From contig CAMCXL010000005.1 in the NCBI GenBank assembly GCA_945883505.1, forward strand, positions 1 through 64,000: 64,000 nt of DNA. Reading direction: 5' to 3'. How positions within the stretch are numbered: the first letter of the stretch is position 1; each line of letters opens with the position of its first letter. This DNA comes from Rhodoluna limnophila (GTDB lineage Bacteria > Actinomycetota > Actinomycetes > Actinomycetales > Microbacteriaceae). Below, piece by piece: positions 1 through 64,000 of this stretch. A program made the position numbers and the translations under genes. The notes below the pieces were generated by a model. That model was not told the origin of the DNA and searched no databases. It was given only the letters and a program-made list of their open reading frames with translations.

Positions 1-320
1 GTGTGTTCAGGGCGGTCGCCAATCGGAACAAGGATCCCGTGACCCACAAACTTTCCGCCGAGAAAGAACAGGTAATGCTCTCTTTGGGGGTCCAGCAGAA
101 AGTTTGTAACCAGTTCATTGGCACGAGCGTAGCTAATTCCCTCAAGATCCCCTACCCATTCGAGATGTTTTGCTATGTGCTTCCCGTTTCTGCGTAAAGC
201 AATGTACATCATCGCAACGTCATTCTCATTCAGTTGCCTATACGTGAAAGGTCGATTAGCGAAAGGTATTTGGTGGGGAAGTCTGAGAAGTTGAAACTTA
301 TTTAACGTGTCTATTGTCAT
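1..320 (-). CDS. GNAT-family acetyltransferase, N-terminal part (cut by window edge)
   Basis: Reading the minus strand from ATG at 318-320 gives about 106 codons open to the window edge. The end of the visible part (KFVGHGILVPIGDRPE) resembles the beta-strand and turn region of RimJ/RimL-type GNAT N-acetyltransferases, preceded by an alpha-helical segment with RLPHQIPFANRPFTYRQLNENDV, typical of the N-terminal beta1-alpha1 unit; the acetyl-CoA-binding motif lies outside the window. AAAGAAG about 8 nt upstream of the ATG is a plausible ribosome site. The substrate is unknown. It may be cargo of the tRNA-Arg element or lie beyond it; no second copy of the tRNA end is visible to decide. Confidence 0.55.
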   Translation of the reverse strand, partial: MTIDTLNKFQLLRLPHQIPFANRPFTYRQLNENDVAMMYIALRRNGKHIAKHLEWVGDLEGISYARANELVTNFLLDPQREHYLFFLGGKFVGHGILVPIGDRPEH

Positions 321-432
321 TTCGAACTTCTTTACTCATACATCAATTGTCCCACCGTATTTGAAACCTTCCAAAAAGTGAGATTTATAAAAATAAAATA
401 AAGATGAGTTTTCCTTTGTGAAACTACCCCTC

Positions 433-461
433 TTGTTTTTTGCTTTCCACTCTGGTAAAAT
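433..461 (+). promoter_or_regulatory. Candidate promoter for the winged-helix gene
   Basis: TTGTTT (433-438) and TAAAAT (456-461) are separated by 17 bp and point at the gene starting at 597. This is a close fit to a sigma-70/SigA promoter. It would give a leader of about 125 nt that contains the 486-534 inverted repeat. Confidence 0.5.
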
Positions 462-485
462 GGAGTAAGAAATCAAAAGATTTCG

Positions 486-534
486 AAACCCCTTGTTGGA
501 TTCAGTTTTGCGACTGGATTCTCCGAAGGGGTTT
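486..534 (+). repeat. 9-bp inverted repeat in the leader of the winged-helix gene
   Basis: AAACCCCTT (486-494) pairs perfectly with AAGGGGTTT (526-534) around a 31-nt loop, which itself holds two copies of GGATTC. It lies between the candidate promoter (433-461) and the start codon at 597. Such a leader hairpin could act as an attenuator or antisense-RNA target, as in replication-gene leaders; no U-run long enough for a clear terminator follows. Confidence 0.4.
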
Positions 535-596
535 TGTCAGTTTTGGGGCTTGTGTGTTAACAGGCTTATTACTATCCAGCAACAAGAAGGAGATTT

Positions 597-1124
597 ATGG
601 GTGTTTCTGCAACAAAAACTAAGGACTCAAATGGCTATTTCGAATACATGAGAAAAGTGAGGTCGGCCAAGCTGTTGGCCAGAGAAAAGAGCCTTCTCTA
701 CTTTTATGCCTCAATGTATAACTGGGACGAAAAAGGACCATCGTATGCAGGTATTGAGCTAATTGCTGCTTGGACGGGTATGTCAAAAGCCAGCGTGAAT
801 AGGGCAAAGAACAGGCTTATAGAGCTTGGGTGGATAAAGAGCTTCAGAAGAGACCGTTATTCCAAAGTGTATGTCTGGGTACTAAATGGTCAAGAGGATC
901 CTAAGTACAGCAAGCAAACGTTTGCCAAGGATCACACTTACACTTCAACGACATCTGAACCGTCATTTGAGGAGGCTTTTGGATATTCTCAAGACGACTA
1001 CCCCACGGATCAATTTGATCGTCCCTTTTCCAAACCTGAGTTTCGGAATGATCAAAGAATAATTGCTCAAGAACAAATTGATGAATTGATAGATCAAAAC
1101 AAAGAAGACGAGATTGATTGGTGA
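597..1124 (+). CDS. Winged-helix (HTH_36-like) protein, possible replication initiator of a mobile element
   Basis: A 175-residue protein with a strong AAGGAG site just before the ATG. Residues about 25-95 read as a winged helix: a helix ending REKSLLYFYASMYNW, a recognition unit with TGMSKASVNRAKNRLIELGW, then a strand KVYVWVL. This arrangement is typical of N-terminal DNA-binding domains of phage and plasmid replication proteins (HTH_36 / phage O type). The C-terminal 70 residues are polar and end in an acidic tail (NKEDEIDW), without an enzymatic domain. Iteron-like repeats follow within 10 bp of the stop, and a tyrosine recombinase lies downstream. A role in element replication or in regulation is inferred; a plain transcription regulator is the alternative. 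Confidence 0.6.
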   Translation: MGVSATKTKDSNGYFEYMRKVRSAKLLAREKSLLYFYASMYNWDEKGPSYAGIELIAAWTGMSKASVNRAKNRLIELGWIKSFRRDRYSKVYVWVLNGQEDPKYSKQTFAKDHTYTSTTSEPSFEEAFGYSQDDYPTDQFDRPFSKPEFRNDQRIIAQEQIDELIDQNKEDEIDW

Positions 1125-1133
1125 GGACATATA

Positions 1134-1181
1134 TACCTAAGAAATACCTATAGAAGATACTTAGGTAAATACCTATAGAGG
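1134..1181. repeat. Iteron-like TACCTA repeats
   Basis: TACCTA occurs at 1134-1139, 1145-1150 and 1170-1175, and inverted as TAGGTA at 1162-1167. The longer unit AAATACCTATAGA(A/G)G is repeated at 1142-1156 and 1167-1181, 25 bp apart; TACCTAAG (1134-1141) is the inverse of CTTAGGTA (1160-1167). The array begins 9 bp after the stop of the winged-helix gene. The layout suits binding sites of a replication initiator or an autoregulator. Confidence 0.5.
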
Positions 1182-1183
1182 TT

Positions 1184-1333
1184 TAGCTAATCCTGCTCCT
1201 GCGGAGCACCGCCTTTCAGGCGGTAATTGCAGTAAAGATTTCTAACCAAGAGAGATTCTCTCCTTGGTTTACTTGATTTTCTTTTTCAATAAAAAGGGTC
1301 TTCCTGATTAGCTATTTGCCCGTCTTGCGGGCA
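1184..1333 (+). ncRNA. Candidate structured RNA: closing stem plus consecutive hairpins
   Basis: TAGCTAATC (1184-1192) pairs with GATTAGCTA (1306-1314) and encloses three hairpins: GCTCC-TGC-GGAGC (1195-1207), ACCGCC-TTTCA-GGCGGT directly abutting it (1208-1224), and AACCAAG...CTTGGTT (1244-1269). A fourth, TGCCCG-TCTTG-CGGGCA (1317-1333), follows. Thirty nt later comes an unusually strong AGGAGGTGA ribosome site and a 29-codon ORF. No known riboswitch consensus was recognised. It could be a cis-regulatory leader, a free ncRNA or a single-strand origin. Pairing is read by eye only. Confidence 0.4.
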
Positions 1334-1372
1334 TAAGTAAACAAAGCTATAAACATCTTTAGGAGGTGAGAA

Positions 1373-1462
1373 ATGAAGAGAACTTTATACACAAATGAAG
1401 GAATAGTTGAAGTAGAGGTAGAAGAAGGACCTGATCAAGACATTCTTTTCTGGGCAGACTAA
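1373..1462 (+). CDS. 29-residue acidic small protein
   Basis: ATG at 1373 is preceded by a near-perfect Shine-Dalgarno AGGAGGTGA at 1361-1369, one of the strongest in the window. The 29-residue product starts MKRTLYTNEG, has the alternating acidic stretch EVEVEEGPDQD and ends FWAD. It has no membrane segment or Cys/His motif. The family is not recognised. It sits between the structured RNA candidate and the integrase on the opposite strand, so a small regulator (excisionase, antitoxin or anti-repressor) is possible, but nothing in the sequence proves a function. Confidence 0.45.
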   Translation: MKRTLYTNEGIVEVEVEEGPDQDILFWAD

Positions 1463-1674
1463 TGCGAATTCAAAGTGCGCTCGCAACCTGAGTGCTCACT
1501 ATTGATTTGATGAACTCTTTCGTTGGATGGAATCAAGCAGAGCCAAGAAATTTTCAGATTTTCACCTGACTGAATTTAGTCAATGAAATCTGAAGCTAAA
1601 CAGATGAATATCCACCTTGTAATAGTGCTTCCAATCAAGCAGGGTCTTAGAGCAATCACATAGTTGGAGAGCCT
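1463..1674. other. Gene-free stretch with nested inverted repeat (1553-1594)
   Basis: This holds an inverted repeat: TTCAGATTT (1553-1561) with AAATCTGAA (1586-1594), and inside it TGACT (1567-1571) with AGTCA (1578-1582). The 10-mer AATCAAGCAG occurs twice (1531-1540, 1633-1642). It lies downstream of the integrase stop and of the 29-codon ORF, so a bidirectional terminator or recombinase arm sites are both possible. Confidence 0.35.
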
Positions 1675-2439
1675 TCAGCTGGCCACTGAGGGCTTTTTAG
1701 CTACGTTTCTGAGCATCGTTCCCACAGAGTCAGACTCATTATCAAGAACAGAGGTGTAGATCTTGAGGGTCACCATAGGGTCTGCGTGACCAAGCAATTT
1801 CTGAGCGGTAGTGACGTGAACACCTTGTTGCTTCAATAGGTATGCATAAGTTCTTCTTAGGGAATGAACTGTAATTCCGTTTTTGTTTACAGCTTTAGCA
1901 AGAGCCTTGTAGGTCTTGGGTAGGGGTTTGAAATAGCCAATGTATGGGACTTTTCTATTTGAAGAAGCAGATTTTGTAGATCCATATATTGATTTGTTGA
2001 CTGACACGTATCCATCGGAAATGTCCTGCTCAGTCAGAGCAACTGCTTCACTCCATCTCAGACCGTGTAGGGCTAAGAATCGAACTTGATCGTTGTATCT
2101 TCCCCAATCAAGAGCATTTACCTGATCCCAAGTTAGGAATACTCTCTTTGGCTCTGGACGTTTAGGGAGCTTCACCCCAATTGTTGGGTTCTTCTCTGTC
2201 ATCCCATAAAGCTTGGCTTCCCTATAAAGGGTCTTGATAATCATCAAGGCAAGACGTGCTTGATAGGGAGTAGTTGCCAAGACCAGCTTTTGAATATCCA
2301 TTAGAGACACTTCATCTAAGTCTTTTGATCCAATGAATGGTTCAACTACACGACCAAATACGTTTTTGTAGTCATACAAGGTCTTTTTTGCCACTGTAGA
2401 TACTGTCCAATAGTTCTGTGCCCAATTGCTAACTAACAT
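1675..2439 (-). CDS. Tyrosine recombinase / integrase of a tRNA-Arg element
   Basis: 254 residues. All catalytic residues of the tyrosine recombinase family are visible: R128 (HGLRWSE), K163 (NRKVP), H192-x-x-R195 (HSLR), H218 (LLGHAD) and nucleophile Y228 (LKIY). Residues about 1-95 form the SAM-like core-binding domain; the extra N-terminal arm-binding domain of larger phage integrases is absent. GGAAG lies 7 nt before the ATG. The gene starts 78 bp from the 3' end of tRNA-Arg and is transcribed away from it, the usual place for an integrase that uses a tRNA 3' end as attachment site. It appears intact, so the element may still be mobile. Confidence 0.9.
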   Translation of the reverse strand: MLVSNWAQNYWTVSTVAKKTLYDYKNVFGRVVEPFIGSKDLDEVSLMDIQKLVLATTPYQARLALMIIKTLYREAKLYGMTEKNPTIGVKLPKRPEPKRVFLTWDQVNALDWGRYNDQVRFLALHGLRWSEAVALTEQDISDGYVSVNKSIYGSTKSASSNRKVPYIGYFKPLPKTYKALAKAVNKNGITVHSLRRTYAYLLKQQGVHVTTAQKLLGHADPMVTLKIYTSVLDNESDSVGTMLRNVAKKPSVAS

Positions 2440-2517
2440 CTATAACTTCCAATCAGTAGGTTTGCTACTTGACTGGAGTTTCTACACCCCGAAAAATCAG
2501 GGGTATTGATCTAAAAG

Positions 2518-2590
2518 TGCGCTTGGAGGGACTCGAACCCCCAACCTTCTGATCCGTAGTCAGATGCTCTATCCGTTGAGCTACAAGCGC
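2518..2590 (-). tRNA. tRNA-Arg (anticodon ACG)
   Basis: 73 nt. The acceptor stem GCGCTTG/CAAGCGC, D-loop AGCTCAACGGATAGAGC, anticodon loop CTACGGA and T-loop GGTTCGAGTCC are all present. CCA is not encoded. The 3' end faces the integrase gene, so this is the likely integration target; the second attachment copy is not in the window. Confidence 0.95.
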
Positions 2591-2677
2591 CTTTTGGGCC
2601 CTACATAAAGCCTAGTGCGTTCAGATCATGCGGGGCGCCCTCTACGAAATTTTCTCCTAAAAGCTCGGATATAAAAT

Positions 2678-3946
2678 CTAAACTAAGAACTTTCTTCTCA
2701 GTCTGGACAAATTACCGAGAATTCTCTTGGTGCGATCTAGCCCTTTAGGCATTCCACCGAAACTAGTTCTCTCAAATTTCTGTGAATCAAATTGGCTGGC
2801 AACATTTAATGGGTGCGTAAACTCGTCGTCAACTTTAAAGTCCACCCCACTGTCTATCATAAATTGCCTATAACGGGTAAATGCACTTGTGTAGTTGCTC
2901 CGAGCGTCCTCGAAACTTTGGAAGCTCGCAGAGTTTTGATAAATAGTCCTAAGCCTAGTATGTGCTTTCACCCGAGGAAGTCGCCTCAACCCTAGTAGGT
3001 CTGATATTTCCTTTGTTCGCATGTCATCATGAAATACTACGGCTCTGCTGCCGCCCTGAAGGGCCGCTATTGCTCCGTGGAGGCGGGACCCGATAGCCAA
3101 ATCTACACCTTTATAATAATCTACCCAATCCTTGGGACTGGCGAAGAACCGGATTTGGCCAAAGACTAGTTTTTCCGCCAACGCAACTGGTCGTAGCTCC
3201 TTGATCTGTTCGCCAAACAATAGTGGCCCAACTACGTCCATTTCGTCCTGCATTACGATTTCAACTCCCCCGGCGAATGCGGCTCCTTGAATATATTTTG
3301 CTATCAAAGTATCCGACGTAAAAGCGAGGCGCAATTTTTTTGTTTTATGCTGAACGGGGCCATAAAGGCCCGTTGGAACAGATGCCCCATTATAAAAGAA
3401 GGAGGGGCACCCAATAGGTATCGTGTTTGGTATCCCGATTTTCCTGAGAACTTCTCCGGTTATCTCCCCTCGTACTCCTAAGTTAATGGTTCTTTTAGAG
3501 AGTCGTCTAAAAAAATCCTTTCTTTCCTCAGGGATTAGGCGAACAAAATCCTCTAGGCCTGATTTCATGGGCCCTATGCCGAGAGATGGAATGACCAATG
3601 GGAGGTGCGTACTGTCGATAAATTTTATGAGTCCGTCATAATCTAAAGAAAGGCCATAATCGTACTCGCCTACGCTTACGTGTGTTTGAAACAATAAAAC
3701 CAGGCAGTCGTGATTTTCGCGAATACGGTGCAGTTCTTTGTTGTTAACATTGTCCCAACGATATCCATGGATGTTTCCAATTCCCGAAATCATCTTTTGC
3801 CCGAGTTGTCTTGCAACTGAATATCCAATGAAGGAGTTGCCCGAATTTCCTGCGATTGATTGCGATAGTTCACTTGAAGATTCAGGCCATTTTCCGAGCA
3901 GTACATTGTGATTAAGAATGTAGGGTCTTTGAAACAGATTTGTCAT
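2678..3946 (-). CDS. Polysaccharide pyruvyl transferase family protein
   Basis: 422 residues. The N-terminal part has GNSGNSFIGYSVARQL, the middle has GVRGEITGEVLRKIGI followed by GCPSFF, and the C-terminal part has the signature GSRLHGAIAALQGG. These are the hallmarks of the WcaK/CsaB polysaccharide pyruvyl transferase family (GT-B-like), which adds ketal-linked pyruvate from PEP to cell-wall or exopolysaccharide sugars. Some members act on other acceptors, so the substrate is uncertain. It stands alone between tRNA-Arg and another glycan-type gene on the same strand; the intergenic DNA on both sides is AT-rich, suggesting an accessory region. Confidence 0.8.
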   Translation of the reverse strand: MTNLFQRPYILNHNVLLGKWPESSSELSQSIAGNSGNSFIGYSVARQLGQKMISGIGNIHGYRWDNVNNKELHRIRENHDCLVLLFQTHVSVGEYDYGLSLDYDGLIKFIDSTHLPLVIPSLGIGPMKSGLEDFVRLIPEERKDFFRRLSKRTINLGVRGEITGEVLRKIGIPNTIPIGCPSFFYNGASVPTGLYGPVQHKTKKLRLAFTSDTLIAKYIQGAAFAGGVEIVMQDEMDVVGPLLFGEQIKELRPVALAEKLVFGQIRFFASPKDWVDYYKGVDLAIGSRLHGAIAALQGGSRAVVFHDDMRTKEISDLLGLRRLPRVKAHTRLRTIYQNSASFQSFEDARSNYTSAFTRYRQFMIDSGVDFKVDDEFTHPLNVASQFDSQKFERTSFGGMPKGLDRTKRILGNLSRLRRKFLV

Positions 3947-4319
3947 ACTTGCTCGGAAAGTCCTTTCATGGATAAATGGGCCCTTTGTGACTATTATGTC
4001 TAATTTAGATGGGAGTCTCTTTTGAAATCGGATTGGCTATCTTTTTGCTATGAGACCAATGAATTTAATACCTAGAATTGAGGGCTTACAGCACACTAGA
4101 CCTAAGCTTCTTCACTACTAAAATTTATGTGAATAGATTGAGGAGTTCGCGATGATTGACTTGACCAGCACACGTCTGATTCTAGGTCAAATTCTCAATC
4201 CCTTGAGCTTTAATCGCAATCTAGTTCGTCGATTACTCTAAAACTAAGACTCAGACTGCCCATCACTAAAGTACAACTAAATAAGAGTGCAAAGGGAACC
4301 CAGAAAGCGATGATTCACG
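3947..4319. other. 373-bp AT-rich intergenic region
   Basis: No convincing gene is seen. The only candidate is a 29-codon plus-strand frame at 4152-4241 with GAGGAG upstream of its ATG; its product shows no recognisable motif, so it is not called. The region separates two minus-strand surface-polymer genes and probably holds the promoter of the pyruvyl-transferase-like gene. Confidence 0.4.
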
Positions 4320-5315
4320 TCACCAATAAGCTCCCCCTTCAACCGATCTGCTCCACACCGGCGTTTCCTCTTTGGAAGGTCTAACCCAAGCATCCGAGTG
4401 GTAGTTCGCTAGAAAGTCGTACTGGCTGCTTAGGGGATCCCACCTACCGCCGCGGATTCCAAAGAACAACTGCAGAACACCGCCAATATGGATGCCAACT
4501 TTGCCCATGTCCTTGACGCCCGTTGCGAGTGGTAATCCGTAAGCACCAGCAGAAATCAATGCAACATCGAAAGAAAGTTGGGATATTTCCTGAAGCATTT
4601 GATCCAGTGCTTTTGCCCAAGTCGAAGGCTCCCCTATGGGACTTGCGTCTCCGGCCGTCTGAAACGGTTTGTAAACCAATAGCTCGAATTCGGGAAGCCA
4701 ATCCTTGTCAAGAAACAAGTCTGACCTTTTCGTTGGATATTGCCTTTCGATGGTCGAAGAAAATGGATGAATAACCAACACTTTCTTACCACATAAGGTC
4801 TTTACCCAGGAATTCTCCTCACCATAGGGGGACAGGGCGTCTATACAACTGAGGGCCTTTGGGTTAGTCGCATCTATGACGGTTCTCTCCATTTTGAAGT
4901 AACCACTGAAAAAATCTTTGTTTCGAACGCCCAGGAGATCCAATTTTCTTACTGAATCAATGTATAAATCAGCAAATTCCGCTGCAGCTTCTTGGGTTGC
5001 CGGAAATATTCCGGCTAGATTTTTACCATTCTTCAGCAAGGCGATTGGCATCAATCTTCCGCGGTGCCGGATACGCCAGCTAATAATATCTCCTTCGACA
5101 GTTCCAAGTCTTGCCGCTGCATAGGGTTCTGCTGAAGAGATCGCCTGATTGATGGGGTGTTGTGCAAGAGCGGAAGAAAGTACAGTTCGATTACCAATTT
5201 GGCCTAGTGGCTCCTGATGTTTGTACAACCTAAATCTACTTTGTATGCTGCGTTTTGCATCAGTTAGGAAGGTTCCCGGCGATGTATAAAACCCATTTAT
5301 CTTTGGGGTCAGCAT
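4320..5315 (-). CDS. GT-D-fold-like (putative glycosyltransferase) protein
   Basis: 331 residues. It resembles hypothetical proteins of capsule and glycan loci related to the GT-D fold. It has an N-terminal AAARLGTVEGDIIS segment (similar to the R-x-G-x-x-E start of GT-D enzymes), a middle KVLVIHPFSSTIERQY, and a C-terminal block FDVALISAGAYGLPLA followed by GKVGIHIGGVLQLFFGIRG, the most conserved part of that family. There is no signal peptide or membrane segment. Its neighbour is the pyruvyl-transferase-like gene. I recognise the family pattern but not a defined reaction, so donor and acceptor are unknown. Confidence 0.55.
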   Translation of the reverse strand: MLTPKINGFYTSPGTFLTDAKRSIQSRFRLYKHQEPLGQIGNRTVLSSALAQHPINQAISSAEPYAAARLGTVEGDIISWRIRHRGRLMPIALLKNGKNLAGIFPATQEAAAEFADLYIDSVRKLDLLGVRNKDFFSGYFKMERTVIDATNPKALSCIDALSPYGEENSWVKTLCGKKVLVIHPFSSTIERQYPTKRSDLFLDKDWLPEFELLVYKPFQTAGDASPIGEPSTWAKALDQMLQEISQLSFDVALISAGAYGLPLATGVKDMGKVGIHIGGVLQLFFGIRGGRWDPLSSQYDFLANYHSDAWVRPSKEETPVWSRSVEGGAYW

Positions 5316-5372
5316 AAAGGCGACTCTCCACTCCCGATCTGTGAGCTATGAATTCTTAGAATAACGCAAGCT

Positions 5373-5600
5373 TCAAACGAGCGTATCAGGGCTTTTCTTT
5401 GACCTATTCGCAAAGAAATCAACTATGGACCTAGCTACGCCCCTCGATGGATACTGTCTTCGGAATTGGTCGAGTGCCTCCCAATAACCTAGCTCGGTAC
5501 TTTTGAGCCATTCAAGACTTGTGGGTTGATAGAGTCGCCCGTTTGAATGCCCGGAGTTTCTGTGCGTATCCTCAGACGGTTTACCGGACTCGATTACAGC
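5373..5600 (-). pseudogene. Start-less 75-codon open frame, probable gene remnant
   Basis: Within the 378-bp gap 5316-5693, the minus strand is open for 75 codons between in-frame stops at 5601-5603 and 5373-5375, with no ATG, GTG or TTG in frame. The product is protein-like (for example YWEALDQFRRQYPSRG, then SIVDFFANRSKK), which suggests the 3' end of a decayed gene whose 5' part is lost. The family is not recognised. The rest of the gap shows no gene and must contain the cysD promoter. Confidence 0.3.
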
Positions 5601-5693
5601 TCAAATCGCGGCTTTCACCTAGTGTCCCTTTTTGTCAGGCTTCTCATTATGTGTTTGCTCAGGATACAAGTCATTCAATAGCGTCAAACTACA

Positions 5694-6608
5694 ATGGAAA
5701 CTGTGATTTCATCCCCTTCAGTCCTAGAAGCCCTCGAAAACGAGTCCATAGAGATCTTCAGGGAAACAGCAGCTGCCTTTAGAAAGCCAGTGATGCTGTA
5801 TTCCATAGGCAAGGACTCCTCTGTTTTGCTTCACCTTGCCCGTAAGGCCTTTGCCCCAGGGCCCATACCCTTCCCTTTGATGCATATAGACACCACCTGG
5901 AAGTTCAAGGAGATGATCTCCTTCCGGGATGAAACTGCCAAGGAACATGGGTTTGAACTTCTAGTTCAAACTAACCACGATGGCATCAAAGATGGCATTA
6001 CGCCTTTTTCTATGGGAGCTTCCGAATACACCAGAATCATGAAGACCGTTGCCCTTCGGGCAGGTCTTGATAAGCACGGCTTCGATGCCGCCATCGGTGG
6101 CTCTCGCAGAGATGAAGAGCGAAGCCGAGCTAAAGAGCGAATTCTTTCAGTTCGTGAGCCCGGTCACCGCTGGGACCCAAGAAGTCAAAGGCCAGAGCTC
6201 TGGAGAACCTATAATCCCAGGCTCGCTCCTGAACAAACGATGAGGGTTTTTCCAATCTCTGATTGGACAGAGCTAGATATCTGGAACTACATCCTTCAAG
6301 AGAACATAAAGGTAAGCCCTCTTTACTTCGCCAAGGAAAGACCAATAGTTTGGCGAGGAAGCCAGATGATCATGGTCGACGACGATCGCTATCCACTCAA
6401 AGACGGAGAAACCCCTGAGATACGAAGGATTCGCTTCAGGACATTGGGCTGCTATCCGCTAACGGCTGGTGTTGACTCAGATGCCACCACCATGGAAAAA
6501 GTGGTCAAAGAAGTCACTGAGCTCAAGCTCTCTGAGCGAGCAACAAGGTTGATTGACGGAGACAAAGAAGACTCTATGGAGAAGAAAAAGACTGAGGGGT
6601 ATTTCTAA
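5694..6608 (+). CDS. cysD: Sulfate adenylyltransferase subunit 2 (CysD)
   Basis: 304 residues. This is the catalytic subunit of ATP sulfurylase, which makes adenosine 5'-phosphosulfate from ATP and sulfate. The PP-loop SIGKDS is at residues 37-42, and [16 protein letters not shown] and the C-terminal [12 protein letters not shown] block are typical. Length matches the family (about 300). Its stop overlaps the start of cysNC by 1 nt (TAATG), so the two are translationally coupled. No sulfite or APS reductase gene is next to it. With two sulfotransferase genes elsewhere in the window, a role in PAPS supply for sulfation is likely, besides any assimilatory role. Confidence 0.95.
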
Positions 6609-8434
6609 TGGAAAAACCCATCATCAGACTGGTTACCTGCGGTTCGGTCGACGACGGCAAGTCGACCCTGATTGGTCGACTCTTAGTTGAAACAGACAGC
6701 GTCCCGGACGACACCGTAGATGCGGCCAAGTCAGTCCGTCGCTCTGGCTCAACAATCAAAGCAGGAGACATTGACTTCAGCCTTCTGACCGACGGCCTTG
6801 AGGCTGAGCGTGAGCAAGGCATCACAATCGATGTTGCTTACCGCTCAATGAATCTTCTGAATGGCCGTCGGCTAATTATTGCCGACGCTCCGGGTCACGA
6901 GCAATACACAAGGAACATGGCTGTTGCGGCATCCCGATCTGACTTTGCCCTAGTACTGGTTGATGCAACTCGTGGAATCAGAACCCAGACTCTTCGGCAC
7001 CTAACTATCTGCTCTCTGATGGGAGTCACAAAGATTGCCGTTGTCATCAACAAGCTAGACGGTGTTGGCTACAGCGAACAGGTATACAAAGACATTCAAG
7101 AAGGCCTGAAAGAAACCATCGAGCGCCTCGATATCAAAAACATTCACTTCGTTCCAGTCAGCGCCCTAGCTGGTGACAACGTGGTCTATGGAACAGAGAA
7201 TATGCCCTGGTACGACGGGCCTACCCTGCTCGAATACATCCAAGAGTGGGACGTCGAGGACAAAGGCGAGAATCTCCCAAGACTAAATGTTCAGATGATT
7301 TCTCGTGCTGAGAACTTTAGGGGTTTGGCCGGAACAATAGTGGGTGGAAAGTTTGCTGTTGGAGATGAAGTAGCTGTTCTTCCATCCAAGAAAACTGCCA
7401 AAATTTCCCAGATCGCAACCTTTAGTGGAGATCTGAAGGAAGCAGAAGACGGCAAAGCCGTCACCCTGGTTTTAGAACCCGATGTTGACGCAACCCGCGG
7501 CGATGTCATCGAGCTAGCCGATAAAGCATCTTTACCGGCTGATCGCTTTGCTGCAACCGTTGTTTGGCTCGGGGAGACTGATCTGATTCACTCCAAGAGC
7601 TACTTCTTGATTTCGGGCTCGACTCAGATTCCTGCCATTGTCACCAACATCAGGCATGTGCTGAACATAAATAACGGCGAGCATGATGCTGCAAGAGTTC
7701 TGAAGACCAACGAGATTGGTGTTGTTGAGTTGGCAACCGATGCACCAGTTGCACTCATCCCCTACAAACAGAACCGCTTCAAGGGGAACTTCATCCTGGT
7801 TGATCGCGCCACCATGAACACCGTAGGTGCTGGAATGGTGAAGCATTCGCTTCGAAGAAGTGCGAACGTCTCCGAGCATCACTACGATATTGATCGCGAT
7901 GCCAGAGCTGGCCAGAAGAACCAGAAAGCCAAGGTCATTTGGCTTACGGGACTTTCTGGCTCGGGTAAGTCGACTATCGCTAATGCCCTTGAGAAGGAGC
8001 TGTTCTCACTCGGTATGCATGCCTATGTTCTAGATGGTGACAACATGAGGCTCGGTCTCAACAAGGATCTTGGCTTTACTCGTGAAGACCGAGCGGAGAA
8101 CGTTCGTCGAGTCTCAGAGGTCGCACATTCTTTGTATGACGCAGGTCTGGTCACAATTGTTGCTCTGGTTAGCCCTTATGCAGAGGACAGGGCCCAAGCA
8201 AGAGCCCTGTTCCCAGAGGGCGACTTTGCTGAAGTTTGGGTCAAGACACCTGCCGAGGTTTGCGCGGAGCGCGACCCAAAAGGCTTATATAAGAAAGCCG
8301 CCGCTGGAGAACTCCCCAACTTGACCGGTGTTGGGCAAGAGTACGAGGTTGCAGATTCAGCCGAACTTGTTATTGACGGAACAGGGCTTGTGGACGAGAG
8401 TGTTGAGCTGTTAATCGAGAAGTTTTTTAGCTAA
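6608..8434 (+). CDS. cysN/cysC: Sulfate adenylyltransferase subunit 1 / adenylylsulfate kinase fusion (CysNC)
   Basis: 608 residues in two enzymes. Residues 1-430 are the GTPase subunit CysN: G1 GSVDDGKST (12-20), G3 DAPGHEQY (93-100), G4 NKLD (148-151), then two beta-barrel domains. From about 440 on there is APS kinase: P-loop GLSGSGKST (448-456), DGDNMR and ALVSPYAEDR. Together with CysD it converts sulfate to PAPS, the donor for sulfotransferases. The CysNC fusion is known in other bacteria. Its 3' end overlaps the convergent ABC transporter gene by 4 nt. Confidence 0.95.
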   Translation: MEKPIIRLVTCGSVDDGKSTLIGRLLVETDSVPDDTVDAAKSVRRSGSTIKAGDIDFSLLTDGLEAEREQGITIDVAYRSMNLLNGRRLIIADAPGHEQYTRNMAVAASRSDFALVLVDATRGIRTQTLRHLTICSLMGVTKIAVVINKLDGVGYSEQVYKDIQEGLKETIERLDIKNIHFVPVSALAGDNVVYGTENMPWYDGPTLLEYIQEWDVEDKGENLPRLNVQMISRAENFRGLAGTIVGGKFAVGDEVAVLPSKKTAKISQIATFSGDLKEAEDGKAVTLVLEPDVDATRGDVIELADKASLPADRFAATVVWLGETDLIHSKSYFLISGSTQIPAIVTNIRHVLNINNGEHDAARVLKTNEIGVVELATDAPVALIPYKQNRFKGNFILVDRATMNTVGAGMVKHSLRRSANVSEHHYDIDRDARAGQKNQKAKVIWLTGLSGSGKSTIANALEKELFSLGMHAYVLDGDNMRLGLNKDLGFTREDRAENVRRVSEVAHSLYDAGLVTIVALVSPYAEDRAQARALFPEGDFAEVWVKTPAEVCAERDPKGLYKKAAAGELPNLTGVGQEYEVADSAELVIDGTGLVDESVELLIEKFFS

Positions 8435-10269
8435 TCCTTTTCAACCCTCATGAGATCAACAACCCGTTCAACCGATGGATTTCTCGCGATTAGCTCCTTG
8501 AGCGTGCCGGAGTCTCTTACTAGCCCCTCCTCAACCAAAATAACTTTGTCAGCGTGCTGAATTGTATTCAAACGATGAGCAATGAGGACAACAGTCACTT
8601 TTCCCCTCATTGAATCAAGTGCCTTTTGAATCTCAGCCTCCGACTCGGCGTCTAAAGCTGAGGTTGCCTCGTCCATTATTAGTAGGCCTGGCTTTGTATA
8701 AAGCGCCCTAGCCAACCCGAGTCGTTGCATCTGACCTCCGGATAGCCCGTCTTGAAGCTTCCCGAGAGGCGTGTCTAATCCCTGAGGTAGTTCTGCAATC
8801 AGCTCGGTCAAGTTTGCAAGCCGGAGCGCTTCCAGGGCCTGCTCTCGACTTACCTCTTCCTCATTAATAGCTAAGGCAATATTGTCCAAAATTGTCCCAG
8901 AAACTAACCCTGGGCGTTGAGGGACGTAACTAACATTTCCAAGGCCAGAGGCATCACCTGAGGCTCTCGTTGAATCAATTCGAACGATAGCTCCGCTCGA
9001 TGGAGTCAGAACCGCACACAACAAGTCAGCAATTGTTGACTTGCCTGCGCCGGAGGGGCCCATGAGGGCCACTTGGGTGCCAGGCTGAACTTCAAAAGAC
9101 GCATTCCTGAGGGCGGGCTGGTCACCATCAGGGTATGAGAATGAAACTTCGCGAAACTCAACCCCTATCGGGGCATTCGATTCGACTAATTTGGGCGACC
9201 CAGAATTTTCCCCGCTTGTGATATTTCTGCGACCTGGCTCAACTTCACCACCCCTATTGAGCTCGAGAATTTCATGAGCAGTTCTAGCCGAGGGGATGAC
9301 TGCGTTGATTGTGAGAAGCGCACTTTGTAGCGGAAGGAGAGCTGCCGTGAGCCTAAACCCTCCAGAGAGAAAAACCCCGATGGTGGCAGCTGACGTTACT
9401 ATATCTCCGGCGAGGGCCTGAGATATAACAAACAGGGCAACGCCGACCAAAAGAGCGGCCTCGATAATGTACCTGGGCATTCCACTTAGGTAGTACAAGT
9501 TCGCAGCACTGTCAGCAGCGGCTGCTCTAGCCTTGTAAATTCCCTCAATGTACTTCTCACGTTTACCAAGAACAAGCAGTTCCCTGAAAACCGAGAGTAG
9601 GTCGCTGATTGCTGTGTTGGCTGCAACAGCACCCTCCGCTGCTATTTGTCCTGCCTTTGTCATCAATGAGCCCACAAAATACTGCATCACTAAGGAAATA
9701 AAGCCGAAGTACACGACTGCTGCCAGAGTGGCCCAAGGGTCTACAAAAAGAAAGCCTATACAAATCAGAACGAACAACATGGCCTCTGTTGCAAAGGAGT
9801 TTACTGCGTTCAAGAGAGCGTTAAATGCGGCCGGGGACCCGGCCTGAATCGCGTACATCGTCTCTTCGCGGGAGTGCTTTCGGGCGTCGCCCAAATCTCC
9901 ACCAAAGGCAATCTCGGCAATGGTCTTGGCTGATCGCGCTTCAACAGTTGCAACGAAGTATGCTGCCCGCCGTGTGAGAATCAACGAAAATAGAGCCTTT
10001 GCAAGAAAAAGAACCAGTACTGCAGCCGATACCAACGGCAGCGTTTGGGCATTAACCGCGGGAATCTGCAGACCTGCGAACTCAACCACCCGATTAGGAT
10101 CACTTCCAGATGTCAGAAAAATAGCTGTGGAAGTAACGACGAAGCCAATTGCAAGTATCCCAGCAAGATCAAGGACGGAGAGAAAGGCCCGAAGTCCGGT
10201 AAGGAAATACCACTTAGATCTCTCGCTCGGTGTCATGAACGCCAAACTTGACTTGATTGCTTTAAGCAT
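8431..10269 (-). CDS. ABC exporter, fused permease and ATPase (flippase type)
   Basis: 612 residues. There are about six membrane segments in residues 20-330, then a nucleotide-binding domain with Walker A GPSGAGKST (404-412), signature LSGGQ (509-513), Walker B LLIMDE (529-534) and switch AHRLNT. This half-transporter layout and the sequence style match lipid-linked oligosaccharide flippases (PglK) and MsbA-like exporters, which would suit the nearby glycan genes. The substrate cannot be read from sequence. It converges on cysNC with a 4-nt overlap. Confidence 0.85.
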   Translation of the reverse strand: MLKAIKSSLAFMTPSERSKWYFLTGLRAFLSVLDLAGILAIGFVVTSTAIFLTSGSDPNRVVEFAGLQIPAVNAQTLPLVSAAVLVLFLAKALFSLILTRRAAYFVATVEARSAKTIAEIAFGGDLGDARKHSREETMYAIQAGSPAAFNALLNAVNSFATEAMLFVLICIGFLFVDPWATLAAVVYFGFISLVMQYFVGSLMTKAGQIAAEGAVAANTAISDLLSVFRELLVLGKREKYIEGIYKARAAAADSAANLYYLSGMPRYIIEAALLVGVALFVISQALAGDIVTSAATIGVFLSGGFRLTAALLPLQSALLTINAVIPSARTAHEILELNRGGEVEPGRRNITSGENSGSPKLVESNAPIGVEFREVSFSYPDGDQPALRNASFEVQPGTQVALMGPSGAGKSTIADLLCAVLTPSSGAIVRIDSTRASGDASGLGNVSYVPQRPGLVSGTILDNIALAINEEEVSREQALEALRLANLTELIAELPQGLDTPLGKLQDGLSGGQMQRLGLARALYTKPGLLIMDEATSALDAESEAEIQKALDSMRGKVTVVLIAHRLNTIQHADKVILVEEGLVRDSGTLKELIARNPSVERVVDLMRVEKD

Positions 10270-10301
10270 CCCATAAGTCTAAAGCTCGGTTGATATATTT
10301 G

Positions 10302-10393
10302 CGGAGACGAGAGGATTTGAACCTCCGAGGGGCTTTTAAAACCCCTACCTCATTAGCAGTGAGGCGCACTCGACCGGGCTATGCGACGTCTCC
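10302..10393 (-). tRNA. tRNA-Ser (anticodon GCT)
   Basis: 92 nt class II tRNA. Acceptor stem GGAGACG/CGTCTCC, anticodon loop CTGCTAA, a long variable arm with GGGGTTTTAAAAGCCCC, and T-loop GGTTCAAATCC. CCA is not encoded. Confidence 0.95.
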
Positions 10394-10473
10394 AGGCTCC
10401 TAACTCTATCGCAATTGATGGGATGCGGTGAGTACAGTAAGTCCTTAGAAGCCAATAGTTTGAGGAGCTCACC

Positions 10474-11223
10474 ATGTTGATCCCCGTTAAAGTTTTGCAA
10501 AGGTTCTGGAGAGTCACCCCATCCGGAGTGGTCCACGTTGGAGCTCATTCAGCCGAGGAATTAAGGGATTACGAGACTTATGGTTTTGGGCCTGTTGTTT
10601 GGGTAGAGGCCCAACCCAATCTCGTTTCAGAACTTAAGATGCGAATAGAAGCTCCGTCTGAGGTGTTAGAAGCCCTAGTTTGGGACACATCCGGAGAGAG
10701 AATGTCTCTCAAAGTGACAAACAATGGCCAGTCCTCAAGCGTATTCGAGTTTGGGACACATGTAATTGACTATCCAGAAATTGAGGTTGTTGATGAAATT
10801 TCGTTGAGCACTAAAAGGTTGGATGAAATTCTGCCTAGAGACTTTCATCACAATTTCCTAAACATAGACATTCAAGGGGCGGAATACCAAGCCCTGAAGG
10901 GGCTGGGGTTGCTCATCAAAAGATTTAACTATATTTACCTTGAAGTTAATAGGGGGCAGGTCTATAACGGAATTAATCAAGTGGTTGACATAGATAGCCT
11001 TTTAGAGGAATCAGGGTTCCTTCGAGTGGCAACTGTTTGGACTTCTGCATCTTGGGGCGACGCGCTGTACATGAAGCGAGACCTCGCCGATCTAGTATTC
11101 GGAGGGCGTTTTGGTCTCAGAGTAAGGATCGTGTTATTTGGGATTTGGAAGAATCAAGTTTTAAGGAACTTATACCGCCGACTCGTTAAGAAACTGTTAG
11201 TGAAATCCAGGCAGTTAATCTGA
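10474..11223 (+). CDS. FkbM-family methyltransferase
   Basis: 249 residues with GAGGAG before the ATG. The SAM-binding start VVHVGAHSAEE (motif I), then VEAQP and the FkbM-typical NIDIQGAEYQALKG are visible. Such enzymes O-methylate sugars or small molecules, often in surface-glycan clusters. The gene stands alone between tRNA-Ser and the convergent LCP gene, which it overlaps by 9 nt. The acceptor is unknown. Confidence 0.85.
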   Translation: MLIPVKVLQRFWRVTPSGVVHVGAHSAEELRDYETYGFGPVVWVEAQPNLVSELKMRIEAPSEVLEALVWDTSGERMSLKVTNNGQSSSVFEFGTHVIDYPEIEVVDEISLSTKRLDEILPRDFHHNFLNIDIQGAEYQALKGLGLLIKRFNYIYLEVNRGQVYNGINQVVDIDSLLEESGFLRVATVWTSASWGDALYMKRDLADLVFGGRFGLRVRIVLFGIWKNQVLRNLYRRLVKKLLVKSRQLI

Positions 11224-12459
11224 ACAAAGCTCGGTAGCAGCATTGGTACCTCTTGCCCACTCGGGCAAAACATCTTCATTAGCCTCGGTTGCTTCACCGG
11301 TTTCAGCCTCAACAGCATCCGGTTCCTTGAGGGTCGCACCAAAGCCAGTATTGGCTTTTTTAATCAGGACAGGCTGATCATTGGCGATTCGATCGAAGAT
11401 CAGCTGAGCCTGGTCGTAAATCGGCTCAACTCTTCCAGCTTCGCTTCCCGATAGTCCGCCACGTGATGGAACCTGTAAGAAAGTCATCTTGTCTAGGTCA
11501 ACATCCCTTAGTGCCCCAGCCAAGGCAACCATGGTTCCAAGGTCGGTCATGGAATCAGAGAGCTTCATATTTCTAGCTGCAGCGTTAGCCAGGCTATACA
11601 TGTATATCGGGTTGTTTAAGACTCCTTCGTTCTTTACCTTTCTGAGTAAAGAAGTGAGAAATACCTGCTGGTTAGAAATACGGGCAAGGTCAGAGCCATC
11701 TCCAACTCCGTATCTAGTTCTAAGAAAAGCTAGTGCTTCTCTTCCCTGGAGGGTGTGAACACCGGCATCAAGCTTGAGCTTTGACTTTGGGTCATCGATT
11801 GGGTTGGCAACACAAACCTCAACACCGCCGATAGCGTTAGACATCTCGATCACCCCGCGAAAGTCGATTACCCCCAGGTAAGGAATTCTGACTCCCGTTA
11901 GAGCCTGAACGGTGAGTAGTGTGCAGACAGGACCGCCGTATGCAATAGATGAGTTGATCTGCTGCCTGCTCATGGCCGAGAAGGCTCCGCCTTCTGGGTT
12001 TGGGCAGGCAGGAATTGGAACAAGAAGATCTCTAGGGAAAGAAAGAGCAACTGCATTCTTTCTGTCAGCGGAGATGTGAAGAAGCATGATGACATCGGCA
12101 AGTTCTGACTCTTCGTTGCCAAAGCCCGCTCCTTGGCCCTGCCTCGTATCTGAGCCAACCAAAAGTAAGTTGATTGGGCCGTTGAGGTCTTCAACACCCG
12201 GTTGAGCAAAGGCGTTTCCTTCAGCATCGATCAGCTGAATGTTGTTTTCTTTCAAGGTGTTCGAAAGCTGGAAAACCGAGATTCCTGTAACTGCTAAGAC
12301 AGCGCCCATGCCAACCGCAAGGCCCTTGAAGCCCCAGCGAACGTATTTGCGCCAAGGAGCCGGCGATTTCTGGTTGCCATGACGAGGGGTTTCTTTTTTT
12401 GGACCCGTTGGGGGTCTCACTACTCTTCGCGTAGCGAAGTTTGGCAGTTGATCTGACAA
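11215..12459 (-). CDS. LytR-CpsA-Psr (LCP) family protein
   Basis: 414 residues. A basic, Pro-rich cytoplasmic N-terminus is followed by one membrane segment at about 48-68, then the extracellular LCP domain: VGSDTRQGQG, ADVIMLLHISADR, SFPRDLLVPIP and ALAFLRTRYG with the conserved Arg/Asp residues. LCP enzymes transfer lipid-linked glycopolymers (teichoic acid, arabinogalactan or capsule) onto peptidoglycan. In this window the obvious candidate substrate is the glycan made by the neu locus, but that is inference. The C-terminal 50 residues are acidic and low-complexity. Confidence 0.9.
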   Translation of the reverse strand: MSDQLPNFATRRVVRPPTGPKKETPRHGNQKSPAPWRKYVRWGFKGLAVGMGAVLAVTGISVFQLSNTLKENNIQLIDAEGNAFAQPGVEDLNGPINLLLVGSDTRQGQGAGFGNEESELADVIMLLHISADRKNAVALSFPRDLLVPIPACPNPEGGAFSAMSRQQINSSIAYGGPVCTLLTVQALTGVRIPYLGVIDFRGVIEMSNAIGGVEVCVANPIDDPKSKLKLDAGVHTLQGREALAFLRTRYGVGDGSDLARISNQQVFLTSLLRKVKNEGVLNNPIYMYSLANAAARNMKLSDSMTDLGTMVALAGALRDVDLDKMTFLQVPSRGGLSGSEAGRVEPIYDQAQLIFDRIANDQPVLIKKANTGFGATLKEPDAVEAETGEATEANEDVLPEWARGTNAATELCSD

Positions 12460-12550
12460 GTTAGCTTTTCTCCCTCGAGGAACCTGTCCCCAATTCTATT
12501 GAAGGGTCCCAGAAAGGCCCTCTAAGCTCAGCTGATTGGCAGATAATCAA

Positions 12551-12638
12551 TGGCGGAGGCCGTGGGATTCGAACCCACGAAACATTTCTGTTCACTGGTT
12601 TTCAAGACCAGCTCCATCGGCCGCTCGGACAGACCTCC
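12551..12638 (-). tRNA. tRNA-Ser (anticodon TGA)
   Basis: Class II tRNA with acceptor GGAGGTC/GGCCTCC, anticodon loop CTTGAAA, long variable arm and T-loop GGTTCGAATCC. CCA is encoded (complement of 12551-12553). Confidence 0.95.
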
Positions 12639-12667
12639 GTGAAAGAGTTTATAGGAAAGCCAGACAG

Positions 12668-13513
12668 CTAGCGCTGCCTAGAGAACAAGATGCCCTCAAA
12701 CCCAGCCAAAACCCTTGCAACCCCATCATCGGTCACCGATGAGGTCACATCGGTTGCAGCAAGCTGCACTTCCTCTGGGGCCTGACCCATGGCAAAGGCT
12801 AATCCGCCATTTCCCTTAGCCCACTGAAACATCTCTATATCGTTTCTTCCATCGCCCATGACGAGTACTTGATCTTTTGATATCCCAAGGCGTGCTCTTT
12901 GGTTCTCCAGAGCACTTGCCTTGGTGACTCCCTTGGGAGAGATATCCAGCCATGCCGTATAACCAATTGCATAGCTCACCGAGGAAAGACCGATCTTTGA
13001 AATCAAACCTAAGAACTCATCAACATCGTGCTCGGGGGATAAAACCACCACCCGACTCACCGGGTGGTGCATTAGCTCGTCCAAGGGAGTCTCAAAGTTT
13101 TGATCTCCCAGAGCATAGGAAGGAAATGGTCGATGGAAGCGGTAGCTTCCATCAACGTCTTCAACTGCGAAGTGTGCATCAGGTAGATGCTCAATCAACT
13201 GGGCTAAAACTTCAGCAGGCTCAAAGGTCACAACGTCACTTATCTTGAAGCCCCGAGGGTGTTCTGCATCGAGCTCAACTGTGACGGCTCCGTTGGAGCT
13301 AACAACATAGCCGTGCTCAATGCCTAGGTCTCTAACAACCGGAACTGCGTTTGCTGCCGCTCGACCGGTTGCGACTATTACCTCGTGGCCGAGGTCTTTG
13401 ACCCTTGACACTTCCTTGATGACCTCAGGAGATAAAAAGCCATCGTCGTGAACAAGCGTTCCGTCGATGTCAAGACCTATTAACCAGCGATCACTTGGAG
13501 AAAGGTTAGGCAT
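12668..13513 (-). CDS. HAD-superfamily hydrolase, Cof type
   Basis: 281 residues. Motif I DIDGTLVHDDG is near the N-terminus (nucleophile Asp in GLDIDGT), motif II is VATGRA, and motifs III/IV are the Lys in PKGVTKASAL and MGDGRNDIEMF. The large type-IIB cap between motifs II and III identifies the Cof subgroup, which dephosphorylates sugar phosphates or flavin-type substrates. It is 26 nt upstream of serS on the same strand order (serS is transcribed first). The exact substrate is unknown. Confidence 0.85.
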   Translation of the reverse strand: MPNLSPSDRWLIGLDIDGTLVHDDGFLSPEVIKEVSRVKDLGHEVIVATGRAAANAVPVVRDLGIEHGYVVSSNGAVTVELDAEHPRGFKISDVVTFEPAEVLAQLIEHLPDAHFAVEDVDGSYRFHRPFPSYALGDQNFETPLDELMHHPVSRVVVLSPEHDVDEFLGLISKIGLSSVSYAIGYTAWLDISPKGVTKASALENQRARLGISKDQVLVMGDGRNDIEMFQWAKGNGGLAFAMGQAPEEVQLAATDVTSSVTDDGVARVLAGFEGILFSRQR

Positions 13514-13539
13514 GCTCGAGAAGTTCTCTTTTGCTCTTC

Positions 13540-14808
13540 TTATTTGCTCTTAGGGCGAATGAATTCTTCGCCGCCCAGGTATGGGCGAAGCGAAGCTGGA
13601 ATCTTCACCGAGCCATCGGCTTGCTGGTGATTTTCCAAAATCGCCACCAACCATCTAGTTGTTGCAAGAGTTCCGTTCAAGGTGGCAGCGGTAGCGGTCT
13701 TGCCGTCTTCGGTTCGGTACCGCACGTTTAATCTTCTGGCCTGGTAGGTAGTGCAGTTAGAAGTTGAGGTCAACTCTCTGTAATCACCCTGAGTTGGAAC
13801 CCAAGCCTCAGCGTCGTACTTTCTAGCGGCCGAGGAACCGAGATCTCCTGCTGCTGTATCGATAACTCGATATGGTAGATCACAAGCCTGCAACATTTCT
13901 TCCTGGAAAGCTAAAAGTTTCTGATGCTCCGCTTCTGCTTGCTCTGGCGCAATGTAGCTAAACATTTCAAGCTTGTTGAACTGGTGGACCCTAAGAATTC
14001 CACGAGTATCTTTTCCGTGGCTTCCTGCTTCACGTCGATAGCAAGTGGACCAACCCGCGTAGCGAAGTGGTCCGTCTGCTAGCTCGATGATCTCGTCCCG
14101 GTGGTAGCCAGCGAGGGCAACCTCGCTGGTTCCAGTTAGATACAACTCGTCTGCTGGGAGGTAGTAGATCTCGTCGGCGTGCTCGCCCAAGAATCCTGTT
14201 CCTCCCATGATTTCTGGTCTAACAAGGGTCGGGGTAATAAGTGCTGTAAAGCCCGCCTTGGTCGCCTTATCAAGAGCCAGGTTCATTAGAGCTAGCTCAA
14301 GCCTTGCTCCCATTCCCTTGAGGAAGTAGAAGCGAGATCCCGAAATCTTTGCTCCACGCTCGATATCAATGACGTCAAGTGATTCACCTAGAGCAACGTG
14401 GTCAAGAGGTTCAAACCCAAAGGCCGGCTTCTCCCCAACTTCCTTCACAACAACGAAGTCCTTTTCGCCACCTGCTGGCACACCTTCAAGAACAATATTC
14501 TCGATCTGCCAGATGATCTTGTCTAATTCTTCGGCTGCAAGGTTGGCTGATTCATTCGCTGCTTTGACCTTGCCGGCTAGTTCCTGAGCTGCTGCAACTA
14601 GTCCAGCTTTCTCTTCTTTGGGGGCAGTTGAGACAAGTTTGGAGTGAGCGTTTTGCTCGGCGCGAAGAGATTCGAACTCGGCTAGCGCCTTACGGCGCTT
14701 GGCGTCAGCCTCTGCGGCTTGATCGACGAGTTTCTCATCGCGCCCCCTGGCGCGCTGAGAGGCCTTAATGGCTTCTGGGTTTTCCCGAAGTAGATTGAGG
14801 TCGATCAC
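13540..14808 (-). CDS. serS: Seryl-tRNA synthetase
   Basis: About 422 residues from the GTG at 14808, chosen because the family begins (M/V)[16 protein letters not shown]; an upstream ATG at 14823 would add only MYPLG. The long coiled-coil arm (residues about 30-105) is followed by the class II core with motif 2 [20 protein letters not shown] and a motif 3 region ending [23 protein letters not shown] -10-like box ends 6 nt before the GTG, so a leaderless transcript is plausible. It charges tRNA-Ser; two tRNA-Ser genes are nearby. Confidence 0.95.
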
Positions 14809-14865
14809 ACCTAAAGGATACAAGAGGTGGATTACGTTTTGACCTCAGGCCTTGGCAGTAAAGAG

Positions 14866-15498
14866 TTATTTTGAGGCTTGGATGAAGAAGGTTCCCTCGG
14901 AGCGATGTTCAATCTTCTCTAATTCTGGATAAGGGCCGTTCTGGAACTCCAATAAAATTGGATTCTTAAATCCGGCAGAAATCAGAAGCTCCTCCGCCAT
15001 GGCCGGGGTGGGGTGCCATTTATGGACGTGGCCGAATCTCGAGTTGAGAAGAAACATGACCATCTCGGATTTGTGAAATGGGTAGCTCAAAAGACTGCGG
15101 TTGAACTGCCATGAAGCTTCTAATGGCTCGCTCTTGTGTTTATCAATAAACTCTTCAGCTATGAGTTTGTAGTCTGGAAGAGCTAACCGTATAGTGCCAC
15201 CTGGAGAAAGAAATTTGAAACAGGATTTTAGAAGCTCCTGCGCCTCCCAGTAGTAAATGTGTTCTAAGAAGTGAGACGAGTATATCAAATCAATGGAATC
15301 AGCTGGGTAGGCCAGCCTTCTCGCGTCCTTGTAGAGAATCCTCTTATCCCAAGATTTCATATGTTCCGGCTTAAGAAGTCCTAGCAATCTCATGAGTTTT
15401 TTTAGTAACGGTACTCTCGATAACAAAACATTTGGAGAATAGTCGATGTTGATATAAGCTTCAACGGCGTTTTCTCCGGAACCAATATTAAGTTTCAC
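14866..15498 (-). CDS. Class I SAM-dependent methyltransferase
   Basis: 210 residues. The N-terminus MKLNIGSGENAVEAYINIDY is a motif I of the type found in glycan-cluster methyltransferases; SIDLIYSSHFLEHIYYWEA and PGGTIRLALPDYK are motifs post-I to III. The acceptor is unknown. It sits alone between serS and pheA, an unusual insertion among housekeeping genes, which suggests acquired cargo similar to the FkbM gene at 10474. Confidence 0.8.
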   Translation of the reverse strand: MKLNIGSGENAVEAYINIDYSPNVLLSRVPLLKKLMRLLGLLKPEHMKSWDKRILYKDARRLAYPADSIDLIYSSHFLEHIYYWEAQELLKSCFKFLSPGGTIRLALPDYKLIAEEFIDKHKSEPLEASWQFNRSLLSYPFHKSEMVMFLLNSRFGHVHKWHPTPAMAEELLISAGFKNPILLEFQNGPYPELEKIEHRSEGTFFIQASK

Positions 15499-15612
15499 TT
15501 TTCTCCATCCCTTAAGGTCTAAGGCCTTTTGGCCTTGATTCCCGTGATTCCTTATTCAACTGGCGAACTCGTTCCTTGAACGCATCCTGATGAGATAACT
15601 GCTCCTGCTGGA

Positions 15613-16563
15613 CTAGCGCAGGTTCCTCAGGCTACGAAGCCACTTACTCGCATCCTCATACTGACCATTTGAGTTATTTCCCGAAGGAGCGGTCTGCTGC
15701 TTATCTGCTCTTGGGTAAGAACCAAGGAAGCTCACCTTCGGGCTGAATCTGTGAAGCCCTGCAAGGGCTTCACCGACTGATTCATCCAGCACATGTCCCT
15801 CAGCATCAATGTTGAACCTGTAGCGACCAAGTCTGTCCCCAATTGGTCTCGACTCAATCCTTGTTAGATTCACACCCCTGGTTGCAAACTGCTCAAGCAT
15901 CTCAAGCAGTGCTCCTGGTCGATCAGTTGGGAGCTCAACAATCACTGATGTCTTGTCTGCTCCAGTTGGCTTTGGCAGGTCGCCTGCCAAGCCAATCTGA
16001 ATGAACCTTGTCTGGGCCTGCTTGTTCTCGCCGATGTTTTTGGCCAGGACAATCAGTTTGTGGTGGTTTGTGATGGTCGGTGCAGCGATAGCTGCATCCG
16101 CCTGATCTGAAGATAGTAGTCCCGCAGCTGCCGCTGCAGTTGAAGTTGCAGGTAAGTGAACATGCTTAGGAAGTTTTTCAAGCAACCACTTGCGACTCTG
16201 AGCGTAGGCAACCGGATGGGTTGCGATTGTTTTCACTTCTGCAAGCTTTGTTCCAGGTCTTGCAACCAAGTTGAAGCTAACTGGAACTAGATACTCTCCG
16301 TAGATTCTGATCTTGTCTGTGCCCGCGAGCGCATCCAGTGTTGCCGATACTCCTCCTTCGATGGAGTTCTCAACAGGAATGATTGCTCTTTTGGCCTTGC
16401 CTGAGATAACGAGTTCAATGGCCTCGGCAACATGATTCACAGGAATCTTCTTGGCGTTTTTGGATTCCTTCACCTGAGCTAGGGCTAGCTCAGTGAAGGT
16501 TCCAACTGGGCCTAGGTATGCAAAGGTCATGTTGGAGATAGGTTTTGATTTCTTGGCAGGCAT
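15613..16563 (-). CDS. pheA: Prephenate dehydratase
   Basis: 316 residues. Monofunctional enzyme converting prephenate to phenylpyruvate for phenylalanine synthesis. The catalytic domain begins FAYLGPVGTFTELAL, with the catalytic TRF motif in QAQTRFIQI. The C-terminal ACT domain has RPGALLEMLEQFATRGVNLTRIESRP (allosteric Phe binding) and GRYRFNIDAEGH. The first 12 residues may be dispensable, since an ATG at MTFAYLG fits the family start. Confidence 0.95.
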   Translation of the reverse strand: MPAKKSKPISNMTFAYLGPVGTFTELALAQVKESKNAKKIPVNHVAEAIELVISGKAKRAIIPVENSIEGGVSATLDALAGTDKIRIYGEYLVPVSFNLVARPGTKLAEVKTIATHPVAYAQSRKWLLEKLPKHVHLPATSTAAAAAGLLSSDQADAAIAAPTITNHHKLIVLAKNIGENKQAQTRFIQIGLAGDLPKPTGADKTSVIVELPTDRPGALLEMLEQFATRGVNLTRIESRPIGDRLGRYRFNIDAEGHVLDESVGEALAGLHRFSPKVSFLGSYPRADKQQTAPSGNNSNGQYEDASKWLRSLRNLR

Positions 16564-16631
16564 AACAACAAGGTTAGAGCCAATGGAGGGATATTCGCCA
16601 ACGCTAGAAAGCCTTGGGCGTACTTCTTTAT

Positions 16632-17456
16632 CTATCCAGCAGGTGTTGCGTAGTCCGGAGCTGACTCCAACTCCCAGAACTCCTCAAGGGTCTTGATTCC
16701 CCTAGTTCTCATCTCAGTTGCCAGCTCAATCCCCACATATCTGAAGTGCCAAGGCTCGTACTGGAATCCAGTGATTGATCTGTATCCCTTCTGGTACCTA
16801 ATGATGAAGCCATGCTTATAAGCATTCTCCGCAAGCCACTTACCCCCAGCGGTCTTTCCAAAGCACACCATGATGACGCATCCCTGCCCCTGAACAGAGA
16901 AATCAGCTGCTAGACCCAGCTGATGCTCTGAGTGTCCTGGTCTTGCCGAAAGCTTCTCGGCTACCGCAAGTCCCCTAGCTGCCTTGGTCCTGTCATAAAG
17001 AGCCTTCTGGGTTTTGTATGTTCTGAAGCCGCTGTTCAAGATCAAGGTCCCCTCGCCTGCTTCAGCCATGGCAGCTGCCAGCGACTCTGTCGCTAGGGCA
17101 GCTTCGGAACGAAGCCTCAGGTTGAAGGGGTTTTGAACCTGGGGGTTTGGAAAGGCTGGAAAGACGAGGTTTTCTGGTTTGTATCGAAGCGGGGATATCT
17201 GCCGCTGCTTGTTCACCACCACCCAAAGGGAGCTTGCGTCGTCGATTGAGTACTGGGGTGGATTAAAAATGGTGACTGGCTCAGGTGTCACTTGATCAGC
17301 AATGTTCTGAATTGATTCAGGTAGCTGTGCTACCTGATCCGAAATCATTCTAGGAAGCCCGAAGACGCTAACTGCTCCAATAAGAAGTGCTGCAACAACC
17401 GAGAGAGTGATCAGGCGCCGCAGGCGCATGGATACTTTTTTGTTTGTGCGGGCCAT
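16632..17456 (-). CDS. D-alanyl-D-alanine carboxypeptidase, VanY/M15B type
   Basis: 274 residues. An N-terminal membrane anchor (residues about 12-32) is followed by an M15B zinc peptidase: SGFRTYKTQKALYD, the zinc-binding SEHQLGLAADF (His and Asp) and the second zinc site EPWHFRY. It would trim D-Ala-D-Ala from peptidoglycan stem peptides outside the cell. It is divergent from the thiamine transporter operon; the TPP riboswitch lies in the shared intergenic region but is on the opposite strand. Confidence 0.9.
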   Translation of the reverse strand: MARTNKKVSMRLRRLITLSVVAALLIGAVSVFGLPRMISDQVAQLPESIQNIADQVTPEPVTIFNPPQYSIDDASSLWVVVNKQRQISPLRYKPENLVFPAFPNPQVQNPFNLRLRSEAALATESLAAAMAEAGEGTLILNSGFRTYKTQKALYDRTKAARGLAVAEKLSARPGHSEHQLGLAADFSVQGQGCVIMVCFGKTAGGKWLAENAYKHGFIIRYQKGYRSITGFQYEPWHFRYVGIELATEMRTRGIKTLEEFWELESAPDYATPAG

Positions 17457-17510
17457 AGCCCCAGCCTAACTTTGCTTGCAATCTTTGCCTTGGAGCTTAG
17501 ACTTGGAAAC

Positions 17511-17646
<136 letters not shown>

Positions 17647-17649
17647 GAA

Positions 17650-18627
17650 ATGAAAAAACTACTTGCAGCACTCGCTGCATCCAGCCTGCTGCTAGCAGGC
17701 TGCGCACCAGCTGCCGAAGATTCGGCCAGCACCGCACCAATCAAGGTCACCCTGATTGCTCACGACTCTTTTGCCATCTCAGATGAATCAATCGCTGAGT
17801 TTGAACAGGCCTCAGGCTTTGAGCTCGAAATAATCCGAGCTGGGGATTCCGGGAGCCTCACCAACCGTTTGGTCTTAACAAAAGCATCTCCGATTGCCGA
17901 TGTTGTCTTCGGAATCGACAACACCTTCCGAGGTATTGCTGACGAGAATCAGATCATCGAGGGAGAGCTTCTTCCTGTTGACTTTGCCGATGTCTGCTTC
18001 AACTACGACAGGCTTTGGTTTGAAGAGCGTGGGCAAACACCACCGGCTTCTTGGCGAGACCTCACACAGCCAGAGTTTGAAGGTCTGACGGTTGTCACCA
18101 ACCCCCTGTCCTCGTCGCCAGGCCTTGCGTTCCTTGCCACCACAGTCTCGGCTTTTGGCGAGGATGGCTTCGAGGCTTTCTGGGCTGATCTTCGAGACAA
18201 CGGAGTCAAGGTCTCGGCCGGTTGGGAGGATGCTTACTTCACTTTATTTTCTGGATCTTCAGGAAATGGTCCTTACCCAATTGTTTTGAGCTACTGCTCA
18301 TCACCTGCTGCAGAGATCCGAGACAACGGTGAATCACAGACGGCTGCTTTGCTTGATGAGGGTTTCAGGCAAACAGAGTTCATCGGAATACTTGCCGGAG
18401 CATTAAACCCCGTTGGCGCTCAAGCATTGATTGATTTCTTGCTCTCCGAGTCGTTCCAGAGCACCATGCCAGGACTTATGTATGTGTATCCGGTGAACCA
18501 GGATGCAGCGATCCCTGCAGAGTGGTCTGAGTTTGGCCCAGCTGCAAGATCAACAATCGGTGAAGAACTAGACATTGCAGCAGGCAGAGAGTCTTGGCAA
18601 GCCAAGTGGGTAAGCATCTTTGAATAA
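17650..18627 (+). CDS. thiB: Thiamine ABC transporter substrate-binding lipoprotein (ThiB)
   Basis: 325 residues. Signal peptide with lipobox LLAGC, lipid-modified Cys18. The mature part is a type II periplasmic-binding fold starting KVTLIAHDSFAISDE, with SPIADVVFGIDNTF, typical of ThiB/TbpA. It captures thiamine outside the membrane. The TPP riboswitch directly upstream confirms the assignment. Its stop overlaps the thiP start by 8 nt. Confidence 0.93.
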   Translation: MKKLLAALAASSLLLAGCAPAAEDSASTAPIKVTLIAHDSFAISDESIAEFEQASGFELEIIRAGDSGSLTNRLVLTKASPIADVVFGIDNTFRGIADENQIIEGELLPVDFADVCFNYDRLWFEERGQTPPASWRDLTQPEFEGLTVVTNPLSSSPGLAFLATTVSAFGEDGFEAFWADLRDNGVKVSAGWEDAYFTLFSGSSGNGPYPIVLSYCSSPAAEIRDNGESQTAALLDEGFRQTEFIGILAGALNPVGAQALIDFLLSESFQSTMPGLMYVYPVNQDAAIPAEWSEFGPAARSTIGEELDIAAGRESWQAKWVSIFE

Positions 18628-20218
18628 AAAATTGCTCTGGGCACTACCGCTAACATTTGTTTCGGTTTTGTTCTACTGGCCAATCGCCCGCATAACCTCT
18701 ATAGGTTTTGCGGGTGATTGGTTGGCAACACTTGGTTCTGAAAAGAATCAGCAGATTATTTGGTTCACCCTCTGGCAAGCGGGTCTTTCAACGCTTGCAA
18801 CCCTGTTGATTGCTATCCCCGGCGCATACCTTCTCTACAGGAAGTCTTTCCGGGGACAGCTGGCTATTCGAGCGCTAATCACTGTTCCATTTGTGCTGCC
18901 GAGCATTGTGGTGGCGGTTGGCTTCACTGTGTTTCGAAACGTCCACGATTTCTGGATTGACCTAGGTTTTACCTTTTTGAGCGACCCCGTCTACTGGATC
19001 ATTTCAGCCCACGTCTTTGTGAACTACTCGATTGCCGTTAGAACAATAGGTGGTGTTTGGGCAACCATGGATTCGGAGATCGAGGAAGCAGCTGAACTTG
19101 ATGGTGCTGGCAGACTCAAGACCCTACTGGCCATCTCCCTCCCCCAGCTTCGCCCAGCAATCTTCTCAGCTGCTGCTCTTGTATTTTTGTTCTCAGCCAC
19201 AAGCTTTGGAATTGTTCTGGTTCTGGGCGGAGCCCAGGTTCAGACAATCGAAACCGCCATCTACTTCGCTGCCACACAGTTCCTGGATCTCGAGGGAGCT
19301 GCAGCACTTGTGCTGGTTCAGACCCTGATCACCGCAGCTGCCTTCCTGGTTGGTTCTTCGCTTGCCAAGGGCACCGTTGGCCTCGAGCAGGTCTTTGAGG
19401 GCTCCCCAAAGCCCAGAGTCGACCTTCGTGACCTACCGGCGACCTTGATTACTGCAGCAACCGTCATTGGCTTACTTGTTATGCCCATGCTTTTGGTGCT
19501 GGTTGAGGCCTTCCGAGTTGGTGATGGCTTTGGCCTCACAAACTTTGCAAACCTTTCTACACGCGGGGCGAGAGATCTCTTGAACATCTCTGTGCTGGAT
19601 GCTGCCGCGAATTCCCTTCGCAACATGTTGGTTGCTGCAAGCATCTCGTTCTTGCTTGGAACACTTATCTCCTGGCTACTGGTTCGAAGCAAAACCAAAT
19701 TGCTGGATTTGGTCTTTCTGGTACCCCTTGGTGTATCAAGCGTGGTGCTGGGGTTTGGGTTCTTGATTTCCTTTGACGCAAGCTGGTTCAATCTCAGGTC
19801 ATCATGGTTGATTGTCCCCCTGGCTCAAGCGCTGATTGCTTTACCGATGGTGATAAGGCTTGTTTACCCAGCGCTTGTCTCGATTGGCAAAGAGCCAATC
19901 GAGCAAGCGGGACTCGATGGAGCTTCCTCTTGGCAGATCTGGCGCTTTGTTGAATCAGGAATGATCAAGGGGGTTTTGCTTACTGCTCTTGGCTATGCAG
20001 CGATTATTTCTATTGGTGAATTTGGGGCAAGCAGTTTTCTGGCCTATGGTTCACAAGGGACAATCCCAACACTTCTATTCCGGCTTATTGCAAGACCGGG
20101 AGAGCAAAACTATGGGATGGCGATGGCGGTTTCCGCCATCCTCATTGCCTTTAGCTTTTTGGTTGTTTACCTGACCAGTCGACAAGCTCGTACCTTACGC
20201 CTTCAAGCCTCTGCTTAA
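18620..20218 (+). CDS. thiP: Thiamine ABC transporter permease (ThiP)
   Basis: 532 residues from a TTG start overlapping the end of thiB. About 12 membrane segments in two homologous halves, each with an ABC permease EAA loop (EEAAELDGAGRLKTLLAISLP in the first half, EQAGLDGASSWQIWRFVE in the second) typical of fused ThiP/FbpB permeases. The usual third gene thiQ (ATPase) is not present: the next gene is a convergent DNA methylase overlapping thiP by 68 nt. The ATPase must come from elsewhere. Confidence 0.93.
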   Translation: MNKKLLWALPLTFVSVLFYWPIARITSIGFAGDWLATLGSEKNQQIIWFTLWQAGLSTLATLLIAIPGAYLLYRKSFRGQLAIRALITVPFVLPSIVVAVGFTVFRNVHDFWIDLGFTFLSDPVYWIISAHVFVNYSIAVRTIGGVWATMDSEIEEAAELDGAGRLKTLLAISLPQLRPAIFSAAALVFLFSATSFGIVLVLGGAQVQTIETAIYFAATQFLDLEGAAALVLVQTLITAAAFLVGSSLAKGTVGLEQVFEGSPKPRVDLRDLPATLITAATVIGLLVMPMLLVLVEAFRVGDGFGLTNFANLSTRGARDLLNISVLDAAANSLRNMLVAASISFLLGTLISWLLVRSKTKLLDLVFLVPLGVSSVVLGFGFLISFDASWFNLRSSWLIVPLAQALIALPMVIRLVYPALVSIGKEPIEQAGLDGASSWQIWRFVESGMIKGVLLTALGYAAIISIGEFGASSFLAYGSQGTIPTLLFRLIARPGEQNYGMAMAVSAILIAFSFLVVYLTSRQARTLRLQASA

Positions 20219-21029
20219 TAACCTCCAGCGCCTCGGGGTTTTGATCAACCAGCAAGAACTTTCTATTCAGCAGGTTCGCCACCACACCAGTTGTTCCAGA
20301 CCCTGCAAAAAAGTCCAACACAACATCGCCTTCTTTGCTGCTTGCCTGAATGATTCTTCGGAGTATTCCAATTGGCTTCTGGGTTGGATAACCGGTCTTT
20401 TCTTTCCCTGTAGGGGAAACAATTGTGTGCCACCAGACATCGGTAGGTAATTTGCCTTTGGCAACCTTTTCTTCTGTCACAAGACCAGGAGCCATGTATG
20501 GCTCCCTATCAACAGTCTCTGAGTCGAAGTAGTACTTCTTTGGGTCCTTCACAAACACCAAAATGGTGTCGTGCTTGGCTGGCCAGCGGGATTTGGACTT
20601 GCCTCCGTAGTCGTAGGCCCAGATGATTTCATTCAAGAAACAATCTGGCCCGAACAGGGCATCAAGTAGGACCTTGGCATAGTGAGACTCACGGTAGTCC
20701 AAGTGCAGATACAGAGTGCCCGTTGATTTCAAGACTCTCTTTGCTTCCTCGAGCCTTGGCTCGAGGAAGGCCCAGTAGTCAACGAACTGGTCGTCATATG
20801 AAAGAACTTGAGACCTGACGGTCTCGTATCTTTTGCCCTTGAAGCCAATGCGGTCACCCTCGTCGTTTCGACGGGTGGTTTCTTTAGATCTTTGCTGGGA
20901 TCTGCCGGTGTTAAAAGGCGGGTCTATGTAAATCAAATCGACAGACTCAGTCGGAATAGACTTCAAAACAGCAAGGTTATCCCCGAGATAGACAGTGTTT
21001 TCGTGCTGTGTTTGATTTGTCTCGGTCAC
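20151..21029 (-). CDS. Orphan DNA methyltransferase, beta class (N6_N4_Mtase)
   Basis: About 292 residues from the GTG at 21029; an upstream ATG at 21083 would only read through the start of the divergent GNAT gene. Motif IV DLIYIDPPFNTGRSQ lies near the N-terminus and motif I DFFAGSGTTGVVA near the C-terminus, the beta-class order of N6-adenine or N4-cytosine DNA methylases. No restriction endonuclease gene is adjacent. TAATCT 8 nt upstream of the GTG could be a -10 box of a leaderless promoter. It overlaps convergent thiP by 68 nt. Recognition site unknown; it could be regulatory or a remnant restriction-modification gene. Confidence 0.88.
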   Translation of the reverse strand: MTETNQTQHENTVYLGDNLAVLKSIPTESVDLIYIDPPFNTGRSQQRSKETTRRNDEGDRIGFKGKRYETVRSQVLSYDDQFVDYWAFLEPRLEEAKRVLKSTGTLYLHLDYRESHYAKVLLDALFGPDCFLNEIIWAYDYGGKSKSRWPAKHDTILVFVKDPKKYYFDSETVDREPYMAPGLVTEEKVAKGKLPTDVWWHTIVSPTGKEKTGYPTQKPIGILRRIIQASSKEGDVVLDFFAGSGTTGVVANLLNRKFLLVDQNPEALEVIKQRLEGVRYELVDWSGKQPKS

Positions 21030-21047
21030 AAGGGAAAGATTAACACC

Positions 21048-21380
21048 ATGGAACCCAAAGTCATCCACAACCAAGAAGCTCATCGGTATGAGCTTTGGCT
21101 AGAGGACAAGCGAATCGGCCTTGCCGATTACGCTTCTGTGCCTGGGGAGAGACACTTTGTTCATACCGAAGTTGACCCCTCTTTCCAGAACAAGGGCTAC
21201 GCGGCCGATCTCATGCGTGAAGCTCTGGCTGATGTGAAGGCCAACTCAAAGGACAGGGTTGTCCCGGTGTGCTCGTACGTAGTTATGTATATGAAGCGTC
21301 ACCCTGAGACCCATGATTTGTTGAAGGGTTCAATCGAAGAAGCAGTTGCTGCTTGCCGTTGGCCTGGAGCTAGAAGCTAA
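21048..21380 (+). CDS. GNAT-family N-acetyltransferase, small YidJ-like
   Basis: 110 residues from ATG 21048, with AGGGAAAG upstream. It has the compact Gtn/GCN5-related domain: KVIHNQEAHRYELWLEDKRIGLADY, the acetyl-CoA loop VDPSFQNKGYAADLMREAL, and VVPVCSYVVMYMKRHPE. This is the pattern of the small YjdJ-type acetyltransferases. Substrate unknown. It is divergent from the DNA methylase with little or no intergenic space. Confidence 0.85.
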   Translation: MEPKVIHNQEAHRYELWLEDKRIGLADYASVPGERHFVHTEVDPSFQNKGYAADLMREALADVKANSKDRVVPVCSYVVMYMKRHPETHDLLKGSIEEAVAACRWPGARS

Positions 21381-21388
21381 TTGGCTTT

Positions 21389-22252
21389 CTAGCCAATCCT
21401 CTTGTTGACCCACTCAACAAGATCCCCAATAATGGCTTCCTTGTTTAGTTCGTTATAGATCTCGTGTCTGCACTCGTGGTACACAAACAACTCAATGTCG
21501 TCAATGCCAGCGTTTTTCCTATAGGCCTCAACCAGTGCTTTGTTTGAGTACTCGCCACCGATTGGATCGGCTTCGCCGACCTGGACCAAGATTGGAAGAT
21601 CTGTCCTTATCTCTTTGGAAGGTGTTCCAAACATCTGCAGAGAGTTCTTGATTCCAAGGACCTGTGCTGCGGCAGCTAAGAAGGTAAGTGGGTCGGCAAC
21701 GAACTTGTTCTGAATCTCAACATCCCTTGATAGCCACTCGTAACCGGTTGACCCAGGAAGTTTCTTCCAAACCTTGTTGAAATCCCCGGTTGCAAGATAG
21801 CCCGGCATTGTCAAAGCAGAACCTGAGAGCACAACAGCGTCATACATATCCGAGTGCTTGTTTATGAGCTTCTGCGCAATAAAGGATCCCCAGCTGTGTC
21901 CAAGAAGAACAAGTGGTTGGTTTGGGTTTTCGGACTTTATCAGCTTTGAAAAGTCAGCCACCTGTTTGTAGGTGGCCTTCATGCCGCCAGGTCCTAAGTT
22001 TCCAAGTCTCTTGATTTGCTTGTTCTCAAGCTGCTTCACACCGGTCTGTCCGTGACCTCTGTGGTCATCGGCATAGACACTAAAGCCTGCTCTATTTAGA
22101 GTTGCTGCCATCAGGTCATACCTTCTGGCGTGCTCGCCAAGACCGTGGGCTATCTGGATTACTGCCTTTGGTTCTGCTACCGGCCACTCGTAGAACATGA
22201 TCTCGACCCCAAAGTCATCTTTGAAGGTTCTCTTGATTGGAAGATCTGTCAT
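21389..22252 (-). CDS. Alpha/beta hydrolase, monoacylglycerol-lipase type
   Basis: 287 residues. Serine hydrolase fold: oxyanion region IQIAHGLGEHARRYD, nucleophile elbow GHSWGS, acid Asp in QVGEADPIGG and catalytic His in YHECRHEIYNEL. The layout matches the Hydrolase_4/lysophospholipase (PldB/MGLL) group, probably cleaving monoacylglycerols or lysolipids in the cytoplasm. No signal peptide. Confidence 0.85.
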   Translation of the reverse strand: MTDLPIKRTFKDDFGVEIMFYEWPVAEPKAVIQIAHGLGEHARRYDLMAATLNRAGFSVYADDHRGHGQTGVKQLENKQIKRLGNLGPGGMKATYKQVADFSKLIKSENPNQPLVLLGHSWGSFIAQKLINKHSDMYDAVVLSGSALTMPGYLATGDFNKVWKKLPGSTGYEWLSRDVEIQNKFVADPLTFLAAAAQVLGIKNSLQMFGTPSKEIRTDLPILVQVGEADPIGGEYSNKALVEAYRKNAGIDDIELFVYHECRHEIYNELNKEAIIGDLVEWVNKRIG

Positions 22253-22332
22253 TGGTCTGGCCTTTTCTATTGTCTAGTTGGTGCTGGTCAAAGTCTGTCG
22301 CAAAAAGCTAGGGCTTGGTTAGCCCTGATTGG

Positions 22333-22881
22333 TTAGTCCCAGCTGCTTGGAGCTGGTTCTTTGCCCTTTGGCAAAGAAGAGGCTTTGGACCAGGCAAGAA
22401 CCCAATCGGGGAGCTTAGGGATGGGGCCTGTCCAAGGGGTCACGCTAAAGATGTCCTCTGGTGTCACAATGCCCCTGGGGCGCTTCAGGAACCTAATTCG
22501 AACAATTGCCCGAGCGTACACCTCACCCTTGACAACAAATCTTTGCTCAAAATAGAAAGCCTCATCGGTCCAACCGATGACCTTGCTCTCTAGATCAAAG
22601 ACTTGCCAGAGCTTGAGGGATTTTCTAAAGGTGACGTTCTCGGCAACCACAACCGGATACCAGCCGATCTTTTTCCACTTGTTCCAAATACCGGTTCGCT
22701 TGCCATGGTCGTATCTTCCTAGATCCAACAGGGTCAAGAACACACCGTTATTCATGTGTGCGTAGATGTCTAGATCGGTGGGCCATACTCGAAAGCGCCT
22801 TACGGCAACTTCATGAATTTGTAAGGGTTTTCTTGTTCGCCAGCTAAAAAGCTGAACAATAAGTCTTAGCCAAAGTTTCAA
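22333..22881 (-). CDS. Acyl-CoA thioesterase-like, hotdog fold (Them6-like)
   Basis: 182 residues. WPTDLDIYAHMNNGVFLTLLDLGR is the hotdog helix of 4HBT thioesterases, followed by strands YFEQRFVVKGEVYARAIVRI. It resembles Them6/YbgC-type enzymes that cleave acyl-CoA. Catalytic identity rests on the Asp in the helix. It is one of several lipid-metabolism genes in the window; no tight operon with them. Confidence 0.75.
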   Translation of the reverse strand: MKLWLRLIVQLFSWRTRKPLQIHEVAVRRFRVWPTDLDIYAHMNNGVFLTLLDLGRYDHGKRTGIWNKWKKIGWYPVVVAENVTFRKSLKLWQVFDLESKVIGWTDEAFYFEQRFVVKGEVYARAIVRIRFLKRPRGIVTPEDIFSVTPWTGPIPKLPDWVLAWSKASSLPKGKEPAPSSWD

Positions 22882-22913
22882 TTACCTAATTCCCCACTTA
22901 TGCAAATCTTGAA

Positions 22914-24893
22914 CTACCAAATGCTCACACGCTTGGGTTCATCCAACCAGAGCTTATCTTCAGCGGTTAGGTTGAACGCCTCATAGAACGCGTCGATGTT
23001 TCGAACAATCTGGTTGCACCTAAATTCCGGCGGTGAGTGTGGGTCGGTTGCAAGTCGCTGCAAGACAATCTCATCGCGTCCCTTGGTTCGCCAGGCTGCT
23101 GCCCAAGACAAGAACAATCTCTGCTCAGGAGTTAGTCCATCGATGGGGCCAAGTTCGTTGCCTACCGCCTTCTGATCTTCGGCATACATGAGGTATGCCT
23201 TGTAAGCGATACCAAGTCCACCCAAGTCACCGATGTTCTCACCGATGGTGAGCTCGCCGTTGACTTTGTTCTCATCCGGTAATTGCTCGGGAGACAATTC
23301 ATTGAACTGCGAGATAAGACTCGCAGTTCTTTCCTCAAACGCCTTGCGGTCAGCATCTGACCACCAGCTGATCAGTGCTCCGTCGCCGTCATACTTTGAT
23401 CCCTGGTCGTCAAAGCCGTGACCGATCTCGTGTCCGATGACGGCACCGATTGCTCCGAAGTTCACAGCGTCGTCGGCTTCTAAAGAGAAAAACGGCGGCT
23501 GCAAGATTGCAGCCGGGAAAACAATCTCGTTGAACCCCGGGTTGTAATAAGCGTTTACGGTCTGCGGGGTCATGAACCACTCGTCACGATCGATTGGCGA
23601 GCCGATTTTTTTCATCTCGCGGTCTAGTCCCCACGAAGTCACGCGCTTAACGTTGCCAACCAAATCATTGCGGTCAATGACGATGCTGGAGTAGTCCTTC
23701 CACTTCACCGGATACCCGATCTTTGGTGTGAACTTTTGTAATTTCACTAGCGCCTTGGCTTTTGTCTCATCGCTCATCCAAGGAAGCTCTTCAATGCTTT
23801 CTCGGTAAGCCTTGATCAGATACTCAACCAGCTCATCCATCTTGGCTTTTGCCTCAGGCGGGTAGTACTTCTCGACGTAAATCTTTCCAACCGCCTCACC
23901 CAAAGAACCCTCAACAAGAGACACCGCTCGCTTCCAGCGAGCGCGGTTCACCGGTGCACCGGTCAACTTGGTTCCATAGAACGCAAATCTTTCATCAACA
24001 AAGTCCTTGGACAAATAAGCAGCCTTCGAGGAAATCACATTCCAGCTCATCCAGGTCTTTAGCCCATCAAGGTTGTCTTCTGAATAAACAGTGCCAAGTC
24101 CTTCGAAGAAGGACGGCATCATCACAATCGACTCTTCTAGGACTTTTTTGTCTACACCCGACCCCTCAAACCACAAGTTCCAATCAAAGGTTGGGGTGAG
24201 TACTTGGAGCTCAGAGAACTTGGTTGGGTTATTGGTCTTGTCAGCGTCGCGGGTAGCGACGTTGTCCCAGTGCTTTGAGGCAAGTGTTGTCTCAAACTCA
24301 ACTACTGTTTTGGCTGCAGCCTCCGCCGTCTGTTTGTCTAAGCCAGCGAGTGCAAACATGTTTGCAACGTGCACCTCATAGGCAGCCAGGATCTCTTTGT
24401 GCTTTTCCTCGCGGTAGTAAGCCTCGTCAGGAAGACCTAGTCCTCCCTGGTAAAGGTTTATTTGGTATCTGGAGGGGTTATTCGGATCGTTATCGACATA
24501 CATCCCGAAGATGCCGCTGGTTCCGGTTCTTTCGAATTCTCCAAGCAGTCTGGTGGCTTCGGATAAAGAAGTAAGCGCACTTACCTTCTCCAGATCTTCC
24601 CTGATTGGTTCAGCGCCAAGTTTGTTGGCTCTTTCCTCATCGAGGAAAGAGGCAAATAGATCTCCAATTTGCTGGCTCACGCCAGGCTTGGGGTTAGCGG
24701 AAGCTTCTTCAAGAATGAGCTTGACGGCCTCTTCGGAGGCATCGGCAAGCATATGAAAGCTTCCGTAGATCGCCTTATCCTCAGGGATCTCAGTGTTATC
24801 GAGCCAGGGGCCATTCACGTGCCTGAAAAGGTCGTCCTGGGCCCTTGTTTTGGGGTCAAAGGAGGAAGTGTCGATGCCTGGGGAGGGTTTCAT
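22914..24893 (-). CDS. pepO: M13-family zinc metallopeptidase (PepO/neprilysin-like)
   Basis: 659 residues. Zinc-binding HEIGH in IGHEIGHGFDDQGSKYDGDG and the third ligand and catalytic partner in ENIGDLGGLGIAYKAY; the N-terminal half has the Peptidase_M13_N pattern. No signal peptide is seen (start DTSSFDPKTRAQDDLFRHVNG), as in other actinobacterial PepO proteins that may act in the cytoplasm. It degrades short peptides. ATG start agrees with the family. Confidence 0.93.
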   Translation of the reverse strand: MKPSPGIDTSSFDPKTRAQDDLFRHVNGPWLDNTEIPEDKAIYGSFHMLADASEEAVKLILEEASANPKPGVSQQIGDLFASFLDEERANKLGAEPIREDLEKVSALTSLSEATRLLGEFERTGTSGIFGMYVDNDPNNPSRYQINLYQGGLGLPDEAYYREEKHKEILAAYEVHVANMFALAGLDKQTAEAAAKTVVEFETTLASKHWDNVATRDADKTNNPTKFSELQVLTPTFDWNLWFEGSGVDKKVLEESIVMMPSFFEGLGTVYSEDNLDGLKTWMSWNVISSKAAYLSKDFVDERFAFYGTKLTGAPVNRARWKRAVSLVEGSLGEAVGKIYVEKYYPPEAKAKMDELVEYLIKAYRESIEELPWMSDETKAKALVKLQKFTPKIGYPVKWKDYSSIVIDRNDLVGNVKRVTSWGLDREMKKIGSPIDRDEWFMTPQTVNAYYNPGFNEIVFPAAILQPPFFSLEADDAVNFGAIGAVIGHEIGHGFDDQGSKYDGDGALISWWSDADRKAFEERTASLISQFNELSPEQLPDENKVNGELTIGENIGDLGGLGIAYKAYLMYAEDQKAVGNELGPIDGLTPEQRLFLSWAAAWRTKGRDEIVLQRLATDPHSPPEFRCNQIVRNIDAFYEAFNLTAEDKLWLDEPKRVSIW

Positions 24894-24932
24894 CCCTTTA
24901 TCCTAGAAGACTCCTGACGCTAAGATTTTTTT

Positions 24933-25844
24933 GTGTCCCTGCAAAAAATCATCCTTTACTACGGCTTCGCTCCTCTCGAGGACCCGGAAGCTGTAAGGCT
25001 ATGGCAGCGCACGCTTTGTGAATCTTTAGGTCTAAAGGGAAGAATCTTAATCTCGAAGCACGGCATCAATGGAACCCTCGGTGGTGACATGGAAGCACTC
25101 AAGAGATACACCCGCGCCACCAAAGAATTCCCTGGCTTTAGAAAGATTGACTTTAAGTGGTCCGAAGGAACCGGTAACGACTTCCCAAGACTTCGCGTTC
25201 GAGTCCGAAATGAACTGGTTGCCTTCGGAGCTCCGGAGGAGCTCGAGGTTGGACCAAAGGGCGTCATCGGCGGCGGCAAACACCTAAAGCCCGAAGAGGT
25301 GAACCAGTTGGTTCAAGACCGCGGCGATGAAGTTGTGTTCTTCGATGGAAGAAATGCTTTTGAGGCCAAGATCGGCAAGTTCAAAAACGCGGTCGTTCCC
25401 GAGGTTGAGACAACCCACGACTTTGTGAAAGAAATAGAGTCTGGCAAGTATGACCACCTCAAGGACAAGCCAATCGTCACTTACTGCACCGGAGGCATCC
25501 GCTGCGAGGTTCTCTCGGTCGCCATGAAAAACCGCGGTTTCCAAGAGGTTTACCAGATCAAGGGTGGCATCGTTCGCTACGGCGAGAAGTTCGGGGACAA
25601 GGGTCTTTGGGAAGGGTCACTATATGTATTTGATGACCGCATGAAGATGGACTTTTCTCCTGAGGTAAAAACCATTGGGGAGTGTGAGGCATGCGGTGGA
25701 AAGACCAGTAACTTCCGCGACTGTGCTTCTCTTGCCTGCCGAGATCTAGTTCTACTCTGTGATTCCTGCGTTGAAGAACCTTCTAACTTGGCATGCAAGC
25801 CAGAACACACCAGGGGTAAGCGCATTGGGGCAACTGTCGGTTAG
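24933..25844 (+). CDS. trhO: tRNA uridine-34 hydroxylase (TrhO, rhodanese-like)
   Basis: 303 residues from a GTG start. N-terminal UPF0176 domain, central rhodanese with the active Cys in [13 protein letters not shown], and a C-terminal Cys-rich zinc-ribbon-like part ([23 protein letters not shown]...CDSC). The family makes 5-hydroxyuridine at tRNA position 34 in an oxygen-dependent reaction. Divergent from pepO. Confidence 0.9.
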
Positions 25845-25928
25845 GACAGCAACAAAGCTTTCTTTGGTGTTTCACTGATTTCGCACTTAACCTAATTTCA
25901 CTGCCCCCCTAGACGATTGGTTCTATAA

Positions 25929-26582
25929 GTGGATTCACTCAACCGACACGAAGACTACGGTCAAGTCTCCCTCGAAGAGGGTCAACTGCTTGATGATCCC
26001 ATCAAGCAGTTCCAGAACTGGTTAGTCGATGCCGAAAAGGCCGAGATTTACGAACCGAATGCTTTTGTACTTGGAACTGTTGATTCCGATAACCAGCCAA
26101 GATCTAGAACGGTTCTGTTAAAAGGTGTTGACGAAAAGGGATTCTTCTTTGCAAGTAACTTCTTATCTCGCAAGGGCGAAGCCCTTGAATTAAACAACAA
26201 GGTCAGCGGGGTCTTTGGTTGGTATTCGATGTATCGGCAGGTGCTAATCCAAGGGCTGGCTGAAAAAGTAGATCCTTCCGAGTCCGATGAGTATCACGCA
26301 TCGAGACCTCACGATTCTCAGGTCGCTGCCTGGTCATCCAAGCAGTCCAGCCCAATTGAATCAAGGCAGGCCCTTGATGCCCAATTTGATGAAGCGCTCA
26401 AGCGCTTCGAGGGAGCGGAAGTCCCAAGACCTGATTTTTGGGGTGGATATCGAATCGTTCCTTCCAGAATCGAGTTCTGGAAGGGAAGGTCCAACCGGAT
26501 GCACGACCGGATTGAGTTTTATAGAACACTTAGCCAGGACGGCCCTCACGGCGTCTGGATAAGTCAGAGGTTGCAGCCCTAA
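25929..26582 (+). CDS. pdxH: Pyridoxamine 5'-phosphate oxidase
   Basis: 217 residues from a GTG start giving MDSLNRHEDYG, the family start. FMN-binding blocks PRSRTVLLKGVDEKGFFF, LSRKGEALELN, and the C-terminal signature FWGGYRIVPSRIEFWKGRSNRMHDRIEF are all present. It makes pyridoxal 5'-phosphate from pyridoxine or pyridoxamine phosphate. A weak CCCAAC/GTTGGG hairpin lies downstream, before fhaA. Confidence 0.93.
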   Translation: MDSLNRHEDYGQVSLEEGQLLDDPIKQFQNWLVDAEKAEIYEPNAFVLGTVDSDNQPRSRTVLLKGVDEKGFFFASNFLSRKGEALELNNKVSGVFGWYSMYRQVLIQGLAEKVDPSESDEYHASRPHDSQVAAWSSKQSSPIESRQALDAQFDEALKRFEGAEVPRPDFWGGYRIVPSRIEFWKGRSNRMHDRIEFYRTLSQDGPHGVWISQRLQP

Positions 26583-26672
26583 AGCCTTTGTTTGCTCTAA
26601 GGGCAACGCCCAACCCCTTATTTGTTGGGGCCGCCGATAAACTTGTATTTCGCCACCAAACAAGGGACTCGC

Positions 26673-27341
26673 TTGGGCTTCATAGACAAATTCGAGAAGA
26701 CACTAGAAAAGAAGGTCACTGGCCTTTTTTCCAAGACCTTCAAATCTGGCCTAGAGCCAGTCGAAATAGCCTCAGCCATCAAACAGGAAATGGATGCCAA
26801 GGCATCCATCTTGAGCCGTGACCGCATCCTGGTTCCAAACTCTTACCTGGTTTCCCTAAGCCCTCAAGACCACCAGAAACTTTCTAACCTAGGCGAACCA
26901 CTCCTCGACGAACTTAAGGACTTGGCTTCCGAGCATGCTCGAAGACAAGGCTTCCAGTTCGGCGAGGTCTTAGAGATCAAACTTGTTGCCTCACCGAGCC
27001 TGGCCCTTGGCCAGCTCGAGGTTTCCTCGGAGGCTAAAAAGCTAGATGTTGTCTGGGTTCCTGTGCTTTCAATAAATGGTGTCTCCCACGAGATATCAAA
27101 GGCCCGAACCACCGTGGGACGAGACCAGGCAGCCGATCTTCAAATCGGGGACAATGGTCTAAGTCGGAAGCACTTCGAGATCCTTTGGGATGGTCAAAGA
27201 GCTGCCGTTCGGGACCTAGGTTCCACCAACGGAACCAAGGTGCTGGGTAAGAAGATCGACCAGCTGACAATTTCTTCCGGCACAGTAGTTTCAGCCGGCC
27301 GAACAGATTTCTTATTCAACGTGATTGCGAGGTCGAAGTGA
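26673..27341 (+). CDS. fhaA: FhaA: DUF3662 and FHA domain protein
   Basis: 222 residues from TTG at 26673, chosen because the family starts (M)GFIDKFEKTLEK and AAGGGA precedes it. The N-terminal DUF3662 is followed by a C-terminal FHA domain (TVGRDQAADLQIGDNGLSRKHFEI, DLGSTNGTKVLG) that binds phosphothreonine. In mycobacteria it recruits phosphorylated MviN/MurJ and controls cell-wall synthesis. First gene of the operon fhaA-fhaB-pstP-rodA-pbpA-pknA-pknB. Confidence 0.9.
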   Translation: MGFIDKFEKTLEKKVTGLFSKTFKSGLEPVEIASAIKQEMDAKASILSRDRILVPNSYLVSLSPQDHQKLSNLGEPLLDELKDLASEHARRQGFQFGEVLEIKLVASPSLALGQLEVSSEAKKLDVVWVPVLSINGVSHEISKARTTVGRDQAADLQIGDNGLSRKHFEILWDGQRAAVRDLGSTNGTKVLGKKIDQLTISSGTVVSAGRTDFLFNVIARSK

Positions 27342-27826
27342 GTGAACTAGCGCTATTTCTAGTCCGCACCGGATTCCTGGTTCTGCTCTGGGTATTTGTC
27401 TTTAGCATCATCTCGGTAATCCGTGCTGACCTGTTTGGTCAGAAGGTAGTCTCCCGTGTTGCCCAAGCCAATGTCCCGGCTGTGTTTTCAACCCCAACAT
27501 CATCTTCTTCTGACACCACCAAGCAGCCAGAGCTAAAGGCAACCAAGCTGGTTGTCACCGAAGGTGAAAAAGCCGGCACTGAAATAGCACTTTCTGGAAG
27601 ACAGCTCACCATCGGTCGCGCAGGCGATAGCGACCTGATAGTCGATGACGAATACGCCTCCACCCACCACGCCAAGCTCGTGTTCATAAACGGCGACTGG
27701 CTAATCCAAGACCTTGATTCCACCAACGGAACTTTCCTTGATGGCCAAAAAGTCGGAACCCCGATGACCGTTTCCATGAACACCCAGGTCCGAGTTGGAC
27801 AAACCACCTTTGAGTTGAGGGCGTAG
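27338..27826 (+). CDS. fhaB: FhaB: membrane-anchored FHA domain protein
   Basis: 162 residues from a GTG overlapping the fhaA stop by 4 nt. An N-terminal membrane segment (about 5-24), a linker, and a C-terminal FHA domain with LTIGRAGDSDLIVDDEYAS, HHAKL and DLDSTNGTFLDG. It is the FhaB/FipA type scaffold that links PknA/PknB phosphorylation to division and cell-wall growth. Confidence 0.9.
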   Translation: MSELALFLVRTGFLVLLWVFVFSIISVIRADLFGQKVVSRVAQANVPAVFSTPTSSSSDTTKQPELKATKLVVTEGEKAGTEIALSGRQLTIGRAGDSDLIVDDEYASTHHAKLVFINGDWLIQDLDSTNGTFLDGQKVGTPMTVSMNTQVRVGQTTFELRA

Positions 27827-27830
27827 CCTC

Positions 27831-29075
27831 TTGGCTCTAAAAACCATTTCCTACGCTGCAAGCGATGTTGGAAAGATTCGATCTTCCAACCAGGACTCCG
27901 GCTACGCCGGAGTCAATCTGTTTTTCGTTGCCGACGGTATGGGAGGTCACGCCGGAGGCGACATCGCCTCGGCACTCGCCGCCCAGCACGTTGCCTTAGC
28001 TGATGAGCCAGCCGAATCTGCTCAAGCAGCCGAGCAAAGACTCATTGACTTTATTTGGCAAGCCAACGAAAAACTTGGTATCTCGGTTGCCGAACATCCA
28101 GATCTTGCAGGAATGGGAACCACCTTCTCAGGGATCTTGGTCCACGGAACAAAAGTTTCTATCGGACACATCGGTGACTCGAGGGTTTATCTTGCCCGCG
28201 ATGGAATAGTCAAGCAAATCACTTCCGACCACACCTTTGTTCAGCGACTGGTTGACACCGGCCGCATCACCGAGGAAGAAGCTCTGGTTCACCCAAGAAG
28301 AAGTGTGCTGATGCGCGTGCTTGGAGATGTTGAGCAGTTTCCAGAAATAGACGTTGAAACTTTTGAGACCCAGCCAGGGGACCGCTGGATGGTGTGCAGT
28401 GATGGTCTATCGGGAGTTGTGCCCGATGGCATCATGCACCGCATCATGCTTTCTAAATCTTCGGTTCGGGAAGCAACCGATCTGTTGGTTGGTGAGGCAT
28501 TGGAGTTTGGTGCACCGGATAACGTGACCGTTGTCTTGGTTGACATTGTTGAGGCGTCCGAAGAAGTTGAAGCGGGCACTTCTCGAAACTTTGTTGGATC
28601 TGCCGCTAACGAAGTTGTCATCGAAGAGCGCAAGGGTCGAAGAATCCTGCGCATTCTGAACCCAATGACACTTATTGAGATGCTCTCAAAGCCAGAAGAT
28701 CCAACCAGCTTTGCTCCTGAGTCTGAAGAGCTACTGGAAAAGATCTTGAAAGACACCAAGGGTCGAATCAGAAACCGCAGACTTCGTCAGATCGCGACTT
28801 ATCTTTTGGTACTAGGCATTGCAAGCTACGGGTTATACCTGGGCTACGAATACACCCAGACCAGGTTCTTTGTTGGTGTCAACGACGGAGTCGTTGTCAT
28901 CTATAAGGGGATCAAAGAAGAACTCGGTCCCTTCAAGTTCTCCAGCGTCTATGAACTATCGAACATCACAATCGATTCTCTAACTGACTTCCAGCGCGAA
29001 GCGCTGGAGCGATCAATTGACGCTGAGAACATCGAAGACGCTAGGCGTATCCTCGATCAGCTGGGTGGCAACTAA
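27831..29075 (+). CDS. pstP: PP2C-type Ser/Thr phosphatase (PstP)
   Basis: 414 residues from a TTG start. Metal-binding PP2C motifs are SNQDSGYAG, VADGMGGHAGGD, HIGDSRVYL, VCSDGLSG and PDNVTVVLVD. After an approximately 240-residue catalytic domain comes a linker and one membrane segment (about 318-338) with a short extracytoplasmic tail. It reverses PknA/PknB phosphorylation. Overlaps rodA by 1 nt (TAATG). Confidence 0.93.
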   Translation: MALKTISYAASDVGKIRSSNQDSGYAGVNLFFVADGMGGHAGGDIASALAAQHVALADEPAESAQAAEQRLIDFIWQANEKLGISVAEHPDLAGMGTTFSGILVHGTKVSIGHIGDSRVYLARDGIVKQITSDHTFVQRLVDTGRITEEEALVHPRRSVLMRVLGDVEQFPEIDVETFETQPGDRWMVCSDGLSGVVPDGIMHRIMLSKSSVREATDLLVGEALEFGAPDNVTVVLVDIVEASEEVEAGTSRNFVGSAANEVVIEERKGRRILRILNPMTLIEMLSKPEDPTSFAPESEELLEKILKDTKGRIRNRRLRQIATYLLVLGIASYGLYLGYEYTQTRFFVGVNDGVVVIYKGIKEELGPFKFSSVYELSNITIDSLTDFQREALERSIDAENIEDARRILDQLGGN

Positions 29076-30451
29076 TGAACGCCCTCACCGAAGCGCTTCA
29101 GATCTCGAAGCCAATAAAGGTGGTTCCAAGGAGTAGAAACCTGGAAGCACTGCTTTTGTTTTTTGCAGCCGGACTAAACGCTTTTGAGCTGGCTCAAATT
29201 CAGCTTTCGATTCTTGAAAGGATGACCACCGATCTTTTCACCTACTGGTTGCCTCCGGTGCTGTTTGCTTTCTTGCTACACCTGATCCTTAGAAGAAGAG
29301 CCTCCGAGGCAGATCCACTTATCTTGCCAATTGCCTTGGTATTGAACGGCCTTGGAATAGCCATGATTTACCGGCTAGACCTTGCAACCATTGCCTCCGG
29401 GGGAGCTGAGCTATTTGCCTTTAGGCAGGTGATGTGGACGGCACTTGCCATGGCAATCGCTGCCATTGTTATTTTGTATATCCCGAGTCAATTGTTTTTG
29501 CGAAGGTATGTCTATACCGCAATGGCGGTTGGAATTGTGCTCTTGTTGCTCCCGCTTCTTCCTGTTATTGGAACCACCATCAACGGAGCAACTCTTTGGA
29601 TTTCTTTGTTTGGTGTCACCTTCCAGCCCGGTGAAATTGCCAAGATTGCGCTGATTATCTTCTTCTCGGGATATCTGGTGGACCGGAAAGACTCGCTTGC
29701 GGTGGTTGGAAGAAAGATTCTTGGAATTCGAATTCCGAGAGGTAGGGAGCTAGGTCCAATACTTGTCATCTGGCTAGCCAGCATCGGTGTCCTTGTTTTG
29801 CAGCGCGATCTTGGAACCAGCATTTTGTATTTCGGTTTATTTCTTGTGATGATCTACGTCGCAACAGGACGTGCTTTCTACGCCGGTATCGGCGTAGCGA
29901 TGTTGATTACCGGTGGCTTAGTTGCATCGAGACTTTTGGACTACGTCTCGCGTCGCTTCGATGCATGGCTAAACCCGTTCGAGCAAGCCAACTACGACGC
30001 CGTCGGAGGTAGCTACCAGATTGTTCAGGGCATCTTCGGTATGGCCAACGGTGGACTCTTTGGTTCCGGTCTCGGTGGTGGTGTCCCCCAGCTTGTTCCA
30101 CTTGCCGAGAGCGACTTTATTATTTCTAGCCTTGCTGAAGAGCTTGGGCTAATTGGTTTCTTTGCTATTTTGGCGCTTTATTTCTTGCTGGTCTCAAGAG
30201 GACTAAAGGTTGCCTTTAGGCACTCCGACGAATTTGCCAAGCTGATGGCGGTGGGCTTTTCTTTCGTTATCGCGCTGCAGCTTTTTGTTGTAATCGGTGG
30301 CGTCACAAGAATCCTTCCTCTCACGGGACTAACAACACCATTCTTGGCAGCCGGTGGTTCTTCCTTGCTTGCCAACTGGATCATCATCGCGATGCTGCTA
30401 AGACTTTCTGATTCGGCTGTCGATCGTCAGACCGAGGTGATCACTCGATGA
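29075..30451 (+). CDS. rodA: SEDS-family peptidoglycan glycosyltransferase (RodA/FtsW)
   Basis: 458 residues, about 10-12 membrane segments. Family blocks: PGEIAKIALIIFFSGYLVDRK, the catalytic-region QRDLGTSILYFG, GSGLGGG and ESDFIISSLAEELGLIG. It polymerises lipid II. It forms a pair with pbpA, which overlaps it by 4 nt (ATGA), as in the RodA-PBP2 complex. Confidence 0.93.
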   Translation: MNALTEALQISKPIKVVPRSRNLEALLLFFAAGLNAFELAQIQLSILERMTTDLFTYWLPPVLFAFLLHLILRRRASEADPLILPIALVLNGLGIAMIYRLDLATIASGGAELFAFRQVMWTALAMAIAAIVILYIPSQLFLRRYVYTAMAVGIVLLLLPLLPVIGTTINGATLWISLFGVTFQPGEIAKIALIIFFSGYLVDRKDSLAVVGRKILGIRIPRGRELGPILVIWLASIGVLVLQRDLGTSILYFGLFLVMIYVATGRAFYAGIGVAMLITGGLVASRLLDYVSRRFDAWLNPFEQANYDAVGGSYQIVQGIFGMANGGLFGSGLGGGVPQLVPLAESDFIISSLAEELGLIGFFAILALYFLLVSRGLKVAFRHSDEFAKLMAVGFSFVIALQLFVVIGGVTRILPLTGLTTPFLAAGGSSLLANWIIIAMLLRLSDSAVDRQTEVITR

Positions 30452-31896
30452 TCAAAGAACTAAGAAGAGTGTCGCTGGTGGTTGCAGCAATGTTCCTGAG
30501 CTTGTTTATTGCTGCGACTTTATTGCAATCGGTTAACACCGAAGCGTTAGCCGATGATCCAAGAAACGTTCGAAACATTTACGAAAGCTATAAGACCCAG
30601 CGCGGACCGATCCTGGTCGATGGCAAAGCCATTGCAAGTTCCATTCCTTCCGATAACGCCTATCGATACCTGAGGGTCTATGAGAACGATATTTACTCAG
30701 CGGTCACAGGATATTTCTCGGTTTTCCGCGGTGCCACCGGCATGGAGTCGGCAGCTAATTTATATCTTTCCGGTCAAAGCTCATCGCAGTTTTTTGAACA
30801 GGTCAATGCTGTTCTATCCGGCAACCCGGTCACCGGTGCTGCGGTTGAGCTAACCCTAGATCCAATGCTTCAGCAGGCAGCCTGGGATGCTCTTGGCAAC
30901 TACAAGGGTTCGCTAATTGCAATTGACCCGGTGACCGGAAATATTCTGGCGATGGTGTCCAAGCCTGGCTTTGATGCGAACCTGGTTGCTGGTCACACCA
31001 GCAAGAAGGTAAGTGAAAACTACGAGGAGCTAGAAGCTGACCCTTCCAACCCACTGATCAACAAAACAATCGGTGGGGATCTCTACCACCCGGGTTCAGT
31101 ATTCAAGTTGGTAGTTGCAGCAGCTGCTTTAGAATCTGGCGAATACACCAACCAGTCATCCTTTGATAACCCGGTCTCGGTTCAACTTCCAAACTCCACC
31201 TCCGAAGTTTTCAACTCTTCGAGAAACGCTTGTGGGTCAGCTGATGATGTAACTCTGATTTACGCCATGCGCTTTAGCTGCAACGTACCCTTCGTTGAAT
31301 TAGGTCTTGCTCTGGGCCAAGACCGACTTCGCGCCCAGGCGGAACTTTTTGGTTTTGGTAAAGAAATTCGCGTTCCGATGATTGCAACCCCGAGTAGCTT
31401 CCCGGAAGAAATGGACGAGGCTCAGCTGGGGCTTTCTTCCTTCGGGCAGTATGACGTTCGGGTAAGCCCACTCCAAATGGCGCTAATTTCTGCCAGCATC
31501 GCTAACGGTGGATTGATGATGCAACCAAATCTGATTGAGTCAGTGATTAGCCCGAACCTTTCGGTAATTTTGGCACCTCAACCAGAGGTTCTGGCTCAAC
31601 CGATCACTGCCGCCACCGCAGCTTCGCTAAAGAAGATGATGGTCCAGTCGGTAACCAAGGGCGTTGCCAGCAACGCCTCGGTTTCTGGATTCAAGGTGGC
31701 CGGTAAGACCGGCACCGCTGAAAACGGTGATGACGAACGAGTGACCCTGTGGTTCACCGGCTTTGCACCAGCTACCAACCCCAGGGTCGCAATTGCTCTG
31801 GTGATTGAAGACGGTGGAGGCCGTGACTTCGGTGCCAGCGGTAACGCAACTGCAGCTCCGGTAGCGAGGTCGTTTTTCCAGGCGGTGCTTCGCTAG
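30448..31896 (+). CDS. pbpA: Class B penicillin-binding protein (PbpA)
   Basis: 482 residues. An N-terminal membrane anchor (about 8-28) leads to a transpeptidase domain with SxxK S217-V-F-K220, SxN S277-C-N279 and KTG 420-422. It cross-links peptidoglycan made by its partner RodA. It lacks C-terminal PASTA domains. Overlaps both neighbours, so it is translationally coupled in the operon. Confidence 0.94.
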
Positions 31897-33323
31897 TGAA
31901 ACCAGAAGCTGGACAGATATACGGAAATAGATACAAACTTGTCGATCGCATCGCGATCGGCGGTATGGGCGAGGTATGGCGAGCCCACGACGAAGTAATC
32001 CTTCGCGACGTTGCCATCAAGATCTTGAAGCCTGAGTTCATGGGTGACCCGGGCTTTCTAGAGCGCTTCCGAGTCGAAGCTAGACACGCTGCCCGAGTTG
32101 ATCACGAGGGTATCGCCGACGTCTACGACTACGGCGAAGGATCGGGTTCGGCTTATCTTGTGATGGAGCTAGTCTCCGGTGATTCACTAGCTCGCATTAT
32201 TGAAAAGCGCATTCGTCTCACCGGTGTTGAGGTGCTTTCAATAATCGAGCAGACCGCCAGGGCTTTGCACGCAGCTCACGAGGATGGACTGGTTCACCGC
32301 GATGTGAAGCCGGGAAATCTTTTGATTACTCCAAGTGGCAAAGTCAAAATCACCGACTTCGGTATCGCAAGAGTTGCCGACCAGGTTGCACTAACCGCAA
32401 CCGGTCAAGTTATGGGAACAGTTCAATACCTTGCCCCCGAGCAAGCAACCGGAAAGCCGGCAACACCTTCGACAGATATCTACTCACTGGGGATTGTGGC
32501 GTACGAAGCCCTGACGGGCCGAAGACCCTTCACCGGTGAATCTCAAATGGTTATCGCTATGGCGCAAATCAATGACAAGCCACCGGCCATGGGGGAAGAT
32601 ATCGACAAGCGGGTGCAGGATCTGATTCTTGCCTGTCTTGCCAAAAAGCCCAACCAACGACCAGGATCTGCTCTTGATCTGTCCAATCGCGCGAGGGCAC
32701 TAAGACTTCAACTGGAAGGTGTTTCACCAACCGAGGTGTTCAACCAAGACCAAACGCCGACGGTTAGAACTAGAAACGCCGAGCCAGATCCAAAGACCGA
32801 GCCTGCCGACAAGCTGCCAGTTATTTGGCCCTGGCTTGCACTAATCGGACTTTTGTTTGCGGCTGCAGCCGGAGTGATGATCGCTATTGTTTTGTCTCTT
32901 ATGGCCGATCAAGAGCCGTCCTCAACTATTCCAACTTTTGAGCCGACCATCGCGCCAACCGATGCTGTGACTGAAGCGCCGGTTCCAACCGCCGTTGTCT
33001 TGTTGACCGATGTCATCGGCAAAAACGTTGCCGATGCCTCTATTTTCCTAAAAGAGCGCGGACTGCTGGTTGATGCAATTCCAGGTGAAGCACTAGACCC
33101 AGAAGACCCTCGCATCTTGACTGTTTATCGAGCCGATGGCTTAGGACAAGTTCCAGTTGGCTCAACGGTGAAGATCTACTACTACATCCAGCAGGGAGCT
33201 ATTCCAGACCCAACCGATCCTGAGCCGACTGAATCGCCAACCGAAGACGGTTCGATTCCAATTCCACTTCCAACCACCACTGGTTCGCCACTACCAACTG
33301 AAGCACCCGGAGGAACGCCTTAA
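31896..33323 (+). CDS. pknA: Ser/Thr protein kinase PknA, with a PASTA-like extracellular segment
   Basis: 475 residues from a GTG overlapping the pbpA stop. Kinase domain (residues about 12-275): GGMGEV, catalytic Lys in [25 protein letters not shown] and APEQATG. One membrane segment near 310-335. The outside part contains one region resembling a PASTA repeat ([20 protein letters not shown]... [11 protein letters not shown]), then a Pro/Thr-rich tail. Mycobacterial PknA lacks PASTA repeats, so this is noteworthy. It regulates cell shape and division with PknB. Confidence 0.9.
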
Positions 33324-33365
33324 TGAGTGGGTTATATTTGAAACTAAGAACGGGGAAATAAGACA

Positions 33366-35147
33366 TTGTCTGATCAGGAAAGAGTATTGGCTGGCCGCTA
33401 CCAGGTTGGCGAAATCATCGGCCGCGGGGGTATGGCCGATGTCTTCGAAGGAGTCGATCTTCGCCTTGGGCGAAAGATCGCCATCAAGCTACTCAAGTCT
33501 GATTTGGCCAACGACGAAAACTTTGAGTCTCGCTTTGCTCAAGAAGCCCAAGCGTCAGCCAAGATGGCTCATCCAACAATCGTTCGTATCTATGACGCCG
33601 GCGAAGAGATCTCAACCGATTCCAATGGCAACATACGAAAGACTCCCTTTATTGTCATGGAGTATGTTCGGGGCAAGCTGCTTAGAGATTTGATGCACGA
33701 GCGAAAGCTCACCCTCACCGAGTCAGTTGGCTATGCCAAGCAGGTGCTGACGGCATTGGAGTATTCCCACAAAGCCGGAATCATCCACCGTGACATCAAA
33801 GCCTCCAACATCATGGTCACTGAAGAAGGCCAAGTCAAAGTCATGGACTTTGGCATTGCCCGCGCAATCTCTGACTCCTCCGCAACCCAAGCACACACCT
33901 CAGGCATTGTTGGAACAGCTCAGTATTTCTCCCCAGAGCAAGCAAGGGGCGAAGCAGTTGATGCCCGAACCGATCTTTACTCAACCGGTGTTTTGCTTTA
34001 TGAGATGCTTGCCGGCAGGCCGCCTTTCAAGGGTGACACCGCTGTGTCAGTTGCCTACCAGCACGTCAGCGAAAAGGTAACTGTTCCCTCCGAACACAAC
34101 CCAGAGCTAACCCCCGAGCTAGACCAAGTTGTTCTAAATGCCCTCGCGAAAGACCGCGAGGAAAGATTTCAAACGGCAATGGAATTCCGCGAGCACCTGC
34201 TCGCGGCAGCTAACGGCCAAGCGCTAACCAAAGCGCAAGCTAAGACCAAGCCGGTTGTTGTCTCACCCCAGCCAACCGAAGTGTTGCAGGCAGCTCCAAC
34301 CGAGGTCATCGGTGAGGTTCAGCCAGAGGAGTTCTTCAAGGAGTTGGGAGTTGATTTCAAGGCCAACACCGACACCAACGCCATCAAGATCCAGGCTCAA
34401 TCTGCAAGTGATCGCCCATCCCCTGGTTTGATGTGGGGGGTTGGTTCCGGTGCTGCGGTAGTTCTAGTTGGACTAGTTATTTGGCTTCTCACCTTGGGTG
34501 GAACCTTCCAGCCCTTCACGCCTCCTGCCAATACCGGCATCCAAGTTGCCGATGTCACCGGGGCACTCTTTGATGACGGAGCTCAGACTCTTCGCGATCA
34601 AGGACTTCTTGTTCTTCGCCTTACCGAGGCTAGCGATGATGTTGAGTCGGGACTGATCATCCGAACCGATCCGCCTGCCGGAACCGATGTTCCGGAGCGA
34701 ACCACCATCGAGGTTGTGGTGTCTTCTGGAAAGCTCGAGGCGACGGTGCCGCTTTTGACTGGCCTGTCCGAAGAAGCAGCCCGAGCAGCCCTTGAGGGAG
34801 TTGGTCTGGTTCTTGGAGTAATCACACCTGGCAACTCCGCAACGGTGCCAGAGGGATCGGTAATTGAATCGGTTCCGGCAGCCAACGAAAGAGTTGTTGA
34901 GGGATCAGTTGTTAACCTTTTGGTCTCAGACGGTCAGGTCCAAGTTCCAAACGTTAGAAACTTGAGCATCTCGGATGCGCAGCGCATCATGCAAGCACCG
35001 GAGGTTGGCTTCAGTGTTGTTGTTGCCCAACCCGAGGGTTGCGTTGGAACAGTTGGAACAACTGTTCAAAACCAGTCGATTGAACCAGGTCTTGCCGATC
35101 AGCGCTCATCTATTACGCTGACGCTGAACTGCGTGCCTTCGACCTAG
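33366..35147 (+). CDS. pknB: PASTA-domain Ser/Thr protein kinase PknB
   Basis: 593 residues from a TTG start. Kinase domain (about 9-275) with GRGGMADVFEG, VAIKLLK-type Lys in KIAIKLLK, HRDIKASNIM, MDFGIARA and SPEQARG; a juxtamembrane linker; one membrane segment near 360-378; then three PASTA repeats that sense muropeptides or lipid II. Last gene of the operon; its stop overlaps convergent pabA by 4 nt. Confidence 0.93.
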   Translation: MSDQERVLAGRYQVGEIIGRGGMADVFEGVDLRLGRKIAIKLLKSDLANDENFESRFAQEAQASAKMAHPTIVRIYDAGEEISTDSNGNIRKTPFIVMEYVRGKLLRDLMHERKLTLTESVGYAKQVLTALEYSHKAGIIHRDIKASNIMVTEEGQVKVMDFGIARAISDSSATQAHTSGIVGTAQYFSPEQARGEAVDARTDLYSTGVLLYEMLAGRPPFKGDTAVSVAYQHVSEKVTVPSEHNPELTPELDQVVLNALAKDREERFQTAMEFREHLLAAANGQALTKAQAKTKPVVVSPQPTEVLQAAPTEVIGEVQPEEFFKELGVDFKANTDTNAIKIQAQSASDRPSPGLMWGVGSGAAVVLVGLVIWLLTLGGTFQPFTPPANTGIQVADVTGALFDDGAQTLRDQGLLVLRLTEASDDVESGLIIRTDPPAGTDVPERTTIEVVVSSGKLEATVPLLTGLSEEAARAALEGVGLVLGVITPGNSATVPEGSVIESVPAANERVVEGSVVNLLVSDGQVQVPNVRNLSISDAQRIMQAPEVGFSVVVAQPEGCVGTVGTTVQNQSIEPGLADQRSSITLTLNCVPST

Positions 35148-35779
35148 AGATTGACCATCGGCGAAAGCGACTTGGCTTTTTCGGCTGCACCTTTTAGTCC
35201 AAGTGACTCGAGCCAATTTCCAAGCATCTGGTAACCGCCCTCAGTCAAAACACTCTCGGGGTGAAACTGAACTCCGTATATGGGTTTGCTGATGTGTTGA
35301 AGTCCCATGATCACGCCCCCCTTGGTTCTTGAGGTTACGACCAAATCTTTCGGAACTGTTTCATCCAGCACCGCCAAAGAGTGATACCTGGTGGCTTTGA
35401 AAGATTTAGGGACGTCTTTGAAGATCAAACTGTTGTCGTGTTCAACAACGCTGGTTTTTCCATGCATCAGTTCTTGAGCTGACTGAACGGTTGCTCCCAT
35501 GGCCTCGGCGATTGCTTGATGCCCGAGACAAACTCCAAAGACCGGCTGATTGGTTTCAAGGGCTTGCTTGACTACCGGGATACTAAGTCCGGCATCGGCT
35601 GGTGTTCCAGGCCCCGGCGAGATTAATACTCCGTCGTATTTGGCCATTAGGGCAGCTAGCTCGGAGGGGGCAACCGCATCGTTTCTTATAACGTCAGTCT
35701 CGGCTCCCAGCTGCTGCAGGTAGCCGTTTAGCGTATAAACGAAGCTGTCGTAGTTATCCAGCACGAGAATCTTGGTCAT
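35144..35779 (-). CDS. pabA: Aminodeoxychorismate/anthranilate synthase component II (glutamine amidotransferase)
   Basis: About 211 residues from ATG 35779, giving MTKILVLDNYDSFVYTL; an upstream in-frame ATG at 35953 would add 58 non-conserved residues running across crgA. Class I glutaminase: GVCLGHQAIAE with the catalytic Cys, and HPESVLTEGG with the catalytic His. It provides ammonia for 4-amino-4-deoxychorismate (folate) or anthranilate synthesis. Its place next to pknB and crgA is conserved in actinobacteria. Confidence 0.92.
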   Translation of the reverse strand: MTKILVLDNYDSFVYTLNGYLQQLGAETDVIRNDAVAPSELAALMAKYDGVLISPGPGTPADAGLSIPVVKQALETNQPVFGVCLGHQAIAEAMGATVQSAQELMHGKTSVVEHDNSLIFKDVPKSFKATRYHSLAVLDETVPKDLVVTSRTKGGVIMGLQHISKPIYGVQFHPESVLTEGGYQMLGNWLESLGLKGAAEKAKSLSPMVNL

Positions 35780-35797
35780 TTGTATAAAGCCTAGTTG

Positions 35798-35811
35798 TAG
35801 AATTGAGATCA
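35798..35811 (+). promoter_or_regulatory. Likely leaderless -10 box for crgA
   Basis: TAGAAT at 35798-35803 ends 7 nt before the crgA ATG. TTGGTC (35773-35778), 19 bp upstream, is a weaker -35 candidate. No ribosome site is visible, so transcription and translation may start together. Confidence 0.4.
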
Positions 35812-36080
35812 TGTCTGAACTAAATAATCTGCCGAACTCAAAGCCAGCCAAATCTTCCAAGAAGGAATCTGACTCCGGAGAGGCACTCAACCCGGTCTGG
35901 TTTAAGCCAGTGATGTTCGGGTTCATGCTGGTTGGTCTGTTGTGGATCATCACTTACTACGTCACCAGCGCACAGTTCCCACTCGGAGCCGCAACTCCGC
36001 TAAACCTTCAGAACTGGAACATCCTGATTGGTTTTGGAATTGCGATGGTCGGCTTCATGATGTCGACCCGCTGGAAGTAA
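35811..36080 (+). CDS. crgA: Cell division protein CrgA
   Basis: 89 residues from ATG 35811 (an upstream frame from 35772 adds 13 residues overlapping pabA and is not conserved). An N-terminal Lys/Ser-rich stretch is followed by two membrane segments: NPVWFKPVMFGFMLVGLLWI and a second near the C-terminus (NWNILIGFGIAMVGFMMSTRW). This is the CrgA family, which links FtsZ to peptidoglycan synthesis. Divergent from pabA, the conserved actinobacterial order. Confidence 0.93.
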   Translation: MSELNNLPNSKPAKSSKKESDSGEALNPVWFKPVMFGFMLVGLLWIITYYVTSAQFPLGAATPLNLQNWNILIGFGIAMVGFMMSTRWK

Positions 36081-36092
36081 AGAAAAAACTTC

Positions 36093-36743
36093 CTAGAAAC
36101 CAACAGGTAGCCGGAAGATAACTCCGGCAACGGTTATCAACACAATCAATCCAATAACTCCAAGCACCTGAATCTTTTGGGCCAGCCCTGATTTATACCT
36201 GGTGTTTGCATAGACCCCGGTCACGGCCATTCCAGCAAGCAAGCCACCCAAGTGCCCCTGCCAAGAAATTCCCGGAACAATAAACCCAAAAGCCAAGTTC
36301 ACGGCAATCAGTCCAACCAGTAAACCTGAGTTATCTCCGATTGCGCGAAGCATGATCAGGTAAGCACCCATCAGACCAAAGAATGCTCCAGAGGCTCCAA
36401 CCACGGGAATAACCGGCTCGGAGAGCCATAGCACCGCAGCCGAGCCACCGAAGATGGAAATTAGATAAAGAACTAGAAACCTTGAGGGACCGAGCATTGG
36501 CTCAATCACTCGGCCAAAGATATAGATCGAGTAAATGTTGATCAGGATATGCCAAAAGCTATCCGGTGAATGAACAAAGCCAGCGGTTAGCATTCGCCAA
36601 GGCTCTAACACCGTAAGTAGCGGCGCGTAGAAAAGCGTTGAGGTTAGCGTCGAACCTGGAATCACCTGAACAAGCCAAATGACCAGATTGATCATTATCA
36701 GCGAGATGGTTATTCTCGGCTGATCCGATTTCAATCTGGCCAT
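36093..36743 (-). CDS. Rhomboid-family intramembrane serine protease
   Basis: 216 residues with about six membrane segments. Catalytic Ser in GASGAFFGLMGAY and catalytic His in WQGHLGGLLAGM; N-terminal part with the HIL-type INIYSIYIFG. Cleaves membrane proteins; substrates unknown. Next to ppiA, the conserved actinobacterial arrangement. Confidence 0.92.
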   Translation of the reverse strand: MARLKSDQPRITISLIMINLVIWLVQVIPGSTLTSTLFYAPLLTVLEPWRMLTAGFVHSPDSFWHILINIYSIYIFGRVIEPMLGPSRFLVLYLISIFGGSAAVLWLSEPVIPVVGASGAFFGLMGAYLIMLRAIGDNSGLLVGLIAVNLAFGFIVPGISWQGHLGGLLAGMAVTGVYANTRYKSGLAQKIQVLGVIGLIVLITVAGVIFRLPVGF

Positions 36744-36759
36744 TTGGTTTTAACTAAAA

Positions 36760-37290
36760 CTAAGCAGCTACAACGGCGATGGACTCGATTACCACATCGT
36801 CCAGTGGCTTGTCCTGAGGCCCGGTTTCAACGGCTTGAATCTTGTCAACGACCTTTCGAGAATCTGGATCAACAACCTCACCAAAGACGGTGTGCTTGCC
36901 ATAGAGCCAGGTAGTTGGCACGGTGGTGATAAACCACTGCGAACCGTTGGTGCCAGGCCCTGCGTTAGCCATGGCCAACTTATAAGGCTCGTTGAAGGTT
37001 AGCTCCGGGTGAATCTCATCACCGAAGTTATAGCCTGGGCCACCGGTACCGGTACCGGTTGGGTCACCGCCCTGGAGCATGAAGTCAGGAATGATGCGGT
37101 GGAAGATCACGCCGTTATACAAAGGTGTTCCTTTGGGCTGTGGTCCGCGGTTTGGATGGGTCCATTCGATGGAACCATCCGAAAGACCAATGAAGTTCTC
37201 AACGGTCTTTGGTGCGTGCAGAGCAAAAAGGTTTACCTTGATGCTTCCTAGGTTGGTTTTGATTGTTGCTACATGGGTATGTGAAGTCAT
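36760..37290 (-). CDS. ppiA: Peptidyl-prolyl cis-trans isomerase, cyclophilin type
   Basis: 176 residues. Cyclophilin core with FHRIIPDFMLQGGDPTGTGTG, LAMANAGPGTNGSQWFIT and HTVFGEV, including the catalytic Arg and Trp/His positions. No signal peptide, so it is cytoplasmic and assists protein folding. It is divergent from the adjacent methyltransferase with start codons only 15 bp apart. Confidence 0.94.
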   Translation of the reverse strand: MTSHTHVATIKTNLGSIKVNLFALHAPKTVENFIGLSDGSIEWTHPNRGPQPKGTPLYNGVIFHRIIPDFMLQGGDPTGTGTGGPGYNFGDEIHPELTFNEPYKLAMANAGPGTNGSQWFITTVPTTWLYGKHTVFGEVVDPDSRKVVDKIQAVETGPQDKPLDDVVIESIAVVAA

Positions 37291-37305
37291 GGTTACTATT
37301 GTGCC

Positions 37306-38367
37306 ATGAGTTCAATAAGGCCGCTTGGCCGCATGCTGGTGTCTAAAGCAACAAATAGAACAGTTGAGATAGACGCAAGCAAAGTTTCCCTTGGCTCTTT
37401 CTATACGACCCAGTCTGGCTGGCTCACCCCGGAAGTTATCAAGTTCCTAGAAAAGGCATTGAAGGAATCCAAGGGATTCCTACTGGATCCCTTCGCAGGA
37501 GATGGTCATCTACTTGATGCCGTTAGCAAGAACAAAACCCTAAAGAACAAAGTGGTCAAAGCCTCCGGCTTTGACATCCAAGGTACAACTTGGCCCATCA
37601 ACGACTCATTGCTCGAAATTCCAAACCAAGAACAAGCGATTATTGTCACAAACCCTCCATACCTTGCCAATCACTCAGCCAAACGCAAAGGGGTTTCTTC
37701 CTTGGTTGCCAAATACTTTGAGCGCTCAGCCCAAAAGAATCTATACATGATCGCGCTAGAGAATTGCCTGGCCTCTGCTGATTACGTAGTTGCAATCATC
37801 CCAGAGACATTCCTGCTTTCTTCTTTTCCAAAAGACCGCCTTGAGCTAGCGGTGGTTATCCAAGCAGAGTTATTTGGTGATACCGATGCTCCAGCCTTGG
37901 TTGCCTGCTTTGGAAATAATGAGCGCAAAGCTGCGCACATCTTCACTGGCAACCAAAGCATCGGACAATTAAATGAGATTCTTGCCCTTAGAGAATCAAC
38001 TGCACCAAAACAAAGAATTGTTTTCAATGACCCGTTGGGTCGAATCGGGCTTCGAGCCGTTGATGGTAGCGATGGGAAATCACCGATTGAGTTTTTGAGT
38101 GCTGAAAGCTTTAGCTATCCGGCTAACTCAGTGGTTGTTTCCTCGAGGCTGATGACTTATTTGGAGCTACCGGAGCTATCTGACAGTGAGATAACTCAAG
38201 TAATCAAAGAAGCAAATCGAACCTTGAATAGAATTAGAGAGGCTTCGGGGGATCTGGTTCTAGCTCCTTTCAAGGGCAACGACAAAGCTGGCAGGCGCCG
38301 AAGGCGCCTGGACTATGCGCTTGCGAGAAGGATTTTGAACCAGGCGGTTAAGGAAATAAGAAAGTAG
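37306..38367 (+). CDS. Putative adenine-specific DNA methyltransferase (NPPY type), orphan
   Basis: 353 residues. Motif I LDPFAGDGHLLDAV and motif IV NPPYLANHSAK are clear, in the order and style of gamma-class N6-adenine methylases (TaqI/Eco57I-like). The N-terminal YTTQSGWLTPEVIKFL resembles the motif X region. The C-terminal part ends with a basic stretch (GRRRRRLDYALARRI). No nuclease gene is adjacent. The start is uncertain: an in-frame ATG at 37333 is an alternative. A TACTAT box at 37295-37300 would make it leaderless. Confidence 0.75.
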   Translation: MSSIRPLGRMLVSKATNRTVEIDASKVSLGSFYTTQSGWLTPEVIKFLEKALKESKGFLLDPFAGDGHLLDAVSKNKTLKNKVVKASGFDIQGTTWPINDSLLEIPNQEQAIIVTNPPYLANHSAKRKGVSSLVAKYFERSAQKNLYMIALENCLASADYVVAIIPETFLLSSFPKDRLELAVVIQAELFGDTDAPALVACFGNNERKAAHIFTGNQSIGQLNEILALRESTAPKQRIVFNDPLGRIGLRAVDGSDGKSPIEFLSAESFSYPANSVVVSSRLMTYLELPELSDSEITQVIKEANRTLNRIREASGDLVLAPFKGNDKAGRRRRRLDYALARRILNQAVKEIRK

Positions 38368-38374
38368 TGAAGTA

Positions 38375-39082
38375 ATGGCAGCAATAGAGTTTCTAGACCT
38401 TGGTAAAAAATACGGCAAGGTTCGATCTGTTCGTAAGCTCACGGCGAGTATCACTGAGGGCAAGATCACGGGGCTGCTGGGTCCAAACGGAGCCGGCAAG
38501 TCAACTTCGCTTCGTTGCTTGCTGGGCCTTGCGAAACCAACCTCGGGTGAAGCCAAGATCCTGGGCGTTCACTACAAAGAGCTCAAGAACCCGTTGACTC
38601 AAATCGGAGCCGTGTTGGACTCGAGAGGGTTCCACGGTGGTCTTACCGGAAAACAAAACCTGAAGGTCATGGCGGCAGCCGCCAAGATTCCAGATGCCCG
38701 GGTTGACGAAGTCTTAAAGCTGGTTGATTTGGAGGCTGCGGCCAATAAGAAGGCCAAGGGTTACTCGCTCGGCATGAAGCAAAGGCTTTCTCTTGCCGGA
38801 GCGCTGCTTGGAAATCCCAAGGTTTTAATTCTGGATGAGCCGGCCAACGGTCTTGATCCAATCGGTATTGCCTGGCTTCGGGGATTCCTTAGAACACTTG
38901 CCAACGAGGGAAAAACAATTTTGGTTTCTTCACATCAACTTGCCGAAATGCAGAGCACAGTTGATGATGTGATCATCATCAACCACGGCATGCTGATGGC
39001 CCAGGGAAGCATGAAAGAGATCATCGGTGAGGGAACGCTGGAAGATGCGTTTTTGAAGCTAACTGCTGGAGGTGCAAGATGA
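38375..39082 (+). CDS. ABC transporter ATP-binding protein
   Basis: 235 residues. Walker A GPNGAGKST, signature YSLGMKQRLSLAGALLG, Walker B VLILDEPANGLD, and switch SSHQLAEM. This CcmA-like ATPase pairs with the membrane protein encoded by the next gene, which overlaps it by 4 nt. The cargo is unknown; small multidrug or lantibiotic-resistance type ABC-2 systems have this form. Confidence 0.9.
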   Translation: MAAIEFLDLGKKYGKVRSVRKLTASITEGKITGLLGPNGAGKSTSLRCLLGLAKPTSGEAKILGVHYKELKNPLTQIGAVLDSRGFHGGLTGKQNLKVMAAAAKIPDARVDEVLKLVDLEAAANKKAKGYSLGMKQRLSLAGALLGNPKVLILDEPANGLDPIGIAWLRGFLRTLANEGKTILVSSHQLAEMQSTVDDVIIINHGMLMAQGSMKEIIGEGTLEDAFLKLTAGGAR

Positions 39083-39855
39083 ACCTAGTCAAGGCAGAGC
39101 TTAGAAAACTTGTTTACTCGCGCTCAACTTATGGTCTATTGCTTGCGAGCATCTTCGTTGCTGTTCTCAGCACAGTTGTGACACCAATTGTTATTGAGCA
39201 GGACGAAACTGGCGTGTTCGGGTCCCTAGAGGACCGGGCTATGGTTGATGGCGTTTACGCCAACGCCATCAGCTCATACATCTTTGCAATCATCCTTGGC
39301 ATCTTGATCATGTCCGGTGAGTTCCGTCACGGAACTGCGGTTGCAACATTCTTGGCTTCCCCAAAGAGGGCGCGGGTTCTAATTGCGAAGCTGGTTGTAA
39401 CGGCATTAGCAGGGGCTCTCTTTCAGATCATCTCAGCTGGCCTTTCGGTTCTCACCGGTTATTACACACTCACTTTCTTCGAAAATGTCGCATCCCCTAG
39501 TGAATCGGTGTTTATAAACCTTGCTGTGGCTTCAGTTCTCTCCGGTGCTGTGCTTGGACTAGTCGGAGTTGCAATTGGTTCGCTTATAAGAAACCAGTTG
39601 ATAGCAATTGTTTCAACTCTGGTTTGGCTGTTTGTTTTGGAACCGATTGTGCTTCTATTGTTTGTCGATGCGGGCAAGTGGCTCCCAACCGGTGCTATCA
39701 CCGGCATGCTCGCCCTGGAGTTTGAATCTGAAGCTATTGGCGTCTCAACCGCTGATTACCTAAGCCCAGGCATTTCCGCTCTTGTGTTGCTGGGCTATGG
39801 AGCGGTCTTCACAGCCGTTGCCCTTGTCACGAGCATGCGGCGAGACATCGACTAG
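39079..39855 (+). CDS. ABC-2 type permease
   Basis: 258 residues. About six membrane segments; ABC-2 hallmark MSGEFRHGTAVATFLASPKR after the second segment. Overlaps the ATPase gene by 4 nt (ATGA), forming an exporter pair. Its 3' end is 5 nt from the convergent histidine kinase gene. Confidence 0.9.
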   Translation: MNLVKAELRKLVYSRSTYGLLLASIFVAVLSTVVTPIVIEQDETGVFGSLEDRAMVDGVYANAISSYIFAIILGILIMSGEFRHGTAVATFLASPKRARVLIAKLVVTALAGALFQIISAGLSVLTGYYTLTFFENVASPSESVFINLAVASVLSGAVLGLVGVAIGSLIRNQLIAIVSTLVWLFVLEPIVLLLFVDAGKWLPTGAITGMLALEFESEAIGVSTADYLSPGISALVLLGYGAVFTAVALVTSMRRDID

Positions 39856-39859
39856 TTTT

Positions 39860-41650
39860 TCAAGCACGCGATTTTCTAGAAACCGGAATTCTTGCTCTAA
39901 GGATTGCTCCACCCTCTGGTCTTCTAGTTAGCGACCAAGGGTAGGCAATCTCGTCAATTAATTGAGATCCAAGTCCTGGTCTGAATTGGGCCGGCAGGCC
40001 CTTTCCGTTGTCCTCAACAACAACTTGAACAAAACCTGGTTCTGAATCTTCAAAGCGAACTTTGATCGCTTGGGCCCTGCCGTGCTTAACGGAGTTGCTT
40101 ACCGACTCTTTGATTATTTCGTTTGCGCAAGCACTCGCCCATTTATCTGCCTGAACTCGAAGGGCTGCTGTCGATTTGAGACTGAGCTCAATTTTCACAA
40201 TCCCCCTCCAGGTGTCCCGAATGGTCTTTAGAGAATCCTTTAGCTCTGTGACGTTCACGGAAGAGACTTTGAGTGCCTTTGCTGCCTGCTGGATGTGCTG
40301 CTTTATGAGCCTTATCTCCTCCGGCGAGACAGATCCGGATCTTGAAAGTCTTGCAAGAGCTGCCGTGAGTGATGCCTGCACGCTGCCGTGAATGCGAAGT
40401 GCCCAGTCTCTTTTTTCAACCCACAGCCGTTGATTGAGAAGTGCTAGCTCTCGCTCGATACGCTTGTTGTTTTTTTCTAATGCCACCAGGTAGTTGTCCT
40501 GGTTGTATTCGTAGGTTGCAACCAAGGCGTATCCAATTATTGAGAAAGCCAGCGCAACAAAAACCAACCAGGCGATGATGGTTCCGGCAGGTTCAGGAAA
40601 ACCAAATAGCCTGAGAATCTCGTGGCCTATAAAGCCCTGGAGCGCAACAAACAGCAAGAGGATCAAAGACCCTGGCAGGGTTGGGATTGACGGCTTCGGA
40701 GCAAAGAATGCCCTCGCTAACCAGAAGGTTGCGAAGTAAAAGCCAGCGAGTAAGAACCCGAGCCAGGTCCACTGCTGACCCTCAAACAAATACATACCAA
40801 ACGGAATCACCGCTGCCATCATCACTGTGATTGGGACGGGCTTTAGGGCAAGGTCCGGCTTCATCCGATCTGGAATCTTAAACAACCCAAAGCGGCTGAT
40901 GTTCTTGAAGGTTTTCTGATCAGCAAAAGCCTTGCTGGTATTTCTAAGTCTTGTGCTGAGTGGTTTGATTTGATTGTTGAGTAGATCTTTTAGGTCGTTC
41001 GCGAGTGCCTTCTTGGTCGCTGGCTTTATGGACTCTTCCCTTAAGGCTTCACCGATAGCGGTGAGCCTTGGCTCAATCACAGCTCTGGTTGAAGCTTCCA
41101 GCTCACGCTGGATAGATCCAATTTCTTTCTCTTTTGCCTTACGCACTGAAGAAATCTGGGACTGGGTGGCAAGAAGTTTCCGAAGGATGATTTGGTATTC
41201 GCGGTTGCTAACTAGAACGCTGGCTAAAAACCCAAAGAGTAAGATTCCAAGAATCGCTCCGTTGAGAATTCTCCCAAGCAAGTCAAAATTTGGAGCCAGC
41301 CCCAGAGCAAAAGATGTGTAGCCGATGAAGGTGACTCGAATTGCACCTAGTGAGGCTGCAACTAAGAGATTCAGCGCAAGGGAAGGTCTTTTGCTCAGGT
41401 AGCTATCAAGACCTAATCCACGGATAAGGAGCGCGACCATTCCGACAAGAATGTGCCCGAGTGTCCAGATAGGAAGCCATAGCCAGGTGCTTGACTCAAA
41501 CGCCACAACGTCAAAAAGAATCTGAGGGATGAACAGAAAAAGATAAGACCAAGCAAAAAGCCGAAGATTAAATAGCCCAGGTCCAGAAAGCCGAACTAGC
41601 GGTTTAGAGTTTCTCCAATCCCACTTCACTTGCCAAAAGCCTCTCTGCAC
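39860..41650 (-). CDS. Large membrane sensor histidine kinase without an adjacent response regulator
   Basis: 596 residues from a GTG. Two membrane blocks (about residues 28-150 and 283-400) are separated by a soluble, charged helical segment (about 155-270). A candidate phospho-acceptor helix WALRIHGSVQASLTAALARL follows (His in RIHGS, HisKA_3-like), then a HATPase_c domain with the N-box EIIKESVSNSVKHG, G1 VVEDNGKGLP and G2 PGLGSQLIDE. The kinase end is NarX/DesK-like, but no response-regulator gene lies in the flanking 5 kb. Signal and partner unknown. Confidence 0.8.
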   Translation of the reverse strand: MQRGFWQVKWDWRNSKPLVRLSGPGLFNLRLFAWSYLFLFIPQILFDVVAFESSTWLWLPIWTLGHILVGMVALLIRGLGLDSYLSKRPSLALNLLVAASLGAIRVTFIGYTSFALGLAPNFDLLGRILNGAILGILLFGFLASVLVSNREYQIILRKLLATQSQISSVRKAKEKEIGSIQRELEASTRAVIEPRLTAIGEALREESIKPATKKALANDLKDLLNNQIKPLSTRLRNTSKAFADQKTFKNISRFGLFKIPDRMKPDLALKPVPITVMMAAVIPFGMYLFEGQQWTWLGFLLAGFYFATFWLARAFFAPKPSIPTLPGSLILLLFVALQGFIGHEILRLFGFPEPAGTIIAWLVFVALAFSIIGYALVATYEYNQDNYLVALEKNNKRIERELALLNQRLWVEKRDWALRIHGSVQASLTAALARLSRSGSVSPEEIRLIKQHIQQAAKALKVSSVNVTELKDSLKTIRDTWRGIVKIELSLKSTAALRVQADKWASACANEIIKESVSNSVKHGRAQAIKVRFEDSEPGFVQVVVEDNGKGLPAQFRPGLGSQLIDEIAYPWSLTRRPEGGAILRARIPVSRKSRA

Positions 41651-41762
41651 TCTCGAGCTCGGGGCTTAGGAAACGATCTGGTCCAACCCCCGGAACTTCT
41701 TTACGAAGTTTAGCTAGAAAGTCAATGCGCAGGATTGGGGCGTGATTACTAAACGCCCCTAA
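41604..41762 (-). other. Start-less 52-codon open frame upstream of the kinase gene
   Basis: An open frame bounded by stops (41763-41765 and 41604-41606) between fadB and the kinase gene, overlapping the kinase start by about 46 nt. It has no ATG, GTG or TTG except two codons near its end. The product looks protein-like (KLRKEVPGVGPDRFLSPELE). It may be a gene remnant, or a read-through or unusual start; chance is also possible. Confidence 0.2.
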
Positions 41763-43866
41763 TCATGGGAGTGTGAAAGCTCTTTCCAAATACTTTTTGT
41801 GATGCTCCGACGCGGTCAAGATAAGGGGTAATTCCACCCATGTGGAATGGCCAGCCAGCTCCCATGATCATGCATAGGTCGATATCCTCAGCTGATTGAA
41901 CTACTCCTTCATCGAGCATGAGTCTTATTTCTTTAGCAAGCCCAACAATCAGCTGATCAAAGACTTCGGCCTTGGTTCTTACCCTTGTTCCACCAGAGAC
42001 GATCTTGATCGCCTCTGGGTCATAACCGGTCGGGTTGCCCTTGGCATCCTTGGTTCGGATCTTTCCGTACTTAGCCAAAGCGTGCAAAGACTCTGTCTTA
42101 TAGAACCTTTCCGAAGAGAACCCATACATCGAATCCAGCACGTGGGCTCCAACCTGAAGCCCAACTAGCTCGAGTAGGTCAAAGGGGTTCATTGGTAGCC
42201 CAAGTGGTGCGATGGCATCAGCCACCTCTTCAAATGGGATTCCTTCGTCAACTGCCCGCATGGCTTCGCCAAGCAGGTAGCCAAGCAGTCTGTTAACAAC
42301 AAAGCCGGTTGAGTCGGAAGTGATAACTGCTGTCTTCTTTAGGTCCTTTGCAACCCGCATTGCGGTTGCAATGGACACATCATTGGACTTTGGTGCTTTG
42401 ACAACCTCGAGTAGTGGCATAACAGCTACCGGGTTAAAGAAGTGGAAACCAACCATGCGCTCGGGGTGCTTTAGCACCTTGGCGATTTCATCAACAGATA
42501 AAGAAGAGGTGTTGGTTGCAAGCACGCAGTCTTCGCGAACTACCTGCTCAACTCGGGTGAAGACATCTTGCTTAATCTTCATTTCCTCAAACACTGCCTC
42601 GATGACCCAGTCGCAGTTCGCAAAGTCTTTCAAATCCAGCGTTCCGGAAAGATTCGCGCTGAAACGGTTTCGATCATCAACTGACATTCGCCCTTTCTCA
42701 ACCAGCTTGTCGAGCTCGGAGCGAACATAGGCCAGACCCTTGTCGACTCTTTCCTGTGAGACGTCGGTGATGATCACTGGAACACCGAGTCTTCTTAGGA
42801 ACAACAGGGCAAACTGGCTGGCCATAAGACCTGCTCCAACAATTCCAACTTTTTGAACCTTGATCGCAAGCTTTGGATCTGGTGCACCCTGGGGATTCTT
42901 GGCGTGTTTTTGAACCAGGTTGAACGCATACATACTCGCTCTGAACTGATCCGAGGAAATAAGTTTTTCTAGTTCTTCGTCTTCGCGCTTGAATCCAGCT
43001 TCCTTGGAAGAAAACTTGGCCTCATCAATCAGGTCAAGGGCAGCGTAGGGGGCAAGTGGAACTGTTCCGATCTTTTGTTTCAACATCTTTCTTGCGATGC
43101 CAACTGCCGGCGACCACACCACTAGCTTTTCAAATAGACCGGGTTTGTTCTTTCTTGTTGGCTTAAGGCCTGAAAGGACTTTATCTGCCCAGGCTACCGA
43201 ATCTTCGATAAAGCGCTGGGGCTCAAACATCACATCGGCAATTCCAAGATCAAGGGCCTCTTTGGGAGAAAGCATTCGGTTTTGTTTCAAAGGGTTTTCG
43301 ATGATGACCTTGAGCGCGTTTCTAATTCCAATCAGGTTTGGAAGGAGGTATGCCCCGCCCCAACCGGGAAGTAGTCCTAGGAACACCTCGGGCAGGGCAA
43401 TAGCGGGAGCTGCCTTGTTCACGGTTCGGTAGTTCGCGTTTAGAGCGATCTCTAACCCACCGCCTAGGGCAAGTCCGTTTATGAAAACAAAAGTTGGAAC
43501 TGGAAAGTTTCCTAATTTTCCTAAGGCAAAGTGTCCAAGCTCAACAAATAATCTTCCGGCTCTGGAAGAGGCTAAGTTGCCAGCTTTGGAAAGGTCTGCG
43601 CCGGCTGCCAAAAAATAGGGCTTGCCAGTAATGGCAAGACCATGAATCTCTCCGTTTTTGGCACGCACCTCAAGTGCTTCTACTTTTTCAGAAAACTGTT
43701 TGAGTGTTAGCGGACCAAGGGTTGACGGTCTGGTGTGATCTTTGCCGTTATCTAAAGTAATCAGCGCAAGGGTCTTGCCTGATTTGAGCTTTACATCCTG
43801 AACATAAGAATGAGTGATTACCTCATCCTGGTTGGACCAAAGTTCTTCAAAGTAGTCGAGCTTCAT
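41749..43866 (-). CDS. fadB: Trifunctional-type enoyl-CoA hydratase/3-hydroxyacyl-CoA dehydrogenase
   Basis: 705 residues. N-terminal crotonase domain (FINGLALGGGLEIALNANYRT, then PEVFLGLLPGWGG) and C-terminal 3-hydroxyacyl-CoA dehydrogenase with the NAD loop VGIVGAGLMASQFALL, HFFNPVAVMPLLEVV, and NRLLGYLLGEAMR. It performs the middle two steps of beta-oxidation. The stop of fadA overlaps its start by 1 nt (TAATG); the cluster order is acyl-CoA dehydrogenase, fadA, fadB. Confidence 0.93.
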   Translation of the reverse strand: MKLDYFEELWSNQDEVITHSYVQDVKLKSGKTLALITLDNGKDHTRPSTLGPLTLKQFSEKVEALEVRAKNGEIHGLAITGKPYFLAAGADLSKAGNLASSRAGRLFVELGHFALGKLGNFPVPTFVFINGLALGGGLEIALNANYRTVNKAAPAIALPEVFLGLLPGWGGAYLLPNLIGIRNALKVIIENPLKQNRMLSPKEALDLGIADVMFEPQRFIEDSVAWADKVLSGLKPTRKNKPGLFEKLVVWSPAVGIARKMLKQKIGTVPLAPYAALDLIDEAKFSSKEAGFKREDEELEKLISSDQFRASMYAFNLVQKHAKNPQGAPDPKLAIKVQKVGIVGAGLMASQFALLFLRRLGVPVIITDVSQERVDKGLAYVRSELDKLVEKGRMSVDDRNRFSANLSGTLDLKDFANCDWVIEAVFEEMKIKQDVFTRVEQVVREDCVLATNTSSLSVDEIAKVLKHPERMVGFHFFNPVAVMPLLEVVKAPKSNDVSIATAMRVAKDLKKTAVITSDSTGFVVNRLLGYLLGEAMRAVDEGIPFEEVADAIAPLGLPMNPFDLLELVGLQVGAHVLDSMYGFSSERFYKTESLHALAKYGKIRTKDAKGNPTGYDPEAIKIVSGGTRVRTKAEVFDQLIVGLAKEIRLMLDEGVVQSAEDIDLCMIMGAGWPFHMGGITPYLDRVGASQKVFGKSFHTPMIRGV

Positions 43867-45056
43867 TACTTCTTTTTTCCATCAAAGAACTCGTTCTCCC
43901 AGATGACGGTTCCACCCATACCAAGACCAATACACATGCTGGTAATTCCGTAGCGAACATCCGGTTGCATTTCAAACTGACGAGAGAGCTGGTTCATCAG
44001 ACGAACTCCCGAGGAAGCTAGCGGGTGACCAAATGCGATTGCTCCGCCCCAGGCGTTAACTCTTTTGTCGTCATCGGCAATCTTGAAGTGCTCGAGGAAA
44101 GAAAGCACCTGAACCGCGAAAGCCTCGTTGATCTCAAATAGACCGATGTCGTCAATCGAAAGTCCAGCTTTTTTGAGGGCCTTCTCAGTGGAAGGGATCG
44201 GACCGATACCCATTATTTCTGGCTCGACGCCAGCAAAGGCAAAGCCAACCATGCGCATGCGAGGCTTTAGCCCATACTGCTTCACTGCCTGATCCCCTGC
44301 GAGCAAAGAAATGGTGGCACCATCGGTCAAAGGAGAAGCGTTTCCCGCTGTGACTTTTCCACCTGCCCTAAAGGGAGTCTTTAGATCCTTCATGCCTTCA
44401 ATCGTTGAGTCGGGTCGAAGTAGCTCATCGCGGTCAACAACCCGGACTCCCTCTGCTGTTGTTGCGGAGATAGTAACTAGGTCTTGCTGGATGTAACCCT
44501 TGTCGTAGGCAGCAGCCGCGCGCTGCTGGCTACGAACTGCGAAGGCATCGGCGCGCTCCTTGGTTAGAGATGGGAACCGGTCGTGAATTTTTTCTGCGGT
44601 GTTTCCCATGTTTAGAGCCTCTGGGTCAACCAGCTTTTCGGCTATAAACCTGGGGTTTGGGTCGGCTCCTTCGCCCATCGGGTGTCTACCCATGTGCTCA
44701 ACGCCACCAGCTAAAACCACGTCGTAAGCTCCAACGCCGATTGCCGATCCGGTCATGGTGACGGCCGTCATAGCCCCCGCACACATCCGGTCGATAGCAA
44801 AACCTGGAACCGAAAGCGGTAGGCCTGCTAGTAGTGTCGAGGTTCGACCGATGGTTAGTCCCTGGTCACCGGTTTGAGTGGTGGCGGCAATGGCAACATC
44901 GTCGATTGATTCTTTCGGCAAGTTTGGGTGCCGATCCAAAAGCCCAATCATGGACTTGACGATTAGGTCGTCAGCGCGGGTGTTCCAATAGACACCTTTT
45001 TCGCCTGCTTTTCCAAAAGGCGTGCGAACTCCATCCACAAAATAAGTGTTTTGCAT
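43866..45056 (-). CDS. fadA: Acetyl-CoA C-acyltransferase (thiolase)
   Basis: 396 residues. Catalytic Cys in IDRMCAGAMTAV, catalytic His in GGAIAFGHPLASSG, and the second Cys in GITSMCIGLGMG. This is the final beta-oxidation step. It lies 3 nt from the acyl-CoA dehydrogenase gene and overlaps fadB, so the three form an operon. Confidence 0.94.
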   Translation of the reverse strand: MQNTYFVDGVRTPFGKAGEKGVYWNTRADDLIVKSMIGLLDRHPNLPKESIDDVAIAATTQTGDQGLTIGRTSTLLAGLPLSVPGFAIDRMCAGAMTAVTMTGSAIGVGAYDVVLAGGVEHMGRHPMGEGADPNPRFIAEKLVDPEALNMGNTAEKIHDRFPSLTKERADAFAVRSQQRAAAAYDKGYIQQDLVTISATTAEGVRVVDRDELLRPDSTIEGMKDLKTPFRAGGKVTAGNASPLTDGATISLLAGDQAVKQYGLKPRMRMVGFAFAGVEPEIMGIGPIPSTEKALKKAGLSIDDIGLFEINEAFAVQVLSFLEHFKIADDDKRVNAWGGAIAFGHPLASSGVRLMNQLSRQFEMQPDVRYGITSMCIGLGMGGTVIWENEFFDGKKK

Positions 45057-45059
45057 TTT

Positions 45060-47027
45060 TTATGCTTTCGCTTTCTTTAGGGTTTCGCGGCGCTTGGATT
45101 CTGATCCGAATGCAAGATCTGATCTAATCAATCCTTCGGAAAGTCCAAAGGCATCAACTAAGTCGAGGGCGTGTGGCTTTAATCTTCCCAGCAGTCTTCC
45201 ATCAATGTATTCGGTGATGGCTTCTGCTCGATGAGAGTTGAGGCGACCGTTCATCAGGTACCAGGCAAGGTTTTCTTCCAGCAGAGTAAATCCAAATAGG
45301 TCTCGTAGCCAAGTCATAACCTTTAGGGTTTCTGGATTCTTGATCCTCTTTAGTGCTGAGGTAAACGCCTCCCACTGAATCAACTCACCGTGAGCTTTAG
45401 CTGCCATGATCAAATCGTTCTGGTGACGGTTAAACATCCGCTCTGCTTCGACCGGATCTTTCTTGCCGGAGTGCTTTAGCTCGTTAGCAAGCCTTGCGAT
45501 CATGGTGTGGACTCGGTCGGTGAGCAGCTGGTGCTGGTGCTCCTCGTCTCGAACAAAACCAATTGATCTTGCGGTTGATCCAAAGTCGGTGAACTTCTGA
45601 GCAAGACCACGGAGTCCGCCGCGGTTGAATGCAACATCGCCAACCTGCTCAACAACATACTGAGCCAGCGTTCCAAAATCAGGAGAAGCAAAAGCCTTCG
45701 AATAATCAGAAAGTAGTCGCTTGGCAACTAGTTGAAGTAGAACGTTGTTGTCTCCTTCGAAGGTTGCATAGATGTCTAGGTCAGCACGAAGACCAACCAT
45801 GCGGTGCTCGGCCATGAAGCCCTGACCGCCGCAAGCCTCGCGAGAGAGCTGAATAATATCCAACGCGTTCCAAGTTGAAAGAGCTTTGGATGCAGCAGCG
45901 ACAGTTTCCAAATCGGCACGGGTTGAGTCGGTGTCGTTTCTTCCGCTGAAGACTTCATCGAACTGCTCGAGAAGCTCTAGGTGAGCGAATGCTTGCGCAT
46001 AAGTTCTAGCAAGTGCTGGAAGCAGTCTTCTTTGGTGGCGACCGTAGTCCATCAACACATGCTCTTCACCAGTATGGGAAGGGAACTGACGACGCTCATT
46101 CGCGTAGCGAATGGCGATGGTCAGTGCAATCTTTTGGGCATTGGTCACGCCCCCAGTGATTGAAACTCTTCCCTGAACCAAAGTTCCGAGCATGGTGAAA
46201 AATCTTCTGCCCTTGGACTCAATCGGAGACGAATAGTTACCGGCCTCGTCGACGTCGCCGTAGTGATTTAGTAGCCAGGTTCGTGGAATACGAACGTTGG
46301 TGAAGTGAAGTCTTCCGTTGTCGATTCCGTTGAGGCCACCCTTGATGCCGTCGTCATCTCCGCCGACTCCCTCAAGGAAGTTCCCGTTGTCGTCACGAAG
46401 TGGAACATAGAAGGCGTGAACGCCGTGATTTTCGCCCTTGGTGATTAGCTGAGCAAAGACAACAGCGGCTTTGCCGTGCAGCGCTGCATTTCCGATGTAG
46501 TCCTTCCAGGCGTGACGTGAAGGTGTGTGAATGACAAACTCTTGAGTTTGTTCATCGTAGGTTGCGGTAGTTCCGATGTTTGCAACATCGGAACCGTGAC
46601 CGGTTTCGGTCATTGCAAAACACCCCGGGGTCTCAAGGTTGATTACCTTAGGAAGCAGCTCTTTGTGGTGGGATTCGGTTCCGAGATACAAAATCGCTGC
46701 ACCAAACAGTCCCCACTGAACTCCGTACTTAATCTGAAGCGAAGGGTCTGCAAAAATCAGTTCTTCGAAGACTGTTAGCGATCCTCCGGGATCGGCGTTG
46801 CCGCCAGCTATCTTTGGGAAACCGTAGGAGGTAGCTCCCTCAGCGACCAGGGTCTTTAGTTGACCGAGCACGCGCTGCCTGTGCTCGTGATGGGTCAGGC
46901 CAGGAATTTGCCACATCTCAGGCTTTTCGCAGATCTTGCGGGTGGCCAGGCGAATGTCTTTCCATTTGCCCAGCAGCATCTCGCCGACCAGCTCTACGTC
47001 TAGTTGTGGCAGGGTTTCGCTTTTCAT
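45060..47027 (-). CDS. Acyl-CoA dehydrogenase/oxidase-like flavoenzyme
   Basis: About 655 residues from ATG 47027, which has AAGGAG 7 nt upstream; an upstream frame from 47063 is disfavoured. It has the acyl-CoA dehydrogenase fold (FAMTETGHGSDVANI, QGRVSITGGVTNAQKIALTIAIRYANERRQF, REACGGQGFMAEHR) and the added C-terminal helical extension of acyl-CoA oxidases. It feeds the adjacent fadA/fadB genes. It could be a dehydrogenase or an oxidase; sequence alone does not decide. Confidence 0.88.
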   Translation of the reverse strand: MKSETLPQLDVELVGEMLLGKWKDIRLATRKICEKPEMWQIPGLTHHEHRQRVLGQLKTLVAEGATSYGFPKIAGGNADPGGSLTVFEELIFADPSLQIKYGVQWGLFGAAILYLGTESHHKELLPKVINLETPGCFAMTETGHGSDVANIGTTATYDEQTQEFVIHTPSRHAWKDYIGNAALHGKAAVVFAQLITKGENHGVHAFYVPLRDDNGNFLEGVGGDDDGIKGGLNGIDNGRLHFTNVRIPRTWLLNHYGDVDEAGNYSSPIESKGRRFFTMLGTLVQGRVSITGGVTNAQKIALTIAIRYANERRQFPSHTGEEHVLMDYGRHQRRLLPALARTYAQAFAHLELLEQFDEVFSGRNDTDSTRADLETVAAASKALSTWNALDIIQLSREACGGQGFMAEHRMVGLRADLDIYATFEGDNNVLLQLVAKRLLSDYSKAFASPDFGTLAQYVVEQVGDVAFNRGGLRGLAQKFTDFGSTARSIGFVRDEEHQHQLLTDRVHTMIARLANELKHSGKKDPVEAERMFNRHQNDLIMAAKAHGELIQWEAFTSALKRIKNPETLKVMTWLRDLFGFTLLEENLAWYLMNGRLNSHRAEAITEYIDGRLLGRLKPHALDLVDAFGLSEGLIRSDLAFGSESKRRETLKKAKA

Positions 47028-47180
47028 TTCAGCACTCCTTCGCGTCGGTCTGATTGTAAGCACCGCTAAATCACTGGGGAGGACGGGTCCTTAAAGTCTG
47101 TAACTAACCACAAGCTTCGGAAAATCACCCATTTGTTCTTTGTAGGTTATACACAAAAAACGTCAGTGTTTCTTGGAGGG

Positions 47181-47963
47181 CTAGTTTCCCTCGAACTCAA
47201 CCGGCTTCTTAGAAAGGTAGGCCTCCATGGCCCGCCTGGCATCGTTTGATGAGGCAAGACGAGCAAGGCGCTTGCCAACCAAGGCATCCTCAGCCGCCTC
47301 ATCGGCTAGCGCAGCCCTTGCGGAAGCAAGGGTGGCCTGAACCGCGAGCGGCGCCTGAGCAGCAATCTTTTTGGCAAGCTCCATCGCACGCTCAAACTGA
47401 GCGCCCTTAGCAACCACCTCGTTGACGATCCCTAAGCGAAAAGCTTCCTTCGCGTCAAACTTTTCACCCGTGAGTAAATACTTCATCGCGTTGGACCAAC
47501 CGGCTGATCTTGGCATGCGCTTGGATGCACCACCAAAGGGAAGTATTCCTCGGGAGACTTCTAGTTGGGCAAAGACCGCATCATCAGATGCAATTACTAT
47601 CTCGCTATTTAGCGCTAGCTCAACTCCCAGTGTGAAACAGGTTCCTTGGATTGCCATGACAACTGGCTTTGAACAAGACTTGGTCTGGATCCCCCAGGGA
47701 TCCAGACCGCCTTCTGGAACTAAAGACAAACCATCAGCGCTTAATCGCGGTGCGACATCGGCTAGGTCTAGCCCTGCGGTGAAGTGATCGCCAACTGCAT
47801 AGACCAAACCAACTCTTAGGTTCTGATCGGAATCAAGTTGTCCGTAGGCAAGAGAGAGTTGTTCGAGTAGTTCCATATCCGCAGCGTTGAATTTCTCCGC
47901 GCGGTTAAGTCCAATTAGAAGGACGTGGCCCTTTTTCTCAACGAGAACTTTTTTCTCACCCAT
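47181..47963 (-). CDS. Enoyl-CoA hydratase/isomerase family protein
   Basis: About 260 residues from ATG 47963 (the upstream frame to 48059 runs through the glutathione peroxidase gene). Crotonase fold: GLDLADVAPR for CoA binding, VVMAIQGTCFTLGVELALNSEI oxyanion region, and RMPRSAGWSNAMKYLLTGEKFDAKEAFRLGIVNEV. The two Glu catalytic positions of a true hydratase are not obvious, so the reaction is uncertain. Eleven nt from gpx. Confidence 0.85.
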   Translation of the reverse strand: MGEKKVLVEKKGHVLLIGLNRAEKFNAADMELLEQLSLAYGQLDSDQNLRVGLVYAVGDHFTAGLDLADVAPRLSADGLSLVPEGGLDPWGIQTKSCSKPVVMAIQGTCFTLGVELALNSEIVIASDDAVFAQLEVSRGILPFGGASKRMPRSAGWSNAMKYLLTGEKFDAKEAFRLGIVNEVVAKGAQFERAMELAKKIAAQAPLAVQATLASARAALADEAAEDALVGKRLARLASSNDARRAMEAYLSKKPVEFEGN

Positions 47964-47973
47964 GCTTTTTACT

Positions 47974-48456
47974 CTAGCGGGGAAGATTGGCCTCAATGAG
48001 CGCGATAATCTCTGGGTTGTCTGGCTTGACCGGGGGACGAAAGCGGTGAATTGTTCCATTGGGTAAAACTAAAAACTTTTCAAAGTTCCAGGCAATTGGC
48101 CCTGCAAGGCCAACGCTGTCTTTGGTCTTGGTTAGTTCTTTGTATAGATCATGAGCGTTTTTGCCGTTGACCTTTACCTTTTCGGTCATCGGGAATGTGA
48201 CTCCCCAAGTTGTTGAGCAATACTCGGCAATCTTTTCTGATTTACCCAGTTCCTGAAGGAACTGGTTCGAGGGCATTCCTAAAACCGTAAAACCCCGATC
48301 TGAGTACTTTTTGTGCATAGCCTCGAGCGCCTCATACTGCGGAGATAGACCGCAGCGCGAGGCAACGTTCACCACCAGCACTACTTTGTCTGAAAATTGC
48401 GCAAAGCTGGCTTTAGTCCCATCCAGCATGGTCAGTTCTAGGTCTTTGATTGTCAT
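47974..48456 (-). CDS. Glutathione peroxidase-family thiol peroxidase
   Basis: 160 residues. Active Cys in NVASRCGLSPQYEALE (Cys instead of Sec), GMPSNQF and WNFEKFLV motifs. As actinobacteria use mycothiol, it probably works with thioredoxin to remove peroxides. Placed just upstream of the crotonase gene; divergent from the glycosyltransferase at 48528. Confidence 0.93.
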   Translation of the reverse strand: MTIKDLELTMLDGTKASFAQFSDKVVLVVNVASRCGLSPQYEALEAMHKKYSDRGFTVLGMPSNQFLQELGKSEKIAEYCSTTWGVTFPMTEKVKVNGKNAHDLYKELTKTKDSVGLAGPIAWNFEKFLVLPNGTIHRFRPPVKPDNPEIIALIEANLPR

Positions 48457-48527
48457 AACTCGATTCTAAGTCGCTAAACGGTAGATTTATCTAGCTACCC
48501 AATGCTTCTCAATGGAAAAGGTTTTTC

Positions 48528-49727
48528 TTGCACATCGCACTGTTCATGGATCAGCACCCACACTCTCTGGGTGGGGTTCAAACCTCAGTAATGCTTCAAA
48601 AGAAGTATCTAAACCGAAACGGTGTTCAAGTCACCATATTTGCCCCCAAATCCAAAAGGGCCGTGCCCGACCCAAGCATCAAGGTAATTCCTTCCAGCTA
48701 CCCGAGCATCGGACGCGAATACTCGGTTGTGTGGTCGCTTCGAAAAGCAGCGAAGTTCTGCCAGAAGCAATACGAATCCGAGAAGTACGACCTGGTTCAC
48801 CTGCAGGGAGATTTTGCTGCAGCAAGCCTCGCCATCGAGCTTGCTCAGTCGAGGAACCTGCCGCTTGTCTACACCGCACACACCAACATCGACGTAATGG
48901 CCAACAAGCTGGTAGGAAAACCAATCAAGATCTTATTCCTTCGGTTCTTCACCTGGCAGCACGCCACTTTCCTGAAGATTCCTTCCCACCCCAAGGTAAA
49001 CAACGCCTTCGAATACATGGAATTCATTCACCGCAACATGGAAAAAGTCATTGCACCCTCAAGGCATTTTGCGCAACTTCTAAAGACAAGAGGGGTAGCG
49101 GACACCTCTGAGGTGATCATCACGGGTGTTGACGATGATCTGGTCAAAGACATAAAGCGAACCGTGCCGACTCCTCAAAAGCCCGTGCACTTTGTCTGGG
49201 CCGGAAGAATGCAGCCCGAGAAGAGAATTCTTCAAACCATCGAGGCTTTTGCCAAAGCCAAAACCAATGCCACCTTGGCCATCTACGGTTTCGGTCCACT
49301 AGAACGAGCAGCCAAGAACTTGGTTCGTGCCAGAGTTCTAACCAAGCGCATCAAGTTCTATGGAAAGCTCCCGCACCGCGAAATCCTACAAGTATTTGCT
49401 GACGCCGACGTCGTAATGCAGACCAGCATTGGTTTTGAAACTCAAGGATTAACCGTCTATGAGGCGGCTTCGGTTGGAACCCCAACACTGCTTTGTGATC
49501 CAAAGATTGCGGCCGAAATGCCAGCTGGCAGCAGCTGGGTGGATGAAACCGGAAGCATCGGCTCTTTAGCCAAAACCATCAAGCTTGCCAATAAGCAAAT
49601 TGCCGAAGGTAACACCAAGCGCGAAACCCTGGCCGATAACAGCTGGCTATATCAATCTCAAATTAGCCAAAAAACGATTGCTTTGTATAGGCAAATGATT
49701 GCCAATCACCCTAAGCAATCCGCGTAG
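48528..49727 (+). CDS. Glycosyltransferase family 4 (GT-B)
   Basis: 399 residues from a TTG start with GGAAAAGG upstream. GT4 hallmarks: N-terminal LGGVQTSVMLQKKYL, HFVWAGRMQPEKRILQTIEAF, and the donor-binding SIGFETQGLTVYEAASVGTP with the E-x7-E motif. Retaining glycosyltransferase using a nucleotide sugar; acceptor unknown. It may contribute to the glycan locus that starts here, though it is on the opposite strand to the next genes. Confidence 0.9.
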   Translation: MHIALFMDQHPHSLGGVQTSVMLQKKYLNRNGVQVTIFAPKSKRAVPDPSIKVIPSSYPSIGREYSVVWSLRKAAKFCQKQYESEKYDLVHLQGDFAAASLAIELAQSRNLPLVYTAHTNIDVMANKLVGKPIKILFLRFFTWQHATFLKIPSHPKVNNAFEYMEFIHRNMEKVIAPSRHFAQLLKTRGVADTSEVIITGVDDDLVKDIKRTVPTPQKPVHFVWAGRMQPEKRILQTIEAFAKAKTNATLAIYGFGPLERAAKNLVRARVLTKRIKFYGKLPHREILQVFADADVVMQTSIGFETQGLTVYEAASVGTPTLLCDPKIAAEMPAGSSWVDETGSIGSLAKTIKLANKQIAEGNTKRETLADNSWLYQSQISQKTIALYRQMIANHPKQSA

Positions 49728-49738
49728 TTCACAACCTT

Positions 49739-50386
49739 CTAGTTAAGGCTCTCGACGTAAGTCAATATTGCCTTTGCTTTGGTGGCGGCTGACTCAATAA
49801 GCGGTGTCACGGTGATAAGTAGTAGTGGGTCATCCAATAAAGATTCTGGATCCCACTGGCTGAAGTTTTCACCCATAGCAACCATCGAAGTTCCAAAGTC
49901 TTCCATTAGATACTCAAAGGTTTCGTCGGAGCAATCGGTGGCCGTTAGTAATCGCTCTCCAACCACCACATACCTTGGTCCGGCCTCTCTAACAATTCCG
50001 ATTGCCGTGGCTAGATCATCAAGATTCTCTGTCACGGACCCGAATCCAATTGCGCCGTTGGTCGATTGAATCAGTTGCTCCGCTTCGGCAACAACTGCGG
50101 CCGCATTAACTCGATCGCTCTCGGCGACCCTCCCGGTTAGACAGAACGGGTCACGGGATTTGTCTTCTTCATAAGACAAAGTTGCGATGGTGTTGTTGAC
50201 AAAGTTAACACCGGTAGTGATCCAGGTGTTGCCACCAAAGACTATGTTGCCAACCAGAGAAACAATCGCGAAGGTTCCAACAAACCAAACCCAAGTTGGC
50301 AGACCCTTGCCCTTTTTCTTAGGCTCTGGCGGTATTGCCGGGATTGGTTCCGGCAGAGCCGGCTCTGGCGGGTTTTGATCGCTCAT
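49739..50386 (-). CDS. Uncharacterised single-pass membrane protein
   Basis: 215 residues. A Pro/Glu-rich cytoplasmic start (PPEPALPEPIPAIPPEPKKKGKG), one membrane segment around 32-52, and an extracytoplasmic part with one Cys pair candidate (FCLTG..., ATDCSD). No domain recognised. The layout resembles small actinobacterial surface or division-associated proteins. Confidence 0.6.
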   Translation of the reverse strand: MSDQNPPEPALPEPIPAIPPEPKKKGKGLPTWVWFVGTFAIVSLVGNIVFGGNTWITTGVNFVNNTIATLSYEEDKSRDPFCLTGRVAESDRVNAAAVVAEAEQLIQSTNGAIGFGSVTENLDDLATAIGIVREAGPRYVVVGERLLTATDCSDETFEYLMEDFGTSMVAMGENFSQWDPESLLDDPLLLITVTPLIESAATKAKAILTYVESLN

Positions 50387-50452
50387 TATTTTTCTTCTCT
50401 CGATGTCTTGGCTAAGTCTACAAAACAGGGATTGTGTATTAGCGCTTGGCTG

Positions 50453-50740
50453 TCACTTAGCTTCGTACAGCTCCGAAACCAATACTGGGCTTAGCAGCTT
50501 TCCCTCAACGCCCTTGGTTATTGCAGCTACCGTCGGAGCATCGTTGTGGATCATCCAAAGTTCTCTGGTGCTCCAGGCCTCGATAAAGACGAGGTTTCCG
50601 TTCACCTGGTCATAGAGGTCGTAGTATTCGCAACCCTCCTCAGTTCGAACGATGGCTGCTTGCTCAATGAGCAGCTTTCTGATTTCATCGCGAAACTCGG
50701 GGATTGGCTCAAAGGTTGCGGTCACAGTGCAAATTGTCAT
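50453..50740 (-). CDS. ABM-domain monooxygenase-like (YgiN type)
   Basis: 95 residues. The small ferredoxin-like ABM domain: TVTATFEPIPEFRDEIRKLL, EEGCEYYDLYDQ and FIEAWSTRELWMIH. Members act as quinol monooxygenases or as small oxygenases without a cofactor; substrate unknown. Confidence 0.85.
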   Translation of the reverse strand: MTICTVTATFEPIPEFRDEIRKLLIEQAAIVRTEEGCEYYDLYDQVNGNLVFIEAWSTRELWMIHNDAPTVAAITKGVEGKLLSPVLVSELYEAK

Positions 50741-50803
50741 TCAATAAGTATGTCGCTTTTCGCTAGGGTGCTAGTTAGCGGGCTTGGTCTTTTACTCTGC
50801 CGC

Positions 50804-50977
50804 TCACTTATTGTCCTTGTTGGGTTGAATAGACCATATCCAGGCCGCTAGACCGCCAATCAAGATAACCGCGGCAGCCAAAATAACGAGAAGATCGTTT
50901 TGCTTATATGCGTCGTAAAAGCTCACCACAACAAAGAACAGGCTCAGGTAGCCAAGCAGTATCCAACGGTTTCGCAT
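50804..50977 (-). CDS. Small membrane protein (57 residues)
   Basis: ATG at 50977, stop at 50804-50806. Two predicted membrane segments: about residues 5-21 (ILLGYLSLFFVVVSF) and 30-48 (LVILAAAVILIGGLAAWIW). It ends in a polar tail NKDNK. No clear ribosome site, so a leaderless transcript is possible. The family is not recognised. It fills the otherwise gene-free 50741-51054. Confidence 0.6.
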   Translation of the reverse strand: MRNRWILLGYLSLFFVVVSFYDAYKQNDLLVILAAAVILIGGLAAWIWSIQPNKDNK

Positions 50978-51054
50978 GGGGTAAGACTAATACTGCTTGA
51001 ATCAAAGCAGTTGTATCAGGCGTCAGAAAAGCGGTCCCTTCTGTCCTGTAGCTG

Positions 51055-51897
51055 CTAGAAGCTCCGCCAGATTTTGGAAATCCTGTCCGGGCCAAACTGC
51101 CTGGCAAGGTGACTATAGACCGGGGCATAGTGTTTCCTGATCTCTGCTCTGAGCTCATCAGGAATTGGGCTTCTAACCTTGGCGCCGTTCACAATCTCTT
51201 CATACTTAGCCTCACGAAAGGGCAGATCTAAAAAGCCGCAGACTCTTTGGACGGTGTGGGGGGTGAATAGTTCTTCGTAGAACCCATAGAAAATGTCTTT
51301 GCGACTAAAAACCTGCTCAAGATTCTTAATTGTGATGTCGTAACGGGTTCGGAGTTGATAGGCCGGCGATTTGTATTTGCGCTGCAGGATTTCCGCTTCA
51401 AGCTCAGGGTCCTCCGAGTTAGCTTGAATCTGGTTTCGAGCATTCATTCGATTCGAAGAAATGCATCGCTCCACCGGATCTCGCATTAGAAAGAAAACAA
51501 CTACCCGGAACCCCCGTTGTTCTAACTTGAGTTTTATCTCTCTTAGCTTTTCGGGGGGTAGAGCTGCGTAGGAAGGAGTTATGTCCCCCGTAATCGAGAT
51601 TTTTGGCGATCGTTGAACCAGTTGTGTAAAGTAGCCGAAGTAAAAATGATTGTTTCTTCGAAACTTGGCCCTGAGGTTCTTTTCGGAAGCCGGACCAAAG
51701 CTGCTAATCCACTCCAGTATTCTTTTGCGTCGCCTGGGTGTTTTATCACGAACAATGCCTTGGTCGAAGACATGGTATTCCTTCATGAAACCCATATCTA
51801 CTTCGGGGAGAGATTTGAGGTACGAATGAAGCCATGAGGTGCCAGCTTTCTGGGCACCTACACCGAGGATGAAGATAGGTTTCTTTTTCTCTTCCAT
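51055..51897 (-). CDS. Sulfotransferase (PAPS-dependent)
   Basis: 280 residues. The 5'-phosphosulfate-binding loop GVGAQKAGTSWLHSYLK near the N-terminus and the 3'-phosphate-binding RDPVERCISSNRMNARN are the two hallmarks of PAPS sulfotransferases. Similar enzymes sulfate glycans or lipids. PAPS would come from cysDNC at 5694-8434. It is separated by 122 bp from the NeuA-HAD gene on the same strand and probably belongs to that transcription unit. Confidence 0.9.
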   Translation of the reverse strand: MEEKKKPIFILGVGAQKAGTSWLHSYLKSLPEVDMGFMKEYHVFDQGIVRDKTPRRRKRILEWISSFGPASEKNLRAKFRRNNHFYFGYFTQLVQRSPKISITGDITPSYAALPPEKLREIKLKLEQRGFRVVVFFLMRDPVERCISSNRMNARNQIQANSEDPELEAEILQRKYKSPAYQLRTRYDITIKNLEQVFSRKDIFYGFYEELFTPHTVQRVCGFLDLPFREAKYEEIVNGAKVRSPIPDELRAEIRKHYAPVYSHLARQFGPDRISKIWRSF

Positions 51898-52019
51898 TTT
51901 TCCAACACTACTTTTTTACAGAGCTGGTCGGTTCTTCGAGGAGCTGAGTTTTACCGGATGTTTCCTTTTTGTCTTTCGGGGATTCACAGACGGCAAAGCC
52001 GCTTGGAGGCTGAGCCTTG

Positions 52020-53183
52020 TTATTTGGCCTTTGGTTGAGTGAGTATTAGCTCTACCAGTTCCCGAATTGCGCCCTGCCCACCAGCCGCGGCAAGGCATAC
52101 TCGAGCGATCTTTTTGATCTCGGGATGCGCATTGGATGGCGCTATCGCCCATCCAACAGCATTCATGCACTCCAGGTCATTTAGATCATTGCCGATGTAG
52201 GCAACTTGTTCCAGCGCGACATTGTTGTTCTTACTCCAGGCCAGAAGCTCCGGCAATTTGTTGTCTATTCCAGAGATTGCTTCGATACCGAGTTTTTTCG
52301 CTCTCGCTTTCACAACGGCATTGGTTTCTTTGGAAAGTATCAGCATGGGCAACCCGGCTTTTTTCATCATCGATATGCCCATACCGTCCGAACGACTGAC
52401 TTCGACTGTTTCGAGGCCCTCTGAATTCACGGTCGCAGAGTCATTGGTGTGTACTCCGTCAAAGTCCATAACTAAAGCTTGAATTGCACCCTTGGGAATA
52501 AAGCTTGAGTCAAACTCAGGAGCCAGAAGTCTTGCGGTTTCGAGTTGATCCAAATCATCAATCTCAACTGCGAATTTCTCGGAAACCTCTTCGATTCCAA
52601 CCCGACCAAAGAATCTATGCTTGGCCTCCAAGAACCCTTGAGTTTTGAAAACATAGAAAGCTCCGGTCTCCATATAGTGAGGTTCTCTGTCTTGGCGCCT
52701 GGGCCTTTGCAACTTATCGTGATTTACACCGGTTGCGCCATCAGTGCTGGCTTCCCAGAGGAACCCGTAAGTTGCAAAGGCGGAGAATACACAGTCCTCG
52801 GTACCGGCTAGCACTCTAGCTATTGCCCGATCCAAAGCCCCCGAGTCGATAAATGGTGAGGTCGGCTGGATAAACACAACAACTTCCGGGGTGGTGCCAG
52901 CTGTGGCTAAGGATTCAATTGCATGGATGATCGCCGACTCGGAACTAGCGGTGTCGTTGGCTAGCTCCGCTGGCCTTGCCACCACACCGCCATTATTGTT
53001 CCTGGCTTCAGTTGCGATATCTTCACCGTCGGTAGAGACAAAAACTTGATCAATTAGTTCAGCTTCATTGGCCGAGCGAATTGCCCTTGCGACCAGGGAA
53101 TATCCTCCTACTCGAACAAGGTTCTTGCCTGGTATTCCCTTTGATCCGGCTCTTGCCGGAACAATTGCAATCACTCGACTCAT
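52020..53183 (-). CDS. CMP-nonulosonate (CMP-sialate-like) synthetase fused to a KdsC-type HAD phosphatase
   Basis: 387 residues in two domains. Residues 1-225 are a cytidylyltransferase of the NeuA/KdsB type: IVPARAGSKGIPGKN (9-21), QRPRRQDREPHYMETGAFY, and EEVSEKFAVEIDD. From about 231 there is a HAD phosphatase: VMDFDGVHTND with Asp240/Asp242, and GNDLNDLECM (331-340), close to KdsC and KDN-9-phosphate phosphatase. It would activate a nonulosonic acid with CTP, and the HAD part could dephosphorylate the 9-phosphate made by NeuB. Overlaps the polysialyltransferase-like gene by 4 nt. Confidence 0.85.
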   Translation of the reverse strand: MSRVIAIVPARAGSKGIPGKNLVRVGGYSLVARAIRSANEAELIDQVFVSTDGEDIATEARNNNGGVVARPAELANDTASSESAIIHAIESLATAGTTPEVVVFIQPTSPFIDSGALDRAIARVLAGTEDCVFSAFATYGFLWEASTDGATGVNHDKLQRPRRQDREPHYMETGAFYVFKTQGFLEAKHRFFGRVGIEEVSEKFAVEIDDLDQLETARLLAPEFDSSFIPKGAIQALVMDFDGVHTNDSATVNSEGLETVEVSRSDGMGISMMKKAGLPMLILSKETNAVVKARAKKLGIEAISGIDNKLPELLAWSKNNNVALEQVAYIGNDLNDLECMNAVGWAIAPSNAHPEIKKIARVCLAAAGGQGAIRELVELILTQPKAK

Positions 53184-54400
53184 AAGCCGTCGACCCTCCT
53201 TGGGTTAAGCTCTCTGATTCTCGGGAAGTACTTTAACACCGCTGCATCAGCTGACAAAGTCTTGATAACCCTCTTGGATCTTCGGTTAGGCCGTTCAGCC
53301 AGGATCGATAGGGCGAAGCCAGCAAGGGACACGGCCTGGGAACTTGGGCTCAATTTTTCAACATAAGCCAACGATGTTGAGGCAAGACTAATTACCAGCT
53401 TTGGCTTCAAAGCCTGAATCATGTTCTCCGCAGGCGATGAATCGATGGCAAACTTAAGCCTTGCTGACCCAACACCGGTAACTGCCGCAAAGATCAGTTC
53501 CTTTTGTAACTCCGAGGTTCTTGGGTGTAGTTTAATCCAGCAGTCACCCTCGGATAATTCAAGAGCGGCTAAGTAGATTCTTTCAAGCTGAGCCTGAGTG
53601 AAGACATAAACTTGGGCCAGGAACAAGGAGTCCGCTCTGCCAAATTGACTAGTCATCGCACGACTCTCAGGACTGAGGTTCTGATCGATCATGACCTCGG
53701 CAAAGGACACTTCGAGATGTTCCGAATCTGGAAATATCTGCTTAGCTACCTCTGGAAAAGACGTGTAGCAGGTATCGAAATTTCTAAAGCCTTGGGTCAA
53801 AACTTTTTTATCTGGAATTGAGCCGCCGATAACCAGCCAGACCAGCTCCCTCACAAACCTGACGAAGAGCCTTGAAATGGAGTGGTCGGGTGTCCTAAAA
53901 ATGATTGGGCCAAGAAAGCCTCTAACAGCAAAGCCCAAGGTGGAAATGAAGCCGGGTAGCAGAACTCGATTATTGCTTTGGGAGTGAACGTAAGTGCCCA
54001 AGCCATCTTCGACGAGGCAAACCTTGGACCCGAGTTTAACCAGCTTGCTTGCCAGAATCGAGTAGTGGCCCTCATAGGAGAACATATAGGCGGAGCTAGG
54101 GGTGCCGATTTCGGCAAGGATTCGGTCGTAGATGTTGTTCAGGTCCCGGTGCTTGGCCTTAGTGATTGCGTAGCTTGCACCGGGTAGTTCAATTTTGTGA
54201 ATCGGGGCATCTCCGAGCGCCAAAGCCAGCCCTTGAATCTCAGGTTCATCGACGTCGGTTCCGCTTCCCCAATCCAAAAACACAACCCTGGAGTCACCTT
54301 GGATTTGTTTGCTGAGGGCCTTGCCTGGTTCAGACCGACTTAGGAATCGGGCCATCCTACGGGCCTGGTTCTTCTGGGAAACGAAAACTAAATGGGGCAA
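53180..54400 (-). CDS. Polysialyltransferase-like protein (alpha-2,8-polysialyltransferase family)
   Basis: 406 residues. It carries the bacterial sialyltransferase motifs: acidic D/E-D/E-G at E131-D132-G133 (VEDGLGTY), HP at H292-P293 (KLHPRT) and SLAST (338-342). These are the residues that bind the CMP-sugar in that family. Its stop overlaps the NeuA-HAD gene by 4 nt, so the enzyme that makes the CMP-sugar and the enzyme that would transfer it are co-translated. The product polymer is inferred to be a nonulosonate chain or a single capping residue. Confidence 0.8.
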   Translation of the reverse strand: MPHLVFVSQKNQARRMARFLSRSEPGKALSKQIQGDSRVVFLDWGSGTDVDEPEIQGLALALGDAPIHKIELPGASYAITKAKHRDLNNIYDRILAEIGTPSSAYMFSYEGHYSILASKLVKLGSKVCLVEDGLGTYVHSQSNNRVLLPGFISTLGFAVRGFLGPIIFRTPDHSISRLFVRFVRELVWLVIGGSIPDKKVLTQGFRNFDTCYTSFPEVAKQIFPDSEHLEVSFAEVMIDQNLSPESRAMTSQFGRADSLFLAQVYVFTQAQLERIYLAALELSEGDCWIKLHPRTSELQKELIFAAVTGVGSARLKFAIDSSPAENMIQALKPKLVISLASTSLAYVEKLSPSSQAVSLAGFALSILAERPNRRSKRVIKTLSADAAVLKYFPRIRELNPRRVDGL

Positions 54401-54501
54401 GGTCTTCCTAGGCTCGGGTCAGTACTTAACCCTAGCTCAGCTGCCCAGATCCGACTTGGGATCAAGCGCTGTTGTTCATCTGGAGGTAAAGTTCCCGTCA
54501 C

Positions 54502-54529
54502 TTGTTGGGTGCTCAACCTTTTGTAGATT
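54502..54529 (+). promoter_or_regulatory. Leaderless promoter for the DUF6716 gene
   Basis: TTGTTG (54502-54507) and TAGATT (54524-54529), spacer 16 bp, with the ATG 6 nt downstream of the -10 box; no ribosome site. The divergent polysialyltransferase-like gene starts at 54400, so 54401-54535 is a shared regulatory region. Confidence 0.45.
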
Positions 54530-54535
54530 GGTCAA

Positions 54536-55741
54536 ATGGCCAGAAACCAGAGCGTGCTTTTTGTTGCAACGACAGACTCTTACCTGAAATGGGCCCAGGG
54601 CTTGCGCTCAGAACTTGCCGGTCAAATCCCTTCGACTCTCTACATGCTCAAGTCCCTACAAAACCCATCAGCTCGTCAAACTGTGATCGCAGTGGGCCAG
54701 GAGCAGGCCGCAGCATTAGAGCGAAAGCATCTATTTACGGTTCTGAGATGGATCCGCAGAAACAAGCCAACGGCTGTTGTAGTTGCCGCAACCTCGCCAG
54801 CTCTGGTGGTTATGCGTTGGCTCCTAAACTTTTCGTCTTGGGGGCGCGCGGTTGCTCTGGTATCCGGCTCTCCCGGTATTGCCTACCATCTGGTCGGCAA
54901 GCCGCTTAAGGCTCGGGCCGAGGCCGACCTAATCATTGTCGCCAGCACTAGGGAGCTAGAAAGATTTACCAGAGCTCTTGAACAACTCGGATCCAAATCC
55001 AGCTTGGCCTTATCCACTCTTCCGTTTCTCGAAAGTGTCAGAGATAGCGAGAAATTTTCAGGGCCGAAGACTCTTGTGTTTGCTCCACAACCTGACATGC
55101 CAAAGTCTAAACAGGACAGGGAGCGAGTCCTTCTATCCTTGAATGAAATCGCCAGTCGCGAACCAGATCTGAAAGTTGTGGTGAAACTTCGTGCCATTGA
55201 TGGCGAGGCCCAAACTCACTATGAGAGCTTTTCTTACCCAGAGCTAACTTCTGAGTTAGTTGCTAGCGGGCGCCTGCGTGCCGGGCGATTGGAGTTTGTA
55301 CTTGGGTCGATTCAGGAGCAGCTATTGAACGAAAATGCTTCGCTCATGACCTTGTCTTCAACAGCTGCCCTGGAGGCGATGGCCTCCGGAAACCCGATTC
55401 AGATAATCGATGATTTTGGTGTCTCTGATGAGATCGCAACCAGTGTCTTCGAGGGATCTGAGATTCTGCTACCCATATTGCAGTTCAACTCGAATGAACT
55501 AAGGGAGCCAGCCGATCGCTGGCTAACCGAGAATTACTTTCACCCTCGTGAACTAAACGATTGGATTGAGGCATTGGATCAGCTCTCAACAACCGCTATG
55601 CCAAAGGTCAGGACACTAATTCCTAAATCGCTGGGGCTCTCGATGTTTGTTGGGGAGTTATTGAGGCTTGTGTTCCCCAACGCTTTTGGAAGAAGTCTGA
55701 TAAAACTACTCAAGCGTATCGCGGGAAAAGAAGCTGGTTAG
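54536..55741 (+). CDS. DUF6716-type putative glycosyltransferase
   Basis: 401 residues, no signal peptide. It matches the pattern of the DUF6716 putative glycosyltransferase family of Microbacteriaceae: GT-B-like FVATTDSYLKWAQGL start, VFAPQPDMPKSKQD and a second-domain block LMTLSSTAALEAMASGNPI. The donor is unknown, but location between nonulosonate genes suggests the same glycan. It overlaps the convergent sulfotransferase gene by 36 nt. Confidence 0.65.
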   Translation: MARNQSVLFVATTDSYLKWAQGLRSELAGQIPSTLYMLKSLQNPSARQTVIAVGQEQAAALERKHLFTVLRWIRRNKPTAVVVAATSPALVVMRWLLNFSSWGRAVALVSGSPGIAYHLVGKPLKARAEADLIIVASTRELERFTRALEQLGSKSSLALSTLPFLESVRDSEKFSGPKTLVFAPQPDMPKSKQDRERVLLSLNEIASREPDLKVVVKLRAIDGEAQTHYESFSYPELTSELVASGRLRAGRLEFVLGSIQEQLLNENASLMTLSSTAALEAMASGNPIQIIDDFGVSDEIATSVFEGSEILLPILQFNSNELREPADRWLTENYFHPRELNDWIEALDQLSTTAMPKVRTLIPKSLGLSMFVGELLRLVFPNAFGRSLIKLLKRIAGKEAG

Positions 55742-56788
55742 CTTCGTAACAATCCTTTTTCTAATCTCTGCAAAAAGTCTTGGAACACTGGCGTGGGCTA
55801 AGTAATGCTTGGGCTTTATGGTCGCAATCGCCTTCGCTACAGTTTCTATATAAACGTGACTGGGGATCAGATCTGAGGAAATTATGGCTTCGTCGCTAGC
55901 TGAGGGCCACTGCCCCTTTGTCAAAACTCCAAGTTTCCTAATCGCAGACTCCTGTTCGCCAGCGACCCTAAGGTAGTTCTTGGTCAGGGCTTCCGAGAGG
56001 CCGATTTTCTTGCTCTCCGGGTTTGGTGATGCACTAGAGGCCATGCTGGCGATGAACTTCTCTCGAAAAATTGGAGCCCACTCGCTCTCAACTCGGGTTG
56101 GTCCAAGCTCTTTGCGAAGCGCAATTACCAGGGCGAGCTCTTCGCTATCTAAAGATCTGTTCAACCGAATCTTGTCTGAGCCGGAAAGCAATCCCTCGGG
56201 TAAGCCAAGCTGAGTCTCAAAAAATTGCATCAAGAATTCTGGTTGGAGCTCGTCCACAAACACCACGTGTACTTGAGAAGGTCCAAGGGCCTTAGCCCAG
56301 CGCTCGACGATTAGGTCGTAGGAGTGGCGCTTCCAGAAAAGTCTCGTCTCGTGGTCTGTGTCCGGCTCTTCAAGAAGATTAGTGAAGTACTCACCGGGTG
56401 CCTTGGTGTATCCAGAGCGAACAAACTGTTGATACTGAGAGGGCACAACTTTATCCAGTCGCCTAGCGCTGAAGAACACCTCGATTGAGGTGTTCGAGCC
56501 AGCCGAGTCAACTAGTTCGGCAATGTCCGACGCCTTTAGCTCGCTAAAAAACTCGCTTGCGAGCAGCACTAAGTTGTGCCGCTTAGTGAGCTTGGTGATG
56601 GCTTTTCTAGCCTTGGCTAGAGTGTCTCTCTCGGTAATCTTGGCGAGTCTGTGCTGAGCGTATTTGCCGTGACCTTCAGGGTAGTAAATCCCTAGCTGCT
56701 TGAGTTCTTGCCGCTTACCCATCAGGGCGGCCTGAACTGCAGTTGTTCCAGACTTATGGAACCCTGCGTAAATTACAAGTCTTGGCAA
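55706..56788 (-). CDS. Sulfotransferase-family protein
   Basis: 360 residues from a TTG two nt after the neuB stop, so the two are transcribed together. P-loop-like GFHKSGTTAVQAALMGKR near the N-terminus and a 3'-phosphate site FFSARRLDKVVPSQYQQFVRS. This type is frequent in actinobacterial and proteobacterial glycan loci. It would transfer sulfate from PAPS; its link to neuB points to a sulfated nonulosonate glycan. Confidence 0.8.
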   Translation of the reverse strand: MPRLVIYAGFHKSGTTAVQAALMGKRQELKQLGIYYPEGHGKYAQHRLAKITERDTLAKARKAITKLTKRHNLVLLASEFFSELKASDIAELVDSAGSNTSIEVFFSARRLDKVVPSQYQQFVRSGYTKAPGEYFTNLLEEPDTDHETRLFWKRHSYDLIVERWAKALGPSQVHVVFVDELQPEFLMQFFETQLGLPEGLLSGSDKIRLNRSLDSEELALVIALRKELGPTRVESEWAPIFREKFIASMASSASPNPESKKIGLSEALTKNYLRVAGEQESAIRKLGVLTKGQWPSASDEAIISSDLIPSHVYIETVAKAIATIKPKHYLAHASVPRLFAEIRKRIVTKLTSFFSRDTLE

Positions 56789-56790
56789 AC

Positions 56791-57666
56791 CTAAGCGTCG
56801 ACGCGACGCAATTTGCTAAGCGGTGCTAGCTCGCCTGGGTAAATTCGTTTCACGCCATCTCCCATCGCCTGCTCGATAACCCGAATGTCTCGTATCAAGG
56901 ATACAAAACCTTTGGGCTCAAGCGATGCGCCGTGGTCGCTACCCCACATTGCACGATCTAAGGTGATGTGTCGCTCTACGCTTACTGCTCCCAAAGCAAC
57001 AGCAGCGATAGATATCTGAAGACCGGTCTCGTGGCCCGAGTACCCCACTGGCACGTTGTAGCGCTCCTTCAATGTTGTGATCATCCGGAGGTTTGCCTCT
57101 TCTGGTGGCAATGGGTAGGTAGAGGTGGCGTGCATCATGCTTAGGTTCTCGGTTCCAAGAGTCTGGACAGCTTTATCAATCTGGTCGATGGTTGACATGC
57201 CGGTTGAGAGAATCACTGGCTTTTTTGTTTCAGCAATTTTTGCAAGCATCGAAAGATCGGTCACCGAAGCGGATGCGATTTTGTAGGCAACGACGTTCAT
57301 GCTCTCGAGGAATTCAACGGCGTTCTCGTCCCAAGGGGAAGCAAACCAATCAATTCCTTTTTCACGACAGTAGGCGTCAATTTCCGAGTACTGCTCTTGC
57401 TCGAACTCAACACGGTATCGGTATTCCAAATACGTCATGGTTCCCCAGGGGGTTTCCCTTGGGGTTGACTTCATGTGCTCGGGGGTTGAGATGTCTGGAG
57501 TGCGCTTCTGAAACTTGACAGCTTGTGCACCTGCCTCAACCGCAACATCGATGAGCTGCTTGGCGATTTCAACGGAGCCGTTATGGTTTAAGCCAATCTC
57601 GGCAATTACGTATACGGGCTGGTCGTCGCCTATCGAGCGCGAACCGATTGTTAAGTTGTTTGACAT
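56791..57666 (-). CDS. N-acetylneuraminate synthase-like (NeuB family), no SAF domain
   Basis: 291 residues. The TIM-barrel core is complete: AEIGLNHNGSVEIAKQL (22-38), AVKFQKRTPD, STGMSTIDQI, HATSTYPLPPEE and VSVERHITLD. NeuB condenses PEP with a hexose derivative to make a nonulosonic acid. The family is normally about 340-350 residues with a C-terminal SAF (antifreeze-like) domain; this one stops just after the linker (LAPLSKLRRVDA), exactly at the domain boundary, with no sign of a frameshift. The substrate (ManNAc, Man-6-phosphate or other) cannot be read. No NeuC epimerase is in the window. Confidence 0.85.
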   Translation of the reverse strand: MSNNLTIGSRSIGDDQPVYVIAEIGLNHNGSVEIAKQLIDVAVEAGAQAVKFQKRTPDISTPEHMKSTPRETPWGTMTYLEYRYRVEFEQEQYSEIDAYCREKGIDWFASPWDENAVEFLESMNVVAYKIASASVTDLSMLAKIAETKKPVILSTGMSTIDQIDKAVQTLGTENLSMMHATSTYPLPPEEANLRMITTLKERYNVPVGYSGHETGLQISIAAVALGAVSVERHITLDRAMWGSDHGASLEPKGFVSLIRDIRVIEQAMGDGVKRIYPGELAPLSKLRRVDA

Positions 57667-57829
57667 GCGATTAACAATTCGTTAGCTAGGTAGACAAGCT
57701 AGAAACGCAATCCTACGCGAATGTTAACTTTTGATAACCAGTTGGCTCTGGTCCCAGCGCCTTCTGCGCCAGCTAAGGCCGACGGCTCCTGCAGTCTCTT
57801 GGGGGAGATTATCGTGGCTTCAGAAGAGA

Positions 57830-57857
57830 AAAATCTCCCCTCTAGTTAGAGGGGAGA
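57830..57857 (-). terminator. Intrinsic terminator next to the displaced tRNA-Ala end
   Basis: On the minus strand, a 12-bp perfect stem ATCTCCCCTCTA/TAGAGGGGAGAT is followed by TTTTT. It lies just downstream (minus sense) of the tRNA-Ala 3'-end copy at 57862-57879, and looks like the original terminator of tRNA-Ala before insertion of the islet. Confidence 0.75.
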
Positions 57858-57861
57858 TATT

Positions 57862-57879
57862 CTTTGTGGAGACTAGGGG
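57862..57879. repeat. Attachment-site copy 1: tRNA-Ala 3' end (18 bp)
   Basis: CTTTGTGGAGACTAGGGG is identical at 17 of 18 positions to 58571-58588, which is the real 3' end of tRNA-Ala with four flanking bases. The copies are direct and 709 bp apart, bracketing one acetyltransferase gene. This is the structure left by site-specific integration into a tRNA gene. Confidence 0.75.
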
Positions 57880-57929
57880 TATTGACGTACCTAGTAATGA
57901 CGGGGGCTGTAGAGGTGCGGTTTGTATTT

Positions 57930-57952
57930 TCAGACTATATATCAGACTATTT
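57930..57952. repeat. 23-bp direct repeat, copy 1 (second copy 58501-58523)
   Basis: 22 of 23 bases are identical between the copies. Each contains two TCAGACTAT units 12 bp apart. The copies flank the acetyltransferase gene and lie inside the attachment-site copies, where recombinase arm-binding sites would be expected. Confidence 0.7.
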
Positions 57953-57961
57953 TTGATGCGT

Positions 57962-58453
57962 TTAGAAGGGTAGGGGCTTTACAAGAAGAACCCTGTCCTC
58001 GCCTTTTCCATCAAAGTCTTTGTGGCCTAATGCTTGAGTGGGCGAAACTAGGTCACCGCTATTCTCTATGGCCATAAAACCGAGAGATTCGTGAAATCTC
58101 AGCGATGTTGTGTTGATAGGCGAAGTCACAGCTTCAATCCGATTTGCCCCAAGACCAAGAGTTTTAGTTGCAAATGCCTCGTAGAGCAATCTTCCTAACC
58201 CATCGGTCCTGTATGCGGGATCAACTCCAATGAAATGTACATAAGCCTTGGTTTTGTCTGTTTGGGAAATGTATCCAACTAGAAATGCGATTGGCTGAGA
58301 ACTATCGCTCCGAACTACAAAACTTGTGGATGCGAAATCCTTGAACCAAAGTTTTGGCAGCATGGGAGACATGTTTCTGCCATCCCACCAAACATCCAGG
58401 TTTTGTGAGATGTGAGGAAAATCTTCCTCGGTTAGTTGCGAGATCTCGTACAT
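57962..58453 (-). CDS. GNAT-family N-acetyltransferase in a tRNA-Ala islet
   Basis: 163 residues. N-terminal YEISQLTEEDFPHISQNLDVW, acetyl-CoA loop VDPAYRTDGLGRLLYEAFA (Q/R-x-x-G-x-G/A variant R-T-D-G-L-G) and the C-terminal INTTSLRFHESLGFMAI, the standard GNAT architecture. Substrate unknown. It is the only gene of a 709-bp insert between two copies of the tRNA-Ala 3' end, with 23-bp direct repeats near both ends and no recombinase. Confidence 0.85.
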   Translation of the reverse strand: MYEISQLTEEDFPHISQNLDVWWDGRNMSPMLPKLWFKDFASTSFVVRSDSSQPIAFLVGYISQTDKTKAYVHFIGVDPAYRTDGLGRLLYEAFATKTLGLGANRIEAVTSPINTTSLRFHESLGFMAIENSGDLVSPTQALGHKDFDGKGEDRVLLVKPLPF

Positions 58454-58500
58454 AAACCAACTTTATTCCAGCACCTTCAAATGAACGACTGTCCACGGAG

Positions 58501-58523
58501 TCAGACTATAAATCAGACTATTT
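58501..58523. repeat. 23-bp direct repeat, copy 2
   Basis: Partner of 57930-57952 with one mismatch; contains the tandem TCAGACTAT units. Located between the acetyltransferase start and the tRNA-Ala terminator. Confidence 0.7.
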
Positions 58524-58535
58524 CTCCACACAAAT

Positions 58536-58569
58536 AAAAAACTCCCCCTATTTCTAGAGAGAGTTTTTT
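58536..58569 (-). terminator. Bidirectional terminator downstream of tRNA-Ala
   Basis: AAAAAACTC (58536-58544) pairs with GAGTTTTTT (58561-58569). In both directions a T-run follows the stem. In minus sense it directly follows the mature tRNA-Ala end (58576). It differs in sequence from the terminator at 57830-57857 although both follow a copy of the same tRNA end. Confidence 0.8.
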
Positions 58570-58570
58570 A

Positions 58571-58588
58571 CTTCGTGGAGACTAGGGG
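58571..58588. repeat. Attachment-site copy 2: native 3' end of tRNA-Ala
   Basis: CTTCGTGGAGACTAGGGG, 17/18 identical to 57862-57879; bases 58576-58588 belong to tRNA-Ala. See copy 1. Confidence 0.75.
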
Positions 58589-58648
58589 GGTCGAACCCCT
58601 GACCCCCTGCTTGCAAAGCAGGTGCTCTACCAACTGAGCTAAGTCCCC
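58576..58648 (-). tRNA. tRNA-Ala (anticodon TGC)
   Basis: 73 nt; acceptor GGGGACT/AGTCTCC with a G-U pair, D-loop AGCTCAGTTGGTAGAGC, anticodon loop TTTGCAA, T-loop GGTTCGACCC. CCA is not encoded. Its 3' end is duplicated at 57862-57879. Confidence 0.95.
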
Positions 58649-58680
58649 GTTTTGGAACCCTCAAATGTTTCGAGGCTTCC

Positions 58681-58757
58681 TGGTGGGCCTAGGAGGACTT
58701 GAACCTCCGACCTCTTCATTATCAGTGAAGCGCTCTAACCACCTGAGCTATAGGCCC
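58681..58757 (-). tRNA. tRNA-Ile (anticodon GAT)
   Basis: 74 nt plus encoded CCA; acceptor GGGCCTA/TAGGCCC, anticodon loop CTGATAA, T-loop GGTTCAAGTCC. Upstream of tRNA-Ala in the same transcription unit, the conserved order downstream of gyrA. Confidence 0.96.
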
Positions 58758-58824
58758 ATAGAGCCTTCCAAAGTCTAATGCATCCCAAATCAATGCTCAA
58801 ACCCCGTTATGGGCCTAGGTACTT

Positions 58825-59235
58825 CTAGTTATTCGTGAAGCTAACGGCAATGCCGCCAGTGATCTTGCCGATCACGTTGAAGATCATTGCGTAGAGCCCA
58901 GCAAGGGCTGTTCCCAAAATGACATTCACAATCGCCAGTGTGCTGGCAAAAGACATAACCCTGGGGAGCGATAGCTCCTGCTCGATGTCAACTCCACCAT
59001 CACCGAAGACTCCAGAAAGAAGTGAGTTCAGTGAAGCGAACAGACCAATCTCGCCAACCACAAACCAAAGCGCCAAGAAGCCAACGATGGTTGCAATACC
59101 GGCCGCTACCGTGATGAAAAAGCCCGCCTTGATGGCGGACCAAACCTGTATTTTGACGAGCTTCAGCTGGACTTGTTTTTGGGCAGGTGCTGTGCGGGAG
59201 CCGAATCTTGATTTTCTTGGCTGTGCATCGCTCAT
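58825..59235 (-). CDS. DUF3566 transmembrane protein
   Basis: 136 residues. Basic N-terminus, two membrane segments: about 33-60 ([20 protein letters not shown]) and about 95-125 ([20 protein letters not shown]). DUF3566 proteins are conserved in actinobacteria directly downstream of gyrA; the function is not established. Overlaps the gyrA stop by 4 nt, so co-translated with gyrase. Confidence 0.92.
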
Positions 59236-61727
59236 TCTTCTGTTGCCCCTTCCAGATTTCGCTCGGAGTTCTTCGCTAGTCCAATAACTGAGTCGGCTTC
59301 ATTGAATCTTGCAAACACAACACCCATGGTGTCCCGGCCCTTGGCCGGAACCTCACTGACAGCTGACCTGACAACTTTACCGCTCGAGAGCACAACTAGC
59401 ACCTCGTCGGATTCGCTACAGATAATAGCTCCCACCAAATCACCGCGTTTTTCTTCGAGTTTGGCCACCTTTATGCCCAGACCACCCCGGTTTTGAGGTC
59501 GGTATTGATCCACCGCAGTTCGCTTGGCATAGCCACCTTCGGTGGCAATAAACACATAGGAGTCATCAATGTCATTGATGACGGTTGCCGAGAGCAAGAA
59601 ATCTCCCTTTCGGAAATTCATGCCGATATTTCCTGAGGTGTCTCGTCCCATCGCGCGAAGTGATTTCTCCGATGCCGAGAACCTGATTGACATTCCTTTT
59701 CTGGAAACCAGAAGTAAATCATCGGTATTAGAAACCAGCATCGCGGCAACAACTTCATCGTCACCCTTTAGCTTGATCGCGATGATGCCTCCGGAGCGTG
59801 GTGTGTCATAGGCCTCGAGGGCTGTCTTTTTAACAAGACCGCTGCGAGTTGCAAGAACCAGATATGGCGCCTTGCTGTAATCCTTGATGTCCAAAATGGA
59901 AGCGATTTGCTCGTCGGGTTGCAGGGCAAGCAAGTTAGCCACGTGCTGACCCTTAGCGTCTCTTCCTGCTTCTTGAACCTCGTAGGCCTTGGCACGATAA
60001 ACCCGGCCCCGGTTAGTAAAGAACAACAGCCAGTGATGTGTTGTAGTGACAAAAAAGTGTGACACAACATCGTCGGCTCGAAGCGACGCTCCCTTAACAC
60101 CCTTGCCGCCGCGGTGCTGGCTTCGGTAGTTAGTTGACTTGGTGCGCTTGATGTAGCCACCGCGAGTGACGGTGATAACCATCTCTTCTTCGGGGATTAG
60201 ATCCTCGGTTGAAACATCGTCATCTCCGCCAACCTGAAGGGCAGTTCTTCTTTCGTCGCCGTGGCGAGAAACAACTTCTTCGAGCTCGGACTTGATGATC
60301 TCGCGCTGCTTCTTTGGGCTTGCGATGATCGACTTGTATTCCTTGATCTCAAGTTCGAGGGCTGCTGCCTCATCGATGATCTTCTGGCGCTCAAGGGCGG
60401 CGAGCTGTCTTAGCTGCATGTTCAAAATGGCACGAGCTTGCAGCTCGTCTATTTTGAGCAGCTTGATCAGGCCGTCCTTAGCGTCATCAGCTGTTGCGCT
60501 CTTTCTAATTAAGGCAATGACCTTATCTAGGGCATCTAGGGCCTTTAGGTAACCGCGAAGGATGTGAGCGCGCTCTTCGGCTTTTCTAAGTCTGAAGTTT
60601 GTTCTTCTAACAATGACGTTTACCTGGTGTTCAACCCAGTTGGAGATAAAGCCATCCAAAGAAAGTGTTCTTGGAACTCCGTCAACTAGCGCCAGCATGT
60701 TGGCGGAGAAGTTTTCCCGAAGCTGGGTGTACTTATACAAATTGTTTAGTACAACTCTTGCAACTGCGTCTTTTTTCAAAACAATGACAAGGCGTTGACC
60801 GGTACGACCCGAGGTTTCATCCCGGATGTCTGCAATTCCGGTGAGCTTTCCTTCTTTAACTAGCTCTGCGATTTTCTGAGCCACGTTGTCAGGGTTTACC
60901 TGGTACGGAAGCTCTGTGACTACCAGGCAAGTTCTTCCCTGCAGTTCTTCGACGCTAACGATTGCCCGCATGGTGATTGAACCGCGGCCGGTTCTGTAGG
61001 CATCTTCGATGCCTCGCTTTCCAATAATTTCTGCACCGGTTGGAAAATCCGGTCCCTTGATGCGCTGCATCAAAGCTGCAAGTAACTCTTCTTGGGTTGC
61101 CTCTGGGTTTTCTAGTGCCCAGATAGCGCCGTCTGCTACTTCGCGCAAATTATGCGGTGGGATGTTGGTTGCCATTCCAACCGCGATTCCAATTGATCCG
61201 TTAATTAGAAGGTTTGGAATTCGAGAGGGAAGAATTGTTGGCTCTTGGGTTCTGCCGTCGTAATTGTCTTGGAAATCGACGGTGTCTTCGTCGATGTCTC
61301 GAACCATCTCCATGGCAAGAGGTGCCATCTTGCACTCGGTATATCTAGGTGCAGCAGCTGGGTCGTTTCCGGGAGATCCAAAGTTTCCCTGCCCTAGCAC
61401 CAGTGGGTAGCGAAGGTTCCAAGACTGAACCAAGCGAACTAGGGTGTCATAAATTGCGGTGTCACCGTGCGGGTGGTACTGACCCATGACATCGCCAACC
61501 ACGCGCGAGCACTTGGAGAACTGCTTATCTGGTCTATAGCCGCCGTCATACATCGCATACAAAACTCTGCGGTGAACGGGTTTTAGACCATCCCTGACAT
61601 CTGGAAGGGCGCGGCCAACGATAACGCTCATCGCGTAGTCGAGGTAGCTTCGTTGCATCTCGACCTGGAGGTCGACTTGCTCGACGTGATCCATACGAGG
61701 TTCTGGTGCGTCTGTCTTATCTACCAT
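59232..61727 (-). CDS. gyrA: DNA gyrase subunit A
   Basis: 831 residues. Catalytic Tyr129 in APRYTE, and the quinolone region [10 protein letters not shown] with Thr90 and Asp94 (M. tuberculosis numbering coincides, where residue 90 is Ala). The C-terminal beta-pinwheel has the GyrA box as QHRGGKG, so the second residue differs from the usual QRRGG(R/K)G. With GyrB it introduces negative supercoils. Sixteen nt downstream of gyrB. Confidence 0.97.
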
Positions 61728-61743
61728 GGCGTCTTTCTCGTTC

Positions 61744-63951
<2,208 letters not shown>

Positions 63952-63955
63952 TTAG

Positions 63956-64000
63956 TTAGTTCCACATAACTGCGCCTTCGCGACTTACATTGGGGTTTGC
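63956..64000 (-). other. Possible 3' end of the gene upstream of gyrB
   Basis: Minus-strand frame of 14 codons ending in TAA at 63956-63958 runs in from the right edge. In this genome type the gene before gyrB is often a DUF721 (DciA-like) protein after recF, but 14 codons are too few to identify it. Confidence 0.2.

Follow-up and report, generated by a model that had tools for sequence, protein, structure and literature searches.

A six-gene cassette at positions 51055-57666 of the 64-kb window, the whole 64,000-nucleotide stretch of DNA that was analysed, is probably (about 0.63) a cassette for a sulfated Kdn polymer, of the kind that makes teichulosonic acids in actinobacteria. The chemistry of sulfated Kdn is already known; new are the presence of such a compact gene set in a genome of 1.2 Mb and a candidate sulfotransferase family. 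The cassette genes, and genes elsewhere in the window that may serve the same polymer, are as follows.

51055..51897, minus strand: sulfotransferase ST1, 280 aa (PF13469 37.0 bits, PF00685 26.9 bits, both above cut-off)
52020..53183, minus strand: CMP-nonulosonate synthetase/HAD 9-phosphatase fusion (PF02348, CTP_transf_3, E 1.9e-24, plus HAD domain)
53180..54400, minus strand: PF07388 polysialyltransferase-like glycosyltransferase (A-2_8-polyST, E 1.3e-25)
54536..55741, plus strand: DUF6716 putative glycosyltransferase (PF20471, E 3e-90)
55706..56788, minus strand: candidate sulfotransferase ST2, 360 aa (family-level evidence; alone it has no Pfam match)
56791..57666, minus strand: predicted NeuB-type nonulosonate (Kdn-9-P) synthase, 291 aa (PF03102, E 1.8e-85; no SAF match)
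2678..3946, minus strand: polysaccharide pyruvyltransferase (PF04230, E 1.2e-11), possibly linked to the polymer
5694..6608, plus strand: cysD, sulfate adenylyltransferase subunit (PF01507, E 7.4e-53)
6608..8434, plus strand: cysN-cysC fusion (sulfate adenylyltransferase GTPase/APS kinase; PF00009, PF01583), PAPS supply
8431..10269, minus strand: ABC transporter (PF00005, E 5.9e-27; membrane part recognised by eye), a possible alternative exporter
11215..12459, minus strand: LytR-CpsA-Psr (LCP) candidate wall ligase (PF03816, E 5.3e-41), possibly acting on the polymer

The initial annotation had described a small genome carrying a NeuB-type synthase, a CMP-synthetase/HAD fusion and a DUF6716 glycosyltransferase; the genome measures 1.22 Mb and Pfam recognises all three proteins. 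It had also named a polysialyltransferase-like enzyme with three sialyl motifs, and E-D/E-G, HP and S-rich motifs, which we take to be those three, are readable in the PF07388 protein and in its counterpart in another genome of the genus (G003). Like the alpha-2,8-polysialyltransferases of PF07388 it scores above the Pfam cut-off and keeps the motifs, an assignment to a sequence family and not to an acceptor or linkage. PF07388 proteins also occur in three other neu loci (L123, L114 and L079). Comparison by hhalign gave no link between this enzyme and DUF6716, nor any profile similarity to an 'SPLQLL' gene found beside NeuA elsewhere, the latter being a weak comparison of profiles built from two and four sequences. 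The DUF6716 and ST2 genes are convergent and overlap by 36 nt; ST2 thus lies inside the cassette, with ST1 at its end. Repeats of tRNA sequence were considered as cassette borders and rejected, as the tRNA-Ala end copy, of which the window has two, flanks only the GNAT gene.

The NeuA-HAD/NeuB/DUF6716 core is ordinary and recurs in many Actinobacteria. NeuA, NeuB and DUF6716 occur together in 12 of the 16 loci of a first comparison set. Among 80 named NeuB loci, a NeuA domain is present in 76, a HAD domain in 68, DUF6716 in 65 and all three with NeuB in 57, within the stretches covered; Streptomyces and Promicromonospora are among the genera represented. In 17 of the 19 Streptomyces loci a SAF-less NeuB (61-63% identity) is accompanied by NeuA, HAD and DUF6716; the remaining two lie on short stretches. 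A 21-kb stretch of Promicromonospora panici (L121) contains NeuB, NeuA and HAD domains and DUF6716, together with an ST2 homolog, an APS kinase, cysD, pyruvyltransferases and exporter genes. The core is also found outside Actinobacteria, in Blastopirellula and Chloroflexi. A DUF6716 profile scan of a collection of genome contigs gave no match.

The nonulosonate made by these proteins is more likely to be Kdn than Neu5Ac or legionaminate, judging from a SAF-less NeuB, the residue pattern of the HAD domain and the lack of a NeuC-type epimerase. Twelve aligned NeuB orthologs are 285-295 aa long and 65-87% identical to the window protein. The reading frame of NeuB stops at residue 288-317 in 79 of the 80 named loci, which leaves no room for a SAF domain; the remaining one is cut at 127. 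The HAD domain matches the KDN-9-P phosphatase model NF058599 with 106.5 bits, under the cut-off of 180. It keeps E56, R64 and K67 of the KDN-9-P phosphatase in PDB 3e81/3e8m, and so has the pattern of that enzyme rather than of KdsC; equivalent residues are present in all 79 HAD domains detected among 96 loci searched. We take these residues to be diagnostic of KDN-9-P phosphatases and 3e81 to be the Bacteroides thetaiotaomicron enzyme, whose identity and residue roles were reportedly described by Daughtry in 2013. The hydrolysing UDP-GlcNAc 2-epimerase of the NeuC/LegG type (PF02350) has no match in the genome, which is 98% complete; the control search found it in 11 of 14.

Two sulfotransferases had been proposed in the initial annotation. 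ST1 is one by Pfam; ST2 is a candidate on weaker, family-level evidence. Searched with its own sequence, ST2 has no Pfam match. In an alignment of nine family members, PF00685 is matched by four (best E 0.0018) and PF13469 by two (best E 0.0073), and three unrelated families are matched by one member each. Of seven PDB matches to the ST2 profile the best four are sulfotransferases; among these 3rnl alone reaches significance (E 4e-4), and the other three have E values of 0.07-0.12. Residues G9, K12, T15, Q19, R109 and S117 are invariant in the family, an arrangement that presumably reflects the layout of a PAPS site. An ST2 homolog in the P. panici neu locus is 26% identical (E 9.8e-8, against a small set of cassettes). 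Within the stretches covered, ST2-family genes occur in two of the 80 named neu loci, those of P. panici and D. rhizosphaerae, and no ST1 homolog was found. A scan of viral contigs with ST2 gave no match.

One other genome of the genus, G003, contains the same six genes, both sulfotransferases included, in the same order and orientation between different flanks. Amino acid identity between the two copies is 87% for NeuB, 59% for NeuA-HAD, 58-60% for ST1, 48-49% for DUF6716, 43% for ST2 and 41% for the polysialyltransferase-like protein, and dS is saturated for all six genes. Since the order is kept between other flanks despite saturated synonymous sites, the unit is old and selected, with both sulfotransferases as part of it. 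Recent recombination does not explain the high identity of NeuB, as its dS is saturated as well.

The genes for PAPS supply, which the initial annotation placed 40 kb away, are cysD and cysN-cysC at 5694-8434, 42.6 kb from the cassette. CysDNC normally feeds assimilation. In this genome cysD is the only PF01507 match, so that a second such gene (cysH) is missing, and no sulfite reductase (NIR_SIR) was found; the assimilatory set of cysH and sulfite reductase with cysDN is therefore incomplete. A second PF01507 gene and NIR_SIR occur together in five of the 67 genomes of the genus. With cysDNC present and neither cysH nor sulfite reductase detected, sulfation is the use of PAPS that the gene content reveals, and this combination offers a clean genetic sign of a dedicated sulfation pathway. 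Six of the 67 genomes have ST2-type matches and six have a single PF01507 gene; the two groups share five genomes (hypergeometric P 3.7e-6, for groups set after seeing the data and including several incomplete genomes, with G042 weak on both sides through fragments and an ST2 E value of 7.5e-4). In three of the four other single-PF01507 genomes examined, cysNC adjoins ST2-type genes. Counting against the sulfo-Kdn reading, no PF01507 gene was found in the cassette-bearing G003 (93% complete, about 60 contigs).

Other readings differ in which sugar is made and in what is sulfated. It is rather unlikely that the locus makes a Kdn polymer and the sulfotransferases modify another surface glycan. 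A second ST2-type gene of the same genome sits in a glycan locus on contig C9, where a GDP-mannose dehydratase, a GDP-fucose synthase and a fucosyltransferase are named by reading only, and in G035, G059 and G022 ST2-type genes lie beside cysDNC in stretches with no NeuB or NeuA match. ST2 therefore need not act on a Kdn polymer. Against a separate target, the genome of the window and G003 both retain the two sulfotransferases within the six-gene order although their synonymous sites are saturated, and ST2-family genes recur in the neu loci of P. panici and D. rhizosphaerae. We consider it very improbable that cysDNC works for cysteine biosynthesis while the sulfotransferases produce a small sulfated metabolite: the distance to the cassette and the usual assimilatory role of CysDNC would fit, but the genome lacks the two reduction genes that five relatives carry together.

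A product such as Neu5Ac, legionaminate or pseudaminate is improbable. The best NCBIfam matches are NeuB_NnaB for NeuB and PseF for NeuA, each under its cut-off, and a 9-phosphatase is also needed where Neu5Ac-9-P is made from ManNAc-6-P; however, the PF02350 epimerase is absent, Pfam recognises no additional nonulosonate pathway gene in the cassette and SAF-less NeuB orthologs occur in genera with Kdn producers. A Kdn-like, possibly sulfated polymer, as the initial annotation proposed, is supported by gene content, by the core in those genera, by the missing epimerase and by PAPS synthesis for which no reductive use is apparent.

In the sulfo-Kdn pathway that we propose, SAF-less NeuB would form Kdn-9-phosphate from mannose-6-phosphate and PEP, the fused HAD domain would dephosphorylate it and the synthetase domain would make CMP-Kdn. 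The DUF6716 and PF07388 enzymes would build a Kdn-containing chain, and ST1 and ST2 would transfer sulfate to its sugars from PAPS made by CysD/CysNC. Both the structure of this polymer and the position of its sulfate are inferred. The chain may leave the cell through the general wall-polymer ABC exporter of the genus on contig C4, which is homologous to the exporters of the Demequina and Promicromonospora loci, and the LCP enzyme may join it to the wall. Exporter genes lie within the neu locus in Demequina, Promicromonospora and Isoptericola; none was recognised at 46-62 kb of the window. A cassette-specific role for the C4 exporter is ruled out, as 45 of 67 genomes of the genus have it and almost none of them carries the cassette. 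The possible alternative at 8431..10269 is convergent with cysNC.

As a tentative wider picture, a streamlined actinobacterium might have lost sulfate reduction and kept sulfate activation for no other purpose than the sulfation of its surface glycans. The cassette would then be one of several exchangeable units, each with a conserved sugar synthase and fast-changing glycosyl- and sulfotransferases, by which the coat is varied, perhaps in response to phages.

The Kdn pathway of B. thetaiotaomicron follows the same logic from mannose-6-P to Kdn; unlike there, the HAD phosphatase of the window is fused to the CMP-synthetase. Streptomyces coelicolor makes a Kdn teichulosonic acid, according to the portions consulted of PMC11481543 and PMC7831098. 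Streptomyces loci share the core, S. coelicolor itself being outside the 80, and, unlike the window cassette, have no ST1 or ST2 homolog in the stretches covered.

Sulfate and nonulosonates, or sulfate and actinobacterial polysaccharides, have been brought together before. The wps-1 cluster of Actinoplanes missouriensis likewise has two predicted sulfotransferases, and a sulfate-adenylyltransferase/APS-kinase gene affects the phenotype; it uses a Wzx/Wzy route, and the word 'sialic' is absent from the text available to us (PMC13390465). The same 2026 paper, in that text, terms bacterial sulfated polysaccharides exclusively cyanobacterial. Granular sludge contains nonulosonic acids including KDN together with sulfated glycans, and its genomes were searched for NulO synthases and sulfotransferases; the part of the report consulted describes community chemistry and separate BLAST searches, with no single locus joining both (PMC10483923). 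Among the titles listed from open-licence PMC papers none names sulfotransferases in a Kdn locus, which is no proof of absence.

A close chemical precedent is Promicromonospora citrea 665T, whose sulfated, pyruvylated wall polymer has 3-O-sulfated glucose in its Kdn repeat; a sulfated Kdn wall polymer from Promicromonospora was reported in 2017, according to the passages available (PMC6801904). The combination of sulfation and nonulosonate genes that the initial annotation singled out is accordingly real, and its chemistry is not new. The likeness in genes comes from P. panici, of the same genus, where the orthologous core, an ST2 homolog, pyruvyltransferases and PAPS genes share one locus. 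The window cassette, like its counterparts in Promicromonospora and Demequina, provides candidate genes for sulfated-Kdn chemistry, which can now be tested. Compared with Promicromonospora, the window cassette is compact and has two sulfotransferases, with exporter and pyruvyltransferase elsewhere in the genome.

The initial annotation placed a nonulosonate and sulfotransferase gene set at 51055–57666 of the Rhodoluna limnophila window, and this set is present. The window covers bases 1–64000 of contig C5. In this genome (1.22 Mb, 98% complete) the interval is occupied by six annotated genes:

within 51055–57666, minus strand, NeuB
55706–56788, minus strand, ST2, a predicted sulfotransferase
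within 51055–57666, plus strand, DUF6716 gene, convergent with ST2
within 51055–57666, minus strand, PF07388 glycosyltransferase
within 51055–57666, minus strand, NeuA-HAD fusion
51055–51897, minus strand, ST1, a predicted sulfotransferase

Five of the six are directly supported by Pfam; ST2 on its own has no Pfam match and is assigned by family evidence. In an alignment of nine family members G9, K12, T15, Q19, R109 and S117 are invariant, which we take to be the layout of two PAPS-binding sites. Sulfotransfer_1 is matched weakly by four of the nine and Sulfotransfer_3 by two. The family profile has seven matches in the PDB; the top four are sulfotransferases, and one sulfotransferase match is significant (3rnl, E 4e-4).

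The gene-cluster comparison proposed with that annotation finds the same six genes, in identical order and orientation, in G003, a genome of the same genus, where the flanks have a single, weak match in the window. Protein identity between the two is 87% for NeuB, 59% for NeuA-HAD, 58–60% for ST1, 48–49% for DUF6716, 43% for ST2 and 41% for PF07388. All six genes, like an unlinked exporter gene, have reached saturation at synonymous sites. The conserved order, different flanks and saturation argue, at the level of sequence, that the unit is old, has been selected and includes both sulfotransferases. Some NeuB match is found in 20 of 60 genus genomes (this one included), the cassette type only in this genome and G003 (next best 41%). 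Strong ST2 matches among 67 genus genomes are likewise confined to these two, whose sequences were included in the search model; each of the two has a second, weaker ST2-type copy, and four further genomes have weak matches. The second copy in this genome (contig C9, L270:10609–11736) is 29% identical and lies in a locus that, judged by eye, would make GDP-fucose; G003 has a counterpart. Within the family, DUF6716 occurs in 68 of 249 genomes and PF07388 in seven, one of them below the cut-off (this genome included in both).

We judge sulfation to be real from the PAPS gene content. Both cysD and a cysN-cysC fusion are present, but the genome contains a single PF01507 gene, and no sulfite reductase was found. 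PF01507 is present in 11 of 67 genus genomes. Five of these have two copies and are the only ones of the 67 with sulfite reductase; the other six have one copy, a fragment in G042, and no sulfite reductase. Six genus genomes have ST2-type matches, five of them among the six single-copy genomes (hypergeometric P 3.7e-6, 67 genomes, for groups formed post hoc, with G042 weak on both sides and several genomes incomplete). Of the four other single-copy genomes fetched, three (G035, G059 and G022) have an ST2-type gene adjoining cysNC; the fourth, G024, lacks any ST2-type match. Counting against the association, G003 has no PF01507 match despite having the cassette. In G059 a further ORF, sulfotransferase-like by motif and lacking a Pfam match, adjoins cysD (L290:8615–9487).

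The HAD domain points to Kdn as the product. It has the Glu/Arg/Lys set of the Bacteroides KDN-9-P phosphatase, which presumably marks that activity; KdsC-type sequences in the same comparison differ from it at the first and last positions. The set is found in all 79 HAD domains from 96 loci searched (17 had no HAD match). That a 9-phosphatase is part of the fusion implies that the pathway passes through a phosphorylated intermediate, as the mannose-6-P route does. PF02350, the epimerase family of NeuC and LegG, is absent from the whole genome, in a search positive for 11 of 14 control genomes. The product may instead be Neu5Ac, made through a ManNAc-6-P route; this possibility and the weak G042 entry slightly lower our confidence. 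That the six genes are a sulfo-Kdn cassette is nonetheless the reading we favour, with a probability of roughly 0.6. The wall polymer of Streptomyces coelicolor contains Kdn (PMC11481543, PMC7831098), KDN and sulfated glycans are both present in granular sludge, whose genomes have been screened for enzymes of either kind (PMC10483923), and an Actinoplanes polysaccharide cluster has two sulfotransferases (PMC13390465). No publication linking sulfotransferases to a Kdn locus was found in the open-licence literature searched.

The NeuA/NeuB/DUF6716 core is ordinary and of an already known kind. It occurs complete, with NeuB 65–87% identical, in 12 of 16 loci compared; of the rest, two are PF07388 loci, one has a different NeuB type and one is a second DUF6716 copy. 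A NeuB profile scan of genome contigs gave at least 571 relatives. Among the best 80, all with NeuB by construction and some ending at contig edges, NeuA is found in 76, HAD in 68, DUF6716 in 65 and all three in 57. The NeuB frame stops at residue 288–317 in 79 of these 80, which leaves no room for a SAF domain; the remaining one is cut at 127. Hosts among the best 80 include Streptomyces, Promicromonospora, Isoptericola, Demequina, Microbacterium, Curtobacterium and Brevibacterium, with a few outside Actinobacteria (e.g. Blastopirellula, Chloroflexi). The neu loci of P. kroppenstedtii, Glutamicibacter nicotianae and genome G163 also contain PF07388 enzymes. NeuB relatives are also encoded on 551 viral-contig stretches in IMG/VR; the best 80 (L182–L261) are 49–59% identical, ten have a NeuA-domain match, and none matches HAD, DUF6716 or a sulfotransferase at E 1e-5.

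Further candidate elements lie elsewhere in the genome, those in the window being a pyruvyltransferase near cysDNC and:

8431, ABC transporter
11215, LCP enzyme

Contig C4 carries an exporter, a family 2 transferase and a CDP-glycerol glycerophosphotransferase. Its permease, the genome's sole PF01061 match, is homologous to those of Demequina and Promicromonospora loci (compared among loci fetched for neu genes). Since it is present in 45 of 67 genus genomes, the exporter looks like a general one for the wall. Window positions 1–6000 are a probable island: a short tyrosine-recombinase-like ORF (1675–2439; integrase named by eye) lies beside tRNA-Arg (2517–2590) in a G+C dip of 0.41–0.46 that includes the pyruvyltransferase. 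The tRNA-Ala 3' end has an 18-nt copy 709 nt from the gene's own (57862–57879, 58571–58588). With a 23-nt pair at 57930 and 58501 these repeats flank a GNAT gene (57962–58453), and the region resembles a very small element that inserted at tRNA-Ala.

The repeat of P. citrea 665T has two glucoses, one 3-O-sulfated, and Kdn with a 7,9-pyruvate ketal (PMC6801904). The P. panici locus L121 contains, within 21 kb, three PF04230 pyruvyltransferase-like proteins (two over the cut-off), an ST2 homolog, a GT8/CST-I protein, NeuB, a family 2 transferase, DUF6716, an ABC ATPase, APS kinase and cysD; NeuA and HAD were found by tblastn and the permease by similarity to that of C4. In the Demequina rhizosphaerae locus L102 the core is accompanied by two pyruvyltransferases, an exporter and an ST2-family protein. 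Among the best 80 of at least 571 loci, in the stretches examined, only these two have a clear ST2-type gene; a further ST2 match, in L155, is no better than chance (E 0.0095), and an ST1 homolog is found in none. The proposed chemistry and the core of the sulfo-Kdn cassette are of known kinds, and its compact arrangement and candidate sulfotransferase family are new. Elements that lie together in the P. panici and D. rhizosphaerae loci are, in R. limnophila, scattered over the genome.
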